A stretch of 64,000 nt of DNA from Geoalkalibacter sp. Lineage in GTDB: Bacteria > Desulfobacterota > Desulfuromonadia > Desulfuromonadales > Geoalkalibacteraceae. Every line of letters starts with the position of its first letter. Position 1 is the stretch's first letter. The notes beneath the pieces were generated by a model. It was not told where the DNA came from. It saw only the letters and a program-made list of their open reading frames with translations, and ran no database searches. The translations under genes and the position numbers were made by a program. Shown piece by piece: positions 1 through 64,000 of this stretch. Location of the stretch: the NCBI RefSeq assembly GCF_030605225.1, contig NZ_JAUWAV010000012.1, positions 1-64,000 on the forward strand, read 5' to 3'.

Positions 1-416
1 TCACCACCATCATGGTCGACAACGAGGTTTACGGCAACACCGGCGGGCAGGAGAGCGGCATGTCCGCCGAGGGGAAGGTTCTGCCCATGGCGCCCCGCGG
101 AAAGACCTTCCCCAAGATTCCCGTCTTCGAACTGGCAAAGACCTCGGGATGCGTGTACGGTGCCCGCGTCACCATCGCCAACCCCGCCAGGCTCGGTCAG
201 GTCGTGAGAAAAGCCGTTCTCGTCGCCCGAGAGGTCGGACCGACCTACGTCCAGATCTATACCCCCTGCCCGACGAACCTGAGGTTTTCCCCCGCTGAGA
301 CGATCAACGTCGCCAAGGCGGCACAGAAGGACGCCTACGCCTTCGAGGAATTTATGAGCGAGCCGGTTCGCCAGCTGATCGAGGGGGGAAATGGGGAGAT
401 CTCTGACATTGAGTGA
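1..416 (+). CDS. 2-oxoacid:ferredoxin oxidoreductase, beta (TPP-binding) subunit, 3' part
   Basis: The gene is cut by the left window edge; the open frame runs from base 3 to the stop at 414-416. The visible protein opens with a DNEVYGNTGGQ motif, which matches the metal/TPP-binding region of PorB/KorB-type beta subunits, and later carries a TPCPTN segment typical of the C-terminal half of the same family. Such subunits use thiamine diphosphate to decarboxylate a 2-oxoacid and pass electrons to ferredoxin in anaerobes. Pyruvate, 2-oxoglutarate or branched-chain oxoacid specificity cannot be told from this part. The alpha and gamma subunits would be expected upstream, outside the window. Confidence 0.85.
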   Translation, partial: TTIMVDNEVYGNTGGQESGMSAEGKVLPMAPRGKTFPKIPVFELAKTSGCVYGARVTIANPARLGQVVRKAVLVAREVGPTYVQIYTPCPTNLRFSPAETINVAKAAQKDAYAFEEFMSEPVRQLIEGGNGEISDIE

Positions 417-597
417 GCTGAGGCTTCCGTTGCGCCCGGGGAAAAGACATCTTTTGCTTTTCCTTCGCTGAACGAGCCTGCGGAATCCTTATGAACTGAT
501 AAAATGATTCACCTGATACTGGGCCGGCCTTCTGCTGATTTCCGGGAGGCGATTGAGACTCGGCAATAAACGGCGGTAAACCAGAATAGGAGGATCT

Positions 598-1296
598 ATG
601 CCCACCAAAGTGCTTGCCCCCTCGGTAGAGCAGCGCATGCGCGCCTATCACGATCTCACCCATCGCGCCCAGACGGTGAAGAAAAGCGCTGCGCCCAAGC
701 CGACCATCACCCTGTCGCGGCAGTTTGGCTGCGAGGCATTTCCCGTGGCCGAGGAGCTGATCCGGCGCGCCCAGGAACTCACCGGCGAACCCTGGCTGCT
801 GGTGGACAAGTCGTTGCTCGACGAAGTGGCCCGGGAACACCGCATTGACCCCGACATCATGCAGTCCCTCGGCGAGGGGCCGCGCTGGATCGACGACGTC
901 TTCGCCAGTTTTTCCGATCGCTGGAAGGCCGATGCCGACTACTACCGGCTGCTCGGCGAGCAGGTGCTGATGATCGCCGCTACCGGCAACGCGGTCATGG
1001 TCGGCCTGGGGGCGGCTATCATCACCAAAGAGTTGAAGAACTGCTTTCATTTTCGCCTGATTGCCGATCAGGATTTCAAGGTGCGCTCCATCGCGCGGCG
1101 CATGAACCTCACCCGCCAGGAGGCGGAGCTCATCGTGCTGGAGCGCCAGAAGGAACGGGACCGGATCATGCGGCGCATGCTCGATGCCGACGGACACGAT
1201 CCCTTGCTCTATCACGCGCTGTTCAACAACGGCAAGCTGCGCAGTCCTCAAATCGCGCGAATCATTCTCGATCATGTGCTGAGCGGTGAGGGCTGA
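598..1296 (+). CDS. Cytidylate kinase-like family protein
   Basis: A 232-residue protein of the cytidylate-kinase-like (AAA_26) family. Near residue 40 the ITLSRQFGCEAFPVAEEL stretch occupies the place of the P-loop region of nucleoside kinases, but it lacks a clear GxxxxGK[ST], so true kinase activity is uncertain. The C-terminal half has the Arg-rich lid-like segment (ARRMNLTRQEAELIVLERQKER) seen in this family. The start is an ATG preceded by AGGAGG at a good distance. It stands alone, converging on the rhomboid gene on the opposite strand. Family members are common in Desulfuromonadales; their substrate is not established. Confidence 0.75.
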   Translation: MPTKVLAPSVEQRMRAYHDLTHRAQTVKKSAAPKPTITLSRQFGCEAFPVAEELIRRAQELTGEPWLLVDKSLLDEVAREHRIDPDIMQSLGEGPRWIDDVFASFSDRWKADADYYRLLGEQVLMIAATGNAVMVGLGAAIITKELKNCFHFRLIADQDFKVRSIARRMNLTRQEAELIVLERQKERDRIMRRMLDADGHDPLLYHALFNNGKLRSPQIARIILDHVLSGEG

Positions 1297-1368
1297 AGGA
1301 GGGTCCGCCGCTGCGGCAAGCTTCGATGCACAGAGCCAACAATGTATGGTCGGAGCAATTTTCTTGCG

Positions 1369-2355
1369 TTATGTCACACGCAACGCCGCCCACCAGGCAC
1401 CCACCATCAAACCCAGGGCCGCAAGCGCCAGCAGGGCGTTGAGGCCTCTGCCGGGGCGACCGTATCGGGCGAGCAGGATGCTGGTCGGAAGGCCGAGGGA
1501 CAGGCCCGCTGCAAGGCCAAAGAGGTGGGCGCCGAGGTCGGTGTTCTCGCCCGCGCTGCCGAGCAGCGCCAGCAGGGCTAGGGCGGCGGCCAGGGACAGA
1601 TGCAAGCGACGACGCAGGGTTTGACGGGGGCGATGCAGGTTGAGGGCGGCGAGCAGTCCGACGGCGCCGAACACGGCGGTGGAGGCGCCCACCGAACGGT
1701 GCAGGGGCGACTGCAGCCAGGCGTTGAGCATGTTGCCGAGGGCGCCGCTGCCGAGCAGCAGCGCCCAGCCGAGGCCCGATCCCAGGGCGCGGCAGAGCAG
1801 GCTGATGAACAGGCCGCCGATGCACAGATTGCCGAGCAGGTGCAGGCCGTCGGCATGCAGGCTCAGGGCGGTGAGGGTGCGCCACCACTCGCCGGCGCGG
1901 ATCGCTCCGGCATCAGCGTTGCCGCGGGTCAGCCAGTCAAAGGATCCGTGGCCGAGCAGGTTGATATCGAGCAGCAGCAGGTTGTGAAAGATGGCAAGCA
2001 GCGCCAGCACCGATAGGCTGACCAGCACATTGTCCGCCTGGGGCGCGCTTTGCGCTCCGCGTGGCGGCCAATCGCGGTTTTCCGCCTCGAAGCGGCGCAG
2101 TTCGTCCAGGGCCAAGGCATAGCTTTCCGGGGGAACGAGCAGGCGCCATCCCTGGTGGGCCGCCTCGACCCGGTAGGCGATGCGGCGCGCCTCAAGGGTC
2201 AGTGCCCAGAGGCGAATCCGCTGCGTCGACAACTGCGTGCCGCTGTGTTGCCGATAGGACAGATCTTGCGGCACGGCCCGCCATTCATCCTCGGCGCCTG
2301 GCAGAGCAGGCCCGTCGGGGCGCTCGGTGGCTTGGTCATCGGTGGGTTGGTTCAT
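1369..2355 (-). CDS. Rhomboid family intramembrane serine protease
   Basis: An integral membrane serine protease that cleaves transmembrane substrates. After a soluble N-terminal region of about 120 residues come several hydrophobic segments with the diagnostic rhomboid motifs: a WWR element, HLLGN, the catalytic-serine box GASTAVFG and a later GAHLFG segment supplying the catalytic histidine. The frame is also open upstream to a TTG at 2397, but the ATG at 2355 (MNQPTDD) is the more ordinary start, although its ribosome-binding site is weak. Length (328 residues) is normal for bacterial rhomboids with a cytoplasmic N-terminal domain. The substrate is unknown. Confidence 0.85.
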   Translation of the reverse strand: MNQPTDDQATERPDGPALPGAEDEWRAVPQDLSYRQHSGTQLSTQRIRLWALTLEARRIAYRVEAAHQGWRLLVPPESYALALDELRRFEAENRDWPPRGAQSAPQADNVLVSLSVLALLAIFHNLLLLDINLLGHGSFDWLTRGNADAGAIRAGEWWRTLTALSLHADGLHLLGNLCIGGLFISLLCRALGSGLGWALLLGSGALGNMLNAWLQSPLHRSVGASTAVFGAVGLLAALNLHRPRQTLRRRLHLSLAAALALLALLGSAGENTDLGAHLFGLAAGLSLGLPTSILLARYGRPGRGLNALLALAALGLMVGAWWAALRVT

Positions 2356-2688
2356 GGACCCATCATCGCAAATTACGCATGGCGCGTCACGTTCCAAGGA
2401 TGATTATCGTCCCAGACGCATAGAGGCCCGGGCATTTTTCCGGCGCGCGCGGTATCTTTTCTCCGGGGAAAGGTGTAGAGTGGAAGTCCTTGGGCCACCG
2501 CTGGTTCTTTTCTCAAAACGCCACCACCATTCATGCCGTGGGCGAATGCCGCCTCGGCGCCAGTAAATCCCCAAAGCGTGCCGCGTTTCTCAGGCATGTC
2601 AATTGTCGGGCCTGCCGCGTGACTCGAAAAGTTTTCGCTGGTTTAGCGGACAAGGTCCGGCTCGTCTCATTCGCAAGGGAGTTTCACC
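2356..2688. other. Intergenic, no gene seen
   Basis: About 330 bases between the divergently oriented rhomboid and zinc-ribbon genes. It should hold promoters for both, but I could not pick a convincing sigma-70 pair. The short open frames here have no ribosome-binding site or family resemblance. Confidence 0.4.
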
Positions 2689-3093
2689 ATGCAAAGCATC
2701 ACCCTCGCCGTCGGCGACGCGATCAAAGGTCGCTGTACCAAGTGCCGCAAGAACACCGATCATCTCATCCTCACCCTGGCGGACGAAAATCCGGCGGAGG
2801 TTCAGTGCGATGCCTGTGGTCGCCGGCACAAATACCGCCCGCCGACCCTCGCCAAGCAACCTGCCACGCGGCGCGGCGGCGATCCCCAGGAGAGCGAGCG
2901 CAAGGAATGGGAAAGTCTGCGGCCGAGCATGAACAGTGCGGTGGCGCGTGATTACTCCATGACCGATGCCTACAAGGTCAAGGCTCTGATCAATCACCCG
3001 ATTTTCGGACTGGGATTGGTACAGCGCGTGGTCGGGACGCGAAAGGTCGAGGTTTTGTTCGAGGACGGCAGAAAAACCATGCGCTGCAAATAA
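2689..3093 (+). CDS. Small Cys-rich (zinc-ribbon-like) protein with C-terminal beta-barrel-like segment
   Basis: A 134-residue protein. The N-terminal third has two CxxC pairs (CTKC and CDAC) about 30 residues apart, the spacing of a zinc ribbon. The last 40 residues (HPIFGLGLVQRVVGTRKVEV, then LFEDG) resemble the small beta-rich segments at the C-termini of PcrA-like and CarD-like proteins, suggesting contact with DNA or RNA polymerase; that is inference. The ATG is preceded by AAGGGAG. A small hairpin with 8-bp arms follows the stop (3100-3118). Similar uncharacterised proteins occur in Geobacter relatives; no function is assigned. Confidence 0.7.
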   Translation: MQSITLAVGDAIKGRCTKCRKNTDHLILTLADENPAEVQCDACGRRHKYRPPTLAKQPATRRGGDPQESERKEWESLRPSMNSAVARDYSMTDAYKVKALINHPIFGLGLVQRVVGTRKVEVLFEDGRKTMRCK

Positions 3094-3160
3094 CCTTGAC
3101 CTGCTCGGAACGAGCAGGGCTCAGGCTGGGAATCGGGACACTCGATGGAAAGAGAAGTGC

Positions 3161-3373
3161 ATGAAGATCTGCGATCTGTGTGAGGCGCAATCAAAAAAGT
3201 CGCGCAACGGCAAACCCCATGAGCATTTGGTGAAAATTGATGCGCCCCGACTTTTCGCGGGGAAAAAACCTCGGGGCTTTGAGGAGCAGGATTATCAATG
3301 CCAGGCCTGCAACGCCAAATTTACGCAGAGCACCGATAAAAACGATCTGGCCTGGACGCTCTGGCGGGGTTAG
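3161..3373 (+). CDS. Small Cys-rich hypothetical protein
   Basis: A 70-residue protein with two CxxC pairs (CDLC near the N-terminus, CQAC near residue 48), which suggests a zinc-ribbon fold. It lies 67 bases after the previous Cys-rich gene on the same strand and converges on the small Lys-rich gene on the opposite strand. The start ATG has only a weak purine-rich stretch (AAAGAGAAG) upstream. I do not recognise a named family. Confidence 0.6.
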   Translation: MKICDLCEAQSKKSRNGKPHEHLVKIDAPRLFAGKKPRGFEEQDYQCQACNAKFTQSTDKNDLAWTLWRG

Positions 3374-3385
3374 GCGCGAGGCGTT

Positions 3386-3529
3386 TTATTCTTCCAGTTC
3401 GGTGGAGGATTCCTCAGCGGATTCCTCCGCGCCTTCTTCCTGCTTGCGCTTCTTCTTTTCTTCCTTTTTTGCTTTTTTGAGGAGTTCCTTCTGGCGTTTT
3501 TCAAAGCCGTAATTGGGTTTCTTGGCCAT
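3386..3529 (-). CDS. 47-residue Lys/Glu-rich small protein
   Basis: A very short gene encoding MAKKPNYGFEKRQKELLKKA followed by a run of Lys/Arg and a Glu/Ser-rich acidic tail. The ATG is preceded by AAAGGA at a good distance and the frame ends in TAA. The sharp charge split, basic centre and acidic C-terminus, suggests an extended or coiled helical peptide, perhaps nucleic-acid or ribosome associated; this is inference. Similar short 'MAKKPNYGFEKRQKE' proteins are, from memory, widespread in proteobacteria without a known role. It lies downstream of the cold-shock gene on the same strand, beyond that gene's terminator. Confidence 0.7.
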   Translation of the reverse strand: MAKKPNYGFEKRQKELLKKAKKEEKKKRKQEEGAEESAEESSTELEE

Positions 3530-3602
3530 TCGAGATCCTTTCGGTGAGAATTTTCGCCCGCGCAGAGCCGCCTGGGCGGTGCTCGTCCATCGACGCTGGA
3601 AA

Positions 3603-3636
3603 AAAAGAGCCCCACGAAATTTCGCGGGGCTCTTTT
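3603..3636 (-). terminator. Rho-independent terminator of the cold-shock gene
   Basis: Eleven-base arms AAAAGAGCCCC and GGGGCTCTTTT close a hairpin 25 bases past the csp stop codon; on the minus strand it ends in a long T run. Confidence 0.85.
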
Positions 3637-3660
3637 GCTACCATCTATGCAAAATCTTAC

Positions 3661-3861
3661 TTAAATTCTGCGCACGTTAGCTGACTGGGGGCCTTTTTGA
3701 CCCTGGGTGACTTCGAAATTCACACGGTCGCCCTCGGCAAGGGATTTGAAACCGTTGCCCTGAATTTCAGAAAAATGCACGAACACGTCGGGTCCGTTGT
3801 CCTGCTCGATGAAACCGAAACCCTTGGCGTCGTTAAACCACTTCACTGTACCTTCTGCCAT
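3661..3861 (-). CDS. csp: Cold-shock domain protein (CspA family)
   Basis: A 66-residue single-domain cold-shock protein, a nucleic-acid-binding OB fold that melts RNA secondary structure. Both RNA-binding motifs are visible: KGFGFI (RNP1) and DVFVHF (RNP2), and the protein opens with [10 protein letters not shown] and closes with [10 protein letters not shown]. The frame is open 20 codons further upstream, but the internal ATG has GGAGAAAAGCAA before it and gives the standard family length, so it is chosen. A hairpin and two palindromes lie upstream (3929-4033), consistent with leader-mediated control typical of csp genes. Confidence 0.95.
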
Positions 3862-3928
3862 TTGCTTTTCTCCATGTTCCTCGATCGGAACTTTTTTGTT
3901 GTGTAAATCCCCATCACCCAAAACAAAA

Positions 3929-3958
3929 AAAACACATGACCCAATGGGCCTGTGTTTT
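3929..3958 (-). terminator. Hairpin with T run, between toxin-antitoxin pair and csp
   Basis: AAAACACA pairs with TGTGTTTT around an inner GGGxxCCC stem. On the minus strand it is followed by a very T-rich run. It could end the toxin-antitoxin transcript or act as an attenuator in the csp leader, since it lies only about 70 bases before the csp start. Confidence 0.6.
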
Positions 3959-3967
3959 TGTTCCAGG

Positions 3968-4033
3968 TTGACACCTTGTCAATCTGGCGGGAAACAAAAA
4001 ACTTACACAAACTCGCTTAAGTGTTTGAACACT
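3968..4033. promoter_or_regulatory. Two perfect palindromes upstream of csp
   Basis: TTGACACCTTGTCAA (3968-3982) is a 6-3-6 inverted repeat that also contains a TTGACA on both strands. AGTGTTTGAACACT (4020-4033) is a 14-bp perfect palindrome. They lie between the relE-like stop and the csp leader. They may be operators or a csp promoter region; which protein binds is unknown. Confidence 0.45.
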
Positions 4034-4083
4034 AACACGGCGGCTTCTCATAAAGCAAGGGCTAATTTCGCGTCGACCTAAAC

Positions 4084-4407
4084 TCAATCAAGAAGTCTAG
4101 CCAGTGCCGCACGATAAGCCGCCATATTCTCCCTGCGGTCAATGGCGAGAACCAGAACCACCAGGGTGTCATCCTCAACCATGTAGACCAGCCGATATCC
4201 CTGTTTTCGCAATTTTATTTTATAGCAGCCGCGCAATTCGCCGTGAAGTTCCGCACCCGACACGTGAGGCCGTTCCAGTCGCTTTTTGAGGGCCTTGCGC
4301 AAGGGTTCCTTGATGCTGCCGTCCAAGGCTTGCCATTCCTGGAGCGCTTCGGGAACAAATTTAAGGCGATATGTCTTTTTTCCCTGGGCAGAATCAGATG
4401 TCGTCAA
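4084..4407 (-). CDS. RelE/ParE-family toxin
   Basis: A 107-residue toxin of the RelE superfamily, which typically cuts mRNA on the ribosome. It shows the family's features: a LKFVPEALQEWQALDGSI start, a basic middle (LRKALKKRLERP), GCYKIKLRKQGYRLVY and the closing VLVLAIDRRE. The start is a TTG with GAGGTGGACA before it; it overlaps the end of the antitoxin gene by 14 bases, the usual coupled arrangement. The pair sits immediately outside the leftmost comM fragment, so it could be native or part of the accreted region. Confidence 0.9.
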   Translation of the reverse strand: MTTSDSAQGKKTYRLKFVPEALQEWQALDGSIKEPLRKALKKRLERPHVSGAELHGELRGCYKIKLRKQGYRLVYMVEDDTLVVLVLAIDRRENMAAYRAALARLLD

Positions 4408-4651
4408 TGTCCACCTCGACAGCCTGATCTGTTTGCGCCAATCGGCGACGCACCAGTTCGGTCAGATCACGGTCGGCGAGGGCATCGACAAAGGCTTCAA
4501 AAACCTTCGGGCTGACCATGTAGAAGGCCGGCCGATTGTGACTGAGGATCGCGACCGGTTTTTCTCCTGCGGCGCGCAGCACCTGAGAGGGATTTTTCTT
4601 GAATTCGGACATGCTGATGCTCAGATCGGCGTAAATAGTATCCATGGGCAT
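4394..4651 (-). CDS. Phd/YefM (RelB)-family antitoxin
   Basis: An 85-residue antitoxin. The N-terminal half (SMSEFKKNPSQVL, then KPVAILSHNRPAFYMVSP) is the Phd/YefM DNA-binding domain; the acidic C-terminus ending EVDIDDI would wrap the toxin. The ATG at 4651 has AAAGGAG at seven bases; a second ATG two codons on is possible. It is first in the operon, so it probably autorepresses the promoter just upstream (4652-4734). Confidence 0.9.
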   Translation of the reverse strand: MPMDTIYADLSISMSEFKKNPSQVLRAAGEKPVAILSHNRPAFYMVSPKVFEAFVDALADRDLTELVRRRLAQTDQAVEVDIDDI

Positions 4652-4734
4652 ATTTAGTCTCCTTTAAGCTCCAAATATAGAGCTATTGTCGGAGTTTTTC
4701 AAGCTGCTGTGATCTAGCCGGTCGCAAATTTGCC

Positions 4735-5217
4735 TTACCCCGGCCGGCGATCGAGGCTGCGGTACTGGATGGCTTCGGCGAGATGGGTCTGGGTGAGGGT
4801 CGCGCTTTCCTTGAGATCGGCGATGGTGCGGGCGAGCTTGAGGATGCGCGCGTAGGAGCGAGCCGAGAGGCCGAGGCGGTCGGTGACCATTTCCAGCAGC
4901 TTGTGGCCGGCGGCATCGACGGCGCAGAATTTGCGGATGTGGCGCGCCTGCATCTGTGCGTTGCAGTGCAGGCCGAAGGGCGAGAGACGCTCGCGCTGGA
5001 TGGCGCGCGCCGCCTCGACGCGGGCGCGGATGGCGGCCGAGGGTTCGGCGTCGCGCGGATCGGCGAGATCCTTGTGCGCCACGCGCGGCACCTCGACGTG
5101 CAGATCGATGCGATCGAGCAGCGGCCCGGAGAGGCGCGTCTTGTAGCGTTGCAGCATCAGCGGCGTGCAGGAGCACTGCTGCAGGGAATCGCCGTAAAAA
5201 CCGCAGTTGCAGGGGTT
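4735..5217 (-). pseudogene. comM: comM 3' segment 1 (displaced C-terminal part)
   Basis: This segment encodes the last ~160 residues of a ComM/YifB protein, from the NPCNCG motif through LSGPLLDRIDLHVEVPR, the ARHIRKFC box and the final EAIQYRSLDRR, and ends in a proper TAA. Everything N-terminal to NPC, including the Walker A and B motifs, is absent. Its sequence differs clearly from the full comM at 41881-43410 and from the copy at 14706, so it is not a recent duplicate. Homology stops at TTGCAGGGGTT, where an HTH gene begins on the other strand. I read it as the original 3' end of comM, displaced by an integrated island. The frame has no stop and continues beyond the junction to an ATG at 5292. 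Confidence 0.9.
5207..5214. other. Putative attachment core (TTGCAGGG) at comM segment 1
   Basis: Right limit of comM homology. The same eight bases, encoding part of the NPC motif, mark the limit of the copy at 15178-15185 and occur inside the full gene at 42353-42360. No recombinase was identified, so the attachment role is inferred. Confidence 0.5.
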
Positions 5218-5696
5218 TGAACATCTTTTACAAGTATTCCAATTCACCTGAAGCCCCGCACAAAATCGAAATTCCTTTTGAAAATCGTCCATCTAAAGAA
5301 CTTGCGCAAAAACCAGCCACCCTCGGCGACCTTCTGCGTCGTCGCCGTCTTGAGCTAGGATTGTACCAAAAAGATGTCGCGATTCAGATTGGCGTGACAA
5401 CTTCGACCATTTGGAACTGGGAGCACGGCTGGGCTGTTGACCAGAAATACATCCCTCGGGTCATCAAATTCCTCGGATATAATCCCATCCCCTGTCCTGA
5501 CGATCTACTGGAAAGATTGGCCTGGTACAAGCAGGTCAATGGACTGACGCTCGAAGAACTCGGCACTGCGATGGGCCGTGACCCTGAGCAGATGGCCGAC
5601 TGGTTGGCTGGTCGCCACAAACCGTGTCGGCGTAACCGTGAGGAGGTTGAGCGGTTTCTGATTTGCAAGATTTCCCTCTTCACAGGTTTCACCTAA
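5217..5696 (+). CDS. Double helix-turn-helix (XRE-like) protein, copy 1
   Basis: The protein has an N-terminal XRE-type helix-turn-helix (TLGDLLRRRRLELGLYQKDV, then GVTTSTIWNWE), a FLGYNPIPCP linker and a second HTH-like half (ERLAWYKQVNGLTLEELGTA, then GRDPEQMADWLAG). No ATG is present; the best start is the TTG at 5217, in the comM junction itself, and the reading frame resembles that of copy 2 (15248-15658) all the way to the junction. It reads away from the comM fragment and precedes the kdp operon by 214 bases. A DNA-binding role is likely; involvement in island integration is only a hypothesis based on position. Confidence 0.75.
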   Translation: MNIFYKYSNSPEAPHKIEIPFENRPSKELAQKPATLGDLLRRRRLELGLYQKDVAIQIGVTTSTIWNWEHGWAVDQKYIPRVIKFLGYNPIPCPDDLLERLAWYKQVNGLTLEELGTAMGRDPEQMADWLAGRHKPCRRNREEVERFLICKISLFTGFT

Positions 5697-5814
5697 CCTT
5701 CCATCCAGTCTCCGGTTCTGGATCGATTTGGCCAAATGCCTTGGAAAATCTGCTCTTCCAGGAAAAACAGAAATTAATCCATGGCCGCTTCGAAAACTTG
5801 GGGGGATGGCTGTG

Positions 5815-5879
5815 ATCTTTATGAAATCTTTATGCCCTGGCGCCTCCTATTGACACTTCATTTATGCCTTTTCTGGTAC
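5815..5879 (+). promoter_or_regulatory. Probable kdp promoter with direct-repeat operator
   Basis: ATCTTTATG occurs twice with an 11-bp period (5815-5823, 5826-5834), with a third partial CATTTATG at 5859-5866. TTGACA lies at 5850-5855, with a poor -10 (CTGGTA or TGGTAC) 17-18 bases on. Tandem repeats one helical turn apart beside a weak promoter fit activation by an OmpR-family regulator such as KdpE; the assignment rests on position. Confidence 0.5.
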
Positions 5880-5910
5880 CTTTGAAACAAATCCTGAGGA
5901 GGTTGGAAGG

Positions 5911-5991
5911 GTGGATATTTTCAATCTAGTCATCCTGGTTGGTTTCTTTTCGGGCACCTGGCTGCTGGTTAAGCTGCTGGAACGGGTCTAG
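5911..5991 (+). CDS. 26-residue single-pass membrane peptide upstream of kdpF
   Basis: A tiny gene starting at GTG, preceded by GGAGGTTGGAAGG, encoding MDIFNLVILVGFFSGTWLLV and six more residues (KLLERV). The hydrophobic core fits a single membrane helix with a charged C-terminal end. It is followed, ten bases after its TAG, by kdpF with its own AGGAGGGG site. Its size and position suggest a second KdpF-like stabilising peptide or a translational leader for the operon. I recall similar short ORFs before kdpF in other genomes but cannot verify it here. Confidence 0.65.
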   Translation: MDIFNLVILVGFFSGTWLLVKLLERV

Positions 5992-6001
5992 GAGGGGTGC
6001 G

Positions 6002-6094
6002 ATGGTCCTCTGGTACTGGATTGGTGGCGCTGTCGCCTGCGGACTCCTGATCTATCTGGCGATTGCCCTGCTCAAACCGGAGCTCTTCTCATGA
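6002..6094 (+). CDS. kdpF: K+-transporting ATPase subunit F
   Basis: A 30-residue hydrophobic peptide ([20 protein letters not shown], then [10 protein letters not shown]), the right length and shape for KdpF, the small lipid-like subunit that stabilises the KdpFABC pump. The closing KPELF is like the KdpF C-terminus. ATG follows AGGAGGGG; the stop overlaps the kdpA start (ATGA), so the two are translationally coupled. Confidence 0.85.
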
Positions 6095-7815
6095 CGGCGA
6101 ACGGTTGGACCCAGATCCTCATCTACCTTGCCCTCCTCCTCGCCTTGGTCAAGCCGCTGGGCCTTTACATGGCTCGCGTGGTCGAGGGGAAACCGTGCGG
6201 ACTGGACCGGGTTTTCGGACCGGCGGAGCGGCTCCTTTACCGGCTGTGCGGCATCCGGCCGGAAGAGGAGATGGGTTGGCAGGCTTACACCAGGGCGGTC
6301 CTGCTCTTCAGTTTCTCCGGCATCGTTCTTCTCTACCTGCTTCAGCGCCTGCAGGGGGTGCTTCCCCTGAACCCGCAGGGGCTTCCGGGGATCGCTCCCG
6401 ACTCCTCCTTCAACACGGCGGTCAGCTTCGGAACCAACACCAACTGGCAAGGATACGGCGGCGAGTCGACCATGGCCTACCTGACCCAGATGACGGGACT
6501 GGCAGTGCAGAATTTTCTCTCGGCCGCCACGGGGATGGCGGTCCTCGTCGCCCTGATACGAGGCTTCGCGCGACGTAGCGCTGAGACCATCGGTAACTTC
6601 TGGGTCGACCTGACCCGCACGACCCTCTACATTCTGCTTCCCCTTTCGCTCCTTTTGGCCCTCGTTCTCGTCTCCCAGGGAGTAGTGCAGAACCTAAGCC
6701 CCTACCGGCCGGTGCCACTCCTGCAGTCGAGCCTCGACGCGGGCGGGCAAGCGGTCACCGAGCAGACGCTCCCCATGGGGCCTGCGGCCTCCCAGGTTGC
6801 CATCAAGCAACTTGGCACCAACGGCGGCGGCTTCTTCAACGCCAACTCGGCTCACCCCTTCGAGAATCCGACGCCGCTCTCCAACATCCTGGAGATGCTG
6901 GCGATTCTCCTGCTGCCGGCAGCCCTTTGCATTACCTTCGGCCGGATGGTCGGCGATCCCCGACAGGGGTGGGCGCTTCTGGCGGCGATGGGCCTGGTCT
7001 TTCTCCCCCTGCTCTGGGTGTGCTACTTCGGCGAGGCGCAGGGCAATCCGTACCTCGCCGCCTACGGCATCGAGCAGAGCGCGGGCAACCTGGAGGGCAA
7101 GGAGGTGCGCTTCGGGATCGCCAACTCCGCCCTCTGGGCCGCCGCCACCACCGCCGCCTCCAACGGCTCGGTCAACGCCATGCACGACTCCTTCTCCCCG
7201 CTGGGGGGGATGGCGCCGCTGTGGCTGATCCAGCTCGGGGAGATCGTCTTCGGCGGGGTCGGCTCCGGACTCTACGGGATGCTGGTCTTCGCCATCGTCG
7301 CGGTTTTCGTCGCCGGGCTGATGGTGGGGCGCACCCCGGAATACCTGGGGAAGAAGATCGAAGCCTTCGAAATGAAGATGGCCTCCCTGGTCATTCTCGT
7401 GCCTGCCGCGCTGGTGCTGGTTGGCACGGCCGTCGCCGTGGTGGCGCCGGCTGGACTTGCCGGGGTCTTCAACCCCGGCCCCCATGGCTTCACCGAGATC
7501 CTCTACGCCTTCTCCTCGGCGGGGAACAACAACGGCAGCGCCTTTGCCGGGCTTGCCGTGAACACCCCCTTCTACAACACCCTGCTCGGACTGGCCATGC
7601 TCTTCGGCCGCTTCTGGGTCATGGTGCCGGTGCTGGCCATCGCCGGGTCGCTCGCCGCCAAGAAGCCGGTGCCGGCGGGAGCCGGGACGCTGCCGACCCA
7701 CACGCCCCTCTTCATCCTGCTGCTGGTCGGCGTCATCGTCCTGGTCGGGGCCCTCACCTTCCTGCCGGCGCTGGCTCTGGGACCGATCGCCGAGCAGTTG
7801 CTGGCGCCGAGGTAA
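6091..7815 (+). CDS. kdpA: K+-transporting ATPase subunit A (channel-like, K+ binding)
   Basis: The 574-residue KdpA selects and binds potassium in the high-affinity KdpFABC pump of the inner membrane. It has the expected series of hydrophobic segments and the selectivity-filter-like repeats: FGTNTNWQ near residue 112, [20 protein letters not shown] near 245, the [12 protein letters not shown] stretch near 354 and [12 protein letters not shown] near 475. Length is close to the family norm. It overlaps kdpF by four bases and is separated from kdpB by 96 bases holding a palindromic repeat element, an unusual break in this operon. Confidence 0.98.
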
Positions 7816-7821
7816 CAGGAG

Positions 7822-7884
7822 GGTAGGGGCGATGCGAGTCATCGCCCGGGACGATTCAGGGCGAACCCGAGGTTCGCCCCTACC
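7822..7884. repeat. REP-like palindromic element between kdpA and kdpB
   Basis: Outer arms GGTAGGGGCGA (7822-7832) and TCGCCCCTACC (7874-7884) are perfectly complementary. Inside lie two smaller hairpins: GGGGCGATG/CATCGCCC (7826-7848) and GGGCGAAC/GTTCGCCC (7859-7880). GTAGGGGCGA-type repeats are dispersed in many genomes; a folded RNA here could slow decay or translation between cistrons. I did not see another copy in the window. Confidence 0.75.
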
Positions 7885-7911
7885 GCGGTTATCCGCCACA
7901 GGATTTTCGTT

Positions 7912-9984
7912 ATGCGCAAACCGGATCAAACCCGCCCCCTCTTCGAGGCGCACATCGTGCGCCGGGCGCTTCTCGATGCCGTGGTCAAGCTCGACCCGCG
8001 CCGCCAGATCCGCAAACCGGTCATGTTCGTGGTCGAGGTGGGGAGTCTGCTGACCACCTGCCTTTTCGGCCGCTCCCTCTTCGTCCCCGGGGATGAGCCT
8101 TCGAGCTTCATCCTCGCCGTCGCCCTCTGGCTCTGGTTCACCGTCCTCTTCGCCAATTTTGCCGAGTCGATGGCGGAGGGGCGGGGCAAGGCCCAGGCTG
8201 ACGCCCTGCGCAGCTCCCGCAAGGATGTCGCCGCCAAACGCCTCGCCGAGCCGAAACCGGAGGCGCCGGTGACCCAGGTCCCCTCCTCCCGGTTGCAGAA
8301 GGGGGACCTCGTCCTGGTCGAGGCGGGCGACCTGATTCCCGGTGACGGCGAGGTGGTGGTCGGGGTCGCTTCCGTGAACGAGGCCGCCGTCACCGGGGAG
8401 AGCGCCCCGGTCATCCGCGAGAGCGGCGGCGACCGCAGCGCCGTCACCGGCGGCACCCAGGTTCTCTCCGACTGGCTGGTGGTACGGATCACCGCCAACC
8501 CCGGCGAAGCCTTCCTCGACCGGATGATCGCCATGGTGGAAGGAGCCAGGCGCCAGAAAACCCCCAACGAGATCGCCCTCGATATCCTTTTGGCCGGCCT
8601 CACCATCATCTTTTTGCTGGTCGTGGCGACCCTGCTCCCCTTCTCCCTCTTCAGCGTCCAGGCGGCTGGACAGGGAAGTCCGGTGACGCTGACGGTCCTG
8701 GTGGCGTTGCTGGTCTGTCTCATCCCCACCACCATCGGCGGGCTCCTCTCCGCCATCGGCATCGCCGGTATGGACCGGATGATCCAGGCCAACGTCATCG
8801 CCATGTCGGGGCGGGCGGTGGAGGCGGCCGGCGACGTCGACGTGCTGCTGCTCGACAAGACCGGGACCATCACCCTCGGCAACCGCCAGGCGACCGCCTT
8901 CATCCCCGTCGGCGGGGTCGACCCCAAACGTCTGGCCGATGCCGCCCAGCTGGCCTCCCTGGCCGACGAGACCCCCGAGGGGCGCAGCATCGTGGTGCTG
9001 GCCAAGGAGCAGCATGGGCTGCGGGAGCGGGATATTCATGCCCTCGGCGCCAGGTTCATCCCCTTTTCCGCGCAGACGCGGATGAGCGGTGTCGACCTGG
9101 AAGGACGGCAGATCCGCAAGGGGGCAGCGGATGCCGTGGAAGCGCATGTGAGCGGAAACGGCGGGCGTTTCCCGCAGGAGGTCAGGACGGTCGTCGACGC
9201 GGTCTCCCGCGAAGGGGCGACGCCGCTGGTGGTTGCCGAGGGGCAGGAGGTTCTCGGGGTCGTCCGCCTCAACGACGTGGTCAAGGGGGGGATCAGGGAG
9301 CGGTTCGCCGAGCTGCGCCGGATGGGGATCCGCACGGTGATGATTACCGGCGACAACCACCTGACCGCCGCCGCGGTCGCCGCCGAGGCGGGGGTCGACG
9401 ACTTTCTCGCCCAGGCCACCCCGGAGGCGAAGCTCAAGCTGATCCGCGAGCATCAGGCGGGCGGGAGGCTGGTCGCCATGACCGGCGACGGCACCAACGA
9501 TGCGCCGGCCCTGGCCCAGGCCGACGTGGCGGTGGCGATGAACAGCGGCACCCAGGCAGCCAAGGAGGCGGGGAACATGGTCGATCTCGACTCCAATCCG
9601 ACCAAGCTCATCGAGATCGTCGAGATCGGCAAACAGCTCCTCATGACCCGCGGCACCCTCACCACCTTCAGCATCGCCAACGACGTGGCCAAGTACTTCG
9701 CCATTCTGCCGGCCGCCTTCATCGGCATCTATCCCCAACTGGGCGCCCTCAACCTCATGGGTCTCGCCACGCCGCGAAGCGCGATTCTCTCGGCGGTGAT
9801 TTTCAACGCCCTGATCATCGTTGCCCTCATTCCGCTGGCCTTGCGCGGGGTGAAATACCGCCCGGTCGGGGCGGCGCGGCTGCTGCGCACCAACCTGCTC
9901 ATCTACGGGCTCGGCGGACTGATCGTGCCCTTTGTCGGCATCAAGGTGATCGACCTGATCCTCACCCTGCTGCGCCTCGCTTAA
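7912..9984 (+). CDS. kdpB: K+-transporting P-type ATPase subunit B (catalytic)
   Basis: The ATP-hydrolysing subunit of KdpFABC, 690 residues, a P-type ATPase. It has the actuator TGES motif (AVTGESAPV), the phosphorylation site [10 protein letters not shown] near residue 320, the nucleotide-binding and hinge motifs MITGDN and [20 protein letters not shown], and the [20 protein letters not shown] segment near the C-terminal membrane helices. Length is normal. The ATG follows AGGATTTTCGTT, a modest ribosome site, just after the repeat element. Confidence 0.98.
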
Positions 9985-9997
9985 AAGGAGAAGGAAG

Positions 9998-10561
9998 ATG
10001 CTCCGCCAGGCACTCTCGCTTCTTGCCGCCTTCACCCTCATCACCGGCATCGCCTATCCCCTGGCGGTCACCGGCCTCGCCCAGGCGCTTTTTCCCGTGC
10101 AGGCCAACGGCAGCCTCATCCTGGGCAACGGCAGGCTTGCCGGTTCGGCGCTGATCGGCCAACCCTTCGACGACCCGCGCTATTTCTGGGGGCGGCCGTC
10201 GGCGACCGCGCCTTTCCCCGGCAATGCCGCCGCCTCCGCCGGCTCCAACCTGGGGCAGGCCAACCCGGTGCTGCGGGAGCGAGTTGAGGCGCGGCTGGCG
10301 GCGCTGCGGCGCGCCGACCCGGGGAACAACCGGCCCGTGCCGGTCGATCTGGTGACCGCTTCGGCCAGCGGCCTCGATCCGCACATCTCGCCCGCCGCGG
10401 CCGACTATCAGCTCGGCCGGGTGGCGCGGGCCAGGGGGCTGGAAGAGGCCAGGGTCAGAGCTCTCGTTTCCGCTCACACCGAAGGGCGAACCTTCGGCCT
10501 GCTCGGCGAACCTCGGATCAACGTTTTGAGGTTGAACCTCGCATTGGAGGAAATGCGCTGA
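9998..10561 (+). CDS. kdpC: K+-transporting ATPase subunit C
   Basis: The 187-residue periplasmic-facing subunit of the Kdp pump. It opens with a single membrane helix ([20 protein letters not shown]) and has the family's [24 protein letters not shown] and [14 protein letters not shown] motifs, ending [27 protein letters not shown] precedes the ATG, 13 bases after kdpB. Confidence 0.97.
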
Positions 10562-10622
10562 ATCTGATAAAGATTTAGTAAAACCGGCGGTTTTTCGGGT
10601 GGTCCGGCCCTGGAGATGAGAG

Positions 10623-13322
10623 ATGGAAGAACGTCGCCCTGATCCCGATCTTCTGCTCAAAGAAGCACAGCAGGAGGAGGAGCGCAAACACCAGGGGAAG
10701 CTGAAGGTCTTCTTCGGCGCCGCCCCCGGGGTCGGGAAGACCTATGCCATGCTGGAGGCGGCCTGGCAGCAGCGGCTGGAGGGCCGGGAGGTGGTGGCGG
10801 CTCTGGTCGAGACCCACGGCCGCTTCGAGACCAACTCGCTTCTGGCCGGGCTGGACATCCTCCCCAGGGCGCTGATCGAATACCGGGGTGTGATTCTTAA
10901 AGAAATGGATCTGGACGCGGTACTCTCCCGCAAGCCGCAGATCGCCCTGGTCGACGAGCTGGCCCACAGCAACGCCCCCGGTTGCCGCCACAAGAAGCGC
11001 TGGCAGGACGTCTTTGAGCTGCTCGCCGCGGGGATCGACGTCTACACCACCCTCAACGTGCAGCACCTGGAGAGCCTGAACGATGTGGTCGCCCAGATCA
11101 CCGGTGTGGTCGTGCGGGAGACGATCCCCGATTCGGTCCTCGACCGGGCCGACGAGATCGAGCTGGTCGACATCCCCCCCGACGGGCTCCTCCAGCGACT
11201 CAAAGAGGGGAAGGTCTACGTCGCGCAGATTGCCGAAAAGGCGCGGGAGAACTTCTTCCGCACCGGCAACCTGCTGGCGTTGCGGGAGCTGGCCCTGCGG
11301 CGAACGGCCGAGCGGGTCGACGCCCAGATGGAGAGTTACCGGCGGGTCAAGGGGGTGCGGGAGCTGTGGCCGGCCGCCGAGCGCATCCTGGTCTGTATCG
11401 GCGCCAATCCCCGGTCCATCCGTCTGATCCGGACCGCCAAGCGGATGGCGGCGGGGTTGCGTGCCGAATGGCTCGCCGTCACCATCGAGGCGCCGGTCAA
11501 GGTCAGGCCCTCCCAGCAGGACCTGCTGCAGCTGGCCGAGCACATGCGGCTGGCCGAGAGTCTGGGCGCCGAGACGGTCACCCTCAGCGGGCACAAGGTG
11601 AGCGAGGAGCTGCTGAGCTATGCCCGCTCGCGCAACGTCACCCGGATCATCATCGGCAAGCCGACCCATCCCCGCTGGAAGGACCGGCTGTTCGGGTCGG
11701 TCCTCGACGAGGTGGTTCGCGGCAGCGGCGACATCGACATCTACGTCATCACCGGCGAGAGTGGGGAGGCGGAGCCGCGCCCCGCCGTCATGGCCGAAAA
11801 GGCTCCCACGCCTCGACATGAGTGGCTGCTGAGCTTGCTTGCCGTCGGTCTCTCCACCGCCCTGGCGGCGCTCATGTACCCGCACTTCACCCTGGTCGAT
11901 CTGGCCATGGTCTACCTGCTTGGCATGGTCCTGACCGCCAGCCGCGTCGGCAAGTGGCCGACTCTGCTCGCAACCTTTCTCAGCGTGGCGGCCTTCAATT
12001 TCTTTTTCATCCCCCCGCTCTATACCTTCACGGTCGAGGATGGGCGCTATTTCGTCACCTTCGCGGTCATGTTCGTGGTCGCCTTCGTCATCAGCCGACT
12101 GACCCTGCGGGTGCGGGAACAGGCGGACAGCGCCCGGCAACGGGAGCGTCGCACCGCCGCCCTCTATCACCTGAGCCGGGAGCTGGCGCACGAGGAGGGA
12201 CAGGAGCAGCTCAGCGCCATCGCCGTTCGCCACCTCAGCGAGGTCTTCTCATGCCAGGCCGTGGTCCTTGTTCCCGACGCGCAGGGGAACCTCGCCGTGC
12301 CGGTCACCGGCCGCCACACCTTCGCCCTCGACCCGAGGGAGTTGGGTGTCGCCCAATGGGCCTTCGACCATCGCCAGCGGGCCGGGCTGGGGACCGACAC
12401 TTTGCCCGGCGCCAAAGCGCTTTACCTCCCTTTGGTCACCGCAGGCAAGGCGATCGGAGTGGTCGGAATCCTTCCCAGACCGGCTGACACTCCTTTCTCC
12501 CCGGAGCAGCTTCACGCCCTGGAGAGCTTTGCCAACCAGACTGCCATGGCCCTGGAACGTGCCTCTTTGGCCGAGGAGGCACAAAAAGCCCTGCTCAAGA
12601 TCGAAACCGAGACCCTGCGCAGCACCCTGCTCAGCTCCGTCTCCCACGATCTGCGCACCCCGCTGGCCGCCATCACCGGGGCCGGCACCACTTTGCTGCA
12701 GGGCGGGACTCGCCTGGATGAGGGCAGCCGGCAGGAACTGGTACAGACCATCGTCGAGGAAGCCGCCCATCTGAACCGGATCATCCGCAACGTCCTCGAC
12801 ATGACCCGCCTAGAGTCCGGCGCCATCCAGGTCAACCGGGAATGGCAGTCCCTGGAGGAGATCGTAGGCGCGGTAGCCAACCGGATGGCGGGACAGTTCC
12901 GCGATCATCCGCTGACCATCAAACTGCCGTCCGATCTGCCTTTGATCCCCTGCGATGGCCTGCTGATCGAACAGGTGCTGGGCAACCTGCTGGAGAATGC
13001 CGTTAAGTACACCCCGGATGGGATGGCCATCACCGTGTCGGCGGCCGCTGGGGAGCAGGAGGTAGCGGTCACGGTAGCGGACCGGGGCGATGGAATTCCC
13101 CCCGAAAAAATTGAGCGAATTTTTGAAAAATTCGTCCGCGGCCGACATGTCGGGGGCGGTGCCGGTCTGGGCCTGGCCATCTGCCGGGGGATCATCGCCG
13201 CTCATGGGGGACGGATCTGGGCGAAAAACCAGCCGGAGGGGGGATCGGTATTCACCTTCACATTGCCTACCGGCCCAACACCCCCATCCCTGGAACAGGA
13301 ACCGGAGGGGGCGATTGCATGA
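10623..13322 (+). CDS. kdpD: Kdp sensor histidine kinase
   Basis: The 899-residue sensor of turgor/K+ limitation. Order: N-terminal KdpD domain with Walker A FGAAPGVGKTYAML near residue 36 and VDELAHSN; a UspA-like domain (AERILVCIGANP onward); four membrane helices near residues 400-500; a GAF-like segment; the H-box SSVSHDLRTPLAAITG near residue 675; N-box NLLENAVKY and G-box GGGAGLGLAICRG. Length and order match full KdpD. GGAGATGAGAG precedes the ATG. It lies 61 bases after kdpC, in the same operon as its response regulator. Confidence 0.97.
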   Translation: MEERRPDPDLLLKEAQQEEERKHQGKLKVFFGAAPGVGKTYAMLEAAWQQRLEGREVVAALVETHGRFETNSLLAGLDILPRALIEYRGVILKEMDLDAVLSRKPQIALVDELAHSNAPGCRHKKRWQDVFELLAAGIDVYTTLNVQHLESLNDVVAQITGVVVRETIPDSVLDRADEIELVDIPPDGLLQRLKEGKVYVAQIAEKARENFFRTGNLLALRELALRRTAERVDAQMESYRRVKGVRELWPAAERILVCIGANPRSIRLIRTAKRMAAGLRAEWLAVTIEAPVKVRPSQQDLLQLAEHMRLAESLGAETVTLSGHKVSEELLSYARSRNVTRIIIGKPTHPRWKDRLFGSVLDEVVRGSGDIDIYVITGESGEAEPRPAVMAEKAPTPRHEWLLSLLAVGLSTALAALMYPHFTLVDLAMVYLLGMVLTASRVGKWPTLLATFLSVAAFNFFFIPPLYTFTVEDGRYFVTFAVMFVVAFVISRLTLRVREQADSARQRERRTAALYHLSRELAHEEGQEQLSAIAVRHLSEVFSCQAVVLVPDAQGNLAVPVTGRHTFALDPRELGVAQWAFDHRQRAGLGTDTLPGAKALYLPLVTAGKAIGVVGILPRPADTPFSPEQLHALESFANQTAMALERASLAEEAQKALLKIETETLRSTLLSSVSHDLRTPLAAITGAGTTLLQGGTRLDEGSRQELVQTIVEEAAHLNRIIRNVLDMTRLESGAIQVNREWQSLEEIVGAVANRMAGQFRDHPLTIKLPSDLPLIPCDGLLIEQVLGNLLENAVKYTPDGMAITVSAAAGEQEVAVTVADRGDGIPPEKIERIFEKFVRGRHVGGGAGLGLAICRGIIAAHGGRIWAKNQPEGGSVFTFTLPTGPTPPSLEQEPEGAIA

Positions 13323-13353
13323 GAAGGCAGTTGAGCGCCGTGGAGAATCCCGA

Positions 13354-14076
13354 ATGACCGCAGAGAAGGACCTGATCCTGCTCATCGAAGATGAACCGCA
13401 GATGCGGCGGTTTCTGCGGGTGACCCTGCAGAGCCAGGGCTATCGCCTGATCGAAGCCGAAACCGGTGAGGACGGACTGGTGCAGGCGGCCGGACGCCAG
13501 CCGGCGGTGATTCTGCTCGACCTGGGGCTGCCCGACCTGGATGGTTTGGAGGTGACCGAGAAACTGCGGGAATGGTCCACCACCCCGATCATCGTCATCT
13601 CCGCCCGGGAACAGGAACGGGACAAGGTTCGGGCCCTCGATGCCGGCGCCGACGACTACCTGACCAAACCGTTCGGGGCCGATGAGCTATTGGCCCGCAT
13701 CCGGGTGTCGCTGCGCCATCGGGCCCGGCAGGAGGCCGGCCAGGAAGAACCATGGTTCCAGGTTGGCGAGCTGCGGGTCGATTTCACCCGGAGGCAGGTT
13801 CTGCTGGCAGGGGAGGAGGTCCACCTGACTCCCATCGAATACCGGCTGCTGATCACCCTGATCCGCTATGCCGACCGGGTGGTCACCCACAACCAACTGC
13901 TGCGGGAGGTCTGGGGACCCAGGCAGGCCAATCAGGTCCAATACCTGCGCGTCTACATGGCGCAGCTGCGGCAGAAGCTTGAAGCCGACCCGGCCCGGCC
14001 CCGGTTTTTCATCAATGAACCCGGCATCGGTTACCGGTTCAAATCAGGGGCTGAGGAGATTGCGGATCCCAAGTGA
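13354..14076 (+). CDS. kdpE: Kdp response regulator (OmpR family)
   Basis: The 240-residue partner of KdpD. The receiver has the acidic pair IEDEP, the phospho-accepting Asp in ILLDLGLPDLDG near residue 55 and the DYLTKPF lysine; the C-terminal half is an OmpR-type winged helix ending NEPGIGYRF. The frame is open further upstream, but the ATG at 13354 has TGGAGA before it and gives the usual length. It is the last kdp gene and probably acts on the repeats at 5815-5866. Confidence 0.96.
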   Translation: MTAEKDLILLIEDEPQMRRFLRVTLQSQGYRLIEAETGEDGLVQAAGRQPAVILLDLGLPDLDGLEVTEKLREWSTTPIIVISAREQERDKVRALDAGADDYLTKPFGADELLARIRVSLRHRARQEAGQEEPWFQVGELRVDFTRRQVLLAGEEVHLTPIEYRLLITLIRYADRVVTHNQLLREVWGPRQANQVQYLRVYMAQLRQKLEADPARPRFFINEPGIGYRFKSGAEEIADPK

Positions 14077-14201
14077 AGCATTGACGTAAAAGACTTGGCG
14101 ACTACTACATTCTTTTTGCCCCCATGATCTTGGTCTGGGCGATGTCGTGGTGATACTCCTGCCAGGGTCCTGAAATGTTCTAATGCCTCATCCTAAGACC
14201 G

Positions 14202-14283
14202 CCTTCCAGTCCAGCCTTCGATATTGGATCGCCTCTGCTCACGTTGAAGGTGTCTTGCCACTTCCACCCGCGCTCTTATCGTC
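14202..14283 (-). pseudogene. comM: comM 3' remnant A (decayed)
   Basis: On the minus strand a peptide TIRARVEVARHLQRE matches the comM segment AIRARVEAARxxQRE, and close after it GAGGCGATCCA and GGCTGGA match the comM end encoding EAIQYRxLD. The roughly 100 codons normally between the two are deleted and the frame is disrupted. It is a scrap of another comM 3' end, in the same orientation as the others. Confidence 0.7.
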
Positions 14284-14364
14284 AAACTCATTTTCGAGTA
14301 GCGTTTGCGATCCGCAAGCCATGCCCTGGAGGGGGTGGGGAAGGAGTAGCCGAAAAAAACACCT

Positions 14365-14400
14365 GTCTGGCGATCCACGCTGCGGTCCTGGATCGAATGA
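14365..14400 (-). pseudogene. comM: comM 3' remnant B (decayed)
   Basis: On the minus strand ATCCAGGACCGCAGCGTGG, followed by ATCGCC, agrees at about 22 of 25 bases with the comM end in segment 1 (encoding AIQYRSLDR); the peptide reads SIQDRSVDRQTG. Only the last dozen codons are recognisable. It would be a further displaced comM end. Confidence 0.6.
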
Positions 14401-14644
14401 CGGGTGTTTTGCGACACAAGGCGGAAAAGAGTGGCGTTTTTCGACAATGCCGCACGGATTTCGACCATCGGCCGTGATCGAATGCCTTGAGCTGGTGCAA
14501 GAAGTTGGTGATCCTGATCCGCTGTCTGCGGACGTTTCAAGAGACAGGATTTCGCTCTTGGGTTCTTGGAAAAACACTAAAATATCGATTTCATCCGCAC
14601 CGTCGATAAGCTGTCAAGGCCGCCACGTTGCGCAATCTGAAGAA
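14401..14644. other. Degraded intergenic stretch, no gene seen
   Basis: Between comM remnant B and the terminator of comM segment 2. Open frames are short, lack ribosome sites and resemble nothing I know. It may hold further decayed comM or island-end sequence. Confidence 0.35.
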
Positions 14645-14678
14645 AAAGCGCTGCCCCTTTATCGGGCCGCAGCGCTTT
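14645..14678 (-). terminator. Terminator downstream of comM segment 2
   Basis: AAAGCGCTGC and GCAGCGCTTT form perfect 10-base arms. Reading on the minus strand after the comM segment 2 stop, the stem ends in TTTTTCTT. A competing partial pairing (CTGCCCCTT with AAGGGGCAG) extends to 14693. It probably travelled with this comM 3' end, as no equivalent follows the full gene. Confidence 0.75.
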
Positions 14679-14705
14679 CTCTTTAAGGGGCAGCGGTAAA
14701 AGTGG

Positions 14706-15187
14706 TCAATGAATTTTGCGATCCAGCGAGCGGTACTGGATCGCCTCGGCCAGATGCGCCTGTGCAATCTGCTCGCTGCCGGCGAGGTCGGCGATGGTGC
14801 GGGCGACCTTGAGGATGCGGCTGTAGGTGCGGGCGGAGAAGCCGAAGCGGTCGGTAACCATCTCCAGCAGCTTCTGTCCCTGGGCGTCGACCGGGCAGAA
14901 CTTGCGGATGTGGCGGGCCTGCATCTGGGCGTTGCAGTGCAGGCGAAAGGGGGCGAGGCGCCGGCGCTGCAGTTCGCGGGCGGTTTCGACCCGGGCGCGG
15001 ATCGCCTCGGAGGGCTCGGCGTCGATCGGGTCGGAGAGATCCTTGTGGGGGACGCGGGGGACTTCGATATGCAGGTCGATGCGGTCGAGCAGCGGCCCGG
15101 AGAGGCGGGAGCGGTAGCGCTGCAGCATCGGCGGGGTGCAGGAGCACTCGCGCAGGCTGTCGCCGGCAAAGCCGCAGTTGCAGGGTT
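14706..15187 (-). pseudogene. comM: comM 3' segment 2 (displaced C-terminal part)
   Basis: Encodes the last ~160 residues of ComM (PCNCGFAGDSLRECSCTPPM, then LSGPLLDRIDLHIEVPR, and finally AIQYRSLDRKIH) with an intact stop. As in segment 1, homology starts at the NPC motif; here the Asn codon is altered so the junction reads QPC. It is diverged from both segment 1 and the full gene, for example SDPIDAEPSEAIRARVETAR against ADPADAEPSAAIRARVEAAR in the full protein. An HTH gene paralogous to the one beside segment 1 follows on the opposite strand. Read as the comM 3' end brought by the kdp island and later displaced by the next insertion. Confidence 0.9.
15178..15185. other. Putative attachment core (TTGCAGGG) at comM segment 2
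   Basis: Same limit of comM homology as at 5207-5214. Beyond it the sequence diverges, but both junctions lead about 46 bases later into an AAAATCRAAATTC stretch, so the two island ends are related. Confidence 0.5.
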
Positions 15188-15247
15188 GCGTGTACCTTTT
15201 CCTACTCTGCTGGGTCTGCACACTCTGCCTATAAAATCAAAATTCAG

Positions 15248-15658
15248 TTGAAAAATCAAAATTCTATAGCGTTTTTGAGAGATCCCGTCACCCTCGGCGA
15301 ACACCTTCGTCGTCGCCGTCTCGAACTTTGCCTGTACCAGAAAGATGTTGCGGCAAGCCTTGGAGTCACCCCGTCCTCGATCTGGAAGTGGGAAAATGGG
15401 TGGACGGTCGATTTGCGATTCATCCCTCGGGTGATCACATTTCTCGGCTACAATCCGATTCCCTGTCCAGCCGATTTCATTGAAAGGTTGGCTTGGTACA
15501 AGCAGGTCAATGGACTGACCCTGGAGCAACTCGGTGCCGAAATGGGCCGTGATGCTGAACAACTTGCGGCTTGGTTGGGCGGTCAACATAAGCCGTGCCA
15601 GCGGAACCGGAAAGAGATTGAGCTGTTTTTGTCAGATCGCTTTCAGCGATCTGCTTGA
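15248..15658 (+). CDS. Double helix-turn-helix (XRE-like) protein, copy 2
   Basis: A 136-residue paralogue of the gene at 5217-5696: TLGEHLRRRRLELCLYQKDV and GVTPSSIWKWE form the first HTH, then FLGYNPIPCP and a second HTH-like half ERLAWYKQVNGLTLEQLGAE with GRDAEQLAAWLGG. The start shown is a TTG with no clear ribosome site; the frame stays open and similar to copy 1 back to the comM junction, so the true start may lie nearer to it. It opens the short island carrying hipBA. The two copies keep the same distance and orientation to a comM fragment. Confidence 0.75.
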   Translation: MKNQNSIAFLRDPVTLGEHLRRRRLELCLYQKDVAASLGVTPSSIWKWENGWTVDLRFIPRVITFLGYNPIPCPADFIERLAWYKQVNGLTLEQLGAEMGRDAEQLAAWLGGQHKPCQRNRKEIELFLSDRFQRSA

Positions 15659-15751
15659 GGGATGCTCAACCGAGCAAGCCTGCGCTCTGTTCATATAATT
15701 GACATGTTCACAAAAAATGAACGACTAAAAAACATGAAAAGAAATATTGAA

Positions 15752-15870
15752 ATATGTCTGTACGGAAAGATATGTGAGGAATCCTGCACGATCTAAAAAA
15801 ATATGTCCGAACGAACAAATAGCTTGACATTTTCTACTTTACCCTGGATAAATGTCCGTACGGATATGTC
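15752..15870 (+). promoter_or_regulatory. hipBA promoter with three evenly spaced operators
   Basis: ATGTCTG (15754), ATGTCCG (15803) and ATGTCCG (15852) begin three related sites spaced exactly 49 bases apart; the third contains the perfect palindrome TCCGTACGGA and the first TCTGTACGGA. A sigma-70 promoter, TTGACA (15824-15829), 17-base spacer and GATAAA (15847-15852), lies between sites two and three. A HipB dimer bound at these sites would block the promoter, as in the E. coli hip operon. Confidence 0.75.
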
Positions 15871-15886
15871 TCTGGAGAGGATTGGG

Positions 15887-16162
15887 ATGAATAATAAAAA
15901 TACAGAAAACGCCCGAAATCATCCCTACGGCCAAGTGGTCACCGCGGCGGATATCGGGCGGTTGATCAGGCACAAACGGCGTGTGGTTGGAACCCACCAG
16001 GAGACGGCTGCAGGTCTTGCCGGGGTGGGGACGAAGTTTCTCTCCCAGTTGGAAAACGGCAAGGAGACGGCGGAGCTGGGCAAGGTACTCCAGGTGCTCA
16101 AGGCGATGGGGCTGGAGATCTACATTTTTCCCCGCTCCCAAAACCCGCTGAAAGGGCGATAG
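15887..16162 (+). CDS. hipB: HipB-like antitoxin, XRE-family repressor
   Basis: A 91-residue protein with an XRE helix-turn-helix (TAADIGRLIRHKRRVVGTHQ, then ETAAGLAGVGTKFLSQLENG) followed by the typical KETAELGKVLQVLKAMGLEI end of HipB-type antitoxins. The frame is open upstream to 15803, but the ATG at 15887 follows GGAGAGG and lies downstream of the promoter. It is followed without a gap by hipA. It likely neutralises HipA and represses the operon through the sites at 15752-15870. Confidence 0.9.
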   Translation: MNNKNTENARNHPYGQVVTAADIGRLIRHKRRVVGTHQETAAGLAGVGTKFLSQLENGKETAELGKVLQVLKAMGLEIYIFPRSQNPLKGR

Positions 16163-17407
16163 ATGCCGGCCCTGGACGTCTATTTGAACGAAACCCTCGT
16201 CGGCGAGCTGCGGCAGGAGGGAGGCGAGCTTGCCTTCCGCTACGCACCGGGCTATCTGAGGCTGCCAGCACCTTTGCCACTCTCCCGGCAGCTGCCCCTG
16301 GGGAGCGAGGAATTTGCCGACGCTGCGACTCGCGCCTTCTTCGCCAACTTACTTCCCGAAGGAGGGATGCGCGAGCAGGTGGCCCGGGCGCTGGGACTTT
16401 CCTCGGGGAACGTCTTCGGTCTGCTGGAAGCCCTGGGCGGCGACTGCGCCGGGGCGGTAACGGTGGTGCCTCCTGGAGAGCTTCCCCAACGGCAAAGCTT
16501 TTATCAGCGGCTCACCCCTGCCGAGCTGGCGGCGCGGCTGGCGGAGCTTCCCGCCCATCCGCTTCTGGCCGGAGAGGAAGGCGTACGGCTGTCGCTGGCC
16601 GGCGCCCAGAACAAGCTGCCGGTCTATTTCGACGGCAGCGATTTTCACCTCCCCCAGGGCGGCGCCCCGTCGTCCCACATCCTCAAGACCGCCATCCCCC
16701 ATCTGGAAGAGACGGTGCTCAACGAGGCCTTCTGCATGAACCTCGCCGCCCGGGTTGGCCTGAACGTCCCGGAGGCGACGGTCATCCGCTCCGGTGATGC
16801 CCGGGTCTACATGGTCGCCCGCTATGATCGGCAGCGCGCCGAAAGCGGCGACCTGCTGCGGCTCCATCAGGAGGATTTCTGCCAGGCCCTGGGCATCCCG
16901 CCCGAACTGAAATATGAGAAGGAGGGGGGACCGGGGTTTGCCGTCTGCTTCGATCTGGTGCGCGAGTGGAGTTCGGAGCCTCTGGCCGATGCGGCAGCGC
17001 TGCTGCGCTGGGCGCTGTTCAACTTCCTGATCGGCAACGCCGACGCCCACGGCAAAAACCTCGCCTTCCTCTACGCCGATGGCGACGTGCGGCTGGCTCC
17101 TTTCTACGATTTGCTTTCGACTGCAGTCTACGAGCGGCGGGTCGACAATAAGTTCGCCATGAAAATGGGAGGGCAAAAGGACCCGCGCTACCTGTCAGGA
17201 CACCACTTGGAGAAATTTGCTGCCGAGATCAGGGTGGGTCTGCGGGTGGTCAAGACACAGCTGCGCGAGCTCTCCGAAAGAGTGCAGGCTGAGGTTTCGC
17301 CACTGGCCGAACAATCCCGCCGAGGCTATGGTTCTCCGGTCATTATCAACTGGCTCGAGCGGGTGCTGTCTCAACGGATTGCCAAGGCAAAAACAATCAT
17401 CTCGTAG
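16163..17407 (+). CDS. hipA: HipA-type serine/threonine kinase toxin
   Basis: A 414-residue HipA-family kinase; E. coli HipA phosphorylates glutamyl-tRNA synthetase and induces persistence. N-terminal HipA subdomain (FFANLLPEGGMREQVA), the LSLAGAQNKLPV loop with the nucleotide-binding Lys, the substrate-binding HILKTAIPHL, the catalytic motif NADAHGKNLAF near residue 292 and the metal-binding FYDLLST are all present, so the kinase appears intact. Length is slightly below E. coli HipA. The ATG begins directly after the hipB TAG. Confidence 0.95.
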   Translation: MPALDVYLNETLVGELRQEGGELAFRYAPGYLRLPAPLPLSRQLPLGSEEFADAATRAFFANLLPEGGMREQVARALGLSSGNVFGLLEALGGDCAGAVTVVPPGELPQRQSFYQRLTPAELAARLAELPAHPLLAGEEGVRLSLAGAQNKLPVYFDGSDFHLPQGGAPSSHILKTAIPHLEETVLNEAFCMNLAARVGLNVPEATVIRSGDARVYMVARYDRQRAESGDLLRLHQEDFCQALGIPPELKYEKEGGPGFAVCFDLVREWSSEPLADAAALLRWALFNFLIGNADAHGKNLAFLYADGDVRLAPFYDLLSTAVYERRVDNKFAMKMGGQKDPRYLSGHHLEKFAAEIRVGLRVVKTQLRELSERVQAEVSPLAEQSRRGYGSPVIINWLERVLSQRIAKAKTIIS

Positions 17408-17452
17408 GGAAAGCGTTTAATTTGAATTCAGAGGGTTACCCGGTCAAGGATT

Positions 17453-17583
17453 CTTCCGATCCAGCCCCGGTACTGTAAGGCCTTGGCCAGGTGCTCCTGC
17501 CGGATCTGCTCAGCCCCGGCCAGATCGGCGATGGTCCGCGCCACCTTGAGAATGCGGCTGTAGCTGCGGTCAGAGAGCCCCAG
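17453..17583 (-). pseudogene. comM: comM 3' remnant 3 (truncated)
   Basis: Encodes only the last ~44 residues of ComM ([20 protein letters not shown], then [20 protein letters not shown]). One G is missing in the GGGG run near the end, which shifts the frame so the final LDRK becomes WIGR. Upstream of LGLS the similarity stops and the sequence runs into the end of the rarD-like gene, so this copy lost its 5' part, including the NPC junction. It marks the left edge of the large catabolic island. Confidence 0.85.
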
Positions 17584-17665
17584 CCAGTGGTTGCTTTCAT
17601 TTCTTGTAACCAGTGAGAAAAGTTTTTCAGTGACTTCCCTGAATCGTTGGGCTGTTACATATGGT

Positions 17666-18610
17666 TCATCGAAAAGTAGTACGGGTGTTCCAGAGCTTAT
17701 CTGCAGAATAAATCCCAAGACCCGCCCAGATAAATAAAAAGCTAATTAGATGGTTCCGAGTAAAAGCCTCTTGATAGAGGCCAATGGCGAGAGCAAATTG
17801 TAGGCTGGGTGTGATGTATTGAAGGAAACCGATTGTTGCCAGACGTAATCGACGAGCTGCTCCGGCGAACAGCAACAAGGGGCCGGCTGTGACTATTCCA
17901 GACAAAGGGAGAAGCAGGTTGAGTTGCGTAGCGCCGGCCAAAAAAGTTCCCTCTTGCTGAGCGGTCAGATAGATAAGGTAACTCAGGGCCATGGGTGCAA
18001 GAAGGGCCGTCTCCACCGTCAGGCCTAACATCGCATCAACTTTCGCCAATTTGCGCAATAACCCATAGAGACCGAATGATGCAGCAAGGATAAGGGAAGT
18101 CCAAGGAGCCTGCCCTTGATAAAATGTCAGAGTCACCACTCCGACAAGGGCAGACAGAAAGCTCACTTGTTGCCAACGACTCAACCCCTCTCGCAAAAAC
18201 ACAAACCCGAGCAGGACGCTGATCAAGGGAGTAATAAAATAGCCAAGACTCGCCTGAAGAACTTCTCCTCGCTGGATCGCACAAAGGAAGACCAACCAAT
18301 TGGTGGCGATAAGAAGCGTTGATACGCACAACGTCAAAAGAACTGACCGGTCGCGAACGACAGATATCAGGTTTCTCAGTTGTCGGCGACCTACGACGAG
18401 GATGAGAAGAAAAACTGCCGACCAAGATATGCGGTGGCACACTAGCTCCAAAGGTGGTACCCCTGCCAATGCTTTGAAAAATATTGGGAAGGCCCCCCAG
18501 ATTGAATAAGCTGCCAGTCCGAACAGGATACCTTTGCGGGCGATTTTTGTAGATTGATCACCTGCCCCTGAGAGAGTCGGGACCAAAATAGAGCTGTAAA
18601 ATTTCATCAT
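17666..18610 (-). CDS. rarD: RarD-type EamA/DMT family permease
   Basis: A 314-residue inner-membrane permease with about ten hydrophobic helices and two EamA-type halves. The opening [20 protein letters not shown] and the middle [20 protein letters not shown] are typical of the RarD subfamily. The start has two adjacent ATGs but no clear ribosome site; the usual family start would be close to residue 20, so translation may begin later. The transported compound is unknown. Base composition is far more AT-rich than the flanking chromosome. Its 3' end lies against a truncated comM remnant. Confidence 0.85.
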
Positions 18611-18670
18611 GAGAGGTTCGCGTCACACAGCAAAGCAAGGCCAATGCTATTGGTGCCAAAGTATGCAAAA

Positions 18671-18704
18671 AGAAAAGCCCGCCTTGAAGACGGGACTTTT
18701 TTGT
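18671..18704 (-). terminator. Terminator between the regulator and rarD-like genes
   Basis: CCCG(18678-18681) pairs with CGGG (18691-18694) and an inner CT/AG pair; T-rich runs flank both sides, TTTTCTTTTT on the minus strand. It probably ends the FadR-type regulator transcript. The rest of 18611-18871 shows no gene. Confidence 0.6.
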
Positions 18705-18871
18705 TTCAGCCACAGCAAAAGATACAGCGGGGATTGTTTTCCTCGATGAGCACCTGCGCTGCGGTTACCTAGGACATGCTCTATACCGAGGAGTATCTCA
18801 ACCCACCTCGAACAGCGCCCAAAAAATCCTCCCTCACAGGCGTTACAAGCGAAGAGTTGGATTTGCATTTG

Positions 18872-19600
18872 TCAACCAGGCAGGGTCTGTGTTTCCTTCA
18901 TCAGGCGAGCCATAGCGTTGTTTAAATGAGTTTCTGCAGCTTGCCGCGCCTTTTCGATGTCCTGTGCTTCGATGGCATCATAAATGGCCTCGTGTTCCTT
19001 TAAAACAGCAGAATCCAAAGTCTTAAAGCTAGCAGTGTGTTTGCGTGCAGTTCTGATCGCGTGCCGTACATTATCTTCTAAAAATTTCGCAAGGGTAACA
19101 AAGTAAGAATTGTTTGAAGCTTTGACGATTTCAGAGTGAAAAAAAAGGTCTTCTTCGCTCCCGAGTTCGCCAATGGAAATTGCTTTAATCAGTTTCTCAA
19201 GCGCCTTTTTGATAGAGGAAAGTTGTTGCTTGGTGCGGTGCTTGGCAGCCAGTCCTGTGTAATAAACTTCAACAGCCAGAAGAAGTTCAAAAATTTTGAG
19301 GACCTCCTTTTGATCTTCAAAGTTAGGGATCTCGAGACGAAGACTGCTTTTATATGCGGTCTCACTTACGAAAACACCACGTCCTTGCTGAGGGATAACA
19401 AGACCATCAAACTTGAGTTGCGAAATGGCTTCCCGAAGCACGGGGCGACTAACTCCATAGGTGATGCAGAGCTCCGTTTCGGTCGGGAGTTGTTCTCCAG
19501 GTTTGTATTGACCACTTTTGATCGCCTCGGTCAGAATTTTGGCCACAGCGTCGGTCAAGGTGGGGGGGCGCTTGAGTAAGTTGCTAGTTCTCGGAGCCAT
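18872..19600 (-). CDS. GntR-family regulator, FadR (FCD) subfamily
   Basis: A 242-residue transcription factor. The N-terminal winged helix has the GntR signature (GQYKPGEQLPTETELCITYG, then VSRPVLREAISQL); the C-terminal all-helical FCD effector domain carries spaced acidic and His residues (FHSEIV, RHAIRTARKH, EHEAIYDAI, AETHLNNAM) that bind a metal and often a carboxylic acid. AAGGATGAATTTGA precedes the ATG. It is transcribed away from the transport/catabolic operon that starts at 20563, the usual layout for a local repressor of that operon. Confidence 0.9.
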   Translation of the reverse strand: MAPRTSNLLKRPPTLTDAVAKILTEAIKSGQYKPGEQLPTETELCITYGVSRPVLREAISQLKFDGLVIPQQGRGVFVSETAYKSSLRLEIPNFEDQKEVLKIFELLLAVEVYYTGLAAKHRTKQQLSSIKKALEKLIKAISIGELGSEEDLFFHSEIVKASNNSYFVTLAKFLEDNVRHAIRTARKHTASFKTLDSAVLKEHEAIYDAIEAQDIEKARQAAETHLNNAMARLMKETQTLPG

Positions 19601-19685
19601 TCAAATTCATCCTTCCCAGGATAACGATTTTGCCGAGGTTTCTAGAAAAGCTAAACTAAAAATGAAAATCTCAAGTTGTAAATTT

Positions 19686-19700
19686 GTCATATAATCATAC
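19686..19700. promoter_or_regulatory. Possible FadR-type operator near the regulator gene
   Basis: GTCATATAATCATAC lies 86 bases upstream of the regulator start and shares the GTCAT half-site with the palindrome at 20183-20195. It could mediate autoregulation; the match is partial. Confidence 0.35.
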
Positions 19701-20144
19701 CACATTTTAAAAACATGAAAAGAAATTTTTCATTCCCATTTCTTTCAGCCCTTGTCGTTTTCTGTCCCCTCGAGTTCGTTTGTAATTGCCGGCCCTGGTT
19801 GTCCGTTTAACGGCTGAAAGGGGCGGGGGGCCGAAGTTCATTAGGCCTTGAATTCTCCTTGGTGCCCGGAGGACTTGGTCCTTGAGTCCCGCGACTTTCG
19901 TGGTAGCGTTTTTGCTGCAAGCATGTTGCACTGCGATCTCTGATCCTTCGAGATTGAGCGCCAGTGAAAGCTATAGAGGGTTTTCCCTGAGCGCATGCGT
20001 CCGTGAAGCGGCCCTCTCTTCTCGCTGGGACCATTCAAGCAACCCTCCTGCGTCTATTCTGGCGCGGATTAAAAATGCGATTTATTTAAAACTTCAATAA
20101 ATATCGATATCTTTTCGTGCCCATAATTTTTTTTAAAAATCGGG
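19701..20144. other. Intergenic, no gene seen
   Basis: Roughly 440 bases between the two putative regulator sites. The open frames here have no ribosome site, unusual composition and no recognisable family. Confidence 0.4.
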
Positions 20145-20195
20145 TTGACACGGATAAAACAACGTACTATTGTTGTTGTCAAGTCATCATATGAC
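20145..20195 (+). promoter_or_regulatory. Promoter and palindromic operator of the catabolic operon
   Basis: TTGACA (20145-20150), a 17-base spacer and TATTGT (20168-20173) form a sigma-70-like promoter. GTCATCATATGAC (20183-20195) is a 5-3-5 inverted repeat just downstream of the expected start site, the position of a roadblock repressor. The divergently oriented FadR-type regulator is the likely ligand. Confidence 0.65.
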
Positions 20196-20562
20196 ATGCT
20201 CATTTTGTTATATGTCTTAAATTGTGGGATACGCGATCTGTTCCAGGTCTTTGAGTTCCCCTCCGTGGTGTGCGGTTAAGGTGGCCGATATGAGAGCGAG
20301 TTGCCGCCATTGTTTCGAAGAGACTTTAAATCGATTGGTTCGTGCATGCGGTTGAGGGATGTCAGTTAATTCGGATAATCAAGTTTGGCGGAAAGAAATT
20401 TAGGGAGGTTGCAAATACAATGACATTTGTATCGATAACCGCAAAAATTTGGCATAGATTTCAAATTAAGTAATGGATGTGAAGGGGCGGTTCTCTCTGC
20501 ACCGTCGAAGAAGGCTGTCTGGCACCTGTTTGGAAACCTCTATTCAGAGAAGGGAGATCGGC
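20196..20562 (+). other. Long untranslated leader of the catabolic operon
   Basis: If transcription starts near 20180, about 380 bases precede the first gene. I see no gene, riboswitch or terminator that I recognise in it. An in-frame ATG at 20473 lacks a ribosome site. Confidence 0.4.
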
Positions 20563-21828
20563 ATGAATCAGGTATCGGTAAGTAAGGAGCCTGGAATGTT
20601 CAAGAGTTTAGGTGGTGGAGTGGCGAAAACTCTAATTCTTACACTTTTGATGGTAATGACAGGTTTCAGCGCTTGGGCAGAAACCATCAAGCTCGGTGCG
20701 CTGTACCCCTTCAGCGGGGGGCTTGTCGTTTTGGGTGAAGAGAGCTTTCGCGGGCTTGAGTTGGCAGTCGAGGAGAGGAATGCTGCGGGAGGGATCCAGG
20801 GCAAAAAGATTGAACTTGTCAAGGGTGATGCCGTCGACCCGAATGCGGCTGTGGGCGAAGCGCGTCGGCTCATCTCTGTCGGTGGAGTAAAGGCCATATT
20901 TGGTACTTATTCTTCTTCTTTGGCCTTGGCTGCAAGCCAGGTTGCCGAGTTGGCGGGGGTCCCATATTTCGAGTTGGGCGCAATCTCTGACCCGATCACC
21001 GAGCGCGGGTTCAAGTACGTGTTCAGAACAAATCCGACATCCAAAAGTTTTGCGATTGCCACCGTAGATGCGATTACGGATGCCATCGCTCCAGCACTCG
21101 GTGTTGATGCGAAAAATTTGAAGGTAGCCATTATTCATGAAGACAGCCTTTATGGAACCACTGTCGCCAGTTATCAGGAAAAGCGGGCAAAGGAAAAGGG
21201 GATTAACATCGTTCAGGTGCTGCCCTATGCCCGTCAGGCTGTCGATCTTTCGTCGTTGATATTGCGCCTGAAGGGGGCGAATGTTGACGTAGTTCTCCAG
21301 ACCTCCTATCAGAACGATACTGTTCTTTTCTTCCGTCAGGCTAAAGAGGCCGGTTACACACCGAAGGCAGCCATAGGGGCGGGTGGCGGATACTCGATGA
21401 TGGACACGGTTGAGGCTTTGGGTGCAGCAAACATTGAGGGTGCACTTAATGTCGACTTCACTCAATACAGAACGAACCCGAAAGCTGCTCCCGGCGTCGA
21501 AACGTTTCCTGCAAGGTATAAAGCTAAATACGGAGAGGCACCCCGGTCCGGCCACAGTCTGACGAACTTTTTTGGTGCCCGGATAATTTTCGATGCCTTG
21601 GATAAGGCCGGATCAATGGATAAGGATGCCATTCGCAAAGCCGCCATGAAAATTGATGTTCCGACAGGTACGACCCCGACGGGATGGGGAGTGAAGTTTG
21701 GTGAGGATGGCCAGAATCAGCGGGCCTCTGTTTTCCTCATGCAGTGGCAGAATGGTGAGTTGGTGACGGTTTTCCCCCTCGAAGCAGCAGTTGCGAAAAT
21801 GAAGGTCGGTATCGGTTCCAAGAAATAA
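20563..21828 (+). CDS. ABC transporter substrate-binding protein (LivK/amide-type)
   Basis: A 421-residue periplasmic binding protein of the branched-chain amino acid/amide family (Peripla_BP_6). A signal peptide ends at FSAWA-ETIK near residue 39, and mature sequence IKLGALYPFSGGLVVLGEES matches the family's first strand. Homologues bind branched-chain amino acids, amides, aromatic acids or other carboxylates. ATG at 20563 follows AAGGGAGATCGGC; a second ATG 11 codons on is possible. First gene of the import/catabolic operon; a strong hairpin follows it. Confidence 0.9.
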   Translation: MNQVSVSKEPGMFKSLGGGVAKTLILTLLMVMTGFSAWAETIKLGALYPFSGGLVVLGEESFRGLELAVEERNAAGGIQGKKIELVKGDAVDPNAAVGEARRLISVGGVKAIFGTYSSSLALAASQVAELAGVPYFELGAISDPITERGFKYVFRTNPTSKSFAIATVDAITDAIAPALGVDAKNLKVAIIHEDSLYGTTVASYQEKRAKEKGINIVQVLPYARQAVDLSSLILRLKGANVDVVLQTSYQNDTVLFFRQAKEAGYTPKAAIGAGGGYSMMDTVEALGAANIEGALNVDFTQYRTNPKAAPGVETFPARYKAKYGEAPRSGHSLTNFFGARIIFDALDKAGSMDKDAIRKAAMKIDVPTGTTPTGWGVKFGEDGQNQRASVFLMQWQNGELVTVFPLEAAVAKMKVGIGSKK

Positions 21829-21839
21829 TCGACAAGAAC

Positions 21840-21881
21840 TTTTGCATGAGGGAGGGATGTTCCTCCCTCCCTCATGCAAAA
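21840..21881 (+). repeat. Perfect 18-bp hairpin between binding-protein and permease genes
   Basis: TTTTGCATGAGGGAGGGA (21840-21857) is fully complementary to 21864-21881 around a six-base loop. On the plus strand it ends in AAAA, not T, so it is more likely an mRNA-stabilising or partially terminating element. Such hairpins commonly let the binding protein be made in excess over the permease. Confidence 0.75.
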
Positions 21882-21899
21882 TACAGCCGGGGATAAGAG

Positions 21900-22772
21900 A
21901 TGGAAATCTTTATTCAGCTATTGCTTAACGGATTGTTGCTGGGTGGCATGTACGCCATCATTAGTATTGGCTTGACCCTTATTTTCGGCGTCATCCGCGT
22001 AGTAAATTTTGCTCATGGCGAACTGCTCATGATAGGTATGTATGCCGTTTATCTGCTCACTAAACACTTGGATTTACACCCATATGTGTCTGCTGGACCG
22101 GTTATAGTTCTTCTTTTTATTATTGGTGCGGCGATTCAGAGATTCATCATTCAGCCCCTTTTAAGCGCTGACCCCGAAATACAAATCTTCGCCACTGTTG
22201 GCCTCTCCACGGCATTGATGAATTTGGCTTTGCTTGTTTTTGGCGCGAACATGTTTTCGGTGAATGTTCCTGCCTTGCGTAACACGGTGAACATTGGACA
22301 AATCAGCTTGTTGAATGCAAACATTGTCATGTTTGCCAGTGCTGTGACCCTGGTGTTTTTACTGCACTATTTTTTAACCAAAACCTATTTTGGCAAAGCC
22401 ATCCGCGCGACATCACAAAACCGATTTGCTGCCCCTTTAATGGGGATCAATGTGAATAGGGTCTATATAGTAACGTTTGGGATCGGTTCAGCATGTGTTG
22501 GGCTGGCAGCAGCATTGGTAATGCCAATTTACACGGTATTCCCCACGATAGGCACCTACTTTGTCCTTACTGCATTTGTCATTGTTGTTTTAGGCGGTAT
22601 GGGGAGCATTTTTGGTGCTTTTATAGGAGCGATGATCATAGGAATTATCGATTCCATCAGTGGGTATTACATAGCCCCTGATCTTAAGGAAGTTGTGTAC
22701 TTTTTGATCTTCATCGCAATTTTGATTTTTAGGCCGACCGGTCTTTTAGGCCTTGGGAAAGGCTCTGAATAA
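21900..22772 (+). CDS. ABC transporter permease, LivH type
   Basis: A 290-residue inner-membrane permease with the LivH hallmark near the N-terminus (NGLLLGGMYAIISIGLTLIF, then GVIRVVNFAHGELLMIGMY) and GKAIRATSQNRFAAPLMGIN in the cytoplasmic loop that contacts the ATPase. It ends with the usual IFRPTGLLG. It pairs with the LivM domain of the next gene. ATG follows GGGGATAAGAG. Confidence 0.95.
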   Translation: MEIFIQLLLNGLLLGGMYAIISIGLTLIFGVIRVVNFAHGELLMIGMYAVYLLTKHLDLHPYVSAGPVIVLLFIIGAAIQRFIIQPLLSADPEIQIFATVGLSTALMNLALLVFGANMFSVNVPALRNTVNIGQISLLNANIVMFASAVTLVFLLHYFLTKTYFGKAIRATSQNRFAAPLMGINVNRVYIVTFGIGSACVGLAAALVMPIYTVFPTIGTYFVLTAFVIVVLGGMGSIFGAFIGAMIIGIIDSISGYYIAPDLKEVVYFLIFIAILIFRPTGLLGLGKGSE

Positions 22773-22868
22773 TCATCATCTATATTGCTATCCGCCTCGT
22801 GATCTTCTGGTTTGTATAAAACGCAAATAATCCTGTGTACATCGTCGCAGAAAAGTGGAGTCATACGG

Positions 22869-24653
22869 ATGAGACGGATTCTTGAGCCTAGAATATATAT
22901 GAGCATCACTGGACTACTGCTGCTGTTCCTTGTCCCGGCGGCAGTGGACTCGCCCTTTATCCACCATGTCTTTGTCACCATTTGTTTGTATGGGGCTCTA
23001 GCGACCGCCTGGAATATTGTCGGCGGGTATGCAGGGCAGCTTTCCCTTGGTCATGCCTCGTTTTATGGAATTGGCGGATACACTGCAGTCCTGCTTATGA
23101 GCCACTATGGGATATCACCCTGGATCGGCATGATCGTTGGAGCCATTCTTGCGGCGGCGGTGGGGGTGGCCATCAGCTATCCTTGTTTCCGCTTGCGCGG
23201 ACCTTTTTTCGCGTTGGGAACCATCGCATTTTTAGAGGTGTTCCGCCTGATGGCCATCCATCAGAAAGACCTGACTGGGGGCGCCTCCGGCTTGGTTGTC
23301 CCCTTGAAAATTGGCTGGCAATGGATGATTTTCAGGGAAAAGCTCCCCTACCTGATCATAGCTTTTCTATTCTTGGTGCTGCTGGTGCTTGTCTCTCTAT
23401 GGATCAAAAAATCGCGGTTCGGATATTTTCTCGTCGCAGTCCGTGAACGTGAAGATGCGGCGATGGCTTTGGGCATCAACCCCGTCAAAATGAAAATCTA
23501 CGCCGTGATCATCTCAAGCGCACTCACTGCGATGATTGGATCGTTTCATGCCATCTATACAACTTTTCTGGAGCCTGCAGCGATGTTTTCTTTGGCATTC
23601 TCCATTCAGATTGCCATGTTTGCGTTGATTGGTGGTCTGGGGACGGTCGCTGGGCCGTTGGCGGGCACACTGCTCGTTGTGCCGCTCACTGAAATGGCAA
23701 GGGGATGGCTTGGTGGTGGGGCTTCTGGGTTGCATGGGTTTGTCTATGGGGTTGTGCTGGTACTTGTGGTCTTGACGCTTCCTTCCGGAATCGTCGGGCG
23801 CTTTGGCGGGTTGATTGGCCGGATGATTGCTCGGATGCCAGGCGCTCGAGTTGCGGCGGAGCCTGAAGTCGAGATTGAACGCGTGGCGCCTGTAACAAAT
23901 CGAACAATTGGGGAACCCATCCTTGTTGCAAAAAGCCTGACAAAAAAGTTTGGCGGTCTGGTGGCCACCAATGATGTCAGCATCGAGTTGCGGAAAGGTG
24001 AAATCCTGGGAATTATCGGGCCAAACGGCGCCGGCAAGACGACGGTTTTCAACCAGCTTTCCGGATTCATTATTCCTGATATGGGAAAGGTTGAAGTTGC
24101 TGATGAATCAGGAGGGATTTCCTCGCCCAAAAACCCTCACTCCTTTGCGAAGGCAGGCGTTGGGCGGACGTTTCAAATTGTACAACCATTCGGAAAATTG
24201 ACAGTTCTGGATAATATCATGATCGGGGCCTTCAACAAATATCGTTCAACTTCCGATGCGCGGAAGAAGGCTCTTGAGGTAGCCAAGCTGGTTGGGCTAT
24301 TTGACGAACGCAATACGATTGCGAGCAGTTTGACCATCGGTGGATTGAAGCGTCTTGAAGTCGGCCGTGTTCTGGCGATGGAACCGAGAATACTGCTTCT
24401 TGATGAAGTTATGGCCGGGCAGAATCATACTGATGTTTTAAAAGCAGTCGAGATGATACGCAGGGTTCGCGACAACGGCGTTTCGATTATCGCGATTGAG
24501 CATAATATGCATGCCATTATGAGTATTTCCGACCGGGTTGTAGTGATCAACTCAGGCAGTGTGATCGCAGAAGGGGCACCCAAAGAGGTTGTTCAGAACA
24601 AGGAAGTCATCGAAGCCTATCTTGGTGAGGAATATACTCATGCTGCAGCTTAA
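22869..24653 (+). CDS. Fused ABC permease-ATPase (LivM-LivG type)
   Basis: A 594-residue fusion. Residues ~1-330 are a LivM-type permease (YAGQLSLGHASFYGIGGYTA and DAAMALGINPVKMKIYAVII); after a short linker residues ~355-594 are a LivG-type ATPase with Walker A GPNGAGKTT, Q-loop FQIVQPF, Walker B ILLLDE and switch H in IEHNMH. The signature loop reads LTIGGLKRLEVGR in place of LSxGQ, and DEV replaces DEP, a variant known in some LivG-like proteins. ATG at 22869 is chosen over an upstream frame because of GTGGAG before it. LivM-LivG fusions are seen in several importers of this class. Confidence 0.92.
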   Translation: MRRILEPRIYMSITGLLLLFLVPAAVDSPFIHHVFVTICLYGALATAWNIVGGYAGQLSLGHASFYGIGGYTAVLLMSHYGISPWIGMIVGAILAAAVGVAISYPCFRLRGPFFALGTIAFLEVFRLMAIHQKDLTGGASGLVVPLKIGWQWMIFREKLPYLIIAFLFLVLLVLVSLWIKKSRFGYFLVAVREREDAAMALGINPVKMKIYAVIISSALTAMIGSFHAIYTTFLEPAAMFSLAFSIQIAMFALIGGLGTVAGPLAGTLLVVPLTEMARGWLGGGASGLHGFVYGVVLVLVVLTLPSGIVGRFGGLIGRMIARMPGARVAAEPEVEIERVAPVTNRTIGEPILVAKSLTKKFGGLVATNDVSIELRKGEILGIIGPNGAGKTTVFNQLSGFIIPDMGKVEVADESGGISSPKNPHSFAKAGVGRTFQIVQPFGKLTVLDNIMIGAFNKYRSTSDARKKALEVAKLVGLFDERNTIASSLTIGGLKRLEVGRVLAMEPRILLLDEVMAGQNHTDVLKAVEMIRRVRDNGVSIIAIEHNMHAIMSISDRVVVINSGSVIAEGAPKEVVQNKEVIEAYLGEEYTHAAA

Positions 24654-25344
24654 AAAAGTACAGGCCGGATACGGCCGAGTCACCATTTTAGAGGATGTCA
24701 ACGTCGAGGTCACTAAGGGAGAGGTGGTGACCATTGTCGGCGCCAACGGGGCAGGGAAAACGACCACTCTCAGAGCTATTTCAGGGTTGATACCGGTTTC
24801 TGCCGGGGAGATTTTTTTTGACGGCAAGGATATTACGACTTTACCTGCACACGAGGTCGTGAATGAAGGCATCACCCTTATACCTGAAGCGCGGCAACTG
24901 TTTCCTCATATGAGTGTGCTCGATAACCTGATGCTGGGAGCTTTCAAAAAGGCGGCTAGGCAGAGTGCTCAAGAGCGGCTTGATGAAGTGCTGGGGCTTT
25001 TCCCTCGCGTTAAAGAGCGGTTGGGCCAACAGGCAGGGACGCTGTCCGGAGGGGAGCAGCAAATGGTTGCCATTGCCCGGGGGCTCATGGCCAGTCCGAA
25101 ATTCCTCATGTTTGATGAGCCTTCCCTCGGCCTGTCTCCGCTGCTGGTAAAGCAGGTTTTTGATATTATTGATAAAATCGTCAGCTTGGGCAAGACAGTT
25201 TTGATTGTAGAGCAAAATGTCTTTCATACACTTAAAATTGCCGATCGTGGATATGTTATCGAAAATGGCAAAATCGTCATGACGGGAACTGGCTCAGATT
25301 TATTGAAGGATCCACATATTAAAAAAGCCTACCTTGGAATATAA
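24640..25344 (+). CDS. ABC transporter ATPase, LivF type
   Basis: A 234-residue ATPase with Walker A GANGAGKTT, Q-loop EARQLFP, the canonical signature LSGGEQQMVAIARGLM, Walker B FLMFDEPSLGLSP and the switch His region EQNVFHTL. It overlaps the end of the fused gene by 14 bases; GTGAGGAA precedes the ATG. With a variant signature in its partner, this subunit probably supplies the conventional half of the ATPase dimer. Confidence 0.95.
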   Translation: MLQLKKVQAGYGRVTILEDVNVEVTKGEVVTIVGANGAGKTTTLRAISGLIPVSAGEIFFDGKDITTLPAHEVVNEGITLIPEARQLFPHMSVLDNLMLGAFKKAARQSAQERLDEVLGLFPRVKERLGQQAGTLSGGEQQMVAIARGLMASPKFLMFDEPSLGLSPLLVKQVFDIIDKIVSLGKTVLIVEQNVFHTLKIADRGYVIENGKIVMTGTGSDLLKDPHIKKAYLGI

Positions 25345-25391
25345 AAATTTATTTAACAAAGTTGTTTTTCACGCGAACGAGGTGGAGAAGG

Positions 25392-26825
25392 ATGGGTTTT
25401 AATAACTTTATCGGCGGGGCATGGGTGAATGGTTCCGCTAAAAAAACCAACATCAATCCATCAAATCTCGATGACGTTATTGGGGAATACGCTTGTGCTG
25501 ACGCTGATGAGGTACAACAGGCAATCGATGCGGCAGCTTCCTCTTTAAAGTCCTGGAATAGGGTTTCGATTCAAGAAAGATGCGACATTCTAGATCGCAT
25601 CGGAAGCGAAATCCATTCTCGCCGGGAAGAATTGGGCCGCCTCCTTTCTCGTGAAGAAGGGAAAACTCTTCCCGAAGGCGTTGGAGAAGTCACTCGTGCG
25701 GGGATGGTTTTCAAGTTTTTTGCAGGAGAGGTTCTGCGCCTTGGTGGCGAACGATTACCCTCCGTCCGGCCAGGCGTCGATATCGAAGTGGTCCGTGAGC
25801 CCGTCGGCGTCGTCGGCGTCATTTCACCCTGGAATTTTCCCATGGCGATTCCAGCCTGGAAAATTGCTCCGGCTCTCGCCTACGGCAATTGTGTCGTTTT
25901 CAAGCCCGCCAATCTGGTTCCCGGATCGGCTTGGGCATTAAGCGAAATCATTTCCCGTGCCGGTCTCCCCGCCGGTGTATTTAATTTGGTTATGGGGTCG
26001 GGCGCAGTGGTGGGGGAGATGCTGGCCCAGTCCCCGAAAGTGGATGCCATAACCTTTACCGGATCCAATGAGGTCGGCAGATCCCTCGCTCTTAAGGTCA
26101 TCGCCAGGGGCGCGAAAGTGCAACTGGAGATGGGCGGCAAGAACCCCTTGGTCATTCTCGATGATGCGGATCTGGAGGTCGCCGTCCATTGTGCGATTCA
26201 GGGGGCTTTTTATTCCACCGGTCAACGCTGTACCGCCTCCAGTCGACTGGTCGTCACTGAAAAGATCCATGCCGCGTTTGTGCAAAGGCTGGTGGAAAGA
26301 ATAAAAGCACTCAAGATCGACGATGCGCTTAAAACCGGTACAGATATTGGCCCGGTTGTCGATGAGACTCAGCTAGCCCAGAATCTGGACTACCTGCGGC
26401 TAGGGCAGCAAGAGGGCGCACGCCTGGTTTTGGGCGGTGAAAAATTACAGCGAGACGCCAAAGGGCATTACCTCGCTCCGGCGCTGTTCATCGAGACAAA
26501 CAACGCCATGCGCATCAATCGTGATGAAATATTCGGCCCGATTGCAGCGGTCATCAAAGTCCGGGACTACGACGAAGCCCTTGCTGTCGCAAACGATACG
26601 CAATTCGGGTTGACCTCAGGCATTGTCACGACATCCCTCAAGTTTGCAACCGACTTTAAAAAAAGTGCCGAAGCGGGAGTGGTCATGGTGAACCTGCCGA
26701 CGGCAGGTGTCGATTATCACGTCCCCTTTGGCGGGCGAAAGGGTTCGAGCTACGGACCTCGCGAACAAGGGACTTACGCCAAAGAGTTTTTTACCGTTGT
26801 GAAGACGATTTACACGTCGGCCTAG
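25392..26825 (+). CDS. NAD(P)-dependent aldehyde dehydrogenase
   Basis: A 477-residue ALDH that oxidises an aldehyde to a carboxylic acid. Catalytic Cys lies in GQRCTASSRLVV, the general-base Glu in LEMGGKNPLVIL, and the cofactor site in TFTGSNEVGRS and SPWNFPMAIPAWKIAPALA. The NFIGGAWVNGS opening and FYSTGQRCTASS resemble the 2-oxoglutarate-semialdehyde dehydrogenase (KGSADH/YcbD) group, but substrate assignment within ALDH is unreliable. GGTGGAGAAGG precedes the ATG. It follows the importer genes by 47 bases, so it is probably co-transcribed. Confidence 0.9.
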   Translation: MGFNNFIGGAWVNGSAKKTNINPSNLDDVIGEYACADADEVQQAIDAAASSLKSWNRVSIQERCDILDRIGSEIHSRREELGRLLSREEGKTLPEGVGEVTRAGMVFKFFAGEVLRLGGERLPSVRPGVDIEVVREPVGVVGVISPWNFPMAIPAWKIAPALAYGNCVVFKPANLVPGSAWALSEIISRAGLPAGVFNLVMGSGAVVGEMLAQSPKVDAITFTGSNEVGRSLALKVIARGAKVQLEMGGKNPLVILDDADLEVAVHCAIQGAFYSTGQRCTASSRLVVTEKIHAAFVQRLVERIKALKIDDALKTGTDIGPVVDETQLAQNLDYLRLGQQEGARLVLGGEKLQRDAKGHYLAPALFIETNNAMRINRDEIFGPIAAVIKVRDYDEALAVANDTQFGLTSGIVTTSLKFATDFKKSAEAGVVMVNLPTAGVDYHVPFGGRKGSSYGPREQGTYAKEFFTVVKTIYTSA

Positions 26826-26895
26826 GCGACTGGGCTGGCCGCTGGCGCGGAGGCTGGGCCAGGTTAACGCAGAACACCGTAAGAAAGGGATATCA

Positions 26896-27687
26896 ATGAT
26901 TACTGGACATACCAAAATCTTTGCGATCATCGCTGACCCGATAACGCAAGTACGCACCCCGGAAGTGTTTAATGCCTATTGTGCGGGCAGAGGCATTGAT
27001 GGGGTCCTCGTCCCGGTTCATGTTGGGGCGGAAGGACTCGATGCGGTCATTGCCGGTTTCCGTCAAATGAAAAACCTGGGCGGCTTTATTGTGACGGTTC
27101 CCCACAAAACAGCGGTAGCTTCGCTGTGCGATGAATTGGGTGCCGCCGGGGAATTGGTGGGTGCCGTCAATGCTGTGCGGCGTGAAAACGACGGCAGGCT
27201 GGTGGGAAACATGTTTGACGGCGTCGGATTTATCGCTGGCCTAAAATCTCAAGGCTACGATCCGGCAGGGAAAAAAGCTCTCCTGTTGGGGGCTGGCGGT
27301 GCGGCCGGCGCCATTGCCCTCGCCCTGGCTGAGGCAAATGTAGCAGCACTCACGATTGCCAACCGTACTCCGGACAAAGCGCATAACATTAAGGAACGCG
27401 TACTAGTGCATTACCCGGATTTGCCATTGAACCTGGGGCCGCCGGATCCGCAAGGCTTCGATCTTGTTATCAACGCTACGTCTCTAGGGATGAAGGATAG
27501 CGATCCCCTGCCGATCGATGCCCGTCTTTTGACTCCCGTCATGATGGTTGCGGAAATCATCATGAAGCCGGAAACCACTACGCTGCTGGCGGCTGCCCAA
27601 AAACAGGGGTGCTCCGTTCATTACGGCCGCCACATGCTGGACGAGCAGATTCGTTTGATGGCTGATTTTGTCGGGGCAAGAATTTGA
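26896..27687 (+). CDS. Shikimate dehydrogenase-like NAD(P)-dependent oxidoreductase
   Basis: A 263-residue AroE-fold protein. The substrate domain keeps the catalytic Lys (VTVPHKTA) and Asp (MFDGVGF, in place of NTDGxGF), and the nucleotide site GAGGAAGAIALAL is intact. The Asn-Thr of the standard NTD motif is replaced by Met-Phe and the N-terminal Ser pair that holds shikimate carboxylate (SxS) is not evident (DPITQVRTPEVF), so the substrate is probably another hydroxy acid or polyol, not shikimate. AGAAAGGGATATCA precedes the ATG. It is an accessory copy in the catabolic operon. Confidence 0.8.
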   Translation: MITGHTKIFAIIADPITQVRTPEVFNAYCAGRGIDGVLVPVHVGAEGLDAVIAGFRQMKNLGGFIVTVPHKTAVASLCDELGAAGELVGAVNAVRRENDGRLVGNMFDGVGFIAGLKSQGYDPAGKKALLLGAGGAAGAIALALAEANVAALTIANRTPDKAHNIKERVLVHYPDLPLNLGPPDPQGFDLVINATSLGMKDSDPLPIDARLLTPVMMVAEIIMKPETTTLLAAAQKQGCSVHYGRHMLDEQIRLMADFVGARI

Positions 27688-27754
27688 GTCAGAGAGACGT
27701 TCGCTGTTTTTCTGGGTGGGGTTGACGGAGTTTGCTGTCTCTCAGGAGTCACAG

Positions 27755-28753
27755 ATGACAAAACAAAACATGACTTTCATCAAAACTAGAGCCTACGGGC
27801 CGGCAGAAGGATTGATTCCGAACACTGGCCCTATCCCAGAACCCGGTTGTGGAGAAGTGCTTATTCAGGTCAGTGCCGCAGGCGTCAATCGTCCTGACGT
27901 ATTGCAACGCACTGGTAACTATCCGCCCCCGCCCGGGGCGTCGGATGTCCTCGGTCTGGAGGTTGCGGGAACCATCGTGGCAGTGGGGGAAGCAGTCAGT
28001 GATTGGCAGATTGGCGACCAGGTGTGTGCGTTGGTCGCCAGTGGCGGCTACGCTGAGTATTGCATCGCGCCGGCGCCCCAATGTTTGCCGGTCCCGAAGA
28101 ATTTCAGCATGGTCGAAGCCGCCGGTCTGCCCGAAACTTTTTTCACTGTTTGGACCAATGTCTTCGAGCGGGGGAAACTGCAAAAGGGCGAAACAGTTCT
28201 GATTCATGGCGGCTCCAGCGGCATCGGGACAACAGCTATCCAGTTGGCGCATGTCTTCGGCGCCAGAGTCTTTACCACCGTCGGCACGGATGCAAAATGC
28301 GTATTTTGCGAACATCTCGGCGCTGAAAAGGCGATCAACTACCGCGAAAAAAATTTCGTGGCAGAAGTGAAGAGTCTGACAGGGGGACAGGGGGTCGACC
28401 TGATTCTAGACATGGTGGGCGGGCCGTACATCGAGAAAAACATGGATGCCCTGGCAATGGAAGGCCGTTTGGTGCAGATCGCTTTTCTGCAGGAGAGCCG
28501 CGTTTCGGTCGATTTTCTGCCGATAATGGTGAAACGGCTGACGCTGACGGGATCGACCCTGCGTCCCCGCACGGTGGAACAAAAAGGCAGCATTGCCAAG
28601 GCTTTGAGAGAGAAGGTGTGGCCCCTTCTGGACGCCGGGACCGTCAAGCCTATCATCCATGCAACCTTTCCTCTTGAGCAGGCTGCTGATGCCCACCGGT
28701 TGATGGAGAGCAGCACCCATATTGGAAAGATCATTTTGGAGGTGAAACCGTGA
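27755..28753 (+). CDS. MDR-family NAD(P)H:quinone oxidoreductase-like enzyme
   Basis: A 332-residue zinc-independent medium-chain dehydrogenase/reductase of the quinone oxidoreductase (PIG3-like) group. The GroES-like half has AAGVNRPDVLQRTGNYPPPP; the Rossmann half has IHGGSSGIGTTAIQLAH. The zinc-ligand residues of alcohol dehydrogenases are missing, as expected for this group. The enzyme may reduce an enone or quinone intermediate. ATG at 27755 follows CAGGAGTCACAG; the frame is open upstream but lacks a better start. Its stop overlaps the next start (GTGA). Confidence 0.88.
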   Translation: MTKQNMTFIKTRAYGPAEGLIPNTGPIPEPGCGEVLIQVSAAGVNRPDVLQRTGNYPPPPGASDVLGLEVAGTIVAVGEAVSDWQIGDQVCALVASGGYAEYCIAPAPQCLPVPKNFSMVEAAGLPETFFTVWTNVFERGKLQKGETVLIHGGSSGIGTTAIQLAHVFGARVFTTVGTDAKCVFCEHLGAEKAINYREKNFVAEVKSLTGGQGVDLILDMVGGPYIEKNMDALAMEGRLVQIAFLQESRVSVDFLPIMVKRLTLTGSTLRPRTVEQKGSIAKALREKVWPLLDAGTVKPIIHATFPLEQAADAHRLMESSTHIGKIILEVKP

Positions 28754-29514
28754 GTAGCCACAAGGGAAAAGTTGTTCTTGTCACGGGTGCGGGAAGAGGT
28801 ATCGGTCGCAGCATTGCGGAATGTTTTGCGGCTCAGGGCGCCGCGGTCGGTGTCCTTGACTTTGATTCGGCTAACAGCAGTGAAACCGCCTCGGCTTTGC
28901 TGGCTCGAGGCTTTTTAGCGCACGGTGTTCAGGCTGATGTAGCGAATATCGATGAGGTCAGACAGGCTTGCGAACAAGTCGAAAAGGTTTTTGGGCCGAT
29001 TGATGTGCTTATCAATAATGCGGGCATTTCACCCAAACATAATGGAATTCGGGCCGAAGCCGCCGAGATGGATATTGAGGAATGGAAGAGTGTGATCGAT
29101 GTCAATTTAACGGGCTGCTTTAATACGGTTCGGGTGTTGGCAGGAGGAATGAAAAGTCGGAAAAGTGGTTCGATCATTAATATGTCTTCAGTCGCCGGAA
29201 AGGCTTACTGCCCTTTAGTTGGTATCCATTACAGCACTACCAAGGCGGCATTGATCGGCTTTACACGGCATCTTGCGGGTGAACTTGGGCCTTACGGCAT
29301 CACTGTTAATGCCATCGCGCCGGGTCGCATCGATACGCCGATGATGAGAACTGTTTCAGCAGCAGCAAACAAGGCGGTCATAGACCAAACTCCTTTAGGC
29401 CGCCTCGGGAGCCCTGAAGATGTTGCTAATTTAGCGCTTTTCCTAACGTCAGAAAAAGCAAATTTTATAACCGGGCAGGTCTGTGATGTCGCAGGAGGTT
29501 GGCTTATGACGTGA
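28750..29514 (+). CDS. Short-chain dehydrogenase/reductase (SDR) 1
   Basis: A 254-residue classical SDR with cofactor motif TGAGRGIG near residue 12, NNAG, the catalytic Ser region INMSSVAG and Tyr/Lys in YSTTKAA near residue 162. The acidic residue in VLDFDS after the second strand favours NAD. GTG start overlaps the previous stop by four bases, so the two are translationally coupled. FabG-like length; substrate unknown. Confidence 0.9.
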   Translation: MSSHKGKVVLVTGAGRGIGRSIAECFAAQGAAVGVLDFDSANSSETASALLARGFLAHGVQADVANIDEVRQACEQVEKVFGPIDVLINNAGISPKHNGIRAEAAEMDIEEWKSVIDVNLTGCFNTVRVLAGGMKSRKSGSIINMSSVAGKAYCPLVGIHYSTTKAALIGFTRHLAGELGPYGITVNAIAPGRIDTPMMRTVSAAANKAVIDQTPLGRLGSPEDVANLALFLTSEKANFITGQVCDVAGGWLMT

Positions 29515-29578
29515 CATTTTTTTCTGGTCAGTTGTCAGGTTAGCTTACAAATCTATAACACCAAAAAAGGAGAAACAA

Positions 29579-30319
29579 ATGTTCGATTTTAAAGGAAAAA
29601 CCCTTGTTTTGACTGGTGCCAATGGCGGTATTACTAAAAGCATCGCCAAAACGTTCTATGAGTTAGGCGCTAACATGGTCCTTACTGACCTGGATGAAAA
29701 GGGGTTGAAAGCATTCGCTAAAGAGCTCGACCCGAGCGGCAAAATTGTAATTCCAGTAAAGGTTGACGTCTCGAAATCTGAAGAATGTGATGCGGCTGCC
29801 AAAATCGCCAAAGATAATTTCGGCGGTGTGGACTTTCTGGTAACCGGTGCTGGACTGTATCGGGACCAGCTTATTGCAACCATGACGGATGCTCAATGGC
29901 GAGAGACTATCGGTGTGAACCTGGATGGTGTTTTTTATTTTTGCCGCAACATGATTCCCCTTCTGCGCGACGGAGGTGCTGTCGTTAATATCGCATCGAT
30001 GGCAGCCCATAGGGGCAGTTATCAGCATGCACATTATTCCGCCGCAAAAGGCGCAACGCTCAGCTTCTCGCGCAGTCTGGCGTTGGAATTGGCGCCAAGG
30101 ATTCGCGTTAACTCTATCTCGCCCGGGCTAATCGACACTCCGTTGATCCAACCTCTACTGAAGGTGAAAGGCCCACAGCTCATCGATTCGACTGCACTGA
30201 AAAGGTTAGGACGTCCGGAAGAAGTTGCGCAGCTTGTAGCCTATCTTTGCAGTGACTGGGCAAGCTTCATAACCGGCGAATCGATTCATATCAACGGGGG
30301 GCTTTATATCGCCGGATGA
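29579..30319 (+). CDS. Short-chain dehydrogenase/reductase (SDR) 2
   Basis: A 246-residue SDR. The catalytic residues are present (INIA-like VNIASMAAH, then HYSAAKGA). The cofactor motif reads TGANGGIT, so the third glycine of TGxxxGIG is replaced by Thr, which may weaken or alter cofactor binding. The LTDLDE acidic residue suggests NAD. AAAGGAGAAACAA precedes the ATG. It closes this block of the operon, before a long hairpin. Confidence 0.88.
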   Translation: MFDFKGKTLVLTGANGGITKSIAKTFYELGANMVLTDLDEKGLKAFAKELDPSGKIVIPVKVDVSKSEECDAAAKIAKDNFGGVDFLVTGAGLYRDQLIATMTDAQWRETIGVNLDGVFYFCRNMIPLLRDGGAVVNIASMAAHRGSYQHAHYSAAKGATLSFSRSLALELAPRIRVNSISPGLIDTPLIQPLLKVKGPQLIDSTALKRLGRPEEVAQLVAYLCSDWASFITGESIHINGGLYIAG

Positions 30320-30365
30320 CCCCTGGCGCTCAGGAGCATATCCAGTTAAAAGTTCTGCGAAACAG

Positions 30366-30415
30366 TCCTGCAGTTGATCTCCTGGAGCACCCGCTGAAGG
30401 AGATCAACTGCAGGA
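30366..30415. repeat. Perfect 18-bp inverted repeat
   Basis: TCCTGCAGTTGATCTCCT (30366-30383) is fully complementary to 30398-30415 around a 14-base loop. No T run follows on the plus strand, so a classical terminator is doubtful. It lies between the lower-GC SDR gene and the very GC-rich glcD-like gene. Confidence 0.75.
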
Positions 30416-30528
30416 TCGCAATAATGAGTATTGCGGTCATTTAGTAGGTCGTTTGTAAACACCAAGCTGTCTCGGCCAATCAAATTTCCAGGCGCTGTTT
30501 CCAAAGCGAAAGCCAGGTAGAAAGCTCG

Positions 30529-31911
30529 ATGCTGACATTAGCTATCGTAAAAAAACTCGAAACAATCGTCGGCGCCAAAAACGTCTACACCGGCAAGTCC
30601 GACCTGATTCTCTACAGCTATGACGCCACCCAGCAGAAGTTCCTGCCCGAGGTGGTGGTCCGCCCCGCTTCCACCGCCGAGATCGCCCGCGTCATGCAGC
30701 TGGCCAACGCCGAGATGATCCCGGTCTTCCCGCGCGGCGCGGGGAGCGGCTTCACCGGCGGCTCGCTGCCGACGAAGGGGGGGATCGTCCTGACCACCGA
30801 GCGGATGGACCGCATCCTGGAGATCGACGAGGAGAACCTGATCGCCACCGTCGAGCCGGGCGTCGTCACCGAACAGTTCCAATTGGCGGTGGAGAAGGTC
30901 GGTCTCTTCTACCCGCCCGACCCGGCTTCGCTGAAGTTCAGCACCCTCGGCGGCAACGTCGCCGAGTGCGCCGGCGGCCCGCGCTGCGTCAAGTACGGCG
31001 TCACCAAGGACTATATCCTCGGTCTGGAGGTCGTCACCCCCACCGGCGATGTCATCACCACCGGCGGCCCGACCATGAAGGGGGTCGTCGGCTACGACCT
31101 GACCAAGCTGATGTGCGGCTCGGAGGGGACCCTGGGGATCATCACCAAGATTGTCATCAAGCTGCTGCCCCTGCCCGAGGCGAAGAAGACCATGCTGGTG
31201 CTTTTCGATTCCATCGACGGCGCGGCGCAGGCGGTCTCGGCGATCATTCGCGGCAAGATCATCCCCACCACCCTCGAATTCATGGACGGCCGCACCATCG
31301 ACTGCGTCCGCCAGGCGACCGGCCTGCAGGTGCCCGAGAGCGCCCGCGCCGTGCTGATCATCGAGGTCGACGGCGACCGGGAGTTCCTCGACAAGCAGGC
31401 AGAAAAAATCGCCGGGATCATCCGCCCCCTGGGCGTGGTCGAGACCCGCATCGCCGAGACGCCGGCCGAGAGCGAGGCCCTCTGGCAGATCCGCCGCTCC
31501 GTCTCGGCGTCGCTGCGCAAGGTCAACCCCGACAAGTTCAACGAGGACATCTGCGTGCCCCGCTCGAAGGTGCCGGAGATGATCCGCAAGATCGACGCCA
31601 TCGCCGAGCGCCACGGCATCCCGATCGTCAACTTCGGCCACGCCGGCGACGGCAACATCCACGTCAACATCATGATCGACAAGAAGGTGCCGGGCGAGCT
31701 GGAGAAGGCGGAGCAGGCGATCGAGGAGGTCTTCAAGGGAGCGCTGGAACTCGGCGGCACCATGAGCGGCGAGCACGGCGTCGGCATCGCCAAGGCCCCC
31801 TACATCCCGCTGGAGATCACGCCGCAGGCCGCCGCCTACATGAAGACCATCAAGCGCGCCCTCGACCCGAACAATATTCTCAACCCAGGGAAGATTTTTC
31901 TGGAGGACTAA
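30529..31911 (+). CDS. glcD: FAD-linked oxidase, GlcD type (glycolate/D-lactate dehydrogenase)
   Basis: A 460-residue flavoprotein of the vanillyl-alcohol-oxidase/GlcD family. The FAD-binding half has PRGAGSGFTGGSLPTKGGIV and GGNVAECAGGPRCVKYG; the C-terminal half carries the catalytic FGHAGDGNIHVN near residue 370 and ends NPGKIFLED. It oxidises 2-hydroxyacids such as glycolate or D-lactate, passing electrons to the Fe-S partner encoded next. After the first ~15 AT-rich codons composition jumps (the row at 30721 is 80% GC, against 45% for the row at 29641), so the gene looks foreign to the block around it. Ribosome site weak (GAAAGC). Confidence 0.92.
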   Translation: MLTLAIVKKLETIVGAKNVYTGKSDLILYSYDATQQKFLPEVVVRPASTAEIARVMQLANAEMIPVFPRGAGSGFTGGSLPTKGGIVLTTERMDRILEIDEENLIATVEPGVVTEQFQLAVEKVGLFYPPDPASLKFSTLGGNVAECAGGPRCVKYGVTKDYILGLEVVTPTGDVITTGGPTMKGVVGYDLTKLMCGSEGTLGIITKIVIKLLPLPEAKKTMLVLFDSIDGAAQAVSAIIRGKIIPTTLEFMDGRTIDCVRQATGLQVPESARAVLIIEVDGDREFLDKQAEKIAGIIRPLGVVETRIAETPAESEALWQIRRSVSASLRKVNPDKFNEDICVPRSKVPEMIRKIDAIAERHGIPIVNFGHAGDGNIHVNIMIDKKVPGELEKAEQAIEEVFKGALELGGTMSGEHGVGIAKAPYIPLEITPQAAAYMKTIKRALDPNNILNPGKIFLED

Positions 31912-31918
31912 AAGTTGA

Positions 31919-32004
31919 AGCGTTGAATGCCCTGCGGGCGTTGAATCGTTGAACCGTTCAAATGCTCTCAACAATTCAACGAATCAACAATTCAACGATT
32001 CAAC
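31919..32004. repeat. GTTGAATCG-type intergenic inverted repeats
   Basis: The glcD-glcF spacer consists mostly of short GTTGAA/TTCAAC units. GTTGAATCGTTGAA (31940-31953) is perfectly complementary to TTCAACGATTCAAC (31991-32004). Such low-complexity spacers are, from memory, frequent in Desulfuromonadales; they are not CRISPR repeats because unit length and spacing vary. Confidence 0.7.
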
Positions 32005-32015
32005 AGGTTTTCATC

Positions 32016-33275
32016 ATGAGCAAACTGAAACAACTCGAAGCATTCCGTGAAGAGATCGAGCAGTGCGTCAAGTGCGGTGCCTGCCGCGCCCACTGCCCGG
32101 TGTTCGCCGCGGAGAAATACGAAGGCCGGGTCGCCCGGGGCAAGGTGGCCCTGGCCCAGTCGCTGCTCGCCGGCGAGGTCGATCTCGAGGAGAAGGTGCT
32201 CGAGGACATGAGCCAGTGCCTGCTCTGCGGCAGCTGCAAGGCCCAGTGCCCGAACAAGGTGCCGACCGACGAGATCGTCGCCGCCGTGCGCCGGCGCATC
32301 GCCGAGCAGAAGGGGCTCTCCAGCTTCGGCAAGGGGATCGCCGCCGTGCTCGGCCGGCCGAAGCTGATGAACGCCCTGGCCAAGACCGGCGGCGCCTTCT
32401 CCGCGCTGCTGTTCAAAAAGCTGCCGAAGGACAGCGGCCTGCGCCTGCGCTTCCCCGCCCCCTACCTGGAAGCCGACCGTACACTGCCGCCGATCACCGC
32501 CCGCCCCTTCCGCGAGCGGGTGCCCGAGGTGATCCCCGGCCAGGCGGGGCAACCGACCGTCGCCTTTTTCACCGGCTGCGGCATCAATTACATGTACCCG
32601 GCGGTGGGCGAGGCCTTCCTGCAGGCGCTGAAATTTCTCGGCGTCACCGTGGTCATCCCGAAAGACCAGGCCTGCTGCGGCCTGCCGGCGGTGAGCGCCG
32701 GGGCAGCCGGGACGGTCGAGAAGCTGGCAGCCCAGAATCTCGCCGCCCTCACCCGGCACAAGGTCGACTACGTCGTCACCGCCTGCGCCTCCTGCAACGC
32801 CGGTATCGGCAAGGTCTACGGCGATCTGGGGGAGGAATACCGGCAGCTCGGGGCGAAGACGCGCGACATCTTTGTCTTCCTCGTCGAGCAGGGCCTGCCC
32901 GGGAAGCTGGCGGCGCTCCCCAAAGCGGCCAGGCGCACGCGGGTCACCTACCACGACCCCTGCCACTTGCGTACCCAGGGAATCACCAAAGAGCCGCGGG
33001 CGATCCTCAAGGCGCTGCCGCAGGTCGAGTTCGTCGAGATGGCCGCGGCCGGCACCTGCTGCGGGCTCGGCGGCACCTACTCGGTCTACCACTACGAAAC
33101 CAGCAAGCAGATCGGCGCCAAGAAGGCGGCCAGCATCGCCGAATCCGGCGCCGAACTGGTCGCCACCGACTGTCCGGGCTGCATCATGCAGCTGCAGGAC
33201 TCCATCAACCATGCTGGCGGCGGCCAGCGCGCCGTCCACATCCTGGAGCTGCTGGCCGAGGCGCTGCCGGAATAA
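32016..33275 (+). CDS. glcF: Fe-S oxidoreductase, GlcF type
   Basis: A 419-residue electron-transfer partner of GlcD. Two [4Fe-4S] ferredoxin motifs lie near the N-terminus (CVKCGACRAHCP near residue 17, CLLCGSCKAQCP near 68), followed by two CCG domains (QACCGLP and GTCCGLGG, with CASC and CPGC). Electrons from 2-hydroxyacid oxidation would pass to the quinone pool. The ATG at 32016 gives the family start; the frame extends upstream into the repeats. As GC-rich as glcD; composition drops sharply right after the stop. Confidence 0.92.
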   Translation: MSKLKQLEAFREEIEQCVKCGACRAHCPVFAAEKYEGRVARGKVALAQSLLAGEVDLEEKVLEDMSQCLLCGSCKAQCPNKVPTDEIVAAVRRRIAEQKGLSSFGKGIAAVLGRPKLMNALAKTGGAFSALLFKKLPKDSGLRLRFPAPYLEADRTLPPITARPFRERVPEVIPGQAGQPTVAFFTGCGINYMYPAVGEAFLQALKFLGVTVVIPKDQACCGLPAVSAGAAGTVEKLAAQNLAALTRHKVDYVVTACASCNAGIGKVYGDLGEEYRQLGAKTRDIFVFLVEQGLPGKLAALPKAARRTRVTYHDPCHLRTQGITKEPRAILKALPQVEFVEMAAAGTCCGLGGTYSVYHYETSKQIGAKKAASIAESGAELVATDCPGCIMQLQDSINHAGGGQRAVHILELLAEALPE

Positions 33276-33323
33276 CAAAAAGGCTTATTAGCAAAACACC
33301 TAACAGCGTCGAGAGGCAAGCCA

Positions 33324-33548
33324 GTGAAAATCACTATTAAGCTTTATGGCGTTTTGCGGATGAATCGCTTTAAGGAGGAAACCCGCGAATATCCTGAAGG
33401 GACGACGGTTAAAGGGGTAATTGAAGACCTTGCCTTCCCTGGCAAACTGCTTGGCGCTGTGGTGGTCAACGATGTGCATGCAAATGTTGAGCAAGTTCTT
33501 GGCGATGGGGACTGTTTAATGATTTTGCCTCTGCTTGATGGGGGTTAA
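33324..33548 (+). CDS. MoaD/ThiS-family sulfur-carrier-like protein
   Basis: A 74-residue beta-grasp protein ending in the Gly-Gly tail (LLDGG) that is thiocarboxylated in MoaD and ThiS. The start is a GTG or ATG-like codon near 33324 (GTGAAAATC). It lies 52 bases before the aldehyde:ferredoxin oxidoreductase gene; family members in this position are thought to donate sulfur to the tungstopterin of AOR enzymes. No dedicated E1-like adenylyltransferase is nearby, so the cell's own would be used. Confidence 0.8.
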   Translation: MKITIKLYGVLRMNRFKEETREYPEGTTVKGVIEDLAFPGKLLGAVVVNDVHANVEQVLGDGDCLMILPLLDGG

Positions 33549-33600
33549 AAGATTTACCGATAATTTGTCGAATAAGCAATCAAACCAGGGAGATGCGATT

Positions 33601-35448
33601 ATGAAAATTCAGACGACGAATCCCGTAATGGAACCCCAGAAAGTGTTTTACCGGCGTGCGACAGTAGATTTAAAGACCGGCGAGATCACTGTTAAAGACA
33701 TACCCTGCCGCAACTTGGAGGATGTTCTCGGTGGATTTGGCCGCTCCTTTCAAGACTTGGCCACGCGTAACATCAAAACTGCCTATTGCGAAGAAAACCC
33801 GCTGATCGTCAATACCGGCTTGCTCACCGGCAGCAGCGTCATCACCGGCATGCGTACCTATTTCTCCAGCTACAGCCCGATCAAGGAGTCCAGAAAGGGA
33901 ATGCCGGCGGCGATGTGGTCTGCAAGCAGCGGCAAGTTCGGCGCCAAATTCAAGTGGACCGGCCTGGACGAGCTGATTCTCGAAAACCGCTCGGAGCATC
34001 CTGTTTATGTGCTCATCCGGGAAGGGGAAAACGGCCCGCAACTGGAGCTCAAACCTGCGAACAATTTGCTAGGTTTGACGACGCACGAGAAGATTATGGC
34101 CCTGCAAAACGAGTATGAGGAGGCTCATTTTGCTGCTATCGGTCCAGCAGGTGAGAAATGGCAAACCGTGAGCATGGGTGCGGTGGCTCTGAGTACCGAA
34201 AACCAGTTGAAAAGCAAAGAAGATAAAAGTCGTTTTGCCGGACGTGGAGGAATGGGTAGTTTGATGGGCTATAAAAATGTCGTTGCGCTGGTTGCTCAGA
34301 GCACCGACAAAATAAAGTCTCTATCCCCGGAAATCAAGAAAGTAAATCTGAACGTAATTAACGGCGGCGGGTCGACCCGTCTGCAGCCAATCAGTCGCGG
34401 TGGCGGCGGCGGCACCTGGGCTGGCTATGATTTTATGCAGCCTTTTCATGCTGTTCCTGTTAACAACTTCCGCCCGCAAGGGAACGACCTTCCGGAAAAA
34501 CTGTTTCGCGAAAATGTTGAAAAGGACTTTGTCATTAAATCCGAAGCATGTTTCCGGTGTGGGATCTCATGTCACAATAATATACATGAGAAGCAGGCGG
34601 ATGGCAGTGCGGGGAAATTTTTGGCCAAGTTTGATTATGAACCTCTCAACCTTCTAGGTACCAATATCGGTATTCACGAAGCCAGAAAAGCGGCCATGCT
34701 GATTCACGTTGCTGACAATTACGGGATGGATGCGATCTCGTTAGGCGCGACCATCTCATATGTACTGTCCTACAACGAGCGACACCCTGAAAAGCCAATG
34801 CTCAATGGGGCAACCTTCGGTGATTTCGATAAGATAAAGGAACTTGCCGAGCAAACAGGCCGCGGCAATTGCCCGGAAATCGGCCGAGGAGTCAAGCGGT
34901 TGTCAGAGAGTACAGGGGAGACAAGCTATGCCTACCATGTCAAAGGATTGGAGCTGCCGGCTTATCTTCCTGAGACCAACCCGGGATATGCGTGGTCAAT
35001 CGCCGGCGGCCATATGGCCATGGCGACTTATGGGCTACTGACCCGCGAGGGGAAAGCCGATGTGGATTCATGGGTGAAGGCCATTACGGATGAAAAGTTG
35101 CAGATCGTCGGTTTTGACATGATCGGGTTGTGCAAGTTCTTCGATATCGCCAAGGGCATCTGTACCCAGATGGTTGAGGATTGCCTGAAAAGCGAACACG
35201 GGCTTGAGGTGAAGGCGGCTGACCTTCGGACGTCTGTCAGAAAAGCTTTCATGCGTGGCCTCGCACTGGAGTTGCGTCAAGGCTACACGAAAGAAGAGTT
35301 CAGCTTACCTGCCGAGGTTTTTGAACGACCAAACGACAATATCAAACTTCCACGAATTGCCACCCGGGAATTCTTCGGTGAACTGTCCGAGAAAGTGTGG
35401 GCGGTGTTTGAACCTGAACTGAAAGGTCTGCTTTCGGATGCCAAATAG
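33601..35448 (+). CDS. Aldehyde:ferredoxin oxidoreductase family (tungstopterin enzyme)
   Basis: A 615-residue AOR-type enzyme; family members oxidise aldehydes (or reduce acids) with a tungsten bis-pterin and a [4Fe-4S] cluster. The N-terminal domain includes GRGGMGSLMGYKNVVALVAQ, typical of AOR pterin binding; three of the cluster cysteines are in CFRCGISC near residue 317, and a late Cys lies in the DMIGLCKFFDIAKGIC region. CAGGGAGATGCGATT precedes the ATG; an upstream frame start overlapping the MoaD-like gene is less likely. It probably handles an aldehyde made by the operon's dehydrogenases. Confidence 0.88.
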   Translation: MKIQTTNPVMEPQKVFYRRATVDLKTGEITVKDIPCRNLEDVLGGFGRSFQDLATRNIKTAYCEENPLIVNTGLLTGSSVITGMRTYFSSYSPIKESRKGMPAAMWSASSGKFGAKFKWTGLDELILENRSEHPVYVLIREGENGPQLELKPANNLLGLTTHEKIMALQNEYEEAHFAAIGPAGEKWQTVSMGAVALSTENQLKSKEDKSRFAGRGGMGSLMGYKNVVALVAQSTDKIKSLSPEIKKVNLNVINGGGSTRLQPISRGGGGGTWAGYDFMQPFHAVPVNNFRPQGNDLPEKLFRENVEKDFVIKSEACFRCGISCHNNIHEKQADGSAGKFLAKFDYEPLNLLGTNIGIHEARKAAMLIHVADNYGMDAISLGATISYVLSYNERHPEKPMLNGATFGDFDKIKELAEQTGRGNCPEIGRGVKRLSESTGETSYAYHVKGLELPAYLPETNPGYAWSIAGGHMAMATYGLLTREGKADVDSWVKAITDEKLQIVGFDMIGLCKFFDIAKGICTQMVEDCLKSEHGLEVKAADLRTSVRKAFMRGLALELRQGYTKEEFSLPAEVFERPNDNIKLPRIATREFFGELSEKVWAVFEPELKGLLSDAK

Positions 35449-35533
35449 TGACCAGCTTGGCTATTCTGCCGACATGGTCTGCAACATCGATTTCAGCGTT
35501 TGCGCTATTACGAGTCCTGTGGGGCAACATTAT

Positions 35534-36325
35534 ATGGCTGTGACATCTTGCACTTTTAAAGACATTGCTGGAAAGGTGGTGATCGTCACCGGAGGCAGCA
35601 GTGGCATTGGCTTCGCCATGGCTCAAGCATTTGCCGAAAACGGGGCTCACTTGATGTTGCTAGACATCGACAAAGAAGCCATGACAAAGGCCAAAGCGAA
35701 TCTTGAACGGATCAACCCTCAGTACGAAGTCGCAACCGTCAGTGCATCGGTGACCGATGAAGATGCCATTGAGGCGGCATTCGCCCGTTGCGAATCAGGC
35801 TTTGGCCGCATCGACATTCTTCTCAACAATGCAGGTATTGCAATCAACAAGCCGTCACTCGAGGTTACTCCGGAGGAGTGGAGACGAGGCATCGAAATTA
35901 ACCTCACAGGTGTATTTATCTGTGCTCAGGCCGCAGCCCGGCGCATGATTCGGCAAAAAAATGGCGTAATTATCAATATGGCGTCCATGTATGGAGTTGC
36001 ATCAGCTCCGCAGCGCGCAGCCTATTGCGCATCCAAGGCAGGGGTTGTCTCGCTGACTAAATCGTTGGCCGTGGAATGGGCGCCTTATGGCATCCGTATG
36101 AATGCCATAGGTCCAGGCTACACACGCACCCCGTTTGTTGAGGAGTTGGTCCGGACTGGTCGATTGAACATGGAGTCGTTGCGCCAGCGTACGCCTCTTG
36201 GCCGTTTGGGTGAGCCCGAAGAAATGGCTAACATCGCTCTGTTTCTCGCCTCTGATTGTAGCGCCTTTGTCACCGGGCACACGCTCATAGCCGATGGCGG
36301 ATGGACGGCCAACGGGTACATGTAA
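35534..36325 (+). CDS. Short-chain dehydrogenase/reductase (SDR) 3
   Basis: A 263-residue SDR: cofactor motif TGGSSGIG, NNAG, INMASMYG and catalytic YCASKAG. The LLDIDK acidic residue suggests NAD. Two other ATGs lie upstream in frame (35438, 35474); the chosen one gives a normal N-terminus (VTSCTFKDIAGKVVIVTGG) but has only GGGGCAACATTAT before it. Third SDR of the island, suggesting several hydroxyl/keto steps. Confidence 0.86.
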   Translation: MAVTSCTFKDIAGKVVIVTGGSSGIGFAMAQAFAENGAHLMLLDIDKEAMTKAKANLERINPQYEVATVSASVTDEDAIEAAFARCESGFGRIDILLNNAGIAINKPSLEVTPEEWRRGIEINLTGVFICAQAAARRMIRQKNGVIINMASMYGVASAPQRAAYCASKAGVVSLTKSLAVEWAPYGIRMNAIGPGYTRTPFVEELVRTGRLNMESLRQRTPLGRLGEPEEMANIALFLASDCSAFVTGHTLIADGGWTANGYM

Positions 36326-36381
36326 ATTTCTGGGCCGGTGGATGTGTAAAAGGTGTTCAGTACGCTATTTTGGAGATTGTC

Positions 36382-36873
36382 ATGACAATCCGAATGATTG
36401 CTCCTCTTGAGGTCGGCATCTGCTGTCGCAACCTCTCTGAAATGCGTCTTTTTTATGAAGAGACGCTTGGTTTTTCTTTCATCGGCGAAGCTGTCGTTGC
36501 TGCCGAAACTGCAGTGTCGTTGGGCCTCAGTGCAGAGGGCTATAAGGTAGTCAGGCTACAAACCCCTTACGGCGAACGCATCAAGTTGTTGGCCTCTGAT
36601 ACCCCCCCGGCAGCGGGGACCAGTTTTACATATTTTCTTGAAAACCCTGGTGCGACTTATCTGACCTTCATCGTTGACAACATAGGTGCGACGATCAAGC
36701 GCCTCCTTGCCTCCGGAATCACATTCATAACGGGCTCTGAGAGTGTTCAGGTTCGTCCCGGGGTGCAAGCCGCTTTTTGTCGCGATCCCGAAGGGAACAC
36801 TCTGGAGTTAGTGGAGTTCGCGGACATCAGCTCCTACCGACAAGATTTAAAGAAAGCTGACTTATCTCTTTAG
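36382..36873 (+). CDS. VOC (glyoxalase/bleomycin-resistance) family protein
   Basis: A 163-residue single VOC module (LEVGICCRNLSEMRLFYEET, then LGFSFI ... CRDPEGNTLELVEF). Members are metal-dependent lyases, isomerases or dioxygenases; the Glu in the LELVE strand is a usual metal ligand. GGAGATTGTC precedes the ATG. In this context it could be an epimerase or isomerase of a CoA or keto intermediate; that is inference. Confidence 0.82.
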   Translation: MTIRMIAPLEVGICCRNLSEMRLFYEETLGFSFIGEAVVAAETAVSLGLSAEGYKVVRLQTPYGERIKLLASDTPPAAGTSFTYFLENPGATYLTFIVDNIGATIKRLLASGITFITGSESVQVRPGVQAAFCRDPEGNTLELVEFADISSYRQDLKKADLSL

Positions 36874-36972
36874 ACATCGAGATGGAAAATTCTGCTGCTG
36901 GTTGGCACATGCCCATTTCATTGTCCGATGACAATAAGACAGTACCCTTTCCAAGATTACTGGAGAACTACC

Positions 36973-39147
36973 ATGTCGAGCATTAAGACGCTGAAACCTC
37001 TTGCATCTTGGCAAGAACTGCGTGCGACTCCGAAGGACTGGGATGCTGCCTCGCCGATAAAGCTCGGCTCGATGTTGACCTGTCTGCACCTGATCCGTGC
37101 CTTCGAAAAGGCGACTCTCGACTGTGCAACCAAAGGCCTTGTTCACGGTCCGGTGCATTCGAGTATCGGGCAGGAAGGCGGAGCGGTCGGTTCGATTCTG
37201 GCACTAAAAAAAGGGGACAAAGTTAATGGTTCTCACCGAGGTCACCACCAGTTCCTGGCAAAAGCATTGAGCCATGTGTCTCCGGGCGGACTCGTACCGA
37301 CAGCACCCGTTCCGGCAGACGTGTATGCCGTATTGAAGAAGACTCTTGCAGAAATCATGGGCTTGGCCCAGGGGTACTGCAAAGGTCGGGGCGGCTCGAT
37401 GCATCTGCGCTGGGAGGATGCTGGCATGCTCGGAACCAATGCAATTGTCGGCGGCGGCACACCAATGGCCGCAGGTGTCGCCTGGTGTAATAAACGGGCA
37501 GGGACCGATAATGTCGTAGTCAATTATTTTGGCGATGGGGCAGCCAATATCGGTTCCGTGCTCGAAACGTTCAATCTGGCGGCCGCGTGGAAATTGCCTG
37601 TCTGCTTCTTTATTGAAAACAACCACTATGCAGTATCGACCGCCGTCGCGGAGGTCACGGGAGACTCCCGGTTGTCGGGGCGTGGTCCTGGTTTCAATAT
37701 TCCAGCTTGGCGAGTTGACGGCATGGATCCTCTTGCGGTTTTCCTGGCAATGGAGGAGGCACTGGCCCATATGCGTAACGCCAAGGGACCGACTCTGATC
37801 GAGGCGGAGGTTTACCGTGAAACTCATCATAGCGGTCCGATGCCCGGGAGTGCGTTTCGTTATCGCAGCAAAGAGGAGGAATCCCTCTGGAAAGCTCGCG
37901 ATCCGTTGGAACAGATGGAAAAAGAGATGCTGGCTCGCAAACTGATTACTGAAGAAGAAATCGCTTCACTTCAGAGGCAAGCACAGGATGCGATGCATCA
38001 CGTTATTGCCGAGTTGACCGAGAAAAATGGCCCTAGCTTTGCGATCAAAGCGGATCTGTGGCCAAAGCCAGATTTCTGCAATTTCGGGATCCGTGGGAAT
38101 CTTTCTGAAATGGAAGGGCTCCGAACGGAAGAGTTGCGTGACTATGAGGGAAAACTTCGGGAAATGAAATTGGTCGAGGCGGCGGCAGGGGTCATGCTAC
38201 GACGAATGGAAACCGATGAACGGATTGTGGTGATGGGCGAAGACGTTCATCGTCTGGGTGGTGGGACCAACGGCGTGACCAAGGGGATTCCGGAACGTTT
38301 TCCCGACCGGATTCTGGGAACCCCAATCTCGGAAAACGCCTTTGTTGGCCTCGGGGGCGGCATGGCCATGGATGGCAGGTTCAGGCCAGTGGTCGAACTG
38401 ATGTACGCGGATTTTTTCTGGGTGGCGGCGGATCAGGTTTTCAACCAGGTCGCCAAAGCAAGGCATATGTACGGAGGCGACCTGGAAATGCCTTTTGTCC
38501 TCAGGACCAAAATTGCCATAGGGACGGGATACGGCTCTCAACACTCGATGGATCCGGCCGGCGTGTTTGCAATGTCACCCGGATTGCGAATCGTGGCACC
38601 CTCCACCCCCTTTGACTATATCGGTCTGATGAATAGCGCTTTGGCTTGCAACGACCCGGTGGTGGTCCTCGAACATGTTGAGCTTTACAATACCGTTGGC
38701 CTGGTCCCTGAGGAAGACATGGACTATTTCATCCCCTTAGGAAAGGCGAAGGTGGCAAGGTCTGGTAAAGAACTTACCATTCTCACCTACCTGTCCATGG
38801 TCAAAAAATCTGTCGAAGTGGCAGAATCGCTGGGGATCGATGCTGAAGTCATTGACCTGCGCACACTTGATCGCGCAGGACTGGACTGGGACACCATCGG
38901 CGCAAGCATTCAGAAAACCAATAATGTGCTGATCGTTGAACAGGGGACCTTGGGGAATTCCTACGGAACAATGCTGGGTGACGAAATCCAGAGACGGTAC
39001 ATGGACTGGCTCGATCAACCGGTCAAAAGAGTCCATGGCGCCGAAGCCTGGCCAAGTGTGTCAAAGGTGCTGGAGGCTGCTGCAAATGCGGGCCAGGAAG
39101 AGATCAAGCGAGAGCTCCTTGCCATGTTGAAGGATGCAGGGAAGTAG
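36973..39147 (+). CDS. Fused E1 (alpha-beta) component of a 2-oxoacid dehydrogenase complex
   Basis: A 724-residue protein joining the E1 alpha domain (TPP motif GDGAANIG then ENN, near residue 186) to the E1 beta (transketolase-like) domain from about residue 398 (EAAAGVMLRRMETDERIVVM, GTPISENAFVGLGGGMAMDG). In most bacteria the two are separate acoAB/pdhAB/bkdA genes; fused forms are known in some lineages. It decarboxylates a 2-oxoacid (pyruvate, branched-chain oxoacid or acetoin-type substrate) onto lipoyl-E2. GGAGAACTACC precedes the ATG. First of a complete E1-E2-E3 set. Confidence 0.9.
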   Translation: MSSIKTLKPLASWQELRATPKDWDAASPIKLGSMLTCLHLIRAFEKATLDCATKGLVHGPVHSSIGQEGGAVGSILALKKGDKVNGSHRGHHQFLAKALSHVSPGGLVPTAPVPADVYAVLKKTLAEIMGLAQGYCKGRGGSMHLRWEDAGMLGTNAIVGGGTPMAAGVAWCNKRAGTDNVVVNYFGDGAANIGSVLETFNLAAAWKLPVCFFIENNHYAVSTAVAEVTGDSRLSGRGPGFNIPAWRVDGMDPLAVFLAMEEALAHMRNAKGPTLIEAEVYRETHHSGPMPGSAFRYRSKEEESLWKARDPLEQMEKEMLARKLITEEEIASLQRQAQDAMHHVIAELTEKNGPSFAIKADLWPKPDFCNFGIRGNLSEMEGLRTEELRDYEGKLREMKLVEAAAGVMLRRMETDERIVVMGEDVHRLGGGTNGVTKGIPERFPDRILGTPISENAFVGLGGGMAMDGRFRPVVELMYADFFWVAADQVFNQVAKARHMYGGDLEMPFVLRTKIAIGTGYGSQHSMDPAGVFAMSPGLRIVAPSTPFDYIGLMNSALACNDPVVVLEHVELYNTVGLVPEEDMDYFIPLGKAKVARSGKELTILTYLSMVKKSVEVAESLGIDAEVIDLRTLDRAGLDWDTIGASIQKTNNVLIVEQGTLGNSYGTMLGDEIQRRYMDWLDQPVKRVHGAEAWPSVSKVLEAAANAGQEEIKRELLAMLKDAGK

Positions 39148-39165
39148 TCCTGAAAGGAGATGCTC

Positions 39166-40431
39166 ATGCCTATTGATATTCGGATGCCGTCCCTAGACCC
39201 TTCGATGAGTGAAGCGAGGGTTGTCAAATGGCTGAAGGCTGCGGGAGACCCTGTCGAGATCGGCGAACCGATCGTCGAGATCGAGACCGACAAAGCCGTT
39301 GTTGATGTTGAAGCAGAGGCAAAGGGGTTCTTTGCAAAAGCTCTGGTTGCCGAAGGAAGCTATGCGCCAGTTAATTCGGTGATTGGAATAATTATGGAGA
39401 CAGGCAAAGGAGTGACCGCATTGCAGGAGGTGGCCGCTGCTCCTACCAAATCAGCGGAGGAACGAATGCCCGGGCTCACTCCTGCGGAACCCCCTGTTTC
39501 GCTTGAGCCCAGGAATTTATCCGAGAAAGAAATCCCGCCTTCCGCAACTCGCCAGTTCGCCAGCCCTCTTGCCCGTCGCCTGGCTACCTTGGAAGGTTTG
39601 GACCTGACACAGCTCCGCGGATCGGGGCCGAACGGCCGAATTGTGAAAGGCGATATCGAGTCGGCGCTGAAGGCAAAATCCGCTCAAGGTGTTCCCTGCA
39701 CACGAATGCAGGCAGAGGTTCCGGGCCGCGAATTCTCCGGTCTGCCAGATTGCGAAGTGTTCAGCAATACATCTATGCGCAGCTCTATTGCGCGCCGTTT
39801 GACCGAATCAAGTCGGGAGATACCCCATTACTACCTGGTCCTCGATTGCGAACTGGATAAACTGCTGGCCTTGCGGCAGGAGGTGAACGCTGCCGATCAC
39901 GACGGGGAGAAGGTCTCCCTCAATGATTTTATAATTCGCGCGGCGGCGCTCGCCTTGAAAAAGGTTCCTGCGGCCAATGCCGCCTGGACCGAGTCCGCTA
40001 TTCTGCGCTTCAGGCAGGCTGACATTTCCGTCGCCGTGTCACTTGACGGAGGCCTGATCACCCCGGTTGTACGCAATGCCGATGCCAAAAACTTGCGGCA
40101 GATCTCTGCCGAGGCCAGGGAACTTGCCGCTCGGGCCAGAGCTGGGAAGCTTCTGCCGGAGGAGTACAAGGGGGGAACATTCACTATCTCCAATCTCGGG
40201 ATGTATGGCATCAAGAGTTTTACTTCGATCATCAATCCGCCGCAGGGGGCCATCCTTTCCGTAGGCGCAGGGGAGCCGCGCCCGGTAGTCAAGGAAGGAC
40301 AGCTATGCGTTGCCACTGTCATGACCGTTACCCTCGCAGCTGATCATCGCTGCATCGATGGCGCGGTTGGCGCGGAGTTCCTCGCTGCCTTCAAGAAGCT
40401 GATTGAACAGCCGATTGCGTTGCTGTTTTAG
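39166..40431 (+). CDS. Dihydrolipoamide acyltransferase (E2)
   Basis: A 421-residue E2: one lipoyl domain with the modified Lys in EIETDKAVVDVEA near residue 43, a peripheral-subunit-binding domain (ASPLARRLATLEG ... GSGPNGRIVKGDIE) near 130-165 and the catalytic acyltransferase domain with DHRCIDGAVGAEFL near 392, where Cys replaces the usual Val. AAGGAGATGCTC precedes ATG 39166, better spaced than the ATG at 39160. It transfers the acyl group from E1 to CoA. Confidence 0.93.
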   Translation: MPIDIRMPSLDPSMSEARVVKWLKAAGDPVEIGEPIVEIETDKAVVDVEAEAKGFFAKALVAEGSYAPVNSVIGIIMETGKGVTALQEVAAAPTKSAEERMPGLTPAEPPVSLEPRNLSEKEIPPSATRQFASPLARRLATLEGLDLTQLRGSGPNGRIVKGDIESALKAKSAQGVPCTRMQAEVPGREFSGLPDCEVFSNTSMRSSIARRLTESSREIPHYYLVLDCELDKLLALRQEVNAADHDGEKVSLNDFIIRAAALALKKVPAANAAWTESAILRFRQADISVAVSLDGGLITPVVRNADAKNLRQISAEARELAARARAGKLLPEEYKGGTFTISNLGMYGIKSFTSIINPPQGAILSVGAGEPRPVVKEGQLCVATVMTVTLAADHRCIDGAVGAEFLAAFKKLIEQPIALLF

Positions 40432-40441
40432 GAGAATCCCC

Positions 40442-41845
40442 GTGGCGAAAGCAGAATTTGACATCATCGTTCTTGGTGCCGGCCCCGGTGGTTACGTTGG
40501 GGCGATACGCGCCGCCCAGTTGGGTTTCAGAACTGCGCTGATTGAAGCAAACCACTTGGGAGGCGTTTGTCTGAACTGGGGCTGCATCCCGACGAAGGCG
40601 ATGTTGAGATCGGCAGAGATTTATCGCCAATTCAAGCATGCCGAGAGCTACGGACTGAGTTCGTCGCAGGTTGAATTCGACCTGCAGAAGATCGTTGCCC
40701 GGTCCCGCAATATCGCAAAACAATTGAGTTCCGGTGTGGCCCATCTCCTGAAAAAGAACAAGGTCACCGTCTTCGACGGCTACGGCAGGCTACTCGGAGG
40801 TGGGAAGCTAAGCGTTGAAAAAAATGGTAGGGAACCCTTGTTCTTGTCAGGGAAGCACATCCTTCTTGCCACCGGTTCCCGGCCGCGCATATCCCCGGGC
40901 CTGGAGCCCGACGGGAATCTGGTCTGGACATCGAAGGAAGCGTTAGTCCCGAAATCGCTGCCACCATCTCTGTTGGTCATCGGATCCGGTGCCATCGGTA
41001 TAGAGTTCGCCAGCTTTTACAATGCCTTTGGTTCGAAGGTGACGGTTGTCGAGATCATGGACCAGATCCTGCCCACCGAAGACCGGGAAATCGCTGAATT
41101 TGCCCAAAAGGAGATGGAGAAACAAGGCATCCGGTTTCTCCTCGGGACCAAGGTTGGCAACTTGCGCCGAGATGAAGGCACGGTTGAGGCCACTTGCGAA
41201 AAAGCTGGAAAATCGGAGAGTATCACTGTGTCCAGGGTCATCTCTGCGGTCGGCGTTGTGCCGAACGTCGAAGATATTGGTCTTGAAGCTGCGGGTGTCC
41301 TCCTGGACGCCCGTGGTTTCATCCAGACCAATGCACATGGGCGGACGACGGCGGAGGGAATTTTTGCAATAGGAGATGTGTCAGGAGGGCCATGCCTTGC
41401 TCACAAGGCAAGCCACGAAGCCATCCTGTGTGTCGAAACAATCGCAGGTTTACAAGGGGTTCATGCGCTGGACAAGACTCTGATCCCGAGTTGCACTTAT
41501 AGCCATCCGCAGGTCGCTAGTGTCGGCCTCACCGAGGTCATGGCAAAAGAAGCTGGCAACCAGATCAATGTCGGACGTTTTCCCGCCAGGGGTAACGGCA
41601 AGGCCATTGCTATGGGCGAGCCCGAAGGATTGGTGAAAACCATTTTTGACGCACGAACGGGAGAACTGTTGGGCGCCCACCTTGTGGGTGCGGAGGTGAC
41701 GGAGTTGATTCAAGGTTTTGCAATTGCCAAGAACCTGGAGACCACAGAGGTAGACCTCATTCGTACCATATTTCCGCACCCCACGCTCTCCGAGATGATT
41801 CACGAGTCGGTACTTGGCGCCTGCGGCCGTGCGATTCATGTTTAG
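40442..41845 (+). CDS. lpd: Dihydrolipoamide dehydrogenase (E3)
   Basis: A 467-residue flavoprotein that reoxidises lipoamide with NAD+. FAD motif GAGPGGYVGAIRAAQLG at the N-terminus, redox-active disulfide GGVCLNWGCIPTK near residue 45, NAD motif GSGAIGIEFASF and the C-terminal catalytic His/Glu in HPTLSEMIHES. GTG start after GGAGAATCCCC. The gene ends 36 bases before the end of comM, i.e. at the right edge of the island. Confidence 0.95.
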   Translation: MAKAEFDIIVLGAGPGGYVGAIRAAQLGFRTALIEANHLGGVCLNWGCIPTKAMLRSAEIYRQFKHAESYGLSSSQVEFDLQKIVARSRNIAKQLSSGVAHLLKKNKVTVFDGYGRLLGGGKLSVEKNGREPLFLSGKHILLATGSRPRISPGLEPDGNLVWTSKEALVPKSLPPSLLVIGSGAIGIEFASFYNAFGSKVTVVEIMDQILPTEDREIAEFAQKEMEKQGIRFLLGTKVGNLRRDEGTVEATCEKAGKSESITVSRVISAVGVVPNVEDIGLEAAGVLLDARGFIQTNAHGRTTAEGIFAIGDVSGGPCLAHKASHEAILCVETIAGLQGVHALDKTLIPSCTYSHPQVASVGLTEVMAKEAGNQINVGRFPARGNGKAIAMGEPEGLVKTIFDARTGELLGAHLVGAEVTELIQGFAIAKNLETTEVDLIRTIFPHPTLSEMIHESVLGACGRAIHV

Positions 41846-41880
41846 TCAATGAATGGCATTGGCTGTCCTCTCTATCATCG

Positions 41881-43410
41881 TTACCTTGTCTTCCGATCCA
41901 GCCCCCGGTACTGAATCGCCTCGGCCAGGTGCTCCTGACGGATCTGCTCCTCGCCAGCCAAATCAGCAATCGTCCTAGCCACCTTGAGGATGCGGGCGTA
42001 GCTGCGGGCGGAAAGCCCAAGGCGGTCGGTGACCATCTCCAGCAGTTTATGCCCCTGCTCATCGACCGGACAGAACTTTCGGATATGACGGGCGGCCATT
42101 GCGGCGTTGGCGTGTAGGCCATAAGGGGCGAGGCGCTCACGCTGCACCTGGCGGGCGGCCTCCACCCGTGCGCGGATGGCGGCCGAAGGTTCGGCATCCG
42201 CAGGGTCAGCCAGGTCCCGGTGAGGGACGCGAGGGACTTCGACATGCAGGTCGATGCGGTCGAGCAGCGGGCCGGAAAGACGCCGCCGGTAATGCAGAAT
42301 GTCGTGCGGTGTACAAGTGCATAAGTTGCCGGATTCAAAGAGAAATCCGCACTTGCAGGGGTTCATGGCGGCCACCAGCATGAAGTCGGCGGGGTAGGTG
42401 AGGCTGGTGGCGGCGCGCGCGATGGTCACCTGCCCATCTTCGAGGGGCTGGCGCAGCATCTCCAGCACGTTTTTCTTGAATTCCGGCAGTTCGTCCAGAA
42501 ACAACACGCCGTTGTGCGCCAGGCTCACCTCGCCGGGTCGCGGATAGCTGCCGCCGCCGATGAGCCCCGCGTCGGAAATGGTGTGGTGGGGGTGGCGAAA
42601 AGGGCGCCGCGCGATCAGGGCCTGCTTTTCGGGCAACAGGCCCATCACCGAGTGGATCTTGGTGGTTTCCAGGGCTTCGGCGAAGCTCAGATCGGGCAGG
42701 ATGGTGGAGATGCGCCGCGCCAGCATGGTCTTGCCGCTGCCGGGCGGGCCGACCATCAGCATGTTGTGGCCGCCGGCCGCCGCGACCTCGAGGGCGCGCT
42801 TGGCGTGCTCCTGACCGCGTACCTCGGCGAAATCCTCGGCGCCCTGAAGCGCCCGGTCGAACAGTTCCGACGCCGGTGGGGCGCAGGGTTCCAGGGGCCG
42901 TTCGCCGTTGAGAAAGGCCACCACCTCGCCGAGATCGCGCACGCCGTAGACCTTGAGGCCCTCGACGATAGCGCCCTCCGGGGTGTTTTCCTCGGGCAGG
43001 ATGAGGCCCTGCGTCCGCCAGTCGCGCGCCGCCACCGCCACCGGCAGCACGCCGCGCACCGGTTTGACGCGGCCGTCGAGGGACAACTCGCCCATCATGA
43101 CGAAGCGCCCGGCGGCGCCCTCCTTGACCAGTCCCGTCGCGGTGAGCAGGCCCACGGCCATGGGCAGGTCGAAGGCGGCACCGTCTTTTTTGATGTCGGC
43201 GGGGGCGAGATTGATGGTGATGCGGCGCGCGGGAAATTCGTAGCCGGAATTCTTGATGGCCGAGATGACGCGATCCTTGCTTTCGCGCACCGCCCCCTCG
43301 GGCAGGCCCACCGTGGAGAATTGCGGCAGGCCCTGGGCGATGTCGACTTCGACGTCCACGGGATAGGCGTCAATGCCCAGCAGTGCGCCGGACAGGACTT
43401 TGGCGAGCAT
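41881..43410 (-). CDS. comM: Full-length ComM/YifB-family AAA+ ATPase (probable chimera)
   Basis: A 509-residue Mg-chelatase-like protein; ComM is a hexameric helicase that helps branch migration during natural transformation. The N-terminal ChlI-like domain is followed by Walker A GPPGSGKTMLARR near residue 220, Walker B GVLFLDELPEF, sensor AAMNPCKCG near 350 and the C-terminal Mg-chelatase domain (LSGPLLDRIDLHVEVPR). AGGAGGGGACGCC precedes the ATG. The part after NPC (CGFLFESGNLCTCTPHDILH) is unlike the displaced segments 1 and 2, which look more typical, so the 3' third was probably brought in by the latest island. Confidence 0.95.
   Translation of the reverse strand: MLAKVLSGALLGIDAYPVDVEVDIAQGLPQFSTVGLPEGAVRESKDRVISAIKNSGYEFPARRITINLAPADIKKDGAAFDLPMAVGLLTATGLVKEGAAGRFVMMGELSLDGRVKPVRGVLPVAVAARDWRTQGLILPEENTPEGAIVEGLKVYGVRDLGEVVAFLNGERPLEPCAPPASELFDRALQGAEDFAEVRGQEHAKRALEVAAAGGHNMLMVGPPGSGKTMLARRISTILPDLSFAEALETTKIHSVMGLLPEKQALIARRPFRHPHHTISDAGLIGGGSYPRPGEVSLAHNGVLFLDELPEFKKNVLEMLRQPLEDGQVTIARAATSLTYPADFMLVAAMNPCKCGFLFESGNLCTCTPHDILHYRRRLSGPLLDRIDLHVEVPRVPHRDLADPADAEPSAAIRARVEAARQVQRERLAPYGLHANAAMAARHIRKFCPVDEQGHKLLEMVTDRLGLSARSYARILKVARTIADLAGEEQIRQEHLAEAIQYRGLDRKTR
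42353..42360. other. Putative attachment core (TTGCAGGG) inside full comM
   Basis: The same eight bases that limit the displaced comM segments. If integration occurs here, this is the reconstituted site where a native 5' part meets an island-borne 3' part. Confidence 0.45.
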
Positions 43411-43512
43411 GGCGTCCCCTCCTGAAAACAGAAATCACATAAAACTTGCAAAACCCCTTGCACCGCCGAGAACGCCGAGGGCACAGAGGCGAAGGCACCG
43501 CGCTGAATCGGG

Positions 43513-44442
43513 CTATTCCTCATCCATCAGATATTTTTCCGCCATGATCGCCGCCACCGCGCCATCGCCCACGGCGGTGGCGATCTGTTTGAGGAGTTTC
43601 TTGCGCACGTCGCCGGCGGCGAACACGCCCGGCATGGAGGTGCGGCATTCGGCGTCGGTGAGAATGTAACCCTCCTCGGTGAGTTTGAGCACGTCGGCGA
43701 GAAAATGGGCCTTGGGCGTCACGCCGATGGCCATGAACACGCCTTCCAGCGGCAGGGAGGATTTTTCGCCGCTTTTCAAGTGGCGCAGCTCGATGGCCCT
43801 GACGCCGCGCGCGTCGCCCTCGATGCGTAGGACCTCCGTGTCCCAGATGAGTTCGATCTTGTCGTTGCCGAACAGGCGTTCCTGCAAAATCTTGGTCGCG
43901 CGCAGTTGGTCGCGGCGATGGATGAGATAGACCTTGCTCGCAAAGCGGGTGAGAAACAGGGCTTCTTCCGCGGCCGTGTCGCCGCCGCCGATGATGGCGA
44001 CGGGCACGTTCTTGAAGAAAGCGCCGTCGCAGGTGGCGCAGTAGGACACGCCGCGTCCGGTCAGCTCCACTTCCCCGGGCACGCCGAGCTTGCGGGGTTC
44101 GGCGCCCGTGGTAATAATGACTGTACGGGTCAGGATTTCCGCGCCGTCAACACGCACCGCCTTGAGGTGACCCCGGTCGACGATGGCCTCGACCTCGCCG
44201 TAGCGCACCTCGAGGCCGAATTCCTGGCAGTGTTCCTGAAAGCGCAGCATCAGGTCGGGGCCGTCGATACCGCCGGGAAAACCGGGGTAGTTTTCCACCT
44301 TGGTGGTGGTCATGACCTGTCCGCCGAGAATCATGCGCTCGACCATGAGCGAGCGCAGCTTGGCGCGCGAGGTGTAGAGACCGGCGGTGAGGCCGGCGGG
44401 TCCGCCGCCGATGATGAGAACGTCATACTGCTCTTGCGACAT
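43513..44442 (-). CDS. trxB: Thioredoxin reductase
   Basis: A 309-residue FAD enzyme that reduces thioredoxin with NADPH. FAD motif GGGPAGLTAGLYTSRA, redox CATC near residue 138, NADPH motif GGGDTAAEEA, and FAAGDV near the C-terminus are all present. AAGGAG precedes the ATG. It is native high-GC DNA, lying upstream of comM on the same strand with a 102-base gap that contains a short CACCGCCGAGAA-type repeat-like stretch. Confidence 0.97.
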   Translation of the reverse strand: MSQEQYDVLIIGGGPAGLTAGLYTSRAKLRSLMVERMILGGQVMTTTKVENYPGFPGGIDGPDLMLRFQEHCQEFGLEVRYGEVEAIVDRGHLKAVRVDGAEILTRTVIITTGAEPRKLGVPGEVELTGRGVSYCATCDGAFFKNVPVAIIGGGDTAAEEALFLTRFASKVYLIHRRDQLRATKILQERLFGNDKIELIWDTEVLRIEGDARGVRAIELRHLKSGEKSSLPLEGVFMAIGVTPKAHFLADVLKLTEEGYILTDAECRTSMPGVFAAGDVRKKLLKQIATAVGDGAVAAIMAEKYLMDEE

Positions 44443-44543
44443 GCAACTGCTCCTTGAGACGAGGTACGCGGGGGCAAAATAGCACAGCAGGGGAGAAAAA
44501 GAAACCGTCGGGCGTTGCCGGGCGGCGGCGTCCGAGGCCGTTC

Positions 44544-44572
44544 TTGCATTACGCCTCGGGCGGGACTAGAAT
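44544..44572 (+). promoter_or_regulatory. Sigma-70 promoter of the CDF transporter gene
   Basis: TTGCAT, 17-base spacer, TAGAAT; 31 bases ahead of the gene start. Confidence 0.7.
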
Positions 44573-44603
44573 GGGCGCGCTTCAGGCAAGGAGAGAGCCG
44601 GCC

Positions 44604-45572
44604 ATGGAGACGAACAACCACTTCGATCAAAAAATCACCCGCGGTTTCGTCTTTGCCATCACCCTGACCAGCATCACCCTGGTGGCGGAAGTGGTTGGCG
44701 GCCTGTGGACCAACTCCCTGGCGCTGCTCTCCGACGCCGCCCATGTATTCAGCGATCTCTTCGCCCTGGCCCTGTCGCTGCTGGCGATCAAGCTCGCCAA
44801 CCGACCGGCCAGCGATCGGCGCACCTACGGCTGGCACCGCGCTGAGATTTTCGCCTCGCTGATCAACGGCACCACCCTGATCCTCATGGCCCTGGGCATT
44901 GTCTGGGAAGCCGGCAAGCGTATCGTCGAGCCTCAGGAAATCAGGAGCCTGGAGATGTTCGTCATCGCCGTGGTCGGCCTGGTCATGAACCTGGTGGTGG
45001 CGTCGCGCCTGCACGGCCACTCCCATGACGATCTCAACGTGCGCAGCGCTTTTCTGCACGTGCTGGGCGACGCCATCGCCTCGGTGGGCGTAATTATCGG
45101 CGGGCTGGTGATGCTCTTCACCGGCTGGTATGTCGTGGACGCGCTGATCTCCGTCGCCATCGCCCTGATCATCGGTTTCGGCGCGGTGCGCGTCATTCGT
45201 GCCGCGGGCCATATTCTGCTCGAAGGGGTGCCGCCGCATATCGACATCAACCAGGTGGTGGCCAAAATGCGCGCCGTCAAGGGGGTCGGCGACGTGCACC
45301 ACCTGCATTGCTGGTCGATCTGCTCGCACATCACCTCGCTGTCGGCGCACATCGACATCGAACCCGAGTACCGCTTGCGCCAGGGCCAGATCATCGGCGA
45401 GATCGAGGCGATGCTCGATCACGACTACCACATCACCCACACCACCTTGCAGTGCGAGTGCTCGCGCTGTCTGAGCGGACCGGTGATTCAGCAGTTGCGG
45501 CATCGGGAGCGGCGCTCCAGCCTGTGCAGCCACGGCCATGGGCCACACGACCACGAGCATCCGCATCATTGA
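44604..45572 (+). CDS. Cation diffusion facilitator (Zn2+/Co2+ efflux)
   Basis: A 322-residue CDF exporter with six predicted helices. The metal site is visible in helix 2 (SDAAHVFSD) and helix 5 (FLHVLGDAIASVG), the HxxxD pairs of CzcD/ZitB-type zinc transporters; the C-terminal cytoplasmic domain has VHHLHCW, and the tail is His-rich (HGHGPHDHEHPHH), suited to Zn binding. AAGGAGAGAG precedes the ATG; the frame is open upstream without support. Confidence 0.93.
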   Translation: METNNHFDQKITRGFVFAITLTSITLVAEVVGGLWTNSLALLSDAAHVFSDLFALALSLLAIKLANRPASDRRTYGWHRAEIFASLINGTTLILMALGIVWEAGKRIVEPQEIRSLEMFVIAVVGLVMNLVVASRLHGHSHDDLNVRSAFLHVLGDAIASVGVIIGGLVMLFTGWYVVDALISVAIALIIGFGAVRVIRAAGHILLEGVPPHIDINQVVAKMRAVKGVGDVHHLHCWSICSHITSLSAHIDIEPEYRLRQGQIIGEIEAMLDHDYHITHTTLQCECSRCLSGPVIQQLRHRERRSSLCSHGHGPHDHEHPHH

Positions 45573-45579
45573 GGGAGAT

Positions 45580-45921
45580 ATGAAGAAAATCTTCGGGTTG
45601 GTCGTCTGGGGGCTGCTGTTCGTGCTGTTGCTCGCGGCCGTCGACCAGGCACTGCTGCGCACCGATCTCGATGTGCCCGGTTATCGCGAGGCGCGGCGCT
45701 TCTACGTCGATTTCCGCGATCGCCTGCTGCGGTTGAGCGGGGCGGAGCAGTCCTTGAGCATCGAGGGGATCATCGACCGAGCGCCCGCGGCGCCCCCGGC
45801 CAAAAAAGCGGACGCCGGCGGCTATGTCTACGCCGATGAGGCGGGCGTGCTGCATATGGTCGATACCTTGGAGGAGGTGCCGCCGCGCTATCGCGGCGAG
45901 GCCAGGCCCCTCGGTCGCTGA
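45580..45921 (+). CDS. Small membrane-anchored hypothetical protein (DUF4124-like tail)
   Basis: A 113-residue protein with one N-terminal membrane helix (IFGLVVWGLLFVLLLAAVDQ) and a C-terminal YVYADEAGVLHMVDTLEEVP motif resembling the 'Y.D..G..HF.D....VP' core of DUF4124 periplasmic domains. GAGGGAGAT precedes the ATG, seven bases after the CDF gene, so the two are co-transcribed. Function unknown. Confidence 0.7.
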   Translation: MKKIFGLVVWGLLFVLLLAAVDQALLRTDLDVPGYREARRFYVDFRDRLLRLSGAEQSLSIEGIIDRAPAAPPAKKADAGGYVYADEAGVLHMVDTLEEVPPRYRGEARPLGR

Positions 45922-45925
45922 GTCC

Positions 45926-46717
45926 TTAGGGCAGGGTGCCGTAGATTTCCGGGCGCCGGTCCTCGAAACAGCGGATCTTGCCGCGAAAACTCACCATCTC
46001 CTCGAAATCGAAGCAGGCGCTCAGCTCCGTGTCCGCTTCGCCTGCCTCCGCCAGCACTTCGCCCCAGGGCGAAATCAGCAGGCTCATGCCGAAGAAATCG
46101 AGTTTTCCCTGAATGCCGCAGCAATTGGCCGCCACCACGAACTGCTGGTTCTCGATGGCGCGCGCCCGCAGCAGGGTGCGCCAGTGTTCCTGGCGCGGCT
46201 TGGGCCATTCGGCGGGCAGGCAGAGAATTTCCGCGCCCTCCAGGGCCAGCTTGCGAAACAGCTCGGGGAAGCGCAGATCGTAGCAGATCGCCACGCCCAG
46301 CCGCCCCACGGAGGTCGGCGCCACCAGGGTGCGGTCACCCGCCGCGAGAAAGCGATCCTCGCCCATGTTGGAGAACAGGTGCAGCTTGCGGTAGCTGCCG
46401 CGCAGCGCGCCGCGATCGATGACCGTGGCGCAGTTGAAGAGCTTGTCGCCCAGCTTTTCCGGCAGGCTGCCGACCACCACCAGACCGAGGCGCGCCGTGA
46501 GCTCCTGAAGTTCCTCGAGCAGGCGCGGGGTTTGCTCGGCCAACTCGGCGAGGCGGCGATAGTCGTAGCCGCAGCTCCACATCTCGGGCAGCACGGCCAG
46601 CTCGCATCCGGCATCGGCCAGCCGTTGCAGGGCGCCCAGGGCCTTGGCGCGATTGGCGGCGATCTCGCCCAGGGCGATATTGAATTGCACGGCGGCGGCA
46701 CGGATTTGTCGATTCAT
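45926..46717 (-). CDS. Carbon-nitrogen hydrolase (nitrilase superfamily)
   Basis: A 263-residue amidase-type hydrolase. The Glu-Lys-Cys triad is seen in LPEMWSCGY, YRKLHLF and ICYDLRFPE. The sequence resembles the omega-amidase/YafV group, which deaminates 2-oxoglutaramate and related metabolite-repair substrates. GGAGGCAAG precedes the ATG. It converges on the small membrane-protein gene with four bases between. Confidence 0.9.
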   Translation of the reverse strand: MNRQIRAAAVQFNIALGEIAANRAKALGALQRLADAGCELAVLPEMWSCGYDYRRLAELAEQTPRLLEELQELTARLGLVVVGSLPEKLGDKLFNCATVIDRGALRGSYRKLHLFSNMGEDRFLAAGDRTLVAPTSVGRLGVAICYDLRFPELFRKLALEGAEILCLPAEWPKPRQEHWRTLLRARAIENQQFVVAANCCGIQGKLDFFGMSLLISPWGEVLAEAGEADTELSACFDFEEMVSFRGKIRCFEDRRPEIYGTLP

Positions 46718-46845
46718 CTTGCCTCCAGAAGAACAATGTTTTAAAAATATTGGGCTCTTGTCTTTTTCGGGGTGTTTCGCAGGGGATTATAGGCCATCGC
46801 CTGGCCGCTCACAACCGAAAATGAACCAGTTTTTACCGGTTTGCC

Positions 46846-46874
46846 TTGACACTCCGGGATCGCCCGATTAATCT
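46846..46874 (+). promoter_or_regulatory. Sigma-70 promoter of the antiporter operon
   Basis: TTGACA, 17-base spacer, TAATCT, 47 bases before the first antiporter gene. A small CCCGC/GCGGG hairpin lies in the leader. Confidence 0.75.
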
Positions 46875-46921
46875 TAATCCCGTTTTAAATTCTCCCGCGT
46901 TTTGCGGGCAATAGGTTGCTT

Positions 46922-47407
46922 ATGGCCCGGTTGATCACCTTTGTCATCCTCTTTTTGTTCTGGATCATGCTCTCGGGGATGTTCGATGCCTTTCATCTGT
47001 CCCTGGGAGTCTTGTCCTGCGCTCTCGTCGCCTGGCTGTCGAGCGATCTGCTGTTTGTCGGCGGCAAGCTGCCGAAGAGCTTGCGCAGTCTGATCGGCAT
47101 GGCTCTCTATCTGCCCTGGCTGTTCTGGCAGATCGTGGTGGCCAATGTGCAGGTGGCGGCCATCGTCCTGCACCCGCGCATGCTCGAGCGCATCAACCCG
47201 CGCATCATCCGCTTTCGCACCCGTCTCAAGACGCCCTTCGCGCGGGTCACCTTCGGCCAGTCCATCACCCTGACGCCCGGCACCATCACCGTCAATATCG
47301 ATGAGGATGAATTCACCGTCTACGCCCTGACGGACGCCTCGGCCTCGGGTCTGCCCGGCGAGATGGAGCGCCGCGTGGCGGCGGCCCTGGAAGGGGAGAA
47401 GGCCTGA
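46922..47407 (+). CDS. mnhE: Mrp-type Na+/H+ antiporter subunit E
   Basis: A 161-residue MnhE/MrpE subunit: two to three N-terminal helices, then the cytoplasmic domain with SITLTPGTITVNIDEDEFTV, the family's signature. ATG chosen over a TTG two codons upstream. The stop overlaps the mnhF start by one base. First gene of an eleven-gene antiporter cluster. Confidence 0.92.
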   Translation: MARLITFVILFLFWIMLSGMFDAFHLSLGVLSCALVAWLSSDLLFVGGKLPKSLRSLIGMALYLPWLFWQIVVANVQVAAIVLHPRMLERINPRIIRFRTRLKTPFARVTFGQSITLTPGTITVNIDEDEFTVYALTDASASGLPGEMERRVAAALEGEKA

Positions 47408-47712
47408 TGGACACGGTATTCCTCTATTCGGCGATCGCCCTGACCCTGCTCATCCTGGCAAGTCTCTACCGCGTGGTGGGCGGACCGACGGTGCTCGATC
47501 GCATCGTCGGGGTCAACGTGGTCGGCGCCAAGACCACGGTGCTGCTGCTGCTCATCGGCCTGATCTACGGCGAAGTCGCCATGTTCGTCGACATCGCCCT
47601 GGCCTATGCCCTGCTCAACTTCATCGCGACCCTCGGGGCGACCAAGTTCTTTCTGCGCCGGCGCAGCGTGCGCCTCGAGGACGAACAGGCGCCGACCAAG
47701 GAGGTGCCCTGA
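47407..47712 (+). CDS. mnhF: Mrp-type Na+/H+ antiporter subunit F
   Basis: A 101-residue protein with three helices and the MrpF core RVVGGPTVLDRIVGVNVVGA. It overlaps both neighbours by one base, indicating tight translational coupling. Confidence 0.93.
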   Translation: MDTVFLYSAIALTLLILASLYRVVGGPTVLDRIVGVNVVGAKTTVLLLLIGLIYGEVAMFVDIALAYALLNFIATLGATKFFLRRRSVRLEDEQAPTKEVP

Positions 47713-48038
47713 TGCTGTCTTTTCTCGTCGCCCTGGTGCTGGTGGCGGCCCTGTTCTTTTTCGCCGTGGGCACCCTGGGCATCCTGCGTTTTCCCGATTT
47801 TTACACGCGCCTGCACGCCGCCGGCAAATGCGACACCCTGGCGAGCATGCTCGCCCTGTTTGCCGTGGCCCTGTTCAACCTTCAGGATCTGACCTTTGCC
47901 GAGTTGCTGGTGAGTCTCAAAATTCTCGCCATCGCCGGTTTCGTCTTCATCGCCAGCCCCACCGCCTGCCACGCGATCACCCGGGCCGCGCTGGTGCTGG
48001 GCGTTGAACCCTGGGAGCGTCGGGAGGGCAAGAAATGA
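47712..48038 (+). CDS. mnhG: Mrp-type Na+/H+ antiporter subunit G
   Basis: A 108-residue MrpG subunit: helices plus the conserved GTLGILRFPDFYTRLHAAGK loop, followed by DTLASML and a PTACHAITRAA end. Overlaps the next gene by four bases. Confidence 0.94.
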   Translation: MLSFLVALVLVAALFFFAVGTLGILRFPDFYTRLHAAGKCDTLASMLALFAVALFNLQDLTFAELLVSLKILAIAGFVFIASPTACHAITRAALVLGVEPWERREGKK

Positions 48039-48280
48039 TCTGGCAACTCGACCTGCTGATTCTCACCTTGCTGGTGATCTGCGCCATCGGCGCCATCACC
48101 GTGCGCGATCTGCTCAGCGCCACCATGATTTTCGGCGCCTACAGTTTTCTCATGTGCCTGCTGTGGGCCGAGATGGGGGCCGTCGACGTGGCCTTCACCG
48201 AGGCGACGGTGGGCGCCGGCGTCAGCACCATTTTGTTCATCGCCGCCATTTTGCGCACCAGTCGAAGGAGTAAGGATTGA
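48035..48280 (+). CDS. MbhD-like antiporter/hydrogenase membrane subunit
   Basis: An 81-residue hydrophobic protein with the RDLLSATMIFGAYSFLMCLL and DVAFTEATVGAGVSTILFIA stretches of the MbhD/DUF4040 domain, which corresponds to part of the C-terminal extension of MrpA. Here it is a separate gene, as in group 4 hydrogenase and Mbh clusters. Confidence 0.85.
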   Translation: MIWQLDLLILTLLVICAIGAITVRDLLSATMIFGAYSFLMCLLWAEMGAVDVAFTEATVGAGVSTILFIAAILRTSRRSKD

Positions 48281-48549
48281 AGCTGCTCGCTTTTTTCGCC
48301 ACGCTGCTGACCGGCGCCATCCTGCTCTACGGCACCGGCGAGTTTCCCGCCTGGGGTGATCCTGAATCGCCGGCCAACGCCCATGTGTCCGTGGGCTATA
48401 TCGAGGAGGCGGTCAAGACCACCCACACCCCCAATCTGGTCACCGCCGTGCTGGGCGATTACCGCGGCTACGACACCATGTTCGAACTGGTGGTCATCTA
48501 CTGCGCCGGCATGGCCGTCATCGGCGTTCTGCGGAGCATGAAGGCATGA
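48277..48549 (+). CDS. MbhE-like antiporter/hydrogenase membrane subunit
   Basis: A 90-residue protein with N- and C-terminal helices and a periplasmic segment containing VGYIEEAVKTTHTPNLVTAV, then DYRGYDTMFE, the signature of the MbhE/MrpA-C-terminal region. TTG start supported by AAGGAG; four-base overlap with the previous gene. Confidence 0.85.
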   Translation: MKLLAFFATLLTGAILLYGTGEFPAWGDPESPANAHVSVGYIEEAVKTTHTPNLVTAVLGDYRGYDTMFELVVIYCAGMAVIGVLRSMKA

Positions 48550-49025
48550 AGATCCTGCAAGAGCGCGCCCGCGGCGGCGCCATGGGCGAAGATCTGATCC
48601 TGCGCACCTCGGTGAGCCTGCTGGCGCCCTTCATCCAGTTGTTCTCCCTCTATGTGCTGGCCCATGGGCATTACAGCCCGGGCGGCGGTTTTCAGGGGGG
48701 CGTGCTGCTCGGCGCCTCCTTCATCCTCATGGCCCTGGCCTTTGATCTGAAGCATTCCATGCAGCTTTTTCCCCTGCGCGCCAATCTCATCGCCGGCAAT
48801 ATCGGCGCCTTGATCTTCGTCGGTATCGGCGTCATCTGCGCCCTGCTCGGTGGGTATTTTCTCGACTATGCCGCCTTCGCCAAGGTGATCCCCATGGCGG
48901 TGCCCGATTGGCGCTCCCTGGGCATTCTGCTGGTCGAGGTCGGTGTGGGCCTCGGCGTGGCGAGCATCATGCTCTCGCTGTACTGGGATCTGGCCTCGGG
49001 CGGACATCTGGAGGAGGGTCTCTGA
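48546..49025 (+). CDS. mnhB: Mrp-type Na+/H+ antiporter subunit B
   Basis: A 159-residue MnhB with four helices and the hallmark HGHYSPGGGFQGGVLLGASF. Four-base overlap with the preceding gene. Confidence 0.94.
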   Translation: MKILQERARGGAMGEDLILRTSVSLLAPFIQLFSLYVLAHGHYSPGGGFQGGVLLGASFILMALAFDLKHSMQLFPLRANLIAGNIGALIFVGIGVICALLGGYFLDYAAFAKVIPMAVPDWRSLGILLVEVGVGLGVASIMLSLYWDLASGGHLEEGL

Positions 49026-49026
49026 C

Positions 49027-49416
49027 ATGGAGGGTCTGCTCGGCGAAATCGTCGCCAAGTACAATTACTGGATCTACGTGGTGCTGATGATGATCGGTTT
49101 CTACGCCATGATCGGCAAGCGCAATCTGGTGAAGAAGCTCATCGGCATGAACATCTTTCAGACCGCCATCATCCTGTTCTTCGTCTCCACCGGCGTCAAG
49201 CGCGACGCCGGATTGGCCATCGTCGACAAGGAATTGGCCCTGGCCGGCGCCATCGACGTGGCCACGGTGGTCAATCCCCTGCCCCATGTGCTGATGCTTA
49301 CCGCCATCGTCGTCGGCGTGAGCGTCACCGGGGTGGCCCTGGCGGTGATGCAGCGCATCCATCGCGAGCACGGCACCCTGGAAGAAGATGAAATCCTGGA
49401 GAAGATCGGGCGATGA
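49027..49416 (+). CDS. mnhC: Mrp-type Na+/H+ antiporter subunit C (NuoK-like)
   Basis: A 129-residue three-helix subunit related to NuoK, with MIGKRNLVKKLIGMNIFQTA and NPLPHVLMLTAIVVGVSVTG. The frame is open upstream inside mnhB; the ATG two bases after the mnhB stop is the natural start. Confidence 0.94.
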   Translation: MEGLLGEIVAKYNYWIYVVLMMIGFYAMIGKRNLVKKLIGMNIFQTAIILFFVSTGVKRDAGLAIVDKELALAGAIDVATVVNPLPHVLMLTAIVVGVSVTGVALAVMQRIHREHGTLEEDEILEKIGR

Positions 49417-50906
49417 TCAGCGGCAACTTCCTCGCATACGCCATCGCCGCGCCCCTGGTCATGGCCTTTGTCGTCAATTTGGTGGGCCGGGCGCGCGGCT
49501 ACCTGGTGGCGCCCCTGGCCCTGCTGTCCCTGGGCGTTTCGACCCTTTGCTCCCTGCTGTTGCTGGCGCGGGTGCTGCGCGAGGGCCCGGAGAGCTACAC
49601 CATGGGCGGCTGGCAGCCCCCCTGGGGCATCGAGCTGGTGGTCGATCCCCTGTCGGGGCTGATGCTGGTGCTGGTGGCCGCCATCGCGCTCATCGCCACC
49701 TGGTCGGCGGGCGCCAGCGTGCGCCAGGAGATGGAGGGGCGCGAGCACGTCTTTTTCACCCTCTATCTGATTCTGGTCTCGGGCCTGCTCGCCCTGACCG
49801 TGACCGGCGATGCCTTCAACCTCTACGTGATGCTGGAGATCACCGCCATCACCACCTACGGCCTGATCGCCATGGGCCGCGAACGCGCGGCGCTGGCCAG
49901 TTTCAACTACATCATCATGGGCACCATCGGCGCCTGCTTCTATCTGCTCGGCGTCGGCTATCTCTATATTCTCACGGGCTCGCTCAACATGGCCGACATC
50001 GGCCGCATCCTGCCCGAACTCTACGGCGGCGCGGCGGTTGCCACGGCCTTTGCCTTCATGCTGGTGGGCATGTGGGTGAAGATGGCCTTCTTTCCCCTGC
50101 ACGGCTGGCTGCCCAACGCCTACACCTATGCTCCCTCGGGCACCAGCGTGCTCATAGCGCCGCTCATGACCAAAGTCTCGGTGTACCTGATGATCCGCAT
50201 CATGTTCACCATTTTTTCTCCCGAATACACCTTTTTCCAGCACGCCGGGGTTCAGCATCTCATCGTCTGGGCCTCGGCCCTGGCCATCATTGTCGCCTCC
50301 TCCCTGGCCCTGGCCCAGACCGAATTCAAGAAGATGCTCACCTACATCATCGTCGCCGAGGTCGGCTACATGGTGGGTGGGGTGTGGCTGGCCAACGAGC
50401 CGGGCATGACCGGGGCGGTGCTGCACATCGTCAATGACGCGCTGATGACCCTGTGTCTGTTCCTGGCGGCCTCGGCGGTGGTGTTTCGCCAGGGCAGCTG
50501 CCGCTTCGAGGATTTTCGCGGCCTCTACCGCACCATGCCCCTGACCATGGCGGCCTTTACCGTGGGCGCCTTCTCCATGATCGGCGTGCCGCCCACGGCC
50601 GGCTTTTTCAGCAAGTGGTATCTGATCCTGGGCGGCATCGAGGCCGGCCAGTGGGCCTATGTGGCGGCCCTGGTGTTCAGCTCGTTGGTCAACGCGGTGC
50701 TGTTTTTCCGCATCATCGAGATCGCCTTTTTCAACGGCGAGGACGAGCACGGCCACGGCCATCACGGCGCCCCCTTGCGCCACGAGGCGCCGGGCGCCCT
50801 GGTGCAGCCCCTGGTGCTGACCGCCGTGGCCCTGATCGTCGTGGGGCTGGCGTCCGGGGTCCTGGTGGACTCGATCATCCGTCCGGCGCTGCAATGGCTG
50901 CAATGA
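49413..50906 (+). CDS. mnhD: Proton-conducting antiporter subunit D, copy 1
   Basis: A 497-residue NuoN/M-like subunit with about 14 helices. The ion-path residues are in the expected places: Glu in YVMLEITAITTYGLI and Lys in GMWVKMAFFPLHGWLPNAY, plus a later Lys in SLALAQTEFKKMLTY. One of three such subunits in the operon. Overlaps mnhC by four bases. Confidence 0.93.
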   Translation: MISGNFLAYAIAAPLVMAFVVNLVGRARGYLVAPLALLSLGVSTLCSLLLLARVLREGPESYTMGGWQPPWGIELVVDPLSGLMLVLVAAIALIATWSAGASVRQEMEGREHVFFTLYLILVSGLLALTVTGDAFNLYVMLEITAITTYGLIAMGRERAALASFNYIIMGTIGACFYLLGVGYLYILTGSLNMADIGRILPELYGGAAVATAFAFMLVGMWVKMAFFPLHGWLPNAYTYAPSGTSVLIAPLMTKVSVYLMIRIMFTIFSPEYTFFQHAGVQHLIVWASALAIIVASSLALAQTEFKKMLTYIIVAEVGYMVGGVWLANEPGMTGAVLHIVNDALMTLCLFLAASAVVFRQGSCRFEDFRGLYRTMPLTMAAFTVGAFSMIGVPPTAGFFSKWYLILGGIEAGQWAYVAALVFSSLVNAVLFFRIIEIAFFNGEDEHGHGHHGAPLRHEAPGALVQPLVLTAVALIVVGLASGVLVDSIIRPALQWLQ

Positions 50907-50949
50907 GTCGCAGGCGACCTTTTCTCCGTGTTCTGAATTGGGATTGACC

Positions 50950-52419
50950 ATGGATTTTCATCCTTCCATCTGGCCGCTGGCCGCCGTTCTCATCTCCCTG
51001 CTGGGTGCGCTGCCGATCATGCTGTCGTCGCGCAATCCCAACCTGCGGGAAGGCTGGACGCTGATCATCGCCGTCGGCAAGTTCCTCATCGTCGCCTCCA
51101 TGCTGCCCAGCGTGCTGGCCGGCGGCGGCTTCGTCTTCACCCTGGCCGAGGTCTTTCCCGGGGTACCCATCCAGTTGCGCGTCGATCCCATGGGCATGTT
51201 CTTCGCCCTGATCGCCTCGTTCTTGTGGATTTTCACCTCCCTGTACTCCATCGGCTACATGCGGGCTCTCGACGAGCACGGCCAGACCCGCTATTTCGCT
51301 TCCTTCGCCGTGGCCATTTCGGCGACCATCGGCATCGCCTTCGCCGCAAATCTCTTCACCCTGTACCTGTTCTACGAGGTGCTCTCCCTCTCCACCTATC
51401 CCCTGGTGGCCCATGAGCAGAACGCCGAGGCGCGCACCTCGGGGCGGCGTTATCTGTCCCTGATCCTCGGCACCTCCATCGGCCTGGCGCTGCCCGCCAT
51501 GCTGGTGGTCTATTCCCTGGCCGGAACCCTGGATTTCACCACCGGCGGCATCCTCGCCGCGACCGGTGCTTCGCCCTCCACCCTCGCGCTGCTGCTGGCG
51601 CTCTTCGTGTTCGGCTTCGCCAAGGCGGGCATCATGCCCTTTCATGCCTGGCTGCCTGCGGCCATGGTGGCGCCGACTCCCGTGAGCTCCTTTCTGCACG
51701 GCGTGGCGGTGGTCAAGGCAGGGGTGTTCTCCATCGTGCGCGTGCTGGTGGATATCTTCGGCATCGATTTGCTTTCGTCCCTGAACCTGGGCGCGCCCCT
51801 GGCCTATTTCGTGTGCATCACCATCCTGGCCGCCTCCCTGGTCGCGCTGACCCAGGACAACCTGAAACGGCGGCTGGCCTATTCCACCGTCGGCCAGCTC
51901 TCCTACATGGTGCTCGGCGTGGCGCTGCTCTCTGCTTCGGGCGTGACCGGCGGGGTGCTGCACATCGCCATGCACGCCTTCGGCAAGATCACCCTGTTCT
52001 TCTGCGCCGGGGCGATCTATGTGGCGAGCCACAAGAAATACATCAGCCAGATGGACGGACTCGGGCGCTCCATGCCCATCACCTTCGGCGCCTTTTTCCT
52101 GGGGGCGATGAGCATCATCGGCCTGCCGCCCCTGGGCGGTTTCATCAGCAAGTGGTATCTGGTGATCGGCGCGGTGCAGGCGAATCAGCTGCCCATTCTG
52201 TTGGTGCTGCTGACCAGTTCGCTGCTCAATGCGGCCTATTTTCTGCCCATCGTCTACCGCGCCTTTTTCGCGCCGCCGCCCGCCGATGCGCCGGCCGGCA
52301 TCCAGGAGGCGCCGCTCTTCTGTCTGGTGCCTCTGGTGGTGACGGCGCTGTGTTCCCTGATCCTGTTTTTCTATCCCACGATTTTCCTGCGTCTGGCGCA
52401 GGCGGCGGTGCTGCCTTGA
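50950..52419 (+). CDS. Proton-conducting antiporter subunit D, copy 2
   Basis: A 489-residue NuoM/MnhD-like subunit (LYLFYEVLSLSTYPLVAHEQ; FAKAGIMPFHAWLPAAMVAP; SLVALTQDNLKRRLAYSTVG). Clearly different from the first copy, so not a recent duplication. The canonical Glu in the helix-5 motif and Lys before the HAWLP motif are retained. Confidence 0.92.
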   Translation: MDFHPSIWPLAAVLISLLGALPIMLSSRNPNLREGWTLIIAVGKFLIVASMLPSVLAGGGFVFTLAEVFPGVPIQLRVDPMGMFFALIASFLWIFTSLYSIGYMRALDEHGQTRYFASFAVAISATIGIAFAANLFTLYLFYEVLSLSTYPLVAHEQNAEARTSGRRYLSLILGTSIGLALPAMLVVYSLAGTLDFTTGGILAATGASPSTLALLLALFVFGFAKAGIMPFHAWLPAAMVAPTPVSSFLHGVAVVKAGVFSIVRVLVDIFGIDLLSSLNLGAPLAYFVCITILAASLVALTQDNLKRRLAYSTVGQLSYMVLGVALLSASGVTGGVLHIAMHAFGKITLFFCAGAIYVASHKKYISQMDGLGRSMPITFGAFFLGAMSIIGLPPLGGFISKWYLVIGAVQANQLPILLVLLTSSLLNAAYFLPIVYRAFFAPPPADAPAGIQEAPLFCLVPLVVTALCSLILFFYPTIFLRLAQAAVLP

Positions 52420-52441
52420 GGCGCCGCGGGGAGTTTGAGCG

Positions 52442-52696
52442 ATGAGTAAGAAAACCACGTCGAAGGCAGGCGGCGCGGCTGTTTACAGCGGACGCATGCC
52501 GCTGATCATCGGGCTGGCGGTGCTGGTCGCCCTGGCCCTGCCCGATCTGTTTTTGCACAAACATACTTATTTCTTTGCCTACGAGGCCTGGCCGGGATTC
52601 TTTGCCCTGCTCGGAGCGATCGCGGTTGCGGTGCTGGCGGGCGTCGCGCGGCTGATCGGGGCGCTGGTGCGGCGCGGCGAGGATTACTATGATTGA
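52442..52696 (+). CDS. Small two-helix membrane protein of the antiporter cluster
   Basis: An 84-residue protein with two hydrophobic helices and a charged C-terminus (RRGEDYYD). It lies between the second and third D-like subunits, overlapping the third by eight bases. Short proteins of this kind recur in Mrp/Mbh-type clusters; it may be an assembly or accessory subunit. Confidence 0.7.
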   Translation: MSKKTTSKAGGAAVYSGRMPLIIGLAVLVALALPDLFLHKHTYFFAYEAWPGFFALLGAIAVAVLAGVARLIGALVRRGEDYYD

Positions 52697-54461
52697 GTGG
52701 CTGCATCCGTCCCTGGTGTTTTTCGCGGCGGCCCTGGCGTTGCCCCTGTGTCCGCCGGTGGTGCGCCGCGTGGTGCTGCCGGCGACGCCGCTGCTCGCCT
52801 TTGCCCTGCTGTGGTCACTCTCGCCTCAGGCGAGCCTGCCCTATCAGCTCTTTGGTTTTGAGCTCAATCTGCTGCGCGCCGATGGTCTCTCCCGCGCCTT
52901 CGGCGTGGTCTTTACCCTCAACGCCCTGGCCGCTTTTCTCTTCGCCCTGACCCGCGGCTCCCTGGGGCAGCACTGCGCGGCCCTCGTCTATATCGGCGCG
53001 AGTCTGGGCGCGGTGCTGGCCGCGGATCTCATCAGTCTCTATCTGTTCTGGGAAGTGATGGCGGTGGCCTCGACCTTCATCATACTTGCCCGCCGCACTC
53101 CGCAAAGCTTCGCCGCCGGTTTGCGCTATATTCTGGTGCATCTGTTCGGCGGCTTGTGCCTGCTGGCCGGCATGCTGCTGCATCTGGCGCAGGGCGGCGG
53201 CGTTGAATTCGCTCTGTTGGCCCATGGCGGCGCCGCCGCCTGGCTGATCCTGCTCGGTTTTCTGGTCAACGTGGCGGCCTTTCCCTTATCCGCCTGGCTC
53301 TCCGACGCCTATCCCCAGGCCACGGCCACCGGTGCGGTGTTCCTCACCGCCTACACCACCAAGACCGCCGTTTACGCCCTGGTGCGCGGTTTCGCCGGCT
53401 GGGAGGTGCTGATCGCCGTGGGCGCGGTCATGGCCCTTTTCGGGGTCATTTACGCGCTGCTGGAAAACGAGATGCGGCGCATGCTGGCCTTTGCCCTCAT
53501 CAGCCAAAACGGCATCATGGTCGCGGGGGTCGGCGTCGGCTCGGCCCTGGCCCTCAACGGCGCGGTGGCCTACGCCATGGTGTGTATTCTCTATATGGGA
53601 TTGCTCTGGATGAGCGCCGGTGCGGTAGAAGAGCAGACCGGCCGCTCGCGCCTGAGCGAACTCGGCGGCCTGCGCCAGGGCATGCCCTGGACCTTTGCCT
53701 TTGCCCTGGTGGGTGCTCTGACCATCGCCTCGGTGCCGGGGCTGGGCGGCTTTGTCAGCAAGCCGATGATTCTCAAGGGCGCGGCCTACGGCGGTTATTA
53801 CTGGGGCTGGCTGGCCCTGGAGCTGGCGGCGGCCGGGGTGGTGCTGCACGCCGCCCTGCGTTATCCGCTTGAAGTGTTTTTCGGCCCACCGCCGACCAAG
53901 CCCGCCGCCGATCCGCCGCCGTCGATGCTCGCCGCCATGGGGTTGCTGGCCGCCGCCTGCCTCGGGTTGGGGCTCTTTCCGCAGGCGCTCTACGCGCTTT
54001 TGCCCTATGAGGCGGACTTTGTCCCCTACAAATTCGAGCAGGTGCTCAATCAGCTGCAGCTGCTGGCCGGCGCCGCCCTCGTTTATCTGTTGGCGCGCCC
54101 CTGGTTGCGCCCCGCCGCCGGGCTCAGTCTCGATACGGACTGGTTCTACCGGCGCGGCGGCCAGGCCTTCTACCGTCTGGCCGAGGGGCTGTTCAACAAC
54201 CTCAACGCCTGGGGCGAACGCTATTTCCTGCGGCGCCTGCCCGAGCAGCTGACCCGCTTTTTCTCCCTGCCCGGGGTGCACCTTCAGCGCCTGGTGTGGC
54301 TGCCTCTCCTGCAGATGCGCGGCAAGACCGGCGCCGCCCTGGAGCAGGAAGCGGAATTTCTCGTGCGCCGCAGCCGGCACGGCAGCTACCCGGTGGGCGG
54401 CGGCGTGCTGCTGTCGGTGCTCTTCATCGCCCTGATGTCTTTTTTGTTTTTCTTTTTCTAG
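52689..54461 (+). CDS. Proton-conducting antiporter subunit, copy 3 (long C-terminus)
   Basis: A 590-residue NuoL/M/N-like subunit (LYLFWEVMAVASTFIILARR; NVAAFPLSAWLSDAYPQATA; GVIYALLENEMRRMLAFALI). A C-terminal extension of about 130 residues with an amphipathic stretch (DTDWFYRRGGQAFYRLAEGL) and a final helix recalls the NuoL lateral arm. Confidence 0.88.
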   Translation: MIEWLHPSLVFFAAALALPLCPPVVRRVVLPATPLLAFALLWSLSPQASLPYQLFGFELNLLRADGLSRAFGVVFTLNALAAFLFALTRGSLGQHCAALVYIGASLGAVLAADLISLYLFWEVMAVASTFIILARRTPQSFAAGLRYILVHLFGGLCLLAGMLLHLAQGGGVEFALLAHGGAAAWLILLGFLVNVAAFPLSAWLSDAYPQATATGAVFLTAYTTKTAVYALVRGFAGWEVLIAVGAVMALFGVIYALLENEMRRMLAFALISQNGIMVAGVGVGSALALNGAVAYAMVCILYMGLLWMSAGAVEEQTGRSRLSELGGLRQGMPWTFAFALVGALTIASVPGLGGFVSKPMILKGAAYGGYYWGWLALELAAAGVVLHAALRYPLEVFFGPPPTKPAADPPPSMLAAMGLLAAACLGLGLFPQALYALLPYEADFVPYKFEQVLNQLQLLAGAALVYLLARPWLRPAAGLSLDTDWFYRRGGQAFYRLAEGLFNNLNAWGERYFLRRLPEQLTRFFSLPGVHLQRLVWLPLLQMRGKTGAALEQEAEFLVRRSRHGSYPVGGGVLLSVLFIALMSFLFFFF

Positions 54462-54485
54462 CGTTTCGCGCCGGGGAGGTTTGCC

Positions 54486-54947
54486 ATGCCCAATATCCTG
54501 CTCGCCCTCGACTGTTCGCCCCATTCGCGCCGCGCCGCGGAATATGTCGCGCAGCTTGCGCCCCATTTGCCCGACTGTCGCCTGAGCCTGCTGGTGGTGT
54601 GCACCGGCATTCCCTATTCGGCCCAGGCCGCCGCCGCGCAGGTCGAAGGCGAGGTGCACGGCGACCAGGACCATCATCAGGAGCGTCAGGAGATCGATGC
54701 TTTTCTCGCGGACATCGAGCAGTTGCTGATCCGGGCGGGATTTCCCGCCGCCCGTCTGGAGCGGCGCATCAAACCCCTGGGCCGGGGCGTGGTGCAGGAT
54801 ATCCTCGACGAAGCCGCCGCCGCCCAGTGCGATACCCTGGTGGTGGGGCGTCGCGGAGTGTCCAAGATGCGCGCCCTGCTGCTCGGCAGCGTGTCCGCCG
54901 AACTGGTGCGGCAGGCGTCCGGCCGCACGGTGTGGGTGGTGGAGTAA
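54486..54947 (+). CDS. Universal stress protein (UspA family)
   Basis: A 153-residue Usp domain: NILLALDCSPHSRRAAEYVA at the start and the nucleotide-binding end LVVGRRGVSKMRALLLGSVS, in the G2xG9xG(S/T) pattern of ATP-binding Usps. GGGGAGGTTTGCC precedes the ATG, 24 bases after the antiporter operon; likely its last cistron. Confidence 0.9.
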   Translation: MPNILLALDCSPHSRRAAEYVAQLAPHLPDCRLSLLVVCTGIPYSAQAAAAQVEGEVHGDQDHHQERQEIDAFLADIEQLLIRAGFPAARLERRIKPLGRGVVQDILDEAAAAQCDTLVVGRRGVSKMRALLLGSVSAELVRQASGRTVWVVE

Positions 54948-54979
54948 GTCCCCTTACCGAGCTCCCCGTTCTTGCCTGA

Positions 54980-56113
54980 ATGAGTGCACTGTATCTGCAC
55001 GTACCCTTCTGTCGCCGCAAGTGTCCTTACTGCGATTTCTTCTCCCAGGAACCCACCGAGGCCCAACTGGCTGAGTATCCCTCGCTTCTCATCCGGCACC
55101 TGCGTCTGGCCGCCCGCCAGGCATGGGTGCCGGGTCCCTTGGCCACGGTGTTTTTCGGCGGCGGAACGCCCTCCTTGTTGCCTCCGGCAGCCATCGGCGC
55201 CATTCTTGCCGCGGCCGATGCCGGTTTCGGTCTGGCCGCCGATGTGGAAATCACCCTGGAAGCCAACCCCGGCACCCTGACGGCGGAGAGTCTGCGCGGC
55301 TATCGCGCGGCCGGGATCAATCGCCTCTCCCTCGGCGTGCAGTCCCTTGACGCCCGGCATCTGCAATCCCTCGGCCGCCTGCACGGTCCCGGGGAAGCGC
55401 GCCGGGCGGTGGACTGGGCGCGCCGCGCCGGCTTTGCCGCTCTCTCCCTCGATCTCATTTTCGCCCTGCCCGAGCAAAGTCTCGACCAGTTGGCGGAGGA
55501 GATCGCCGCCTACCTCGCGCTCTCGCCCGAGCATCTGTCCTGCTACGGCCTGAGCATCGAGGACGATACCCCTTTTGCCCAGCGTCATCGTCAGGGCCTT
55601 TTGCGCCTGCCCGACGAGGATCTGTACGCCGCCGCTTTTTTGCTGTTGCACGAGCGCCTGGAGGCGGCAGGCTACCGCCATTACGAGATTTCCAACTACG
55701 CACGCCCCGGCCACGAATCGCGCCACAATCAGGTCTACTGGCGGCGCGGCGCCTATCTGGGCCTGGGCGCGGGCGCCCATTCCTTTCGCGATCGCGGCTG
55801 GGGGGAACGCTGGGCGGTGCCTGCGGACCTGGCCGCCTACCGCCTTGACCTGCAAGCCGGACGCGATCCCGCGCGCCTGCTCGAAACCTTTGATGCGCAC
55901 GGCGCCCTGGTGGAAACCTTGTACTTGGGGCTGCGCACCCGATCCGGGGTGGCCGAGGCGGATCTGCGGGCGCGTTTCGGTCGCGGGTTGCGCGAGGCCT
56001 TTCCCGCTGCGCCGCGACGCTGCGCCCCCCACCTCGAATTCTCCCAGGGGCGCTGGCGCTTCACGCCCCGGGGTTGGCTGCTCTACGATCATCTCATCAG
56101 CGCCTTTTTGTAA
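54980..56113 (+). CDS. hemW: HemW-type radical SAM heme chaperone
   Basis: A 377-residue radical SAM protein once annotated as oxygen-independent coproporphyrinogen oxidase. The cluster motif CRRKCPYCDF lies at residues 11-20, followed by FFGGGTPSLLP, EANPGTLT, NRLSLGVQSLD and DLIFALPEQ, and the HemW domain with NYARPGHESRHNQVYW and LGLGAGAHSF. HemW-type proteins have Cys at the fourth position of CxxxCxYC without the extra Cys of HemN, as here. A ragged hairpin follows the stop (56114-56135). Confidence 0.94.
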   Translation: MSALYLHVPFCRRKCPYCDFFSQEPTEAQLAEYPSLLIRHLRLAARQAWVPGPLATVFFGGGTPSLLPPAAIGAILAAADAGFGLAADVEITLEANPGTLTAESLRGYRAAGINRLSLGVQSLDARHLQSLGRLHGPGEARRAVDWARRAGFAALSLDLIFALPEQSLDQLAEEIAAYLALSPEHLSCYGLSIEDDTPFAQRHRQGLLRLPDEDLYAAAFLLLHERLEAAGYRHYEISNYARPGHESRHNQVYWRRGAYLGLGAGAHSFRDRGWGERWAVPADLAAYRLDLQAGRDPARLLETFDAHGALVETLYLGLRTRSGVAEADLRARFGRGLREAFPAAPRRCAPHLEFSQGRWRFTPRGWLLYDHLISAFL

Positions 56114-56149
56114 GGGGAAATCCGTGGATTTTTCCCTACCCGGCGACCC

Positions 56150-56212
56150 TTGACAAAGGGGGGGGCGGTTGTTATTTTGTTCGCGTTAGCACTCCCGGGG
56201 ATTGAGTGCTAA
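56150..56212 (+). promoter_or_regulatory. Heat-shock promoter with CIRCE element
   Basis: TTGACA (56150-56155), 17-base spacer, TATTTT (56173-56178), then a perfect CIRCE: TTAGCACTC (56186-56194), nine bases, GAGTGCTAA (56204-56212). HrcA binds CIRCE and represses the operon until proteins misfold. Confidence 0.97.
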
Positions 56213-56267
56213 TCCACTCCGGGCCGGGATTTCTCCGGCTTGAGGTTTTTTTGGGGAACCGGGTGTC

Positions 56268-57308
56268 ATGAGCGCAGCCCTCAACGAGCGCAGCCGAAAA
56301 ATTCTCGAGGCCATCATCGAGGATCACATCGCCTCGGCGGAACCCGTGGGGTCGCGCAGCATCACCCGCCGTCACGGCCTGGGCCTGTCGCCGGCCACGG
56401 TGCGCAACGTCATGTCCGATCTGGAGGAGATGGGCTATCTGGTGGCGCCGCACACCTCGGCGGGCCGTATTCCCACCGAAAAGGGCTATCGCTTCTACAT
56501 CGATTCGCTGCTGCGCATCCGCGCCCTCAGCCCCCAGCAAAAGGAGCGCATCCGGCGCTATTACCGGCGGCGCGGCCTGCGCGCCGATGAACTGCTGCGC
56601 GAGGCCGGGCGGGTTCTGAGCACCCTGTCCCATTACACCGGCATCGTCATGGCTCCCCAGTTCACCACCTCGGTGTTTCGCCACATCGAGTTCGTGCGCC
56701 TTTCCCAGGGACGCATCCTGGTCATCTTCGTCGCCGAAAACGGGCTGGTGCAGAACAAAATCATCGAAAGCGGCGAGGATCTCGCCCAGCACGATCTGGA
56801 GCAGATGCACAACTACCTCAACCGCGCCTACGCCGGACTGCCCCTGGCCGAGGTAAAAAAGCGCCTGCTGCGCGAGATGTCCCAGGACAAGGCGCTCTAC
56901 GACCGTTTGCTGAGTCGCTCCATGCGGTTGTTTCAGGCCGCCCTCACGGGCGAGGAGAGTCGTGAGCTGTTCATCGAGGGGTTCAGCCGCATGCTCGAGC
57001 AGCCCGAGTTCAGCGATCTGGAACGCATGAAGCGCCTGTTCAAGGCCTTTGAGCAGAAGAGTCTGCTGGTGGAGTTTCTCGACAAATGCCAAAGCAGCCA
57101 GGGCGTGCAGATCTTCATCGGCAGCGAAACGGAGTACCGCGAGATCGATGGGTGCAGCCTGATCACCGCCCGTTACAGCAGCGCAGGCGGCACCATCGGC
57201 ACCCTGGGCGTCATCGGTCCGACGCGCATGGCCTATTCCCAGGTCATTCCCATTGTCGACTATACCGCCCAGCTGATGAGCCAGTTGCTCGAATCCGATC
57301 TGGAATAG
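56268..57308 (+). CDS. hrcA: Heat-inducible transcription repressor
   Basis: A 346-residue HrcA that binds the CIRCE immediately upstream. N-terminal winged helix (EDHIASAEPVGSRSITRRHG, then LGLSPATVRNVMSDLEEMGY) and a C-terminal GAF-like part ending SSAGGTIGTLGVIGPTRMAY. ATG has only a weak purine stretch upstream. First gene of the hrcA-grpE-dnaK-dnaJ operon. Confidence 0.97.
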   Translation: MSAALNERSRKILEAIIEDHIASAEPVGSRSITRRHGLGLSPATVRNVMSDLEEMGYLVAPHTSAGRIPTEKGYRFYIDSLLRIRALSPQQKERIRRYYRRRGLRADELLREAGRVLSTLSHYTGIVMAPQFTTSVFRHIEFVRLSQGRILVIFVAENGLVQNKIIESGEDLAQHDLEQMHNYLNRAYAGLPLAEVKKRLLREMSQDKALYDRLLSRSMRLFQAALTGEESRELFIEGFSRMLEQPEFSDLERMKRLFKAFEQKSLLVEFLDKCQSSQGVQIFIGSETEYREIDGCSLITARYSSAGGTIGTLGVIGPTRMAYSQVIPIVDYTAQLMSQLLESDLE

Positions 57309-57322
57309 GAGATAAGAACCCA

Positions 57323-57913
57323 GTGTCGAAGAAGAAAAAGGAAGAAACGAAGGAGACGGTCGCCGAGCAGGACCAGGTCGCCGTTGAGGAAACGGCGCCC
57401 GCAGCGTGCGGCGATGAGCTCGCCGATCTGGGCCGCGCTCTCGATGAATGCCGCGAGGAAGCGCGGCGCAACCACGATCTCTACCTGCGCGCCGCCGCCG
57501 ATCTGGACAATTTCCGCAAGCGCGCCCAGCGCGAGCGCGAGGATCTCGCCAAGTTCGCCAACGAGCGCATCCTGCGCGAGGTGTTGCCGGTCATCGACAA
57601 CCTGGAGCGCGCCCTGGAGCATGCCCGGCAGGAAGCGGGCGACGTGCGCACCCTGCGCGAAGGGGTGGAGATGACCCTCGGCCAGTTCGTCAAGGTGCTG
57701 GAAAAATTCGGCGTGACGCCCGTCTCCAGCCTGGGCGAGGTCTTCGACCCGGCGCGCCACGAGGCCATGGGGCAGATCGAAAGCGCCGAGCAGCCCCCCA
57801 ACACCGTGGCCCAGGAGCTGCAAAAGGGGTATCTGCTCCACGAGCGCCTGCTGCGCCCGGCCCTGGTGATGGTGACCCGGGCGCCCGCCGCGCCCGGGCC
57901 GAGCGACGACTGA
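57323..57913 (+). CDS. grpE: Nucleotide exchange factor GrpE
   Basis: A 196-residue GrpE that releases ADP from DnaK. Long N-terminal helix (YLRAAADLDNFRKRAQRERE) and beta-wing with VFDPARHEAMGQ and VAQELQKGYLLHERLLRPAL. GTG start with AGGAG upstream; 14 bases after hrcA. Confidence 0.96.
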   Translation: MSKKKKEETKETVAEQDQVAVEETAPAACGDELADLGRALDECREEARRNHDLYLRAAADLDNFRKRAQREREDLAKFANERILREVLPVIDNLERALEHARQEAGDVRTLREGVEMTLGQFVKVLEKFGVTPVSSLGEVFDPARHEAMGQIESAEQPPNTVAQELQKGYLLHERLLRPALVMVTRAPAAPGPSDD

Positions 57914-57957
57914 TGCGAATCAACTGAACGACAACTTATCAAGGAGGCAATCAGACC

Positions 57958-59877
<1,920 letters not shown>

Positions 59878-59890
59878 TCGCCGAGGGCGG

Positions 59891-59923
59891 GCAGGGGCAC
59901 GACGGATCGTGCCCCTGCTTTTT
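59891..59923 (+). terminator. Terminator after dnaK
   Basis: GCAGGGGCACGA and TCGTGCCCCTGC form perfect 12-base arms around a four-base loop, then TTTTT. It would reduce dnaJ transcription relative to dnaK. Confidence 0.9.
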
Positions 59924-59995
59924 GCGCGTCGGGAAAGGACGGGCAGCGGCACCCGCGGGTAGTCGCTGCTCTTTGCGTTGCAAAGGATCGACATT

Positions 59996-61114
59996 TTGGC
60001 AAACGGCAAACGCGACTATTACGAGGTGCTCGGGGTCAACCGCAACGCGAGCGAAACCGAGATCAAGAAGGCCTACCGCAAGCTCGCCCTGCAGTATCAT
60101 CCCGACAAGAATCCGGGGGACAAGCAGGCCGAGGAAAAGTTCAAGGAGGCCTCGGAAGCCTACGCGGTGCTCTCCGATCCGCAAAAGCGCGCCCAGTACG
60201 ACCAGTTCGGTCACGCCGGCATGGGCGGGGGCGGCTTCAGCGAGGGTTTCGGCGGCTTCGGCGGCAGCCCCTTCGAGGATATTTTCGGCGACATCTTCGG
60301 GGACATCTTCGGCGGGGGCGGCGCGCGGCGCGGGCGCGGGCGGCGCGGCGACGACCTGCGCTACAATCTGACCATCTCCTTCGAGGAAGCCGCCTTCGGC
60401 GTCGAAACCAAAATCCAGGTGCCCCGCTCCCAGGAGTGCGGCGCCTGCCGCGGCAGCGGCGCGCGTGCCGGTACCCAGCCCGAAACCTGCGGAACCTGTC
60501 GCGGCGCGGGGCAGGTGCGCTACCAGCAAGGCTTCTTTTCCCTCACCCGGCCCTGCCCCGATTGCAACGGCGAGGGCCGGGTGGTGCGCGACCCCTGCCC
60601 CGAATGTCGCGGCAGCGGGCGGGTACGCGAGCAGCGCACCCTCTCGGTGCGCATTCCCGCCGGGGTGGAGACGGGCAGCCGCCTCAAGCTCAGCGCCGAG
60701 GGCGAGGCGGGCAGCCACGGCGGCCCGCCCGGTGATCTCTACGTGGTGATCACCGTCAAGGAACACGCCATCTTCCAGCGCGAAGGGCGCGACGTGATCT
60801 GCGAGGTGCCGGTGTCCTTCGTGCAGGCGGCCCTGGGCTACGAGCTCGAAGTGCCGACCCTCGAAGGCAAGGTCAAGCTAAAGATCCCCGCCGGCACCCA
60901 GTCGGGCAAGATCCTGCGCTTGAGCGGCAAGGGCATTCCCAGCCTGCAGGGCTACGGGCGCGGTGATCAGCTGGTGGTGGTGCGGGTCGAGACACCGACC
61001 CGGCTCACGCCGCGCCAGCGCGAGCTGCTCGAGGAATTCGCGCGGGAAAGCGGCGAGGAAGTCCATCCCCTCGGCAAGGGCTTTTTCGACAAGGTCAAGG
61101 AACTCTTCGGCTGA
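59996..61114 (+). CDS. dnaJ: Hsp40 co-chaperone DnaJ
   Basis: A 372-residue type I DnaJ: J domain with HPD ([10 protein letters not shown]), Gly/Phe-rich region ([13 protein letters not shown]), four CxxCxGxG zinc repeats ([32 protein letters not shown]) and the C-terminal substrate domains. The start is a TTG with AAAGGA upstream, giving the standard [14 protein letters not shown]; no ATG is available. Confidence 0.97.
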
Positions 61115-61131
61115 GGGTGGGGGAAGGTTTT

Positions 61132-62985
61132 ATGCGCAGAGCGGCCGTCGCAGGTTTGCTGGTGGGGTGCCTGATCCTGGCGGGATTGGGGCTGGTCATG
61201 CCGAAGGGGGCCGGCGCGGCGTCCGACCCCGAGGTGCGGGCCGCTATCGAACGCTATCACGCCGGGCGCCCGGAGGAGGCCCTGAGCGTGTTGCGCGGCT
61301 TTGTCATCGCCAATCCCGGTTCGCCGGATCTGCCCGAGGCGCAGCTCTACCTGGCGCGCATTTTTCACGATCAGGGCCAGTGCGCCCAGGCCGAGCTCTA
61401 TCTCGAGCGCCTGCCGCCCGGCGATCCGACCCCGGAGGTGCGCCTGATCCGGGGCTCCTGCCTGGTGCAGCAGGGCTATCCCCTGGAGGGCGCCACCATT
61501 TTGCTGCCCCTGGAGCAAGCCCCTTTGGCCCAGGCTGATCGCGCCCTGGCCTTCGGGCGCCTCGGCCAGGCCTACGCCGCCCTCGACGAACCCCTGCGCG
61601 CCCTGCTGTTCTATCGCCAGGCCCTGGAATTGAGCGCCGCGCCGGGCGATTGGCTGGGACTCATCCATGAACTGCTGCGCGATTCTGTTCCCGAGGCGGT
61701 GCTCGACGAAGCGGCCTTCATGTTTCGCGGCACGCCCATCGGCCAGGATGCCGCCCTGCAAGCGGCGCAGCGCGCCTTCGCGCGCGGCGATCGCGAACGC
61801 GCCGCGGCGCTGCTCAATCAGGTGCTCGGCGATCCCACCCCCTTTCCCTATCGTGACGAGGCCCGCGCCCTGGCCGAGCGTCTGCCCGGCGCGGCCACGA
61901 CGGACGCGGCGGCGCTGGGCGTCATCCTGCCCCTTACGGGACGCTTCGCCCCCTTTGGCGAGGCGGTGCGGCGCGGCCTGGATCTGGCCGCGGGCCTGCA
62001 TAATCAGGGTTATCACCAGATCCGGCTCATTTATCGCGACAGCGGCGCCGAGGCCCAGCAGGCCGCGGAGGCCGTCACCAGCCTGGCGCGCACCGAGGGG
62101 GTTCTGGCCATCGTCGGTCCCCTCACGGGCGCCGCGGCGCAGGGGGCCGCCGAACGCGCCCAGCAGGAGGGGGTGGCGACCCTCAGCCTGTCCCCGCGCG
62201 ACGGCCTGCCTCAGATCGGCCCCTGGGCCTTTCGCTATTCCCTCACCAGTCGCCAGCAGGCCGCGGCCCTCGCCGAATATGCCGTCGATCGGGCGGGGCT
62301 GCGCCGCTTCGCGGTGCTCTATCCCCACAATCGACTCGGCGAGGAAATGCTCGCCCTGTTCAGCGAGGAGGTCAATCGGCGCGGCGGCCAGGTAGTGCGC
62401 CGCCAGCCCTATGCCGAGGAGGCCACGGATTTTCGCGCGCCCATCCGGCGTCTCATGGGTCTGGATCCCAACGCGCCCGACGAGCGCGCCGGCACCCGCG
62501 CCGTGCCCTTCGAGGCGCTTTTCATCCCCGATGGCGCCGAGCGCGTCGGGCTGATCGTGCCGCAACTGGCCTACCACGGCATGGAACAGGTGCGCCTGCT
62601 CGGCACCAGCGGCTGGAACAGTCCCGAGCTGCCGCGCCTGGGAGGCCGCTTCGTCGAGGGGGCGGTGTTCGTCGACGGCTTTTTTGTCGACAGTCCCCTG
62701 CCGGAAACACGCGAATTCGTGACCCTCTATCGCCAGGCCTACGGCGAGGAGCCTTCCATCCTGGCAGCGCAGGCCTTCGATGCGGCGAACCTCTTGTTCT
62801 CGCTTCTCGGCCGCCCCGATATTCGCAGCCGCGAGGATGTGCGCCGCGCCCTGGCCGAGGGATATGCCTTTTCCGGCGCCACGGGGCGCCTGCGGGTCGC
62901 GGGCGACGGCGAGCTTGAGCGCGCCCTTTTTGTGATCCGCGTGCAGAACGGAGAATTGGTGCAACTGAGCGCGGATCAGCTCTAG
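61132..62985 (+). CDS. LpoA/LppC-like protein: tetratricopeptide repeats plus periplasmic-binding fold
   Basis: A 617-residue exported protein. A signal peptide (AGLLVGCLILAGLGLV) is followed by helical TPR-like repeats at about residues 40-230 (EALSVLRGFVIANPGSPDLP, AQLYLARIFHDQGQ) and a type I periplasmic-binding fold from ~260 (ALGVILPLTGRFAPFGEAVR; LSLSPRDGLPQIGPWAFRYS). This order matches LpoA, an outer-membrane activator of penicillin-binding protein 1A. The Cys in LLVGC might be a lipobox, but the following context is unusual. Shares the downstream region of the heat-shock operon. Confidence 0.82.
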   Translation: MRRAAVAGLLVGCLILAGLGLVMPKGAGAASDPEVRAAIERYHAGRPEEALSVLRGFVIANPGSPDLPEAQLYLARIFHDQGQCAQAELYLERLPPGDPTPEVRLIRGSCLVQQGYPLEGATILLPLEQAPLAQADRALAFGRLGQAYAALDEPLRALLFYRQALELSAAPGDWLGLIHELLRDSVPEAVLDEAAFMFRGTPIGQDAALQAAQRAFARGDRERAAALLNQVLGDPTPFPYRDEARALAERLPGAATTDAAALGVILPLTGRFAPFGEAVRRGLDLAAGLHNQGYHQIRLIYRDSGAEAQQAAEAVTSLARTEGVLAIVGPLTGAAAQGAAERAQQEGVATLSLSPRDGLPQIGPWAFRYSLTSRQQAAALAEYAVDRAGLRRFAVLYPHNRLGEEMLALFSEEVNRRGGQVVRRQPYAEEATDFRAPIRRLMGLDPNAPDERAGTRAVPFEALFIPDGAERVGLIVPQLAYHGMEQVRLLGTSGWNSPELPRLGGRFVEGAVFVDGFFVDSPLPETREFVTLYRQAYGEEPSILAAQAFDAANLLFSLLGRPDIRSREDVRRALAEGYAFSGATGRLRVAGDGELERALFVIRVQNGELVQLSADQL

Positions 62986-63002
62986 CCGCCGAGGAGCGTG
63001 CC

Positions 63003-63782
63003 ATGTCGATCAGGACCATCGCGATTCTTTCGGCGCTGCTGTGGTTGGCGGCCTGTGTCGGGCCGGCGGGCGTGGCGCAGTCCGCGCCCGAATCCTCGGC
63101 CCTGGTCGCCGGTCCCCCCGGCATTGCCGGGACGGTGCGCGACAGCCGCGGTGAGCCGGCGCAAGGGGCGGTGGTCTACGCCTATCGCAGCGCGCGCGCC
63201 GGGCTGCGCGGTCCGGCGGATTTCGCCGCGCCGGTCGACGCCGAGGGCCGCTATTTTCTCGATCTGGTGGAGGGCCGCTATCATCTGGTGGCGCGCCGCC
63301 GCGCCTCGGGGGAGGACGCCGGGCCGCCGCGTCCCGGCGATGCCTGGGCCCCTCATCCGCAAAACCCCCTGGAAGTGCGGCCCGGTTTCACCACCCGCGC
63401 CGATTTCCGTCTGCTCGCCATCACCCAGCCCATGATCATGAAGGAGGGCACCCTCACCAGCGGCGACACGGGGTTCTCCGGCGTGGTGCGCGACGCCCGG
63501 GGTCGGCCGGTGAGCGGCGCCCTGGTGCTCGCCTACCGCGATCGCAACTTCCAGCGCATGCCCGATCATACGGCGCCCGCCACCGGCGAGGACGGGGTGT
63601 TCACCCTGTATCTGCCCCAGGGCGGCACCTATTGCCTGGTGGTGCGCACGCGCACCCGCGGCCAGCCGGCGGCGGGTGAACTCTACGCGGTTCTGGGCGA
63701 AGGCGCCGAGGCCTGCCGTGAAGCGCGGCGCGGCGAGATCCGCGATCTCGGCGAGATCATCGTGCGGCCCTACGGCCGCTGA
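63003..63782 (+). CDS. Lipoprotein with two carboxypeptidase-regulatory-like domains
   Basis: A 259-residue protein with a lipobox (LLWLAAC) that predicts a lipid-anchored N-terminus. Two similar beta-sandwich modules follow, GIAGTVRDSRGEPAQGAVVY and GFSGVVRDARGRPVSGALVL, which are CarboxypepD_reg-like repeats often found in surface or adhesion proteins. GAGGAGCGTGCC precedes the ATG. It follows the LpoA-like gene by 17 bases. Function unknown. Confidence 0.82.
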   Translation: MSIRTIAILSALLWLAACVGPAGVAQSAPESSALVAGPPGIAGTVRDSRGEPAQGAVVYAYRSARAGLRGPADFAAPVDAEGRYFLDLVEGRYHLVARRRASGEDAGPPRPGDAWAPHPQNPLEVRPGFTTRADFRLLAITQPMIMKEGTLTSGDTGFSGVVRDARGRPVSGALVLAYRDRNFQRMPDHTAPATGEDGVFTLYLPQGGTYCLVVRTRTRGQPAAGELYAVLGEGAEACREARRGEIRDLGEIIVRPYGR

Positions 63783-63784
63783 CT

Positions 63785-63816
63785 CAGGCCGCGAGGCCCT
63801 GTTTGGTATTTTTTTC
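63785..63816 (+). terminator. Terminator after the lipoprotein gene
   Basis: CAGGCC and GGCCCTG pair with one bulge around GCGA, followed by TTTGGTATTTTTTT. Confidence 0.7.
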
Positions 63817-63859
63817 GTTCTTTGTCAAATAGTTACGCTCTTGGGTCGGGAGGCGCGCC

Positions 63860-63888
63860 TTGACCCGACAAGGATGCTATGGTATAGT
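63860..63888 (+). promoter_or_regulatory. Sigma-70 promoter of the CarD-family gene
   Basis: TTGACC, 17-base spacer, TATAGT, 27 bases ahead of the start codon. Confidence 0.8.
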
Positions 63889-63915
63889 TCACCCTTCGCA
63901 AGGGAGGCTTTACCC

Positions 63916-64000
63916 ATGTTCAAGATCGGTGATATGGCCGTTTACCCGGCCCAGGGAGTTGGTGTGATCGAGTCCATCGAGCCTCGGGAATTTCAGGGGC
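63916..64000 (+). CDS. CarD-family transcription regulator, 5' part
   Basis: The window ends after 28 codons. The visible MFKIGDMAVYPAQGVGVIES matches the N-terminal RNA-polymerase-interaction domain of CarD/CdnL proteins, which stabilise open promoter complexes. AAGGGAGGCTTTACCC precedes the ATG. The rest lies outside the window. Confidence 0.88.
   Translation, partial: MFKIGDMAVYPAQGVGVIESIEPREFQG

Follow-up and report, generated by a model that had tools for sequence, protein, structure and literature searches.

How does a gene that is read in one uninterrupted frame come to share its locus with displaced copies of its own 3' end, and which of these ends did it originally possess? This question is raised by comM in the stretch of 64,000 nucleotides analysed here (the window, on contig C12 of genome G000). 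The working gene (43410..41881, minus strand) is a 509 aa ORF that carries ChlI, Mg_chelatase and Mg_chelatase_C in one frame, all above the Pfam cut-off, with Walker A at residue 221, the Walker B region at 303 and cysteines at 352, 354, 364 and 366; by these domain features its predicted product is a ComM / Mg chelatase-like AAA+ protein. NPC occupies residues 350-352 (codon 350 begins at 42363) and is followed by KCGFLFESGNLCTCTPHDIL, while the two displaced 3' segments of Table 1 continue after NPC with NPCNCGFYGDSLQQCSCTP in segment A and QPCNCGFAGDSLRECSCTP in segment B, the first N being lost in B. Two relatives of the same genus, G001 and G003, read NCGFYGD(S/T)LQQCSCTPLMLQRYKTR at NPC. 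Directly after NPC the working gene is thus unlike both displaced segments, as the original prediction had stated, and A has the genus form. The further suggestion that the displaced pattern is nearer to the usual ComM form holds for A, since the PHDI form of the working gene occurs at only two loci (the window and G037) among the 28 of 30 full-length comM loci, window included, that were compared in this region.

Table 1. Features of the window's comM locus, in order of position.
Feature	Position	Strand	Basis
Displaced segment A, original comM 3' end	4735..5211 (match 5217..4744, residues 350-507)	minus	identity to G001/G003; collinear with G003; clade 99/94
attR A: element half type 2 + native comM 3'; TG 5211-5210	5191..5245	minus	arm matches G052 attL arm and both G037 attR arms
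HTH gene, attR end of rear unit (start codon provisional)	5256..5696	plus	HTH_31; 69% identical to the gene at 15248
Rear-unit cargo kdpABCDE	6091..14076	plus	Pfam
Possible further comM 3' remnant	14203..14288	minus	two weak matches, E 0.23 and 1.7
Displaced comM 3' segment B, foreign	14706..15182 (match 15188..14715, residues 350-507)	minus	128/155 to G010, 124/155 to G001; outside native clade
attR B: element half type 3 + comM 3' segment B; TG 15182-15181	15160..15215	minus	half-site type shared with G051 3846 kb
HTH gene, attR end of front unit	15248..15658	plus	HTH_31
HipBA-like pair beside HTH gene	15803..17407	plus	HipA_C, Couple_hipA above cut-off; small upstream protein, HTH match below cut-off
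comM 3' remnant, 5'-truncated, ~residues 451-508; probably older unit boundary	17434..17637	minus	tblastn 64.7%
Front-unit cargo: GntR-type regulator, branched-chain amino acid type ABC transporter, dehydrogenases, FAD oxidase/Fe-S pair, aldehyde ferredoxin oxidoreductase, 2-oxoacid dehydrogenase complex	18872..41845		Pfam, ORFs
Foreign comM 3' part, in-frame join, residues 353-509	41881..42355	minus	118/155 to G001; AU rejection of native clade; first 20 codons island-type
Inferred TG crossover dinucleotide, Cys codon of NPC; restored attB-like site	42356..42357	minus	attP arm centre in G051, G009, G052; inside breakpoint range; exact bases indistinguishable within shared CCCTG
Native comM 5' part, residues 1-351	42358..43410	minus	aa identity to G001/G003; 5' tree

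The two parts of the gene differ in their relation to the genus. Residues 1-352 agree with G001 at 334/352 positions and with G003 at 333/352, close to the agreement of these two with each other (337/352). Over residues 353-507 the working copy matches G003 at 115/155 (for G001 see Table 1), and it is segment A that matches both relatives about as well as they match each other (145/155 to G001, 144/155 to G003; G001/G003 144/155). The original prediction also took the downstream two-thirds to be similar again, which stands only loosely, considering that nucleotide identity to G001 past the core is 69.7% for the working copy against 86.1% for segment A. A two-segment identity model of the window against G001 placed the best split at nt 1068 of the gene with a gain of 37.1 log-likelihood units; 500 shuffles never gained more than 7.4, and the control pair G001/G003 gained 4.5. 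The 2-unit range of this breakpoint, nt 1045-1071, has the core TG at 1053 inside it. The GC profile at the junction, suggested as a second check, was uninformative: codons 351-375 have a GC content of 0.51 in the window and 0.53 in G001, and a GC step as a junction marker adds nothing beyond the native profile.

Separate phylogenies of the two parts gave different sisters, and not the shared sister that would have contradicted the prediction. In the 5' tree (28 rows) the window groups with G001 and G003 (98/92). In the 3' protein tree (47 rows) segment A takes that place and the working 3' part falls outside the native clade, joining island-borne 3' ends of other families with support of 93/89 (not starred), or 95/89 in the DNA tree, whose bootstrap is not settled and in which six rows deviate in base composition. 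Forcing the working 3' part together with segment A, G001 and G003 was rejected by the AU test on protein (p-AU 0.025), again after removal of the first 31 residues (residues 384-509, p 0.015), and on DNA (p 0.0006); the protein p-values are moderate, and the clade tests were run after the identities had already been seen. The 3' trees exclude g106_seg_5432, which reads beyond the usual stop, and the 45-row tests exclude in addition g51_seg_159103 (internal stop codon) and G135 (contig end).

The order of the flanking genes points the same way. G001 and G003 have a single uninterrupted comM each; G003 is collinear with window 2687-4059, segment A, comM and most of 43.5-47.7 kb and has none of the 37 kb between, and G001 is collinear likewise, but only from segment A onward. 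Because of this empty-site collinearity, segment A is, on comparative grounds, the original 3' end of this comM, now ~37,000 bases off, and the ~37 kb were inserted. Just past the native 3' end, window 4084-4407 holds a ParE-type toxin gene in a stretch unmatched in the G003 locus.

A second case is G037, where the locus lies on a single contig. Compared with its sister G023, its residues 1-352 match at 337/352, residues 353-507 of the working copy at 114/155 and the distal displaced segment at 151/155; native placement of the working 3' part was rejected (AU p 0.001), the best split is at nt 1064 (range 1046-1068, core 1053 inside), and the flank order is the same as in G023. The middle segment of G037 stands beside G005 of another family in the 3' tree (93/87, not starred). 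By the same comparisons as in the window, G037 is a second chimeric comM.

One might argue that there is no chimera at all and that we are looking at ordinary variation after NPC, or at an assembly artefact, considering that the residues just after NPC vary among families and that the window's assembly consists of 89 contigs. However, the genus match belongs to the displaced copy rather than to the working one, rejection of the native clade stands without the variable 31 residues, and the same structure is found in the single-contig G037, and we regard this explanation as hardly credible. From the step in identity, the breakpoint range that contains the core, the AU rejections and the different sisters, comM is best described as a chimera joined at the NPC core, native before it and foreign after it, in agreement with the original prediction of a native 5' part and an island-borne 3' part joined at the integration core. 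The gene retains its own front two-thirds, and the foreign tail was apparently spliced on at a recombinase crossover site together with cargo.

The source of the foreign tail is less simple. Its first 20 codons are 0.73-0.82 identical to four island-type rows and at most 0.62 to ten other tabulated rows; thereafter the nearest rows vary stretch by stretch. With the first 31 residues removed the nearest row is G010, as it is for residues 385-507 (105/123). As it is mainly these first 20 codons that are akin to island ends, the foreign tail may be a mosaic, or may come from an unsampled lineage. Among the 30 comM loci and the further contigs inspected, the island-type signature was seen only in G000, G037, G051 and G109. 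In the last of these, two contigs each bear a full-length comM, the two genes differing in 3' type, and another contig bears an attR whose end is island-type (C23, C90, C111); G109 is possibly a mixed bin.

What, then, occupies the 37 kb between the native 3' end and the working gene? By its gene order it consists of at least two units, each running from a comM 3' end through cargo to an HTH gene and an attR, with no cognate integrase. Their cargo comprises genes for catabolism and transport together with a HipA gene, and kdpABCDE. The matches listed for 58 genomes include 18 displaced comM 3' segments starting at residues 345-352; 17 of them have an HTH homologue next to them, in some cases a fragment, the sole exception being G038:C144. 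Several cargo units continue from the HTH gene into HipA-type genes, namely those at the G051 joints at 3770, 3792, 3861 and 3880 kb, in the window and at the G117 joints. Neither a PF00589 nor a PF00239 match was found on contig C12 of G000, in G037 45-75 kb or in six G051 units at 3770-3919 kb, and homology search found no cognate integrase in these three places; the nearest recombinase in the window's genome is 26% identical and lies on another contig. Judged by gene content, the window islands are not complete integrase elements. A tyrosine integrase was considered as the agent and set aside, as none of the PF00589 matches of G000 and G037 falls within these loci, and the one near the G051 array (3961272) lies inside the integrase element and not at a joint.

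Since the window has neither a cognate integrase nor an attL, we infer its element from relatives. Where a comM 5' match ends at residues 358-366, a cognate integrase is adjacent in 5/5 genomes (G051, G009, G052, G011, G020). In G051 it is a 497-residue serine recombinase whose gene is directed toward the cut comM 5' end, and the G009 integrase has the domains PF00239 (Resolvase) and PF07508 (Recombinase). The attL of G051 reads ..AATCCC-TG-GAGTTGTGGACCCCTTTACC and its displaced 3' ends GGTAAAGGGGTCCACATC(C/T)C-TG-..; joining the element halves gives 15-bp inverted arms around ATCCCTGGAGTT, with TG central. The joined halves of G052 read AAAAGATGTTCAAACCCC-TG-GGGGTTTGAACATCTTTT, with one mismatch further out and arms longer than in G051, and those of G009 have similar longer inverted arms with one mismatch. 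From this inverted-repeat symmetry of attP, TG is deduced as the crossover. A complete attP could be deduced for G051, G052 and G009, and the arms of attR A and B in the window are of types found in relatives. The NPC core thus appears to be where a large serine integrase that targets comM makes its crossover. A Tn7-like insertion, raised by the type-1 ends TGT..ACA, was rejected because no target duplication was seen and both ends are one palindrome around TG.

In a wider scan of the best 80 of 287 integrase relatives, whose hosts are labelled from Desulfuromonadales to Acidobacteria, Bacteroidetes and Planctomycetes, comM at >50% identity lies in the flank of 52. This is the comM 5' part at 50 of these loci, its match ending at residues 348-367 in 48 and at 396 and 403 in two, and the 3' part at the remaining two (L150 and L151). 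There (L150 1463-3408, L151 6001-7845) the integrase is directly upstream of the comM 3' part in the same direction, a layout opposite to that of the other comM-linked loci. At L168 4394-8515 a full-length comM lies ~1.5 kb from a second comM cut beside the integrase. The integrase-bearing elements are large (~79 kb in G009, 92 kb in G052, 86 kb in G051), and that of G009 encodes TraC, TraK, TraE, TrbI-like, DsbC and TrfA-like genes besides the integrase, an ICE-like content with F-type conjugation genes.

In G051 an integrase element comes first, followed by six units whose 3' ends are of island type and finally by a 3' end of native type. Its joints share ~2.9 kb at ~95% identity. Several joint pairs differ in divergence between the comM side and the HTH side, for example 3792/3919 with 0.969 vs 0.811 and 3770/3880 with 0.691 vs 0.928; on these values the two sides of the joints have different histories. 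Past the HTH gene, four units agree at 97-99% over 2 kb, and divergence is greater on the comM side of the joints. One unit of ~4 kb between two comM 3' ends (G051:C1:3788186-3792577; L032 8187-12577) carries Fic/RhuM-like and Abi_2-like genes. The six displaced island-type segments have dN/dS values of 0.05-0.16 (15 pairs), next to 0.03-0.09 in 11 comparison pairs, which may only reflect a past in working genes and is no proof of periodic use.

We propose the following scenario, taking the junction between a comM 3' end and cargo as given at its start. A large serine integrase on a conjugative, ICE-like element would recombine attP with comM at the TG of NPC, interrupting the gene; the element could travel in one circle with cargo units lying behind an internal attR. 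After integration, excision might take place between attL and the first attR behind the element, rejoining the native comM 5' part to the 3' end of the front cargo unit. An intact frame would be back, the cargo would be left behind without integrase, and the native 3' end would be stranded at the far attR. The restored comM would be a target again, and repeated rounds would produce arrays. G051 looks like the pre-excision state of such a cycle, and the window and G037 look like the post-excision state. We give a probability of roughly 60% to this scenario, in which an integrase element departed through attL x attR excision and comM was rebuilt with the 3' end of the front unit. It is supported by the collinearity, the breakpoints at the core in the window and G037, the differing sisters, the adjacency of the integrase in all five genomes, the attP repeats, the G051 array with its joint histories and the conjugation genes of G009. 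We infer the excision itself, the joint travel of element and cargo, the repeated rounds and the roles of the HTH protein and the chimeric ComM.

Several observations count against this scenario. A 24-base attP core pattern had 0 matches in viral contigs, plasmids and phages gave no hit to the integrase at E 1e-60, and the working 3' part is island-like mainly in its short first stretch. A further point is that G029:C4 and G040:C55 contain broken integrase genes close to pieces of HTH or comM 3' sequence, and by these remnants decay in place also happens. Homologous recombination could perhaps reach the same end without site-specific joining, DNA of another species with a whole comM and its cargo having replaced a resident insertion via crossovers in comM and in the HTH region. 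ComM has a role in natural transformation, and recombination has been discussed as a way of rescuing comM in Acinetobacter, in the part of that report drawn on here (PMC11472951); the shared sequence of the G051 joints is long enough for homologous exchange, and the possible mosaic nature of the foreign 3' part would fit as well. Yet both chimeras are native up to breakpoint ranges that hold the core, where a homologous crossover could have fallen elsewhere, and we consider this route unlikely. A still less probable route is the insertion of an integrase-less circle with an attR-like site (HTH half and comM 3' half) into intact comM, with the integrase supplied in trans. This would give the same end product in one step, and in the window and G037 the units are indeed present and the cognate integrase absent, but no cargo circle with such a site was seen, and attR and attB are not a normal substrate pair for serine integrases.

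More broadly, comM might be the anchor of a serine-integrase cassette system, in which an ICE-like engine couples and uncouples integrase-less cargo through comM 3' ends that serve as half a recombination site and as a working tail of the host protein. Cargo would then cross families, and ComM would be repeatedly rebuilt and not destroyed. We offer this wider view tentatively, at a little short of even odds. If arrays form in this way, stranded comM 3' ends record the lineages that the cargo has passed through. An example might be G042:C86:4438-4917, a displaced 3' end that matches G106, of another family, at 147/155 and G042's own comM at 109/155, the two lying on separate contigs of a draft genome in which contamination is possible.

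How does this compare with known systems? That large serine recombinases target magnesium chelatase genes has been reported (Durrant et al. 2022, PMC10083194; also PMC9203015), and the recombinases of Durrant et al. are of the same kind and, by annotation, have the same target gene; in the parts of that work that were compared, rebuilt chimeric targets and integrase-less cargo arrays are not described. The sr1WO element of Wolbachia prophage WO is a phage, and its target gene, by the portion of the account used here, is disrupted with portions on both sides (PMC9203015). In Acinetobacter, comM is likewise an insertion hotspot, for AbaR and other elements; these are Tn7-like and others, inactivate comM, and recovery is discussed via homologous recombination, and comM insertions are usually discussed as disabling DNA uptake, so far as the compared sections of that source go (PMC11472951). 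Here, in contrast, comM still has an intact frame after the insertion, and the final third of its protein is no longer the host's own.

Cis-mobilizable elements (CIMEs) and accretion are similar in that, in the sections of the source compared, elements without integration and transfer genes stand in tandem at one site and are moved with a complete element (PMC5704250), as the units of the window may have been. The loss of integration genes that marks a CIME is found on contig C12 of G000 as far as PF00589 and PF00239 are concerned. However, a CIME keeps attL and attR and its tandem scheme proceeds by integration into attR, again by the sections compared (PMC5704250), whereas the window has attR and, at its left end, a rebuilt comM (5' joined to 3') and no attL. 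The staphylococcal SCC composite islands, in what was compared of them, resemble the present case in that elements with a serine recombinase and units lacking one are arranged in tandem at a single gene. The SCC target is rlmH, and SCC is not known to us to replace a third of the protein of its host. The kind of integrase and its target are thus known already, as are, in kind, integrase-less tandem units, so far as the sources compared go. The top-ranked titles and abstract openings of the literature searched contained no rebuilt chimeric comM or comM cargo arrays, and an island that looks to supply, at the integration core, a new last third for the ComM of its host, and to do so in arrays, is apparently new. 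If true, it would explain how large integrase-less islands reach one fixed chromosomal site.
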